Position numbers and translations under genes: made by a program. From the IMG/VR virus record IMGVR_UViG_3300027901_000377, positions 1 to 25,184 of that record: a stretch of 25,184 bases of DNA; one strand, given 5' to 3'. Source of the DNA: a virus. Positions 1-25,184 of this stretch are shown here, in pieces (positions within the stretch are counted from its first letter, which is position 1; each line of letters starts with the position of its first letter). Under the pieces are notes generated by a model, which did no database searches, was not told the DNA's origin, and saw only the letters and a program-made list of their open reading frames with translations.

Positions 1-344
1 TTTGTGTAAGGGTAGGAACAACTGACCATACAAGAGTAGAAGTCGGAGGCAATTCTACCAGACGAGAGGCACAGGTATTAATAGACATATTTGCTTCCAA
101 TGATGGGCAACGCTTAGACCTAAAAGATTACATCATTGAGAAGCTTAAATCAGGTTTACTATATTATGAATATGTGATAACCAACGGAGAGATACAATCT
201 AAAACTCAAAACGGTAGAATTACAGTCTTGACAATGGAAGACGCACCTATAAATTTTGATGTAGACAAAAATGCTTTAGATGTCCATGATAGGTTCAGAC
301 ATCTCTTGACAATTACCGTCAGTATAGGACAGGTGGAAGCATAA
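1..344 (+). CDS. Tail terminator-like protein, C-terminal part (5' truncated)
   Basis: The frame is open from the window edge (first full codon at base 3) to a TAA at 342-344, giving about 113 residues of a C-terminal part. The protein is mixed alpha/beta. A segment reading LDLKDYIIEKLKSG is followed by beta strands (RITVLTMEDA) and a final strand LTITVSIGQVEA. This profile and the position just before the tail tube gene match tail terminator or tail-completion proteins, which cap the tail and join it to the head. That assignment rests mainly on gene order, not on a diagnostic motif. The stop overlaps the next start as TAATG, so the two genes are probably translationally coupled. It could also be another head-tail connector protein. 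Confidence 0.5.
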   Translation, partial: CVRVGTTDHTRVEVGGNSTRREAQVLIDIFASNDGQRLDLKDYIIEKLKSGLLYYEYVITNGEIQSKTQNGRITVLTMEDAPINFDVDKNALDVHDRFRHLLTITVSIGQVEA

Positions 345-649
345 TGAAAGTACAATTAGAATTAATGACAAAATGGTATTTCTTTATTCCTACTATTATA
401 GGAGCTATTTCTTTACTATGGAGCGTCTTTAATTTTATCGTAGGTCGTGCAGTTGCCAACAAAATAGTATCTAATGACTTGAAACATTTAACTGACGACG
501 TGGACGCAATCAAAGAAGGCGATAAGGAATTTAAGAAAGAAATAAAAGATGATATACACTCTATAAAATTAGGGATTTCACGTATCGAAAAGAAACAAAT
601 CAAGAGAGACGCTATATGTGATGAGCGTCATAAACTAGATAAAAAGTAA
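344..649 (+). CDS. Small membrane-anchored coiled-coil protein
   Basis: This 101-residue protein has one hydrophobic segment at about residues 12-35 (FFIPTIIGAISLLWSVFNFI). A strongly charged helical region follows, with heptad-like spacing at about 45-92 (DDVDAIKEGDKEFKKEIKDD, then IHSIKLGISRIEKKQIKR). It has no signal-peptide cleavage site that I can see and no catalytic motif. Single-membrane-span plus coiled-coil proteins of this size occur in phages as holin-like or lysis-accessory proteins (the XhlA type has the reverse order), but its place inside the tail operon also allows a tail-assembly or envelope-contact role. It starts in a TAATG overlap with the gene upstream. I do not recognise a specific family. 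Confidence 0.6.
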   Translation: MKVQLELMTKWYFFIPTIIGAISLLWSVFNFIVGRAVANKIVSNDLKHLTDDVDAIKEGDKEFKKEIKDDIHSIKLGISRIEKKQIKRDAICDERHKLDKK

Positions 650-681
650 GGTTGACCCAATAGTAAGGGAAAATTGATAGA

Positions 682-708
682 TTAGTTTTCTATAGGAGAG
701 AAAACTAA
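682..708 (+). promoter_or_regulatory. Leader hairpin upstream of the tail tube gene
   Basis: A perfect 10-bp inverted repeat (TTAGTTTTCT at 682-691 and AGAAAACTAA at 699-708) encloses the 7-base loop ATAGGAG. It lies 28 bases before the tail tube start, and a separate strong ribosome binding site (AAAGGAGG, about 721-728) follows it. It has no U-tract, so it is not an ordinary terminator. Likely roles are mRNA end protection, processing, or a protein-binding operator for a highly expressed structural gene. Confidence 0.55.
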
Positions 709-735
709 CGAACAAAGTTCAAAGGAGGAACTAAA

Positions 736-1977
736 ATGGCTTTAATACACAGTTCAGGTTATAAACCTAGAATTTTCCCGATTAACGGAGATGTGGCTGA
801 TGCGGAGATAGACCGAGCACAGTCAATTGACCCGACAGTTGCCCTAAATAGGGAAGAGATTAATGAGATTGGTAGACAAGATGCGGTAGGCTATAATCAA
901 ACTAGCCCTACAGTTACTTACAGATTAACTCAGTTTGAATATGGTTCAATCGAGTTTTGGCAGAAGATAGTAAATACTACAACTAAGGGTGCAAATGGAG
1001 AGGATGAAATCACACTTGGCGATTTCAAAACTCCATATTTTGATATATGCGGTTATCTTGAAGATGATGATGGTACTTTCAAAGGCACAGTCCAGTATCC
1101 TGCACTTAGAACTGCTGGATTTTCGATAACTATTTCCGACCCACAGGCTATTATAGAGAGAAGTTTTGATTTCGTTGGAGAATCTGCAAAGATTTGGCAA
1201 GGTACTAACAAATATTTCATTTATAATAGACATGAAGCTGGTTCTGGTGGAGATAATGAAATAGACCTTAGTGCTAAACTTCCTGCTGAGAATCCTAATG
1301 AATCTGGTAAGTATATCGAGAGAGTAATTAGAGTTCGCAGTGGAGTATCTACCGAATTAGTAGATGGTACAGATTTCAGTTACAGTGACGGTACTAAGGT
1401 ACTCACGATAACCAGTATACAGACTAGTGACGTTATAAAGACGTATTACACGTCTGCAACCGCTCCTGATACGATATTCTCAGAAAATGATTCGGATGTC
1501 CCTGCATTGTTAGGGGACTCAGTTTCAATATATCTCTATATTCCTGCCAGTGGAAAACCTGGTTCAAGTGATTACGTCTACAGGTTACAGAGCGTAACAA
1601 TAGACGTGGCTTTTGATAGAGAGGATATTAGGGAAATAGGAAACAAAGACGTTGTTGCTAGAGGCGTAACGGATAACACTGTTACGGTCACGTTGGGAAG
1701 AATCCTCGAATCTCACACGATAGAGGAAGTCCTGGCTGGACAGAGTGCTGACTATGGATTGATAGACGTTGAGCAGTTTTCAGATGATATTGCGTTGATA
1801 GTCAAGATATTCTCTGACAACACGAAGGGCACATTTAAATATGGGTTCAAAGCTACAGGGTTAACACCAAACGAAATTAGACTTGGACAAACTGTTCAGG
1901 AATATGCTACTGCGGATGATACTCTCGAAGGAGAGAATTTAATTATCAGTGCTGACACGTCCAAACTTGGTATATAA
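736..1977 (+). CDS. Major tail tube protein
   Basis: A 413-residue beta-rich protein with no enzyme motif, preceded by AAAGGAGG. It appears to contain two related tube-type domains. The motif NREEINEIGRQDAV at residues 38-51 recurs as DREDIREIGNKDVV at 294-307, each followed by alternating beta strands (TVTYRLTQFE; TVTVTLGRIL). Between them, about residues 190-260 look like an Ig-like insert ending in a TYYTS strand. The last 50 residues (TGLTPNEIRLG, then the end of the chain) resemble the closing beta strands of tail tube proteins. Position fits: after the terminator-like gene and before the tail chaperones and tape measure gene. Its G+C is visibly higher than the rest of the window (25 of 60 bases at 1501-1560), as is often seen for strongly expressed virion genes. 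A large decoration protein is the main alternative. Confidence 0.65.
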   Translation: MALIHSSGYKPRIFPINGDVADAEIDRAQSIDPTVALNREEINEIGRQDAVGYNQTSPTVTYRLTQFEYGSIEFWQKIVNTTTKGANGEDEITLGDFKTPYFDICGYLEDDDGTFKGTVQYPALRTAGFSITISDPQAIIERSFDFVGESAKIWQGTNKYFIYNRHEAGSGGDNEIDLSAKLPAENPNESGKYIERVIRVRSGVSTELVDGTDFSYSDGTKVLTITSIQTSDVIKTYYTSATAPDTIFSENDSDVPALLGDSVSIYLYIPASGKPGSSDYVYRLQSVTIDVAFDREDIREIGNKDVVARGVTDNTVTVTLGRILESHTIEEVLAGQSADYGLIDVEQFSDDIALIVKIFSDNTKGTFKYGFKATGLTPNEIRLGQTVQEYATADDTLEGENLIISADTSKLGI

Positions 1978-1987
1978 GTTAAAATAA

Positions 1988-2010
1988 AGGGGAGGGCAAC
2001 TCCCTCCCCT
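1988..2010 (+). terminator. G/C-rich hairpin after the tail tube gene
   Basis: A 9-bp stem (AGGGGAGGG at 1988-1996 with CCCTCCCCT at 2002-2010) and a 5-base loop CAACT lie 10 bases after the tail tube stop. No run of U follows on the plus strand, so it is a poor intrinsic terminator. It is better read as a 3'-end stabiliser or partial attenuator that separates abundant tail tube mRNA from the less needed genes downstream. Confidence 0.55.
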
Positions 2011-2035
2011 ACCATATAGTAAGGAAAAGTAAGAT

Positions 2036-2260
2036 ATGAATAAAGAAAAAATATATAATATTATAGACAGTGAGACACGTCGCTTGGTTGGGGTATTGTG
2101 TAAACGTGTAGAAGTTTTAGATAAAGAAGGAGTATTGTCTCCCAATTTATATAAATCTTTGGCAAAAGAAATTGTATATGAGCATAGTCGTAATCTAAAA
2201 AATCTTTTAGATATACAATCGCAATTATTTAAACTTGAATTTAAAACCAGGCAGGAGTAG
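2036..2260 (+). CDS. Small helical protein of unknown function
   Basis: The 74-residue product is predicted to be almost wholly alpha-helical and charged (for example RRLVGVLCKRVEVLDKEGVL and LKNLLDIQSQLFKLEF). It has no membrane span and no cysteine pair. An AAGGAAAAG site about 6 bases before the ATG supports the start. It sits between the tail tube gene and the tail assembly chaperone gene, where phages often carry small tail-assembly factors, but I do not recognise the family. The stop falls inside the left part of the hairpin at 2245-2267. Confidence 0.6.
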   Translation: MNKEKIYNIIDSETRRLVGVLCKRVEVLDKEGVLSPNLYKSLAKEIVYEHSRNLKNLLDIQSQLFKLEFKTRQE

Positions 2261-2273
2261 TCTGGTTATTTTT
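2245..2273 (+). terminator. Weak intrinsic terminator or attenuator
   Basis: AACCAG (2245-2250) pairs with CTGGTT (2262-2267) around an 11-base loop, and ATTTTTT follows at once. The stem is only 6 bp, so read-through into the chaperone genes is expected. It overlaps the stop of the small gene before it. It may lower the level of chaperone and tape measure mRNA relative to tail tube. Confidence 0.4.
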
Positions 2274-2294
2274 TATTAACGTAAGGAGAATAAA

Positions 2295-2954
2295 ATGAAT
2301 AAAGAAGAACGTAAGAACTTGGCAAAAAAACAGTTAGAAGTTTTAAATGAGATAGAACAAAATATGACTATGGGGCATGTAATTAAAAATAATACTATTG
2401 AATTTAAATCTGGCGAGAAACAATATAGAGTTAGAAAACCTAATTTTGTAGAACGTCAAAATATCTTAGATTTTCAAAGAAAGATGTACCTAGAATTAAT
2501 TAAAGACGATACTATGCTTTTTAGAAAACAGTGGGTTGACCTTTACCAGAAAAAAGGTATTGATATAGCTAAGATGGAAGCCGAAATGAAAAATATGCAA
2601 GCAGAGATTGAAGCCTTATTGCTGAAACTTGTAAAAATAGAAGATATAAAAGTAATTGGAAATATCCGTAAAGATATAATCGATTTACGTAGAAAGATGT
2701 GGGATATTAATGTAGAGAGAACAGATTTGCTTCAACATTCAATAGAAGACCAATTATTACTTAGAGTTAATAGTTATACTACTTATTTGGTTCTAGAAGT
2801 TAAAGATAAAAATACTTGGAAAAAGCATTTTGAAAATTATAACGATTTCCAGAACTGTATTGATGACGATTTAATGACAAAAACGTTTAATTATATTAGT
2901 AGTTTAATATATGGGGGATTTGATGAATCTACGAATTCTGAGAAATCTAGCTAA
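2295..2954 (+). CDS. Tail assembly chaperone, upstream frame (gpG-like)
   Basis: The 219-residue protein is soluble and mostly helical. An N-terminal beta-containing part (residues about 25-50, ending KQYRVRKPNFVERQ) leads into long charged helices (about 90-165). It has no catalytic motif. It starts after AAGGAG and ends 44 bases inside the next frame. Two overlapping frames directly before a tape measure gene are the signature of the gpG/gpGT tail chaperones of lambda-like and Mu-like phages, where a programmed frameshift makes a small amount of the long form that coats the tape measure protein. Family assignment is by this context and the helical character. At 219 residues it is longer than many gpG proteins. 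An independent cytoplasmic assembly factor is the alternative. Confidence 0.6.
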   Translation: MNKEERKNLAKKQLEVLNEIEQNMTMGHVIKNNTIEFKSGEKQYRVRKPNFVERQNILDFQRKMYLELIKDDTMLFRKQWVDLYQKKGIDIAKMEAEMKNMQAEIEALLLKLVKIEDIKVIGNIRKDIIDLRRKMWDINVERTDLLQHSIEDQLLLRVNSYTTYLVLEVKDKNTWKKHFENYNDFQNCIDDDLMTKTFNYISSLIYGGFDESTNSEKSS

Positions 2955-4326
2955 GTCAGATAGATGGCAAATAATTTATAATAGAGCAAAGGAACTAGGT
3001 ACTATAAAATTATTTGATAATGATAGCGATTTAACTAAAGCTCAAATATTATTTTTATATTATTTAGAACTTTATTCTAGTTTATATAGAGATTTAGCTT
3101 CGCATGAGCCTTATATCAGTGAAGCGGTTATTGATGATGAAATAAGATGTTATGATGAAAAAACAGAAATTCTTACCGACCAGGGTTGGAAATATTTTAA
3201 AGATTTAGATAGAACAGAAAAAGTAGCTACATTAAATCCTGAGAACGATATTATAAAGTATCAAAAACCTATTAAATATATTGATTATAGTTATAATGGA
3301 GAAATGTTCAAATTAAAAACTAAACAATTTGATTTAGTAACTACTCCGAATCATAGTCATTTTGTAGGAATAAATGTAGATAAAAAATTGAGATGGACAT
3401 TTAAAAAATCTTTTGAAATTTTTAACAATTTTTGGTTAGTATTTAAGAATACAGGATTATGGAAAGGACAGTATCAAAGATATTTTACTTTAGATAGTGT
3501 GACTAAAAAATTGTTAGTTCCTAATAGATGGTATAAAAATTTATGGTTTAAATTTGATAAAAAAACAAACTTTATTAAGATTAAAATGGAAGATTGGTTA
3601 GAATTTTTAGGATGGTATTTAAGTGAAGGAAGTTATTCGTGCCCTTCAAAGGGCAATTATAGATTGAGAATTGCACAATCAAAAAGAGCAAATCCTAAAA
3701 AATATATTATAATTTATAATTTATTGACACGATTACCCTGGAAATTTCAGAGCTATGATAAAGAATTTTGTTTAGCTTCTAAACAATTATATAAATATCT
3801 TAAGCAATTTGGAAAAGCAAGGGATAAATTCGTTCCTAAATTTATTAAAAATTTAAATCCTCAAATGATAAGAATTTTTTTAAATTCATATAAACTAGGA
3901 GACGGATGCAAAAAAAGTAAAAATAGTTTTTATATAGACACATCTTCAGTAAGAATGAAAGACGATTTGATGGAACTTGGTATAAAAGCAGGTTTTTGTG
4001 TTCATTCTTGTAAAAATAAGAGATATAATACTTGGAGTATTACTTTTTTAAAAAAATATAAGAACTATTGGAAAATCAAAGGCAAAAAAGCACAATGGAT
4101 AAAATATAAGGGAAGAGTATATGATATATTAGTTCCTAAATATCATATTTTATTAGTTAGACGAAATGGGAAAGTAATATGGTCAGGAAATTGCGATGCT
4201 TATATATTTTGGAGAAGTAAACAAAAATATAAAGAGGAAAAAGAAAAATCTAATAAATCAAGAAAAGGTAGAAAAGTAGACACTAAAACTAATATTCCTC
4301 ATATGGTATTCCATAGGAAAAAATGA
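2911..4326 (+). CDS. Tail assembly chaperone, downstream frame (gpT-like), split by an intein
   Basis: The 471-residue frame consists of an N-extein (residues 1-79), a 348-residue intein (80-427) and a 44-residue C-extein (428-471). After splicing the host protein would be about 123 residues. It is helical, with an acidic patch YISEAVIDDEIR just before the junction and a very basic C-terminus (KYKEEKEKSNKSRKGRK). It overlaps the preceding gene by 44 bases and ends 50 bases before the tape measure gene, which fits the second half of a frameshifted tail chaperone. If translated alone it could begin at ATG 2911, which has no good ribosome site, or at ATG 2923 (MNLRIL), which has GGGGG five bases upstream. 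The chaperone role is inferred from context. The intein is certain from sequence. Confidence 0.6.
   Translation: MGDLMNLRILRNLAKSDRWQIIYNRAKELGTIKLFDNDSDLTKAQILFLYYLELYSSLYRDLASHEPYISEAVIDDEIRCYDEKTEILTDQGWKYFKDLDRTEKVATLNPENDIIKYQKPIKYIDYSYNGEMFKLKTKQFDLVTTPNHSHFVGINVDKKLRWTFKKSFEIFNNFWLVFKNTGLWKGQYQRYFTLDSVTKKLLVPNRWYKNLWFKFDKKTNFIKIKMEDWLEFLGWYLSEGSYSCPSKGNYRLRIAQSKRANPKKYIIIYNLLTRLPWKFQSYDKEFCLASKQLYKYLKQFGKARDKFVPKFIKNLNPQMIRIFLNSYKLGDGCKKSKNSFYIDTSSVRMKDDLMELGIKAGFCVHSCKNKRYNTWSITFLKKYKNYWKIKGKKAQWIKYKGRVYDILVPKYHILLVRRNGKVIWSGNCDAYIFWRSKQKYKEEKEKSNKSRKGRKVDTKTNIPHMVFHRKK
2913..2918 (+). promoter_or_regulatory. Candidate programmed frameshift site (GGGGGA)
   Basis: The upstream chaperone frame reads TAT GGG GGA TTT here, and the downstream frame reads GGG GAT TTG. 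A +1 slip of tRNA-Gly on the run of five G, or a -2 slip of the kind used by Mu tail genes, would join the two frames. The downstream frame is closed by a TAA at 2905-2907, so any shift must occur between about 2908 and 2954, and the G-run is the only slippery stretch there. Confidence 0.45.
3148..4191 (+). mobile_element. Intein with LAGLIDADG homing endonuclease
   Basis: The element begins with Cys1 (CYDEKTEILTDQG, splicing block A) and has block B TPNH at intein residues 66-69. It ends with block F/G VYDILVPKYH ... VIWSGN, followed by Cys+1 of the C-extein. These are the residues needed for protein splicing: Cys1, the block B Thr and His, terminal Asn348 and Cys+1. The penultimate residue is Gly, not the commoner His, as seen in some functional inteins. 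Two LAGLIDADG motifs, LGWYLSEG (intein 154-161, acidic E160) and LNSYKLGDG (245-253, D252), show an intact two-motif DNA endonuclease that would cut inteinless alleles. The reading frame is continuous with both exteins. Its A+T content is very high (13 of 60 G+C at 3481-3540). Confidence 0.93.
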
Positions 4327-4376
4327 GAATAATAAATATTAATAAAAAAAGATTAGAACGAATAGGAGTGATTTAA

Positions 4377-6911
4377 ATGGCAACAGAGGCGAGGTCTTAC
4401 CTTATTAGCTTCCTAGCCACATTAAAAGGCGATAAGGCTGTAATTAGTGGTTTACGTGGTATGGAAAGAGAGATAAGCAAAACCAGAAAAACTATGGGAG
4501 TAACTACTAAAACTACACAAAGTTTTGGTACTGTAATTGGAAATCTTACTAAACGTGCCTTATTAACAATTCCTGTGTGGTTATTGTTACGTAGCGTTTT
4601 TATGGGACTTATACGTACCGTAGGTGATGTAATAAGGTCAAATCTACAATTAGAAGAACAAATGGCTCGAATCCGTACAGTTATGCACGGTACATCTCAG
4701 GAAATAGATAGAGATATGATTTTAGTTAAAAGTGCTATACTTGATATGGCAGTAAAATCTAGAATAAGTCTTAAAGACCTAGCAGAAGGATTTTACTTTT
4801 TAAGAACCTCTAATTTAAGTACCAAGCAAGCCTTAGATGCTTTTACACCTGCTGTTAATCTTGCCATAGGAACAGGAAATTCTCTAAAAGAAACTACTAG
4901 AGCTTTAGCTGGTATTTTTAATACGATGGGTAAATCTATAACGGAAACTATGACAGATGCTGAAGCATTTACTAGAATTGCAGACGTTCTAGCCTTTACA
5001 TATGCAACACAGGATGTTCAGTTATCAGAATTAATTGCTAGTTATTCTAAATTTGCTCCTTACGTTTCAGGACTAGACGATAGTTTTGTAGACGTTGTAA
5101 CAACTTTGGGTTTTTTAAATACTCGTTTATTAAAAGCAGGAAGAGCAGGAAGATTAACAGGTCGTGCTATTGTGCAATTAAGTAAAAATGCAGGAAAATT
5201 AGCAGAAATTTTTGGGATAACTTTTGACTCTACAAAACCTATAAATTTTGTTCAAACATTAAAACAAATTCATAGTGCAATGAATACAGGAACTAAATTA
5301 ACAGAAAAACAGAGTAGAGCCATTCAACAAGTTTTTGCTACTAGAGGGGCAATTTCTATTCAATTATTATTAGATAGTTTTAAAGAATGGAATGAAGCTT
5401 TAGAATTCGCAGGGGAAAATGCGGAGGGTTTTGCTAAACGGATGGAAGAAATTAGAATGGGAACAGTTACAGCCCAAGCTGAAAGATTTAAAAACATATT
5501 AGCAGTTTTAGGCAATGAATTTATGACAGGTATTACAGGAGGTCAAGGATTTGTAGAAACTTTAAGAATTATAAATGATTGGTTAGTAACTTTACGTCCT
5601 AATATAAGAGCAATGGGAGATATGATTGGATTTGCCAGTGCTAAAATGGGAGAATTATCAGTTTTTACGGAAGAATTAGCAAAAAGAGATTTTTGGGGAG
5701 GATTAACAAGAATAGATGAAAAAGGAAATGCAGAATCTCTTCTTGACGCTATAAAAGAAATTCGAGAAAATGTAGGTAATCTTACTTTAGAAGAATATAT
5801 ACAGCAACAAGATAAAGCAGTTGAAAAAGCAGAAGAAGAAAATAAACAAAGAGAAAAATTAACAAAAACCACTCAAGATTTAGAAGGGTTAGAAAAAGTT
5901 AGAACTAATGAATTAGCTAAACAAAAAGAAGTTATAAATTCTCAAGTCAAAATAATGAAAATTATGGGAGCACACGAAAAGGATATAGCTAAATTTAAAC
6001 TAGAACAGTTGGATATATTGTCCGAATATATGACTTTAGAAGAAGAAGAAGTTGAAAGATTAAAACTTCAAAATGCTCTTTTAGAGACACAAACTAGATA
6101 TAGACAGGATATGTTAGATACTGTTAGAGATACTGCGTTAAATATATTAAAAGTTATGGGAGCTTCAGAATCTCAAATATTAGAGCTTAAAATTAGACAA
6201 TTGCAACTTGATAAAGAAAGTATAGGACAAGCCCAATTCATGCTACAACTTACAAAATTACGACATCAACAGCAATTGGCTTTATTACAAGAAAAACAGA
6301 AAGAACTCCAAACAGCAACAAGTTTATATCAACAATATAAACAAGCAGACGAATTTGAACGTACACGACTTCGCAGATTAATGGAACTAAGACAATTATC
6401 TCCAGAGGAATTGGCTAAACGTTACAAAGAAAATATGTTCGACCAGAGGATTATAGATGAATATTTTAGTCATTTTTCACAGCAAGGGCAACAGGCAATA
6501 GGAGAAATTATAAGACAAATGTTTGACTTGCCTATGCCTGCACAGGGAGGACTTGCAGAATTGCCTGCAGACCAGTTAAGAAACTTGTTAGGCAGTCCTG
6601 ACCTTACGACTCCATTTTGGGACAACTGGATGGTGCAAGCTAGAGAAAAACTTAACGAATTTAAACAGGAATGGGAAAGAGTTTTTGCTGGCGGTGGAGG
6701 ATTAGGAAACGTAGGACAAATCATACAAGATAGGATTGCGATTGACCAAAATGTAGATTTAGGAACTAAAATAGAAAACGTAGAAGTTAATCTACCTGAA
6801 AATGCTTTAGATAATGTTGCGGAACAAGCTGGAGAACAACTCAAGGAAGCATTACTTAGTAATGAAGAATTCCAGAAAAAGTTCATAGACCGTATCAGGA
6901 GATTGTTATAA
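4377..6911 (+). CDS. Tail tape measure protein (TP901 type)
   Basis: The 844-residue protein sets tail length and is expelled into the host at infection. Residues about 95-400 match the conserved TP901-family core: a helical region with DLAEGFYFLRTSNLS, NLAIGTGNSLKETTRALAG, TRIADVLAFTYAT and VTTLGFLN. A hydrophobic stretch lies at 61-79 (ALLTIPVWLLLRSVFMGLI). Residues about 470-670 are long charged coiled coil with a 64-residue tandem repeat (KIMGAHEKD at 528 and KVMGASESQ at 592). By the usual 0.15 nm per residue, the tail would be near 125 nm. An AGGAG site precedes the ATG. Placement after the overlapping chaperone frames is diagnostic. Confidence 0.93.
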   Translation: MATEARSYLISFLATLKGDKAVISGLRGMEREISKTRKTMGVTTKTTQSFGTVIGNLTKRALLTIPVWLLLRSVFMGLIRTVGDVIRSNLQLEEQMARIRTVMHGTSQEIDRDMILVKSAILDMAVKSRISLKDLAEGFYFLRTSNLSTKQALDAFTPAVNLAIGTGNSLKETTRALAGIFNTMGKSITETMTDAEAFTRIADVLAFTYATQDVQLSELIASYSKFAPYVSGLDDSFVDVVTTLGFLNTRLLKAGRAGRLTGRAIVQLSKNAGKLAEIFGITFDSTKPINFVQTLKQIHSAMNTGTKLTEKQSRAIQQVFATRGAISIQLLLDSFKEWNEALEFAGENAEGFAKRMEEIRMGTVTAQAERFKNILAVLGNEFMTGITGGQGFVETLRIINDWLVTLRPNIRAMGDMIGFASAKMGELSVFTEELAKRDFWGGLTRIDEKGNAESLLDAIKEIRENVGNLTLEEYIQQQDKAVEKAEEENKQREKLTKTTQDLEGLEKVRTNELAKQKEVINSQVKIMKIMGAHEKDIAKFKLEQLDILSEYMTLEEEEVERLKLQNALLETQTRYRQDMLDTVRDTALNILKVMGASESQILELKIRQLQLDKESIGQAQFMLQLTKLRHQQQLALLQEKQKELQTATSLYQQYKQADEFERTRLRRLMELRQLSPEELAKRYKENMFDQRIIDEYFSHFSQQGQQAIGEIIRQMFDLPMPAQGGLAELPADQLRNLLGSPDLTTPFWDNWMVQAREKLNEFKQEWERVFAGGGGLGNVGQIIQDRIAIDQNVDLGTKIENVEVNLPENALDNVAEQAGEQLKEALLSNEEFQKKFIDRIRRLL

Positions 6912-6923
6912 AGGAGAACTAGT

Positions 6924-7340
6924 ATGGCATATCAAAATTACACAGTAAAAATAAACTTTAATGACGGTACTAATGATTATGATTTACCTCATGTTTTTCA
7001 TGTAACTGACCCGAAAGAAGGTATGAAAGCCACAGTCATTAAAGGAACTAGAGGAGATGGTAGTATTGTTATCCCTGGAGGTAAATCTAGCCAAACAATT
7101 ACAGTTAGAGGTAATTTATTTGAAGGAGATGGATATGCTTCTTTAACAACTGCTATGGTTAATCTAAAAAGCAAAATTACCACTGACGTAGCTACCCTTA
7201 CAATGAAACATTTAGAAGGGGTTAGTTGGATAACAGATTGGACTTATACAGTCTGTAGGATAGACGAAGTACGCTTTCCTCGAAGTTTACGTACTGGAAA
7301 ACAAGAATATCAAGCTGAATTTTTAGTATTGGCTTACTAA
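6924..7340 (+). CDS. Distal tail (Dit)-like protein
   Basis: The 138-residue beta-rich protein starts 12 bases after the tape measure stop, with AAGGAG before its ATG. The core pattern, GTRGDGSIVIPGGKSSQTIT then a V-x-G-N strand and the helix LTTAMVNLKSKI, resembles the N-terminal barrel domain of distal tail proteins. In that domain a sandwich strand pair is followed by a helix and then closing strands (here YTVCRIDEVRF and EYQAEFLVLAY). Such proteins form a ring at the end of the tail tube to which the hub binds, and the gene position right after the tape measure agrees. It lacks the C-terminal galectin-like domain of larger Dit proteins. A tail tube-related baseplate ring protein is the other possibility. 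Confidence 0.6.
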   Translation: MAYQNYTVKINFNDGTNDYDLPHVFHVTDPKEGMKATVIKGTRGDGSIVIPGGKSSQTITVRGNLFEGDGYASLTTAMVNLKSKITTDVATLTMKHLEGVSWITDWTYTVCRIDEVRFPRSLRTGKQEYQAEFLVLAY

Positions 7341-7374
7341 AGATAATAATTAAAAACGGTAAAGGAGAAATACA

Positions 7375-8043
7375 ATGGCAACTAATTTATCAGTTAGAGT
7401 GAATTATGTGGATGCTGACGTTGATTATCAGACAACTCCAGCAGACTATATCACGATGGACTTAGATAATGATTATCTCATCTGGACTGAAGGAAATGCT
7501 ACAGTAAAGGATTTGATGACCTCAGAACCTACACCTGCTGAATTGAATGAAGCTTCTACGATTATAGATAATGATGATGACAAACAGGTTAATAAATGCC
7601 TACTTATGGATTATAGCCACAATGTAGGAGGGGCTTATTACACCCATGAAGTTGTAGGAATGGGAGAAAATAAACGATACGTATACGCATTTTCTTTTGA
7701 CGGAGCAACTGCTTCTGAGCCTCAATTAGAGGCATGGGATGATGAAAATCATAATACTTATGCTAAGAACGTTTTAGGAGATGGAACTCCTGCGGATTCT
7801 ATGGTAAAAGCGGTATGTACTACAGACGCTTTACCTGGAGAAGATTGGGCTGGAACTCCCATAGCTGGAGACGCTTCAGCAAGAGTTATTCAATTAAATG
7901 CTGGAAATGGTGCATTGGGCGATGTACCAAGTGGACAAACGACTCAGGAATTATATGCTAATCTTAAAATAGTTATACCTCAAGCATATTCTATTCCGTT
8001 CATAGAAACATTTGTGCTAACATGCCGATATACTTGGAATTAA
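7375..8043 (+). CDS. Probable tail-tip or virion structural protein
   Basis: A 222-residue acidic, beta-rich protein preceded by AAAGGAG. There is no signal peptide, membrane span or enzyme motif. The N-terminus (NLSVRVNYVDADVDYQTTPA) and C-terminus (VIPQAYSIPFIETFVLTCRY) are regular beta strands, suggesting a subunit that packs into a ring or sheath. A run of aspartates (IIDNDDDKQVNK) and many Asn/Asp-Gly turns could bind calcium. It lies between the Dit-like gene and the tail-fibre-like gene, so a baseplate or adhesin-anchoring role is likely. I do not recognise a named family. Confidence 0.5.
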   Translation: MATNLSVRVNYVDADVDYQTTPADYITMDLDNDYLIWTEGNATVKDLMTSEPTPAELNEASTIIDNDDDKQVNKCLLMDYSHNVGGAYYTHEVVGMGENKRYVYAFSFDGATASEPQLEAWDDENHNTYAKNVLGDGTPADSMVKAVCTTDALPGEDWAGTPIAGDASARVIQLNAGNGALGDVPSGQTTQELYANLKIVIPQAYSIPFIETFVLTCRYTWN

Positions 8044-8054
8044 AGAGGATATTT

Positions 8055-8234
8055 ATGTATAAAAAAAGAAAACCTTTTTTTTCTAACAAAAAATGTACTT
8101 ATTGTTCCAAACAAGCTACTGCGTTTAGATTAATTAATGGAAGACATGAAATGCTTTGTGGACGTAAAGAATGTGACATTAAGTCTAGGATAAAAGCAGG
8201 GTGGTTTGGACTTAATTTATCGAAGGAGAGATAG
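8055..8234 (+). CDS. Small zinc-ribbon protein
   Basis: A 59-residue basic protein with a four-cysteine zinc site: C-T-Y-C then C-G-R-K-E-C at the far knuckle (CTYC at residues 14-17, C41 and C46). The start at 8055 (MYKKRK) is chosen over an in-frame ATG at 8022 because the earlier one lies inside the previous gene and has no ribosome site, while AGAGGA lies 5 bases before 8055. Its stop is directly followed by the next ATG. Zinc ribbons this small usually bind nucleic acid or protein. Its presence inside a tail operon is odd and its function is unknown. Confidence 0.7.
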   Translation: MYKKRKPFFSNKKCTYCSKQATAFRLINGRHEMLCGRKECDIKSRIKAGWFGLNLSKER

Positions 8235-8633
8235 ATGAAAAAAGAATCTATTTTTATTATAATCTTTGAAGATGGGACAAGATTTTTAGGCGGTACTGAC
8301 TATTTTAAAACTAAATGGACGGAGATTCCACGTAAAAAAATTAGAAGAATCTTGTATAGATTGGCTAATGGAAGTTATCTATCGATAAAAAATTTTGAAC
8401 AATATTATCATATGATAGAAGCTATAACAGATTTAAATGGAAGAAACGCAGGTAAAGTACAACTACAATATGTGTATCTTATGGGTAAAAGGAACAAAAT
8501 GGTTACAGTTTATAGAATTCCTTTATGTAATATAATAAAACAGAATTTTACTATAAAAGATATTACCAAAAAAATATATAAAGAAACAGACAAAAAAATT
8601 AAAGGACTCAATCCTGTTGGATGGGTCGGATAA
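8235..8633 (+). CDS. Protein of unknown function
   Basis: The 132-residue product is basic with mixed alpha/beta character. An N-terminal beta hairpin (SIFIIIFEDGTRFLGGTDYF) is followed by helices and further strands (VQLQYVYLMG, MVTVYRIPL) and a Lys-rich helix. There are no cysteine pairs or membrane spans. Its start directly abuts the stop of the zinc-ribbon gene, and GAAGGAGAG overlaps the end of that gene, so the two are probably co-translated and may act together. The stop lies 13 bases before the next ATG. I do not recognise a family. Confidence 0.55.
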   Translation: MKKESIFIIIFEDGTRFLGGTDYFKTKWTEIPRKKIRRILYRLANGSYLSIKNFEQYYHMIEAITDLNGRNAGKVQLQYVYLMGKRNKMVTVYRIPLCNIIKQNFTIKDITKKIYKETDKKIKGLNPVGWVG

Positions 8634-8646
8634 AGGAGGAACAAAC

Positions 8647-9111
8647 ATGAATCCAAGTAAAGATTTCCTAAAATTAACAGGAACTGTAGTTATAGAAAGA
8701 AGAAAGAAAAATGGTAAAGTTATAGACAGAGAAAATATGAAAAATCTCATTGTTAATGTTGGAAAAGAACATGTTGCAAAATTGATAGGAGGTCTTGTTA
8801 GTGGTATTAGTGAATTTCAGTCCATAGCGATTGGAACAGGAACTACAGGAGTAAGTGCTAGTGATACATCTTTAGAAACGGAAATAACTAGAGCATTAGC
8901 TACTAAAGCTTATGAAGCAGATTATAAAGCGACATTCGAATATACTTTTTCTTTCGGTTCTGGTGTTACTCATAATATTACCGAAGCTGGTTTATTTGAT
9001 AGTAATACGGAATCTGGTTCTACAATGCTTGATAGGTTTACATTCACAGCGAAAGAAGTAGATGCAGATACAGATTTATATATTAAGATAACGATTACAG
9101 TGTCTTCATAA
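8647..9111 (+). CDS. Tail fibre-like structural protein
   Basis: A 154-residue protein with the recurrent phage pattern of an N-terminal basic segment (ERRKKNGKVI), then IAIGTGTTGVSASDTSLETE, then NITEAGLFDSN and a closing beta strand (DLYIKITITV). This arrangement is common in small tail fibre or collar-type proteins of tailed phages. The start at 8647 has a near-perfect AAAGGAGG six to seven bases upstream. A longer frame from 8617 lies inside the previous gene and is not needed. The product probably sits at the tail tip next to the hub encoded downstream. Confidence 0.65.
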   Translation: MNPSKDFLKLTGTVVIERRKKNGKVIDRENMKNLIVNVGKEHVAKLIGGLVSGISEFQSIAIGTGTTGVSASDTSLETEITRALATKAYEADYKATFEYTFSFGSGVTHNITEAGLFDSNTESGSTMLDRFTFTAKEVDADTDLYIKITITVSS

Positions 9112-9136
9112 TCTTAGTGAAAGGATTTTTTAAAGT

Positions 9137-12100
9137 ATGGCTTATCAAGATTTTACAACATTTATAGAAGTTGACCCTAATAATTATTGGTCTCAAACAT
9201 CTGTAAGAAATACAGGTACTAATTTACCCTATACGGATTCTTCATATGTATATAAAGACTTAGGAGTAGATTATTTTGAAGATTTTGAACATTATTTTGA
9301 TTTTAATACTACCGATGGGGGATTTCCACTTATAGGTTATTGGGCTTTATGTAATACTCCTGGCACTTGGTATGATATGACAGTGGCTGGAGATGGTATG
9401 TATTTTCTTGCTTATGGAGGAGGATTTACTTTTGGTATTTTCACTGCTCCAAGTACATCTAAAGGAGCAATGGAAATGAGTGGTTTATCACAAGATACCA
9501 CTTATTATGTTAAAGTAGGAAGAAGTGGGACAGATATATATTATGGAATTTATCCAACAGCTAACGATAGAGAAAATGATACTAATGCTATATTTTCTAA
9601 TACATATAATAGTTGTCCTACCACAAAATATAAGTATCTTCAATGTGGTTACCCTTATGGGGTAGGAGGAGCTACTACTCAAAGTGGTTATGTTGAAAAT
9701 ATGGATTTAACCCCTGGTGCACCAGGAGAGGAAACTTTTGAAGGGGCAGATACTGTAATATTATCTGATGAAATTTTAGTAAGTCCGACAAAAGAAATTT
9801 TAAGAGTAGATGACACTATATCTTTAGACGATAGAATTATTTTCTTTAGAACTTATCACGAAGGCACTATATATTCTAATGAAACTTGGAAAGCTGAAGA
9901 TAATCCTCATGGAATAATTGGTAATGTGTCAATTGCTAATGGAGCAACATTAACCATAGAAGCTGGATGTGAGATATATTTTGAGGCAGGGACTAGAATT
10001 ACTATAATGTCCAACGGAACTGCCATAAAAGTAGATGGAACAGAAGAAAATCCTATTTTATTTACTTCCGCTAATAAATTACCATTATATGGAGGCAATC
10101 CTGCAAAAGGAGATTGGGAATATATTAACGATGGGAATGTAACGACTCCAAAAACTTCTTATGTACATTATGCCATAGTAGAATATGCAGGTCAGGGTTC
10201 AGTAACTGCAATACGACATATTCCAGAAGTAAAAAATTGTATTATTAGGCATTGTAATGGAGCGGGGATTGAACCTTATAATAATACTGATATTTACATA
10301 GAAAATAATATTATTTACGATGTTAATCTTGGAATTTATTGTGGTTGGGGATTAAATTCTACAATAGATATTCAATACAATTTAATTTACGATACTGTTA
10401 CAGAAGCTATTGAAATAGGAGGAAGTCAAGATTACAATGGAAATATAAATATTATTAATAACACATTAGTTGGCTCTGGTTCTGATGAAGGAATATTTTT
10501 CAACGATGCCGATGGTATTGGAACTGCTTATGTACATAATAATATTATATATGATTGGGATACTGGAATAAAAGAAACCGATTCCAATATTTCATTTGAC
10601 GTGGATTATAATGATTATTATAGCTGTAACACTAACGTAGATGGAGTAAGTGCAGGAACTAATTCTATTACAAGTGACCCTGAATTTATTAATATCTCAG
10701 AGGATAATTATCTTATTCGTACTTCGTCTCCTTGTGCATTTAGCGGTAATGAAACTTATGACCATTATATAGGATATGACATCAACTTCGTTCCTGTATT
10801 TTTAGATGACCAAATCACTCTATTAAGAGATGATTCTGTAACTAGTCAAGAAGAAGATGAAGCTACTATAACAATAGGAGATGAATTTGAATTCTTAGCC
10901 ACTGTTAGGAAAGATATTAGTCAAAAAATTCGAACAGTAAAAGAAGAAGAAATTGATATAGACCAAAAGTTCAATACTGCTGTCAGGTCTACTTCTTATT
11001 TTGTTAATTTAATGTCTGCGGTTAATGGAGATATTTCCGATTTTGATAATGATATTCGTACTCTCGCAGAAAGCACTAATAATGTAGATAACGACGTAAG
11101 GGTATTAGCAGATTATCAAGTACCTGGAGATACAGGATTTCAATCTTTAGGAAAAGAGTATGTTAAAGTATATATAGGAGGAAGCGAACAAACAGATTTG
11201 AATGTAGACAGTATAAGTATTACTAAGATTGTAAATGGAGCACATACAGCGACTTTTGAATTAGGAAGAGCTTACGATTCCACAAAACCATCAGTAGAAT
11301 CTGTTGTCACGATTTATTATCATAACTGGCTATTATATAAAGGATATATTACTTCTATTACCCCTGCGAGCACTCCAGAGGCAATTAGAATAAATTGCAA
11401 TAATCTATATTGGAAAGAAAATAGAGAAAAACTTTACTTTTTTGTCGGACATGAACCAGTGGATAATAAGGAAAAGTATTATTATAATATTTCAACAGCA
11501 TTAACAAACGAACTAGGATGGTCTCCTGGAATAGGAAATTTTATTCCACAGACAATGAATTTATTCGGAATTGGAAAATCCGAAGTAACTACCGATTTAA
11601 TTACGAATTGTGGGAATTATGGGTGGTATTATGATAAGGATGAAAATAAAAAATTATGGACAGCAGGAAGAGGTTCGATTATAGATTTAGAACGTCAAGA
11701 AATTGGAAAAAATTTAGGATTATATCAAGTATTAAGGCATCAATTCACTGAAGATATATCTACTATAGTAAACAAATTAAGAGTACAAATGGGCGATAAA
11801 GTTATTCGTAATTTTAATGATACGGGAGAAACCAAAGAATATCCGTCTTTTATGTACGAAAATATCAATACTGCTGTTAATCCAGATTGGGATGAAGATT
11901 ATGAAGTTTTATCTAAAAATTCCGATAATGGTTACGGATGGGATTGGCATAAAACAGAAGATAATGAAAAATACAAAACAGTTTTTACTAAATATGAACT
12001 TCCTTTTTTAAATCCAGAATCAGAATCATGGACAGACCGTTATCCTCCTCAAGTAGAAGTAATATTACCTTACAGTTTGTGGTGGGAATGTTCTTTAAAT

Positions 12101-12745
12101 GAAGGAGTTTTAACGGAAGGATTCACTATAGACTATGACAATCAAAAATTAATATTTAATGAACCTATTTATCTTTTTATAAAAAACGATTATGGAGAAA
12201 TTGAAGAAATAAGAGCACCTATGATTAGATTGAAATTATGGAAAAAAAAGTATTATTCTAATACTGATGACGAATCTGAAGACCCCGAAATTGATATTTC
12301 TAATCCCTTATTATTTATAACTGATAAAGTAGGCACATATTCAGAAACTATTATAGATTTATTACAACTAACAAATTTATCTATTCAAATCGGAGGTTCT
12401 TATTTAGATGCCGATGGAAATAGGATAATTGTACCTTCTTGGGATGATACAGATTTCGCTGAAGATTTGGCATATTGGCAATTAAGTAATAGTGCTTATA
12501 AATCTATCAGAGGGTCTATCGATGTAACTTTAGATAGTGCAGTAACTTATGGGATAGAATTATCTAATAGAATTCAAATAGATGGAGTTACTGAGAATCC
12601 TTTGAATATAATTTCTATGACATATAATATGTCGAATTTCCAAGTAACTATCCAATTACAAAATGGGCAATATTATAGAAGAAAAATGTCTATTCCTAAT
12701 CATTTCGTTCCTGATAATAGGGCAAGGTTTCGTTTTACAACGTAG
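9137..12745 (+). CDS. Tail hub (Tal/gp27-like) with N-terminal lectin-like and beta-helix domains
   Basis: A 1202-residue multidomain virion protein. Residues about 1-195 form a concanavalin-like beta-sandwich (DFTTFIEVDPN at the start, DFEHYFDF, GLSQDTTYYVKV, SGYVENMDL at the end), a module I know from many metagenomic surface proteins. Residues about 205-245 are short repeats (VILSDEILV, TISLDDRII). Residues about 260-540 are a right-handed parallel beta-helix with Asn-rich turns (IENNIIYDVN, IQYNLIYDTV, NIINNTLVGS, VHNNIIYDWD). Residues about 600-665 hold Asp/Asn repeats (DNDIRTLAES, DNDVRVLADY). From about 669 to 1202 the chain matches the gp27-like hub (VKVYIGG, LLYKGYITSI, INCNNLYW). 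It would cap the tube and bind or process a host glycan. The domain order is the reverse of usual Tal proteins. Confidence 0.75.
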   Translation: MAYQDFTTFIEVDPNNYWSQTSVRNTGTNLPYTDSSYVYKDLGVDYFEDFEHYFDFNTTDGGFPLIGYWALCNTPGTWYDMTVAGDGMYFLAYGGGFTFGIFTAPSTSKGAMEMSGLSQDTTYYVKVGRSGTDIYYGIYPTANDRENDTNAIFSNTYNSCPTTKYKYLQCGYPYGVGGATTQSGYVENMDLTPGAPGEETFEGADTVILSDEILVSPTKEILRVDDTISLDDRIIFFRTYHEGTIYSNETWKAEDNPHGIIGNVSIANGATLTIEAGCEIYFEAGTRITIMSNGTAIKVDGTEENPILFTSANKLPLYGGNPAKGDWEYINDGNVTTPKTSYVHYAIVEYAGQGSVTAIRHIPEVKNCIIRHCNGAGIEPYNNTDIYIENNIIYDVNLGIYCGWGLNSTIDIQYNLIYDTVTEAIEIGGSQDYNGNINIINNTLVGSGSDEGIFFNDADGIGTAYVHNNIIYDWDTGIKETDSNISFDVDYNDYYSCNTNVDGVSAGTNSITSDPEFINISEDNYLIRTSSPCAFSGNETYDHYIGYDINFVPVFLDDQITLLRDDSVTSQEEDEATITIGDEFEFLATVRKDISQKIRTVKEEEIDIDQKFNTAVRSTSYFVNLMSAVNGDISDFDNDIRTLAESTNNVDNDVRVLADYQVPGDTGFQSLGKEYVKVYIGGSEQTDLNVDSISITKIVNGAHTATFELGRAYDSTKPSVESVVTIYYHNWLLYKGYITSITPASTPEAIRINCNNLYWKENREKLYFFVGHEPVDNKEKYYYNISTALTNELGWSPGIGNFIPQTMNLFGIGKSEVTTDLITNCGNYGWYYDKDENKKLWTAGRGSIIDLERQEIGKNLGLYQVLRHQFTEDISTIVNKLRVQMGDKVIRNFNDTGETKEYPSFMYENINTAVNPDWDEDYEVLSKNSDNGYGWDWHKTEDNEKYKTVFTKYELPFLNPESESWTDRYPPQVEVILPYSLWWECSLNEGVLTEGFTIDYDNQKLIFNEPIYLFIKNDYGEIEEIRAPMIRLKLWKKKYYSNTDDESEDPEIDISNPLLFITDKVGTYSETIIDLLQLTNLSIQIGGSYLDADGNRIIVPSWDDTDFAEDLAYWQLSNSAYKSIRGSIDVTLDSAVTYGIELSNRIQIDGVTENPLNIISMTYNMSNFQVTIQLQNGQYYRRKMSIPNHFVPDNRARFRFTT

Positions 12746-12764
12746 CCTTAGAAAGGTTTAATAA

Positions 12765-13487
12765 ATGACTATTAACGAAGAAATAAAACAATTAAAACAA
12801 CAGATAGCCTCTCTACAATCTAAAGTAAATGATTTATCTAAAAATTTAGAAAATAAATCTATCGTTCCTTATTCTAAAGTAAAAAATATAGATATGAGTC
12901 AAGTTATGCCTGTAGACCCTAAAGTAGGATTTGGATTAGGTATTTTACCCTGGAATGATGCTGAAATAATAAAACCTCCTTCTAATGCTCAACCAGAAGA
13001 ACCTAGTAAAGGATATAATAAACATGGACATTCTAGATACGCTGGTGGAGCTTTAGATATATCAACTTTAGAATTAGTAGAATATGAAACTGATGACAAC
13101 GGTAATTTATTAGATGAAGAAGGAGAAATTTTAAATAAACATACTCAGCAATTTTGGTCAAGAAATGGAAAGGTTAAAACCGTTGAAAAAAAGACAGAAG
13201 ATGGACAAAGTGAATTTATTCCTAAAATAGGTAATTTAGACATTGAGTTTGATGTATCAACACAAAAATGGGTAGCTGGAGGTAAATATATAGATGTTGA
13301 AAATACTTATTTAGTTCGTAAAGACCCCGAAACTGGAGAGATTATGACTACAGGTGAAGATGAAGTAGAAATGAAATCACCGTTACTTGATACTTCAGAT
13401 GATAGTAAAAGTAGCGTGGTATGGGATGATGAAGCTAATGTTTGGAGATTCTATGCGGTATTCGCTGAAGACCCTGCACAGGAGTAA
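12765..13487 (+). CDS. Virion protein with N-terminal coiled coil
   Basis: A 240-residue acidic protein. Residues about 1-32 form a clear heptad coiled coil (NEEIKQLKQQIASLQSKVND), likely to trimerise the chain. A Pro-rich linker follows, then a conserved-looking segment HGHSRYAGGALDISTLELVE at about 86-105, and then a beta-rich C-terminal part with two VWDDE/WVAGG-like strand pairs (about 170-235). It follows the hub gene by 20 bases and precedes the last tail gene by 4. Coiled coil plus beta-rich tip suggests a short tail-tip fibre or connector. I know no named family with certainty. Confidence 0.55.
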   Translation: MTINEEIKQLKQQIASLQSKVNDLSKNLENKSIVPYSKVKNIDMSQVMPVDPKVGFGLGILPWNDAEIIKPPSNAQPEEPSKGYNKHGHSRYAGGALDISTLELVEYETDDNGNLLDEEGEILNKHTQQFWSRNGKVKTVEKKTEDGQSEFIPKIGNLDIEFDVSTQKWVAGGKYIDVENTYLVRKDPETGEIMTTGEDEVEMKSPLLDTSDDSKSSVVWDDEANVWRFYAVFAEDPAQE

Positions 13488-13490
13488 ATT

Positions 13491-14672
13491 ATGGCAACTA
13501 TTTACAGATGTCCTTTTTGTTATAATAATTATACCATAAATGAAGAGGGAGAAATAGAAAGCTCTTCCTTTGAACATGACCCTATACTTACCAAATCTGG
13601 TACTAAATATACTTTAGAATCAGAAGACGGAGGAGTAACTTGGAATTGGATTAATCATGAAAACGATGAAAATTTTATTCCTAATTTTCAAGGACTAGAA
13701 CGTCTTCAAAATAATCATATTATAGAAATACAAGAAGAATGGAATTCCGTTCAACAGATTTATATAGTTGAAGCAGAACGAATTGAATTAGATATAGTAG
13801 AAGAAGATATTATAGATAGATTTAATAAAAAGCATATTAGAGATTTGAGAAATGTTGTTACAAAAGTTCTAGCAAAATTTGCTATAGGATGGGCTGGTTT
13901 TTTTAATTATGCTATTTTAAAATGGATGGGCACATATCAGACCAATTGGCATGACCCCGATTTAGATAATTATAAAGGACGGATTAAAAATGTTCATATA
14001 GAAGATTTTAGACATCATTATAAAGTAATGGGTGCTAATCCTGTACCTCATCCAACACTTCAAGAAGATATAGAATCTGATAGTAATTCTACTTTTGTTG
14101 AAGGTACTGTTCCTCCCTGGTATTGGAGTAATTCTACTACTTGGCCTTTAGATATAGGATATAACGATGACGACCCTGAAAATCCTTACTATCATTGGGG
14201 ATTGTCATATCATGCACAATCTGGAACAATATACGATGGAACTAGAATAGATACCGACCATTATATTCATTCTGTAACTGAAAATTTTCAAAATCAATAT
14301 CCAGAAGCTAATTTTTCTTTTTCTAAATCTATACCCAATTTAACTCCTCCTTCTGATATTATTAGTTATACTAAATCATCTGAACAAGAAAGAATTAATA
14401 CTAAAGAATACGAAGGTAGTTATGGAACTATTACTAGGGGAGGTATTAATGGATATAGGATAGATTATTATCAATCTCCAGATTATCCCGATTACGCTAC
14501 TGATGGTACAATAGTTCAAACAGATTATGGAGATATTTCTGAATATGAAATAATTGTTCATTTACATTGGTCTTTAGTTGATAGTTATATAGATTATTAT
14601 GGATATGATTATGCTGTGATGAAATTGACAGGTGCTTTAAGTAAGGAAATCGGAGTTCCCAAGTGGGATTAA
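13491..14672 (+). CDS. Probable tail-tip / receptor-contact protein
   Basis: A 393-residue acidic protein, last gene of the tail operon. It opens with one CPFC knuckle (residues 7-10) that lacks a second pair, so a full zinc ribbon is doubtful. Residues about 100-150 are helical with a moderately hydrophobic stretch (KVLAKFAIGWAGFFNYAILK). The rest is rich in Trp, Tyr, Asn, Asp and His (VPPWYWSNSTTWPLDIGY, YYHWGLSYHAQSGTIYDG), typical of carbohydrate- or protein-binding tip proteins. It ends GALSKEIGVPKWD. The ATG follows the previous stop by 3 bases, with an AGGAG site inside that gene's last codons. Role inferred from position and composition only. Confidence 0.5.
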   Translation: MATIYRCPFCYNNYTINEEGEIESSSFEHDPILTKSGTKYTLESEDGGVTWNWINHENDENFIPNFQGLERLQNNHIIEIQEEWNSVQQIYIVEAERIELDIVEEDIIDRFNKKHIRDLRNVVTKVLAKFAIGWAGFFNYAILKWMGTYQTNWHDPDLDNYKGRIKNVHIEDFRHHYKVMGANPVPHPTLQEDIESDSNSTFVEGTVPPWYWSNSTTWPLDIGYNDDDPENPYYHWGLSYHAQSGTIYDGTRIDTDHYIHSVTENFQNQYPEANFSFSKSIPNLTPPSDIISYTKSSEQERINTKEYEGSYGTITRGGINGYRIDYYQSPDYPDYATDGTIVQTDYGDISEYEIIVHLHWSLVDSYIDYYGYDYAVMKLTGALSKEIGVPKWD

Positions 14673-14692
14673 TTTCTTCCCATTCAGACGCT

Positions 14693-14854
14693 TCACTCGC
14701 CTCTCGGCTCGTTCCGTCTACGTCCTCTAATATCAACGTTCCACGTCTTTTCGTATTCTTTCCTATTAACGATTATACCGCCACAACGTAAACATTCCTC
14801 ATGACACGCTAAATACGTCTTTTTACAATCTAAACATATATAATTCCAGTCCAT
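14693..14854 (-). CDS. Zinc-ribbon microprotein (53 aa)
   Basis: Read on the minus strand, ATG at 14854 opens a 53-residue frame with two CxxC knuckles, CLDC (residues 7-10) and CLRC (21-24), plus an extra Cys17, and a basic C-terminus (IRGRRRNEPRGE). This is a compact rubredoxin-type zinc ribbon. AGAGGTAAT before the start is a usable ribosome site. It is the last gene of the minus-strand block and ends 20 bases from the converging tail operon. The plus-strand terminator lies just upstream of its start, so tail transcripts cross it in antisense. Function unknown, with a nucleic-acid- or polymerase-binding adaptor possible. Confidence 0.7.
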   Translation of the reverse strand: MDWNYICLDCKKTYLACHEECLRCGGIIVNRKEYEKTWNVDIRGRRRNEPRGE

Positions 14855-14875
14855 ATTACCTCTAAACGTTGTTTA

Positions 14876-14901
14876 AAGCCCCTATAAGGGGCTTATTTTT
14901 T
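14876..14901 (+). terminator. Intrinsic terminator of the tail operon
   Basis: AAGCCCC (14876-14882) pairs perfectly with GGGGCTT (14888-14894) around TATAA, followed by A and six T (14896-14901). This is a textbook rho-independent terminator for plus-strand transcription. It lies 204 bases after the last tail gene. On the minus strand the hairpin is followed only by TTTAAAC, so it would act weakly on the opposing transcripts, in the leader of the zinc-ribbon gene. Confidence 0.8.
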
Positions 14902-14982
14902 ATATACGACACTTACCCCTATTTACGGTTTTACGCCTCGCTACGCTTATCCTAGCTTCACCAGTGACCTATTAAGGGGTAT

Positions 14983-15135
14983 TTATTCCTCTATATCAGT
15001 AATTTCGGTATCGTGATATATTTCTTCATACTGTTTATAATTACCTCCAGTAAACATATTTTCAGCTTCAATGTCATCTTCTGCTTCTATATCTACTGTA
15101 TAGAGACGTGAGAAATAAATTCTATACTTTGGCAT
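14983..15135 (-). CDS. Small acidic protein (50 aa)
   Basis: The frame starts at ATG 15135 with AAGGAGA seven bases upstream and encodes 50 residues. A beta-strand pair (KYRIYFSRLYTVDIEAED) is followed by an acidic helix and tail (DIEAENMF ... DTEITDIEE). The shape, a strand, an 'EAED-xxEAE' turn and a helix, resembles the small DpnD/PcfM-like proteins found in phages and plasmids, but the match is by eye and weak. It follows the 59-residue zinc-ribbon gene by 10 bases. The gap of 128 bases after it, 14855-14982, holds the tail-operon terminator and no further gene. Confidence 0.6.
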   Translation of the reverse strand: MPKYRIYFSRLYTVDIEAEDDIEAENMFTGGNYKQYEEIYHDTEITDIEE

Positions 15136-15145
15136 TTTTTTCTCC

Positions 15146-15325
15146 TTAAAATTCGTTATAATGTTTTTGTATATATTCTAATAAACAATCAATATTACAA
15201 AAATCCCATTTAGAAGTCGTACTTTGTAAATATATATTTTTACGACTCAATTCATATTTATTATAATTATTTTCGATATTTAAAAGTTTATCGCAATTAT
15301 CACATCTTATTTCTCTTTTTTCCAT
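15146..15325 (-). CDS. Zinc-binding microprotein (59 aa)
   Basis: The 59-residue frame begins at ATG 15325 behind AAGGAAAA. It has a CDNC knuckle at residues 8-11 and a second pair C43-x3-C47 (FCNIDCLLEYI), the spacing seen in FCS/MYM-type or treble-clef zinc fingers in which the second knuckle caps a helix. Between them lies a charged strand region (YELSRKNIYLQSTTSKWDF). It overlaps the end of the 36-residue gene before it by 19 bases and runs into the next ribosome site. Function is unknown. Such proteins often mediate protein or nucleic acid contacts in phage takeover. Confidence 0.65.
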   Translation of the reverse strand: MEKREIRCDNCDKLLNIENNYNKYELSRKNIYLQSTTSKWDFCNIDCLLEYIQKHYNEF

Positions 15326-15417
15326 ATTTTCCTTTTCTTTTTATAACATTTATTCCACATTCCTTTAACAGTTTTAGTTATATTACAACAATGAGGGCAT
15401 AGAGTTCTTTCTTCCAT
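15307..15417 (-). CDS. Possible zinc-finger microprotein (36 aa)
   Basis: ATG at 15417 lies directly behind GAGGAAT and opens 36 codons. The product has CPHCC near residues 7-11, one further Cys24, and a very basic C-terminus (KKKRKIWKKEK). Only three or four possible metal ligands are present, so a full zinc site is uncertain. It overlaps the next gene by 19 bases. The good ribosome site and its place in a run of similar genes support it, but its small size leaves doubt. Confidence 0.45.
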   Translation of the reverse strand: MEERTLCPHCCNITKTVKGMWNKCYKKKRKIWKKEK

Positions 15418-15449
15418 TATTCCTCATAATATAGAGTATAAAAACGTCC
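15417..15449 (-). pseudogene. Remnant resembling the C-terminus of the PD-(D/E)XK gene
   Basis: A start-less frame ends here with GRFYTLYYEE and a stop, close to GRSYALYYEE near the end of the nuclease gene. At DNA level 14 bases are identical (15420-15433 and 15683-15696). It may be the tail of a duplicated, deleted copy. The same bases also supply the ribosome site of the 36-residue gene, so chance or selection for that site is an alternative. Confidence 0.3.
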
Positions 15450-15472
15450 CACGTAGCTCTTTATATAAACTA

Positions 15473-15658
15473 TTAGCTATTATCTTGTTCCTTTGCCTCT
15501 ATACTATCGTCAAACTTCTTTAATTCTTCGTTTATACGGTTAAATTCGGCGTTTCTCTTATAATATTTTGGTTTATTAAACTTTCTTTTATTTGTAATTA
15601 TTTTTATAAAGATTACCCAATATAAAATAAATACTGTTAAAAATATTAATAGTATCAT
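15473..15658 (-). CDS. Single-span membrane microprotein (61 aa)
   Basis: The first 21 residues form a strong membrane span (MILLIFLTVFILYWVIFIKI). A Lys/Arg-rich stretch (NKRKFNKPKYYKRN) follows, which would keep the C-terminus inside the cell, and then an acidic helix (INEELKKFDDSIEAKEQDN). The ATG directly follows the TAA of the PD-(D/E)XK gene, and AAGGAAAA lies within that gene's last codons, so the two are translationally coupled. It could be a small membrane effector, holin-like or exclusion protein. I do not recognise a family. Confidence 0.6.
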   Translation of the reverse strand: MILLIFLTVFILYWVIFIKIITNKRKFNKPKYYKRNAEFNRINEELKKFDDSIEAKEQDNS

Positions 15659-16351
15659 TTAAATTTTCCTTTCTTTTTTATTTTCCTCATAATATAAGGC
15701 GTAAGACCGCCCCTTTGGTTTTAAAGATATATTCTTTATTACACCTCTATGTATCCATTGAACAATAGAACTTCTGGCACAAGTATCGGAAGAATAATGA
15801 TGATTTATCTCAGTCATAAGTTCTTTGAAAGTTATACCTGGTTTATCTTTGACAACTCTGTGAATTTGTCGAACAGTGTCTTGGAAGGGAGTATAACGTT
15901 CTCCCTTAGAATTTCCAGCTTTAGCCCACTTTTTATGTTCTTCACATAATCTTTCTTTTATATATTGGCTAATTACTTTTCTATGAAGTTGAGGAGATAT
16001 ATAAGACACAGAACTTAAAAGCATTTCTGGTTCAAGTTCTAAACATCCAATACCATATTGTTTTAAAACTTTATAAGCAAATTGTCTCCCATTATTGTTT
16101 CGATAAGTTTTAGGAACTGCAACGGAGACATAATTAGCGTAATGAGTCCAACGTTCTGCTTGAGCAATGACATCGAGGCTTAATGATTTCTTACATTCAA
16201 TTATCCAAATTAATCCATTTTGGATAGCTACAATATCAGCTATTTGTCCATGTATTGTAACTTCTTGATAAACTTCCCATTTTAAATCTTGAAGATATTC
16301 TATAACCTTTTCTGCTAGTTTTACTTCTGATTTAAATGTAAGTTTTTTCAT
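15659..16351 (-). CDS. PD-(D/E)XK nuclease-like protein with C-terminal winged-helix-like region
   Basis: The 230-residue protein has a restriction-endonuclease fold core. A helix (residues 8-22) is followed by the strand WEVYQEVTI, then ADI with Asp39, then IIECKK with Glu52 and Lys54, and then an AQAERW helix. D-x12-ExK is the catalytic signature of this nuclease superfamily. Residues about 165-225 look like a winged helix (ITFKELMTEINHH, SSIVQWIHRGVI, then a Lys-rich wing GRSYALYYEE). I start it at ATG 16351, which overlaps the previous stop as TAATG. A longer frame from a TTG at 16393 has no support. It may cut host or rival phage DNA, or act in recombination or repair. The exact target is unknown. 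Confidence 0.75.
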   Translation of the reverse strand: MKKLTFKSEVKLAEKVIEYLQDLKWEVYQEVTIHGQIADIVAIQNGLIWIIECKKSLSLDVIAQAERWTHYANYVSVAVPKTYRNNNGRQFAYKVLKQYGIGCLELEPEMLLSSVSYISPQLHRKVISQYIKERLCEEHKKWAKAGNSKGERYTPFQDTVRQIHRVVKDKPGITFKELMTEINHHYSSDTCARSSIVQWIHRGVIKNISLKPKGRSYALYYEENKKERKI

Positions 16352-16581
16352 TATTGACTTAACCCTACCATTTGGTATCCACAAAAGGGACAATAAGCAC
16401 TTCGAATAGTTCCTGGATAGCTACTATAAGCTGGATAATTAAAACGTCCTTTACAAGTGGGACATTCGTAATTAAATTCTATTTGAGTAGTAATGGGGTA
16501 AATATTATATTTACCATAACATTCCATACATTTACCGTTAAATAAACTATTAGTTTCTATTCCGCAAATATTACACTTCAT
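16351..16581 (-). CDS. Double zinc-ribbon protein (76 aa)
   Basis: Four CxxC knuckles are visible: CNIC (3-6), CMEC (18-21), CPTC (40-43) and CPFC (64-67), which make two complete zinc ribbons. The linker holds aromatic and Pro/Tyr-rich strands (FNYPAYSSYPGTIRSAY). It overlaps the previous gene by 11 bases and the nuclease gene by one base (TAATG), so it is probably made together with the nuclease and may be its partner or a transcription-type adaptor. GGAGTGGAAAG precedes the ATG. Function unknown. Confidence 0.75.
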   Translation of the reverse strand: MKCNICGIETNSLFNGKCMECYGKYNIYPITTQIEFNYECPTCKGRFNYPAYSSYPGTIRSAYCPFCGYQMVGLSQ

Positions 16582-16750
16582 ACTCTTTCCACTCCTTTAA
16601 CATTCTTTTATCTTGTAAATATTGTTTATACCATTTAGCTGATTTTCCTTTAACCCACTTATTTATAGGGGCAGTTTCTACAATTTTATCGTTGAGAGTC
16701 TCTATATAGACAGTGAATTTTTTAGTAAAGACGTATATCCATTTCCGCAT
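16571..16750 (-). CDS. Small basic protein (59 aa)
   Basis: ATG at 16750 behind GAGAGGA opens 59 codons. The product begins with a beta hairpin (KWIYVFTKKFTVYIETLN) and continues into a basic, Trp-rich helix (KWVKGKSAKWYKQYLQDKRM, LKEWKEYEV). It contains no cysteines. It overlaps the following double zinc-ribbon gene by 11 bases. The composition suggests nucleic acid binding, but no family is recognised. Confidence 0.6.
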   Translation of the reverse strand: MRKWIYVFTKKFTVYIETLNDKIVETAPINKWVKGKSAKWYKQYLQDKRMLKEWKEYEV

Positions 16751-16776
16751 AAAATCCTCTCATATTCAATCCTGGC

Positions 16777-16811
16777 AAGCCCTAATAGGCTTTAAATAGG
16801 CTATTTTAGGC
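16777..16811. repeat. Inverted repeat with phased AGGC copies
   Basis: AAGCC (16777-16781) pairs with GGCTT (16788-16792), a short hairpin without a good U-tract on either strand. AGGC occurs three times on the plus strand at 16787, 16798 and 16808, about one helical turn apart. The stretch lies between the end of the MptE-like gene and the small-gene run and could be a weak transcript end or a protein site. Confidence 0.3.
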
Positions 16812-17522
16812 GTTTTTGACCCAATTTAGCTTTTTACGGATGTCATTTCGAAGTTTTTCTTGGTCATACACGTCCCCATTGAGACGGTTAAAGAATTCGT
16901 CGTAACTTAACTTTGGGAAGATGTCGCAAGGAATTCTACTTATTTGCGACACATTATAAATTTTAATATCTTTTATATTTCTATACACTCCAAAGTCTCT
17001 TTCTGCTCGTCCATTAGAATTATAATAATTTACCTTATTAATACCCCGATGATTTATCTCTCCTTGATAATAATGAGTAAGAGACTTCTTTTCTTGAGGT
17101 TTTTTCAATTCTCCGTAGTCATATCCTAATAAATATATTTCATCTCCTGAATTTGCCAGGTAAATTGCCATAGATAATGCCCACATACCGACCAAAGAAG
17201 CCTTATATACTCCATGTTTAATATCTCTATAATAAGTTGTAATAGAAGGTAAAAGTAAAGTATTTGATAATTGTTTTTCTAACTTTTTTTTATTACCTAT
17301 AATAAGAGGCAATTCCTTTAATCTTTCAATATTTTTGTCATAAAAATCATTATCTACAAAGGATTGAAACGTAGGATTAGGAAAATGATAAAAACTATAA
17401 TTTAACCCTATGACAAAATAATTATTAATTTTTTGCCATAATCCTTTTTTAATCCCCTCTTTTATAGAAAAACCTCCTCCTATGATTATACATTGAGTAG
17501 GTTTATTTTTTAAATCCCTCAA
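16806..17522 (-). CDS. MptE/DUF115-like Rossmann protein, copy 1
   Basis: A 238-residue protein with an N-terminal nucleotide-binding loop [10 protein letters not shown] (residues 11-20). A later strand IYLLGYDYG (129-137) is preceded by a helix with [14 protein letters not shown], and an Asn/His region follows it. This layout belongs to the DUF115/MptE-like and GT42 sialyltransferase-like group, which bind nucleotide or nucleotide-sugar. Phage members are usually unstudied. The likely start is TTG 17522: GGAG lies 7 bases upstream and no ATG is available before the conserved loop. It overlaps the HNH gene by 20 bases. A distant paralogue lies at 20374-21024. The reaction cannot be fixed from sequence, but sugar or phosphosugar transfer is plausible given the neighbours. 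Confidence 0.6.
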
Positions 17523-18180
17523 TTATTTTCTCCAATTTTCTTATTTTTTGTTGAGCTATTTTTAACAAAGTATTATGTTCGTGAGTTTTAAGATTTGCGA
17601 TGGATAAATTTTCTATTCTATTATCATCTTTAATTCCATTAGTATGATGAACTATTTCTTCTGTTCTTAAATATCTACCTAAATATTTTTCCATAACTAA
17701 ACGATGTTCCATAACATAATTATTTGTAGCTCTATAAGGATGAGTAGGGGAAAATATTAAAATATATCCTCTACTCTTGCATTTTCCATTTTTATAATTA
17801 TGTGCTTTTTCGCCTTTGTATTTTCCTTTTAATGCTTTACTTATATTCATTTTGGCTTTAGTTGTTAAAGATTTTTTATGTTTATATTTACAAGTATTGC
17901 AATAAGTTGAAGTATAACAAGATAATTTTTTACCACAATCTACACAATAATACTTTTTATTAGTTCTACCATCAATATAACTATGATTTAATTTTCCTGT
18001 TTGAGCTTCGCTATAATTTCGAATTTTAATCTTAAATTTCTTCAAATATCTTCTGATAGTACTACGACTGTAGCCTACTTCTTTAGCAATTATTGGAACA
18101 GATTTTTGTTTTCTATTATATTCTTTAATCAAAAATGTTTTAGTTATTATTTTTTTTATTTTATTAAAATTTTTTTTCAT
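17503..18180 (-). CDS. HNH homing endonuclease with HTH, zinc ribbon and NUMOD3
   Basis: The 225-residue protein has a helix-turn-helix at about 25-55 ([20 protein letters not shown]). A zinc ribbon lies at 79-97 (CVDC, CNTC), a NUMOD3-type DNA-binding motif at about 105-130 ([14 protein letters not shown]), and an HNH nuclease at 158-203 ([37 protein letters not shown]). All core residues are present. Such free-standing nucleases copy themselves into related genomes by cutting them. It lies within the minus-strand operon, 1 base after the membrane protein gene and overlapping the MptE-like gene, so it inserted without breaking either neighbour visibly. Confidence 0.9.
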
Positions 18181-18181
18181 A

Positions 18182-18700
18182 TTATCCTATAAATATAAGA
18201 AGCATAGCTCCTAGAGTTAAAGTAAAATAAGTTACGAATTCTGATTTTGCTAATAATTTCCTAAAAAAAGTAAATAAACCAAAATTTTTCCAACTTAAAA
18301 ATGAATAAACAGCAATAATTAATAGACTTCCTAAAATATAGAGAATCCAACAACCTTTTATTATAGGTATACTTATTAAAGATAAAGAAGCTAAAATTCC
18401 TATAGTACCTCTTGTAAATATATTGACTAATAAATTATTACCAGAAAACAAATTATAAAAAAATTTCCCTAAAGGAGAACCAGAATCCGTATTATCTGGA
18501 ATACCATAACCAAGACATAAAATTCCAATTAAAAATAGAATAGATAAAACTAACCAGTGATGTAAAACTAATAAAGCTATTAAAGTAATTGAAATAGGAA
18601 TTCCTAATCTTCGCCAGTTTTTATCTGTTTCAGAAGCTCCTCCATAAGCTCCTAATAATCCTCCTATAATCCCTAATATCACCAATACTAATTTTTTCAT
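18182..18700 (-). CDS. Multi-pass membrane protein
   Basis: A 172-residue hydrophobic protein with about five to six predicted membrane spans (roughly residues 2-20, 33-47, 48-65, 95-110, 113-135 and 155-171). A conserved-looking loop [20 protein letters not shown] lies near residues 16-35. I know similar Gly-Gly/Arg-Arg loop proteins from other phage genomes, but they have no assigned role. A holin, a superinfection-exclusion protein or a glycan-lipid flippase partner are all possible given the nearby hydrolase and glycan genes. It starts 12 bases after the previous stop. Confidence 0.6.
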
Positions 18701-18712
18701 ATTATACTCCTT

Positions 18713-19258
18713 TTAATCCCACAAAGAAAAGAAATATTCTTTAAATAAGTCAAAGCCTCTTTCGAATTCTTCTACTTCCTTTTTGTTTAGGATTTTATTT
18801 TTATATTTATGTTCTTCTTTCCATTTTTTTAATTTTTTATATTCTTTATCTGACCATTCTTTAGAAGGCAAATAAAGAACATCTCCATTTGAAATTTCTT
18901 TAGCTAATTCAAAGGTGTTAATAATTGTATTTAAAATACAATCCTGTTCGTTTTCTGCTTCTAATTCTGTTTTACCTGGAGTCCAAGTAAATAAACCATG
19001 TTGAATTTTTTTTAAGTGTTTTACGCCTTCGCATATTATTTCTGACAGATAACTATGAAAGTCCCACGTATCGCTATTAGCCCATCCTCTTTTTCCTCTT
19101 TGAATAAAAGTTTTTATATTGAGTGGAATATCTTCGAAAAATCTTATCATTCTATAATAAACTCTACTAATTTTAGTGAGAATAGGATGTTTACGTTCTT
19201 CTTCTTTAAGCCCTTTAAAATAATTTTCTATAGATTCTACTTTTTCTATTTTGCACAT
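18713..19258 (-). CDS. Conserved phage protein of unknown function
   Basis: A 181-residue, helical, soluble protein. Its centre (residues 54-82) carries RGKRGWANSDTWDFHSYLSE followed by an Ile/Cys/Glu helix. An 'RGxxxxDTWxxxxYL' pattern is one I have met in many tailed phages in proteins without a known role. The C-terminal half is Lys/Glu-rich helix ending in FKEYFFSLWD. It lies between the hydrolase and the membrane protein genes with gaps under 15 bases. No catalytic motif is evident. Confidence 0.6.
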   Translation of the reverse strand: MCKIEKVESIENYFKGLKEEERKHPILTKISRVYYRMIRFFEDIPLNIKTFIQRGKRGWANSDTWDFHSYLSEIICEGVKHLKKIQHGLFTWTPGKTELEAENEQDCILNTIINTFELAKEISNGDVLYLPSKEWSDKEYKKLKKWKEEHKYKNKILNKKEVEEFERGFDLFKEYFFSLWD

Positions 19259-19266
19259 AATAACTC

Positions 19267-19761
19267 CTATATTTTTTGTTTAAGTAATTCGTAACTTACA
19301 TTAGAAGCTTTTGCTTTAGAAATATCGTCAGGTGTTACAAGATAAGGACTTTTTTTATGAGAAGGGATAAAATAATATCCTTCTTTTTCTAAACCCCTTG
19401 CAATTAAATTACTACAAGTAAATCCATGTAAAGGTGTATCTTGACCATAAAAAAATATTTTAGATATTATTTTTAAATATTTGAAATAAGTTCTTTTTCG
19501 TTTAAATTGACTAGCATATTCTATAGCTTCTTTAAGTTGTTTTTTAGTTATAGACTTTAACCTTATAAGTTTTACTTTATATTTCCAATTTAAATATTTT
19601 GTAATAGGGCAAACTTTTATAGCTGTAGCTCTCGCTTCCAATAAATAATGATGGTCTATAGCCCAAGCTACATGATTCCAGTAAGACTTTGTAATCTTTC
19701 TAATTAACCATGCAAGAGGGTCGAATCGACTATGGATTAATAATAAATCTCCCTTTTTCAT
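19267..19761 (-). CDS. Permuted NlpC/P60-type (YiiX-like) hydrolase
   Basis: The 164-residue protein matches the permuted papain-like NlpC/P60 group: GDLLLIHSRFD at the N-terminus, WNHVAWAID with His30 as the likely catalytic His, Glu42 in LLEARA, and FTCSNLIARGL with Cys116 as the likely nucleophile. This His-first, Cys-later order is the circularly permuted form found in YiiX/YebB-like amidases. It could cleave peptide bonds of the cell wall (endolysin-like) or remove lipid or amide groups. No signal peptide is present. The ATG overlaps the previous stop (TAATG) with GGAGAAG before it, so it is coupled to the glycosyltransferase gene. Confidence 0.7.
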   Translation of the reverse strand: MKKGDLLLIHSRFDPLAWLIRKITKSYWNHVAWAIDHHYLLEARATAIKVCPITKYLNWKYKVKLIRLKSITKKQLKEAIEYASQFKRKRTYFKYLKIISKIFFYGQDTPLHGFTCSNLIARGLEKEGYYFIPSHKKSPYLVTPDDISKAKASNVSYELLKQKI

Positions 19762-20390
19762 TAACTTCTCCGCTTTTTTAATCGCCTGCTTGCTTGAGTA
19801 TGCAAAATAACTATATCCTTTTTTTGAATCATATGGGTAGGAATTTGATTATTGGGTAAAATAATAGTAGCATAAGAATAAGGTAAATTATAAATTTGCA
19901 ATTTTTTATTGGCTTCTACAACTTTTTGCATTGATTTTTGTTCCCATATATTAGGATTTCTATCTATTTCTCTTATAAAAGATTGAATAAGAAAAAAAGA
20001 AGTTCGTTTATAAGGGATATACATAGTTCCTGATAAAAATTCTTTAGTATTATGACCAGTCTCTTTCCTCCACATTTTATACCAGTCTAACCAATGAATA
20101 CCTAAATCATATTTGGCTGGTATTTGTTCAAATAGAATAGGGTATTTCCATATTTCCGCATCAGCATCTAAAAAAATAACAGAACATTTATGCTTTAATA
20201 ACATTTCCTTAATAAATTTAGATTTATAAGCGGTATTTTTATTCCAACTTCCCAAATCTGGAATTTTTTTTATATCGTAGGATAAATTGAAACGATTTAA
20301 AGAAGGAAGCAAGTGTTTATTTATTTCTTCTTCATACGGAGTATTTTCTGTATAGTAACTAATATATATTATTTTATTTAAGTTTTTCAT
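19761..20390 (-). CDS. DxD glycosyltransferase, copy 1
   Basis: The 209-residue protein looks like a short GT-A fold enzyme: beta-alpha start (IIYISYYTENTPY), a KSKFIKEMLLKH helix, then VIFLDADAEI with Asp75-x-Asp77 (metal and nucleotide-sugar binding), and LSGTMYIPY in the acceptor region. It is clearly paralogous to the protein at 21694-22296: shared NRFNLSYDI/KKFNLSYDI, GSW, FIK-MLLKHK, LDADxEI, HWLDWYKMWRK/HYLDWYRYWRN and GT-Y. Such sequences lie near GT8/GT77-like enzymes. Donor and acceptor are unknown. It overlaps the MptE-like gene by 17 bases and abuts the hydrolase gene. Confidence 0.7.
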   Translation of the reverse strand: MKNLNKIIYISYYTENTPYEEEINKHLLPSLNRFNLSYDIKKIPDLGSWNKNTAYKSKFIKEMLLKHKCSVIFLDADAEIWKYPILFEQIPAKYDLGIHWLDWYKMWRKETGHNTKEFLSGTMYIPYKRTSFFLIQSFIREIDRNPNIWEQKSMQKVVEANKKLQIYNLPYSYATIILPNNQIPTHMIQKKDIVILHTQASRRLKKRRS

Positions 20391-21024
20391 ATGGAATTAT
20401 CCCATTTAATTTACTGATTTCCGAATTGCTTATAATTTTTATATCTGGTCTTTTTTCCTTTAATTCTAATAATCCCTTCTTCCAATATTCAAAATATATG
20501 TCTAATTTTTTCTGAAAACTAATACTTGATTCTTTATATCCTCCATGAAAATGAGTTTGTTTTCCAATTACAAAATCAATTCCTAGCAAATGTATTTTAT
20601 TAAATCCTAGTAATATAGCTAATTGAAGTCCACAATAACCGCTATTTGCTCCATTACAAAAATCTTTCCATTTAAATCCAATACCATTTACATTATAACT
20701 CTTTATAATAATATTAAAATCTTTAAGATTATATATTATACCGTGTCCTCTAATATCTTTTATTTGTCCATTTTCTTCTTTTAAATAAGGTACATGAAAA
20801 TTGACTACAAAAATTTTATCAGTAGATAATGAATCTAAATATTTTTTTAGTTTTTTAATTTTATTAAGGAAGGTAAAGTCCATTGTAATAAAATAATCTG
20901 GATAAGGAACATAAAAAATAGATTTATTAATACAAATAGTAGTTTTATTTGCTAGCCATTTTAAATTCTTGTTCCTTAATGACCAACCTCCACCTACTAT
21001 ATATATTTCTTTTTTATTTTCCAT
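20374..21024 (-). CDS. MptE/DUF115-like Rossmann protein, copy 2
   Basis: A 216-residue protein with the N-terminal loop IYIVGGGWSL (7-16), YPDYFITMDF (41-50), SGYCGLQLAILLG (128-140), IHLLGIDFV (144-152) and HFHGGY (158-163). A glycine loop, a late 'G-x-D' strand and a His/Gly motif are shared with phage DUF115/MptE-like proteins and recall GT42 sialyltransferases. It probably binds a nucleotide or CMP/UDP-sugar. It is related to the gene at 16806-17522. It lies between GT2 and DxD glycosyltransferase genes and overlaps both by 11-17 bases, so it most likely takes part in the same glycan. Confidence 0.65.
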   Translation of the reverse strand: MENKKEIYIVGGGWSLRNKNLKWLANKTTICINKSIFYVPYPDYFITMDFTFLNKIKKLKKYLDSLSTDKIFVVNFHVPYLKEENGQIKDIRGHGIIYNLKDFNIIIKSYNVNGIGFKWKDFCNGANSGYCGLQLAILLGFNKIHLLGIDFVIGKQTHFHGGYKESSISFQKKLDIYFEYWKKGLLELKEKRPDIKIISNSEISKLNGIIPYEKLK

Positions 21025-21694
21025 GATGTTCCTTATAATATTTTATTAATTCACTATAAGAATAAGTTTTTAAAATTGGTTTAGGTATTTTTTTTATAAA
21101 TTTTCTTTTCCATATTCCTATTCTATCTTCATGATTTCTAACATAATATAATATCTCTGATAATTTGGTCATTTTAGGATGTTTAATAAGATACCTATTT
21201 ATAAATTCTATATCTCCTCCTCCTAAATTAAAAGAAATATTAGGTAAAATTTCTAAGTCTTTTTTATACATAATACTACCTGCACAGTTGGTGTTCATAA
21301 ATTTTTTTTGGTATAATTTTTTACCTTTTTTATTCATCCATATCCATCCACAATAAACCAAATCGTTTTTTTCAATTGCTTTGGCTTGTTTTTCTATTCT
21401 TTCTGGATGAGAACTATCATCACTATCTTGATAGCAAATAATTAAACTTGTACTCGCTTTAATTAATTGAACTTTAGCAAAAACTCCTCCTTTATTTTCT
21501 TTATTTTCTATAATTTTTATCCTATTATCTTCTTTACTTAATCGTTTAGCTATATTTATAGAATTATCAGTAGAGCCATCTAAATATATTATAATTTCTA
21601 AATTAGAGTATGTTTGATTCATAATAGAACGTACTGCTTCTTCTAGATATTTTTCCCTATTATATACAGGTATTAATACTGAAATTTTTTCCAT
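21014..21694 (-). CDS. GT2 family glycosyltransferase
   Basis: The 226-residue enzyme has the family-2 GT-A core: VLIPVYNREKYLEEAVRSI (6-24), YLDGSTDNS (37-45), then CYQDSDD (88-94) as the DxD-type metal site, and an NLGGGDIEF region (about 157-165) where the acceptor loop lies. There is no membrane span, so it is a soluble transferase, probably taking a UDP- or dTDP-sugar. Length is on the short side for the family but complete through the catalytic domain. Its start codon overlaps the stop of the DxD gene before it (TAATG). Confidence 0.9.
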   Translation of the reverse strand: MEKISVLIPVYNREKYLEEAVRSIMNQTYSNLEIIIYLDGSTDNSINIAKRLSKEDNRIKIIENKENKGGVFAKVQLIKASTSLIICYQDSDDSSHPERIEKQAKAIEKNDLVYCGWIWMNKKGKKLYQKKFMNTNCAGSIMYKKDLEILPNISFNLGGGDIEFINRYLIKHPKMTKLSEILYYVRNHEDRIGIWKRKFIKKIPKPILKTYSYSELIKYYKEHHGK

Positions 21695-22296
21695 TATTTT
21701 TTTATCTTTCTTGATAATTGATATTGTTTAATAACTATATTTTTTACATATGAAGGTACGGTATTGTTACGTTTAATAATAACACAATATTCTATTGGCA
21801 AATCGTATATTTTCAATATAGTTTTAAATTTCTCAGATATTTTTTGCATATCCGTTTGAGCATAATTGTTGGTTCTTTTTTGTTGTTTAATCCATTCATC
21901 TACAAAGGTTAAGACATTTTTATTATAATTAAAATATATAGTTCCTCCTAAAGCTATTCTTTGAGATTTTCCTTTTTTATTTCTCCAATATCTATACCAA
22001 TCTAAATAATGAAAGGACATATCATATTGTTCTAATTTATCAAATAAGATGGGATATTGAATTATTTCAGAATCTGCATCCAAAGATACTATAGCTTGTT
22101 TATGTTTTAATAACATTTTTTTTATAAATTCAGATTTATATCTCACATTTTTTAGCCAAGACCCTTTATCTTTAATATAGTCTATATCATATGATAAATT
22201 AAATTTTTTCAAAGAAGGAATCAAATATTTTTCCATTATCTCTATATAAGGAGAATTTTTTGTTACAAAACTAACAAATACAAGAGAGTTTAACAT
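21694..22296 (-). CDS. DxD glycosyltransferase, copy 2
   Basis: A 200-residue paralogue of the protein at 19761-20390. It keeps the SFVTKNSPY start, GSW, EFIKKMLLKHK, VSLDADSEI with Asp73-x-Asp75, HYLDWYRYW and a GGTIYFNY acceptor segment, but its C-terminus is shorter and basic. Both copies keep the metal-binding Asp residues, so both are likely active on different donors or acceptors. It has GGAGAAAAG before its ATG and follows the GT-B gene by 62 bases, the largest gap in this operon. Confidence 0.7.
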   Translation of the reverse strand: MLNSLVFVSFVTKNSPYIEIMEKYLIPSLKKFNLSYDIDYIKDKGSWLKNVRYKSEFIKKMLLKHKQAIVSLDADSEIIQYPILFDKLEQYDMSFHYLDWYRYWRNKKGKSQRIALGGTIYFNYNKNVLTFVDEWIKQQKRTNNYAQTDMQKISEKFKTILKIYDLPIEYCVIIKRNNTVPSYVKNIVIKQYQLSRKIKK

Positions 22297-22372
22297 TTTT
22301 ACTTTTCTCCATAATATAAGTAAAATAAGCCTGCCTATAATTTCTATAAAAATATTTATTATGATAGCCCAT
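22271..22372 (-). CDS. Possible bridging microprotein (33 aa)
   Basis: ATG at 22372 behind AAAGGATAATT opens 33 codons that span the only sizeable gap in the glycan operon and overlap both neighbours. The product is aromatic and basic (MGYHNKYFYRNYRQAYF). It may exist only to couple translation across the gap, or be a chance frame. Confidence 0.25.
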   Translation of the reverse strand: MGYHNKYFYRNYRQAYFTYIMEKSKNVKLSCIC

Positions 22373-23324
22373 AATTATCCTTTATTATTTTTAATAGCTG
22401 TTGAACTCTTATTTTATGGGTATGTTTATTTTTTATACATTTAATAGCATTAGAAGTGGTTATTTTTCTATATTCTAGGTCGTTTATAATTTTTTTAACT
22501 TTATTTGATATATCAGAATAATTTCTTTCATATGTACAATATGTGTTACTAGGAAACAATTTAGTTAATCCATTTAAATCTGTTTTATCTGTAAATAATA
22601 CAGACCCACAAGCCATAATTTCAAACATTTTAGCCATATCTAAGTTAAATATAGAAGAACCGTTTAAATGTGAAATATATTGTTGTAAACACTTAATATA
22701 TTCTTCTTCTCTAACTAATCTTTGTTTAAATTTAAACTTTTTATCTATATGGTCGAAGGATTCCTTTCTCCATAAATATACCTTATTTCTAGCTTCTCCT
22801 ACCAAGCAAATCTTGTTTATTCTATTAATATTTATATTGGGTTTAAATATATCTGTATCAATTGAACAAGGTAGCCATATACTTTTAATAGGTAAATCTT
22901 TTTTAGCTCTAAGTACATTACTAAAATGTCTATGTATTATTAAATTAATATTGAAATTATAGTATATCGATTTGTTAAATATATTATGATAATCTCCTTC
23001 CAAATTAATTATAGGAATATTTATACTTTTAAAAGATTTTTCTGTAATCCACTTTTCTTTAATAAATGTAGTTTTATACATTCTATTAATACCATCTAAA
23101 ATAACAATATCATAATTATATTCTTTTTTTAAGTCTGATAATAATATATGTTGTTGCCAAGGTCTAATTAATAATTCTTTATATTCATGTTTCATGTGCA
23201 TATTATAACCATATAATTTTAAATCTACATTTTTAGATTTGGCAATTTCTTTTGCAAAATCAGTATGAAACCAATGATTGTAATGTCTATGGGGGGTATA
23301 TCTAAATAACCATAAAATTTTCAT
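22359..23324 (-). CDS. GT-B glycosyltransferase (CgeB/GT4-like)
   Basis: The 321-residue protein has a two-domain GT-B layout. The N-terminal domain is MKILWLFRYTPHRHYNHWFH ... YDIVILDGINR. The C-terminal donor domain begins near residue 145 (IKSIWLPCSIDTDIF) and carries KMFEIMACGSVLFTDK (232-247), the Glu- and Gly-containing donor-binding motif of the CgeB-like and GT4-like enzymes. It is a predicted soluble cytoplasmic transferase. Its ATG overlaps the stop of the MurB-like gene by 4 bases. The sugar cannot be read from sequence. Confidence 0.8.
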   Translation of the reverse strand: MKILWLFRYTPHRHYNHWFHTDFAKEIAKSKNVDLKLYGYNMHMKHEYKELLIRPWQQHILLSDLKKEYNYDIVILDGINRMYKTTFIKEKWITEKSFKSINIPIINLEGDYHNIFNKSIYYNFNINLIIHRHFSNVLRAKKDLPIKSIWLPCSIDTDIFKPNININRINKICLVGEARNKVYLWRKESFDHIDKKFKFKQRLVREEEYIKCLQQYISHLNGSSIFNLDMAKMFEIMACGSVLFTDKTDLNGLTKLFPSNTYCTYERNYSDISNKVKKIINDLEYRKITTSNAIKCIKNKHTHKIRVQQLLKIIKDNYGLS

Positions 23325-24133
23325 AATATTTTAATTTCTAATTTTAAAGGTTCTTTTACAGTTTTCCGAATTCGATTTATAAAATCTATAATTTCTTGAG
23401 TACTCGCTTTGCCATTATTAGTAATTACGTTTAAATATTTAGATATAGTTAAGTTAGGAGACTTAATAGCTCTAATTTCTTTTTCATAAGGTCTTAATGC
23501 ATAATGATTTACGAAAATACCACCCGCACTATATCCCTTTGGAAAATTTTTTCTATATCCCCTAACTTGCTCAATTAATTTATGATTTATTTTTTGTTTT
23601 TTAAATGTAAATAAAGCCGAAATTAATATTTCTTTTTTATCTTGTAAAATAGAATATCTTCTTCCAAATTGTAAGTTTTCTTTTTGATAATAGTGTTTAT
23701 CTCCATTCAAATCTATTGTTTTAACTCCTATTAGATAGTCAGATATAGTATACTTTCCACTGCCAGAATTCATTACTATTGCTCCACCTATAGTTCCAGG
23801 TATTCCTATTAATCCTTCAAAACCCGTTAATTGTTTTTTAATAATTTCATTAATGAAAACATTAGTAAGATAACTACAACTTACAAGAAAAGAGTTTGGT
23901 TTTTCTAATGGTATTAATATTCGTTCTATTTTTTTTAAACAAATTACCCTTTTTATAGTGTTATTAAGAAGAACATTAGTCCCCCCTGCTAAAACTTCAA
24001 ATTTCGTTCCCTTTAAATCTTTAATTAGCCCAATCAATTCTCCTACTGTTTCTGGAAACCATATTTTTTTTGCTATTGAGTTTAATCGAAAAGAATTATA
24101 ATTTTTTAAATTAAAGTTTTTATAATATTTCAT
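23321..24133 (-). CDS. MurB-like FAD-binding protein with the catalytic serine replaced
   Basis: The 270-residue protein resembles UDP-N-acetylenolpyruvoylglucosamine reductase: YNSFRLNS (12-19, the N-term TxR-type region), VLAGGTNVLL (47-56, FAD pyrophosphate loop), GIPGTIGGAIVMN (110-122), FGRRYSI (156-162), SAGGIFVN (202-209) and a C-terminal Glu266 in KLEIKIL. In true MurB the AG-S-F motif supplies the serine that protonates the flavin-reduced intermediate. Here that position is Gly205. It may therefore be a MurB relative with a changed reaction or only FAD/sugar binding. I start it at ATG 24133 (MKYYKNF), with a 14-base overlap with the LicD gene. An upstream extension lies inside that gene. 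Confidence 0.75.
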   Translation of the reverse strand: MKYYKNFNLKNYNSFRLNSIAKKIWFPETVGELIGLIKDLKGTKFEVLAGGTNVLLNNTIKRVICLKKIERILIPLEKPNSFLVSCSYLTNVFINEIIKKQLTGFEGLIGIPGTIGGAIVMNSGSGKYTISDYLIGVKTIDLNGDKHYYQKENLQFGRRYSILQDKKEILISALFTFKKQKINHKLIEQVRGYRKNFPKGYSAGGIFVNHYALRPYEKEIRAIKSPNLTISKYLNVITNNGKASTQEIIDFINRIRKTVKEPLKLEIKIL

Positions 24134-24731
24134 ATTTTGCCCACCAAAATTCATCCCCTGCTTTAGGTAAAATCTGACAACCAATTCCACTTTCGGCTAT
24201 AAATTTTTTGTGAGGAATTCTCCAATTTTTTCCGTAACATAATTCCAAAACTTTTTCAGCATAAAAAGGCACTTTTGTTTTTTTACCGTAAAATTTTATT
24301 TCTTTTAGTTCTTCCATTAATTTAGCAGGAAGTACCATTAATCCTTTTATACTATCTCTAGGGTAATATCTCCATTTTTTAAGTTTAATAAAACTACATA
24401 TATCGCAGTGCATTTGTCTTTTACTTCCCTTTTCTATTGTTCCTTTATAAATACTTAAACCAGTTGAATTATTATTTATTCTGGCTTTTAAATTATGAAA
24501 TTTCCACTTAGTATCGAATCCGTTTTTTTCAAATAAACTTTTTAAATCATATTTTTTTACATCAAATTCTTCTTTAAATACTCCAATATCCAAATCTTTA
24601 TCTATAAGAATAAATCTTTTTTCTCGAATAGCTCCCAAAAGAGTTCCCAAAAATAAAAAATACCTTAAACCTATTTCATTAAAAATATCATTCATTTCGA
24701 AGAAAAATTTTTTAGCGTGATTTTCATTCAT
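24120..24731 (-). CDS. LicD family phosphotransferase
   Basis: The 203-residue protein carries the LicD/fukutin core: RYFLFLGTLLGAIRE (23-37), FILIDKDLDIGV (40-51) with Asp44, Asp46 and Asp48 in place of the usual W-D-D-D cluster, then FYGKKTKVP (147-155) and LELCYGKNWRIP (162-173). LicD proteins move phosphocholine, phosphoethanolamine or ribitol phosphate from a CDP carrier onto a glycan. The gene follows the cytidylyltransferase gene by 8 bases, a pairing that would make and then use a CDP-linked alcohol. Two to three metal-binding acids are present, so activity is likely. Confidence 0.82.
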   Translation of the reverse strand: MNENHAKKFFFEMNDIFNEIGLRYFLFLGTLLGAIREKRFILIDKDLDIGVFKEEFDVKKYDLKSLFEKNGFDTKWKFHNLKARINNNSTGLSIYKGTIEKGSKRQMHCDICSFIKLKKWRYYPRDSIKGLMVLPAKLMEELKEIKFYGKKTKVPFYAEKVLELCYGKNWRIPHKKFIAESGIGCQILPKAGDEFWWAKYEIL

Positions 24732-24739
24732 AAAAATTT

Positions 24740-25184
24740 CTATTTTTTCTTTTGCGATTTTATAATTTCTACAGCATTACGTATAATTTTTTCTTTAATT
24801 GAAGATGAAGATAATCGAGTAGTATATGGAATAAATATAATTTTATTGTGTTCTCGAAGCCAATTAATACCTTCGCTACCATATCTGTTTTTCCAATCAC
24901 TACCCAAAACGAATATATCTGCTTTGAGTTTTTTAAATTGTTTTATATCTACTAATTTAGTTTGTTTTACTACTTTGTCAACACATTTTAATTCTTTAAT
25001 AATAGCTATTCTATCTTTATAAGAAATTATAGGATATAATCCTTTATATTTTTTAATGAGTTTATCACTGCTTACCCCTACAATTAAATAATCTCCTAAT
25101 GCTTTGGCTCGTAAAAGAATATTCAAATGTCCGAAATGTAGCAAATCCCAACTTCCAGTAGTAAATATTATTTTTTTCTTAGTC
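24740..25184 (-). CDS. Cytidylyltransferase (glycerol-3-phosphate type), 5' end at window edge
   Basis: The frame runs to the window edge. Upstream of the HFGH motif it reads TKKKIIFTTGSWDLL, and the last base is a G directly before the Thr codon, as expected if the start ATG straddles the edge, so the protein is probably nearly complete (about 148 residues). It has the nucleotidyltransferase core: TTGSWDLLHFGH, RAKALGDYLIVGVSSD, VLGSDW, and RLSSSSIKEK as the ISSTxIK-type loop. These features favour the TagD glycerol-3-phosphate cytidylyltransferase group over heptose-type enzymes. It would make CDP-glycerol or a related CDP-alcohol from CTP. A phosphocholine- or other phospho-alcohol-specific role is possible, since LicD follows. 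Confidence 0.8.
   Translation of the reverse strand, partial: TKKKIIFTTGSWDLLHFGHLNILLRAKALGDYLIVGVSSDKLIKKYKGLYPIISYKDRIAIIKELKCVDKVVKQTKLVDIKQFKKLKADIFVLGSDWKNRYGSEGINWLREHNKIIFIPYTTRLSSSSIKEKIIRNAVEIIKSQKKK

Follow-up and report, generated by a model that had tools for sequence, protein, structure and literature searches.

The window, by which the whole analysed stretch of 25,184 nucleotides is meant, belongs to a large, uncultured tailed phage and probably carries a hypervariable island for glycan decoration; the island's products would place nucleotide-activated charged groups onto a short glycan, a virion protein being a somewhat likelier acceptor than the host envelope. The island is located between exonuclease/replication genes and the end of a convergent tail module. 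The analysis showed its gene content, its linkage to phage genes, a conserved position and a swapped interior among relatives, and the pairing of LicD with a PF01467 protein. The features concerned are as follows.

24740-25184, minus strand: TagD/Fom1-type nucleotidyltransferase (PF01467, 71 bits, cut-off 21), with its start past the contig end
24120-24731, minus strand: LicD-family phosphotransferase of 203 amino acids (PF04991, 40.6 bits against 22.6; DKDLDIG motif)
23321-24133, minus strand: MurB-like FAD oxidoreductase (FAD_binding_4, 31.9 bits, cut-off 26.4)
22359-23324, minus strand: GT-B glycosyltransferase (Glyco_trans_1_2, PF13524, 36.9 bits against 25)
21694-22296, minus strand: DxD glycosyltransferase 1 (DxD1), without a Pfam match, a paralogue of the product of 19761-20390 (48% identical)
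21014-21694, minus strand: GT2 glycosyltransferase (PF00535, 118 bits)
20374-21024, minus strand: DUF115b, a DUF115-type protein, predicted Maf/CstII-like glycosyltransferase
19761-20390, minus strand: DxD glycosyltransferase 2 (DxD2; Nucleotid_trans, PF03407, 26.8 bits against 22)
19267-19761, minus strand: C92 permuted papain-like amidase (PF05708, 29.2 bits against 27), a conserved tail-proximal member of the island
18182-18700, minus strand: multi-pass membrane protein adjoining the island, with six hydrophobic segments
16806-17522, minus strand: DUF115a, a second DUF115-type protein and conserved tail-proximal member (sialyltransferase-like PHROG, 6.5e-5)
9137-14672, plus strand: end of the convergent tail module bordering the island (a beta-helix protein of 1202 amino acids and two following ORFs)

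All eight ORFs of the cassette (minus strand, 19761-25184) were present on re-check, and their assignment to the families named in the original prediction was mostly borne out by curated Pfam cut-offs, the MptE-like protein (DUF115b) falling under the gathering score of PF01973 (29.2 bits against 34.6). A chance ORF pattern is excluded, since family scores exceed the curated thresholds and relatives have homologous genes at the equivalent site. The description of the genes as contiguous and overlapping holds for most of them: neighbours overlap or abut, the sole exception being a 62-base gap between the GT-B gene (22359) and the DxD1 gene (22296). The probable start of the MurB-like ORF is the ATG at 24133, giving a 14-base overlap with LicD, rather than the GTG at 24190. 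The contig breaks off inside the TagD-like ORF, which consequently lacks a start codon, so the cassette is truncated and the earlier description of it as complete has to be dropped. Beyond 19761, the gene set runs on into the C92 amidase-like gene, with a one-base overlap, and farther on the second DUF115 gene is found.

The cassette had been described as phage-borne, situated by tail genes and devoted to building or decorating a glycan, with nucleotidyl activation by the TagD-like protein and transfer by LicD, and this description stood up. A contig of 100,617 bases (G001) matches window positions 1-19168 with 99.98% identity, zero mismatches and one gap, and stops at 19168, just short of the cassette. 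It encodes a B-family polymerase, a UvsX-like recombinase, a primase and an SbcC-like exonuclease, as well as a Mom-like DNA modification protein and, elsewhere, a tyrosine recombinase. A viral scan using the tape measure protein as the query returned G001 only, the protein at the terminase position had no match in the phage collection, and a search of genome contigs for the TagD pair, made with narrow patterns, found no bacterial relative. The cassette junction in the studied phage is carried by one contig and is backed by synteny in relatives.

In five such relatives (G002, G003, G050, G051 and G052), cassettes on the opposite strand abut the syntenic tail end, the adjacent tail genes being about 23-92% identical to those of the window. 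On the tail side, the cassettes end in DxD, DUF115a and C92 genes, with homologues of DUF115a (45-66% identical) and of C92 present in all five, and their interiors differ. The interior of G050 comprises an APS kinase, three sulfotransferases and a glycosyltransferase of 884 amino acids; that of G051, a PF01467-methyltransferase, an APS kinase and LicD; and those of the sisters G002 and G003, a PEP mutase route, two LicD genes and WecB. The far side consists of SbcC/SbcD-like genes in G003, G051 and G052, and the gene preceding the cassette in G050 is 55% identical to a gene at the other end of G001, so the two ends of G001 appear to flank the cassette. Because phage genes lie on the far side too in four relatives, the cassette is phage DNA with no prophage boundary; the host locus behind such a boundary, which the original prediction had named as the finding that would overturn it, was looked for, and in relatives the cassettes proved to have phage genes on both sides. 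Adjoining tail genes, rich in glycosyltransferases and variable in content among relatives, the region has the characteristics of a hypervariable glycan/host-recognition island; the low GC content of the cassette, given below, also speaks for this. The different blocks at the same spot suggest that the viruses vary their sugar coat during evolution, and that the glycan-decorating block can be exchanged whole at a single fixed site, with interchangeable chemistries such as PAPS sulfation and CTP-based phospho- or phosphonyl transfer. Whether phages vary the sugar coat of the virion or of the host surface thus becomes testable.

The AlphaFold model of DUF115b (pLDDT 90) had its best Foldseek matches in Maf (5mu5) and CstII (1ro7), with E values of 7e-5 and 1e-4, a probability of 1.00 and TM of about 0.5. 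The MptE label is therefore better replaced by that of a Maf/CstII-type glycosyltransferase, as predicted from the fold, with CMP-sugar transfer as a putative activity. The best match of the DxD2 model (pLDDT 86) was the PBCV-1 capsid glycosyltransferase (2p6w/2p72); the structural similarity is moderate in these cases (TM about 0.5-0.67), and a GT-A fold is compatible with many transferases. Genes of the DUF115b type recur in phage glycan cassettes (37 viral loci), and those of the DxD2 type were found at 66 viral loci.

The donor, order of steps, acceptor and benefit given next are inferred. The TagD-like enzyme would use CTP to form an activated small phosphorylated (or phosphonate) compound; the GT2, GT-B, two DxD and Maf/CstII-like transferases would assemble a short glycan, onto which LicD would transfer the activated phospho- or phosphonyl group; and the MurB-like flavoprotein might tailor a sugar donor. 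The acceptor would be a virion protein of the tail or capsid, synthesised in the cytoplasm, which is somewhat likelier than the host envelope, and the benefit would consist in a changed virion surface or in receptor masking.

Cellular LicD proteins and sulfotransferases usually act on surface polymers, which counts against a virion acceptor. With the island and its chemistry unchanged, the acceptor may lie in the host envelope, as a capsule, LPS or wall polymer, a late surface change then blocking the adsorption of rivals or progeny; we regard this as a serious possibility, though one falling short of probable. In bacteria, both LicD-like transferases and tailoring with phosphonates have a link to cell-surface glycans (PMC6697681), and an envelope acceptor was favoured for phage LicD and glycosyltransferase genes by the authors of PMC8008677 and PMC7029224. 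The nearest folds, which include protein and capsid glycosyltransferases (Maf, PBCV-1), argue for a virion acceptor, as do two negative results: no Wzx-type flippase (PF01943) was found in nine records, and a hydrophobicity scan of the eight cassette enzymes gave no convincing membrane segment, the one segment flagged, in DUF115b, being read as a strand buried in a soluble protein whose fold is predicted with confidence. Lipid-linked precursors modified in the cytosol would still be compatible with an envelope acceptor. Teichoic acid, named earlier as a target, has no special indication.

The TagD-like protein would use CTP to activate a phospho-alcohol or a phosphonate. It scored below the curated cut-offs of both NCBIfam TIGR01518 (glycerol-3-phosphate cytidylyltransferase, 80.8 bits against 165.4) and TIGR02199 (HldE C-domain heptose-1-phosphate adenylyltransferase, 94.5 bits against 181.5). 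Its HFGH motif fits HxGH, and the second motif reads YTTRLSSSS as compared with RTxGISTT in TagD; PDB matches include PCYT2 (86 bits, two domains), B. subtilis TagD (77.6) and Fom1 (62.6). Since both cut-offs were failed and the fusion of a homologous domain to PEP mutase in the sisters points to a phosphonate there, the CDP-alcohol of the original prediction is one option only. The membership of LicD in its family follows from PF04991, above the gathering score, and the acidic DxD motif (DKDLDIG), its match to the NCBIfam cholinephosphotransferase Mf1 (7.9e-17) being under the cut-off. A PF01467 gene occurs near LicD, at most about 2.6 kb away and with gaps of 0.1-2.5 kb, in all seven LicD contigs among 50 phage contigs; these contigs were selected for homology to DxD, DUF115 or TagD proteins and are in part related to each other, so that the P value of about 2e-4 for the pairing is indicative.

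In the sisters, a PF01467 domain is fused to PEP mutase (in G002 the fusion is broken into two ORFs), and parts of phosphonopyruvate decarboxylase and a PhnW (429 bits against a cut-off of 360.8) are also encoded. Judging by their sequences, G002 and G003 appear to make 2-aminoethylphosphonate; a search for further PhnW-bearing phages, made with narrow patterns, returned these two only, and no report of phage-borne synthesis of this compound was found in the open-licence literature searched. Viruses may thus be added to the possible natural sources of phosphonates. It is conceivable, if rather doubtful, that the TagD-like/LicD pair of the window handles 2-aminoethylphosphonate too, with PEP mutase, decarboxylase and PhnW just past the contig end. 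The sisters carry these genes and two LicD genes at the equivalent place, Fom1 is among the PDB matches, and among bacterial PEP mutases 23.6% carry a PF01467 fusion (PMC6697681), whereas the window protein stands alone, shares only 34-36% identity with the fused domain and is nearer to PCYT2 and TagD than to Fom1. Moreover, its homologue of 64% identity in the contig L011 (42 kb) is accompanied by a PhnW-like aminotransferase, below the cut-off, and by no PEP mutase. No PEP mutase was found in the window, whose contig ends within the cassette, or in G001. A bolder and unlikely extension is that the lineage swaps phosphonate, phospho-alcohol and sulfate activation-transfer modules for virion glycans, this member adding 2-aminoethylphosphonate or a related group to give a C-P-bonded coat.

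A MurB function of the flavoprotein is doubtful, because the position of the general-acid Ser/Cys is occupied by Gly (YSAGGIF; AGSIF or AGCAF in MurB alignments). The protein scored below every MurB cut-off, including that of TIGR00179 (UDP-N-acetylmuramate dehydrogenase, 88.3 bits against 144.5), and a viral scan with it as a single query gave no matches. Matches in the phage collection were 22-30% identical and belonged to unannotated records, and were not used as evidence; a MurB-like hit in L109 was apparently fortuitous, the protein there resembling a methyltransferase.

LicD, TagD-like, PhnW and Maf/CstII-like enzymes are not known to take part in DNA modification. The presence of such enzymes, and the position of the cassette next to the tail module, make it improbable that phage DNA (through glycosylated bases), and not an envelope or virion glycan, is the substrate of the cassette, although DNA is a possible target of phage glycosyltransferases (PMC12619734) and G001 encodes the Mom-like protein. 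A bacterial surface-polysaccharide locus joined to the phage by a prophage boundary or chimeric assembly is most improbable: the cassette has a GC content of 24.2%, lower than every 5.4 kb window of G001 (minimum 25.8%), the 100 kb contig ends at window position 19168 and has a tyrosine recombinase gene elsewhere, but other contigs carry at the equivalent site the conserved DxD/DUF115a/C92 genes with phage genes on both sides, and a DUF115 homologue lies within the region common to the window and G001.

The glycan-decoration island has partial counterparts among known systems, and the earlier view of it as unusual needs narrowing: glycan-rich tail-side regions (PMC7029224) and LicD with a cytidylyltransferase (PMC8008677) are known in phages, whereas the gene contents of this island and of its counterparts in relatives do appear unusual. 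The hypervariable host-recognition cluster of pelagimyophages and cyanomyophages (PMC7029224) is likewise variable, adjacent to tail genes and equipped with several glycosyltransferases and rfaE-type genes; the present island differs in its strand, opposite to the tail module, its conserved DxD/DUF115/C92 genes, the phage lineage and its activation-transfer pairs (CTP/LicD and PAPS/sulfotransferase). In Flandersviridae, LicD also adjoins a cytidylyltransferase, but one of the IspD type in a replication module (PMC8008677), and not of the PF01467 type in a glycosyltransferase cassette by the tail. Bacterial phosphonyl tailoring (Pnt) loci (PMC6697681) combine a cytidylyltransferase with a LicD-like transferase, and the sisters share with them the PEP mutase fusion, decarboxylase and AEP transaminase; here the genes are phage-borne, PEP mutase, decarboxylase and transaminase were not seen in the window, and the motif in G003 is EDNIFPKSNS, not EDKxxxxxNS. 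Virus-encoded glycosyltransferases for virion proteins are represented by mycobacteriophages (Freeman 2023, as cited in PMC12619734) and by PBCV-1, whose capsid enzyme is the nearest fold to the DxD protein; the activation, LicD and MurB-like genes are additional here, and a virion acceptor is putative. GtrABC seroconversion cassettes also contain phage-encoded glycosyltransferases, but neither a membrane transferase nor a flippase was seen among the cassette genes by the PF01943 search and the hydrophobicity scan. The membrane protein adjoining the island (18182-18700) is also present in the sister G003, where its gene is split by an HNH gene.

The record is a linear IMG/VR viral fragment of 25,184 bases. 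On its + strand is the tail module, made up of the tape measure (PF10145), a beta-helix protein of 1202 aa and neighbouring genes. The − strand holds recognisable genes from about 15.6 kb onward, and the eight-ORF cassette (19761–25184) comes last; its TagD-like ORF has no start codon and extends past the contig end. A scan with the tape measure revealed G001, a phage contig of 100,617 bases, which is the same as window 1–19168 bar one gap and stops there. Base 1 of G001 corresponds to window 19168, 99 bases short of the region of the cassette's C92 amidase gene, and strain variation at the cassette could be the cause. G001 encodes a B-family polymerase, a UvsX-like recombinase, a primase, an SbcC-like exonuclease and a Mom-like protein, as well as a tyrosine recombinase (67638–68060), also present in the related contigs G003 and G052. 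The gene of the Mom-like DNA modification protein is located at G001 43732–44337 (3732–4337 of the stretch L007). DUF115a, a relative of the cassette protein DUF115b, is already encoded inside the region common to G001.

Scans with DxD glycosyltransferase and tail proteins revealed five related contigs: G002 (54 kb), G003 (101.6 kb), G050 (49 kb), G051 (82 kb) and G052 (104 kb). In all five, a cassette on the strand opposite to the tail genes meets their convergent end, and close to this junction lie DxD, DUF115a and C92 genes. SbcC/SbcD-like genes lie on the other side in G003, G051 and G052, and the ORFs upstream of the G002 cassette look by eye like those of G003. Because the gene preceding the G050 cassette shares 55% identity with the gene at the right end of G001, the window cassette probably fills the gap between the two ends of G001. 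The interiors are as follows.

Cassette interiors of the related phage contigs
G050: PF01467-like gene, APS kinase, three sulfotransferases, 884 aa multi-domain glycosyltransferase
G051: PF01467-methyltransferase fusion, APS kinase, marginal sulfotransferase-like gene, LicD, GT29-like protein
G052: among others, gene 44% identical to the G003 sulfotransferase-like gene, DUF115b homologue (43%)
G002 and G003 (sister phages): sulfotransferase, PhnW, ornithine-cyclodeaminase-like protein, PF01467-PEP mutase, phosphonopyruvate decarboxylase parts, two LicD, glycosyltransferases, WecB, PseB/FnlA-like protein, RmlD-like protein

The cassette has a lower GC content than every 5.4 kb stretch of G001; this, with the conserved end and the replaced interior, is consistent with its being exchanged as a module. 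Variable glycan-rich regions adjoining tail genes are already known (PMC7029224). DUF115b is also present in 33 of 66 phage DxD loci, and the two genes often bound a variable stretch rich in glycosyltransferases, methyltransferases, radical SAM proteins and sugar epimerases. Among 50 contigs LicD occurs in 7 and PF01467 in 17, the latter within about 2.6 kb of LicD in all seven LicD contigs (hypergeometric P about 2e-4, indicative for a set chosen by homology and including related records). LicD together with IspD is known in Flandersviridae (PMC8008677). The C-terminal part of one LicD protein (L011 6633–7676) appears by eye GNAT acetyltransferase-like.

PEP mutase is confined to G002 and G003 among these contigs, and its fusion with PF01467 is a single ORF in G003 and split in G002. 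PhnW (429 vs 360.8) and WecB (283.7 vs 210.2) exceed their cut-offs; PEP mutase is above the Pfam cut-off and under that of NCBIfam (245 vs 319.6), with one motif substitution, EDN in place of EDK, and the decarboxylase parts are under NCBIfam cut-offs. In bacteria, PF01467-PEP mutase fusions and LicD-like transferases in phosphonate loci are known (PMC6697681). Searches of an open-licence library turned up no account of phosphonate synthesis by phages, though one may exist. The WecB, PseB/FnlA-like and RmlD-like genes (L054 6870–7853 and L053 5277–9002) suggest synthesis of an N-acetyl deoxysugar donor.

Pfam bears out the window's cytidylyltransferase, LicD, FAD/MurB-like, GT-B and GT2 proteins and one DxD protein, all of which score above curated cut-offs; the second DxD protein is a paralogue of the first (48% identity). 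DUF115b scores below the Pfam cut-off for MptE. The MurB-like protein belongs to the FAD/MurB-like family and is below every NCBIfam cut-off for MurB proper. In MurB, a Ser/Cys serves as catalytic general acid; since Gly occupies the aligned position and those cut-offs are not reached, ordinary MurB chemistry is doubtful. The TagD-like protein is under the NCBIfam cut-offs for glycerol-3-phosphate cytidylyltransferase and heptose adenylyltransferase, and its PDB sequence matches are, in order, PCYT2, TagD and Fom1. A phospho-alcohol and a phosphonate are both candidates for the donor. Good-confidence AlphaFold models gave fold matches, as predicted structures, to Maf and CstII (DUF115b) and to the PBCV-1 capsid glycosyltransferase (DxD).

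None of the eight enzymes showed a convincing membrane segment in a hydrophobicity scan, and a search of nine records for one flippase family, PF01943, gave no match. We therefore lean towards a cytosolic acceptor, virion proteins being the simplest candidate; modification of lipid-linked precursors is possible.

An HNH endonuclease gene (17503–18180) adjoins the island, and several HNH genes interrupt the cassettes and tail genes of relatives; such genes might aid cassette exchange. A tail gene contains an intein-like insert (2911–4326; Intein_splicing 1.1e-3, below cut-off), and the homologous ORFs have 118 aa in G002 and 114 aa in G003.
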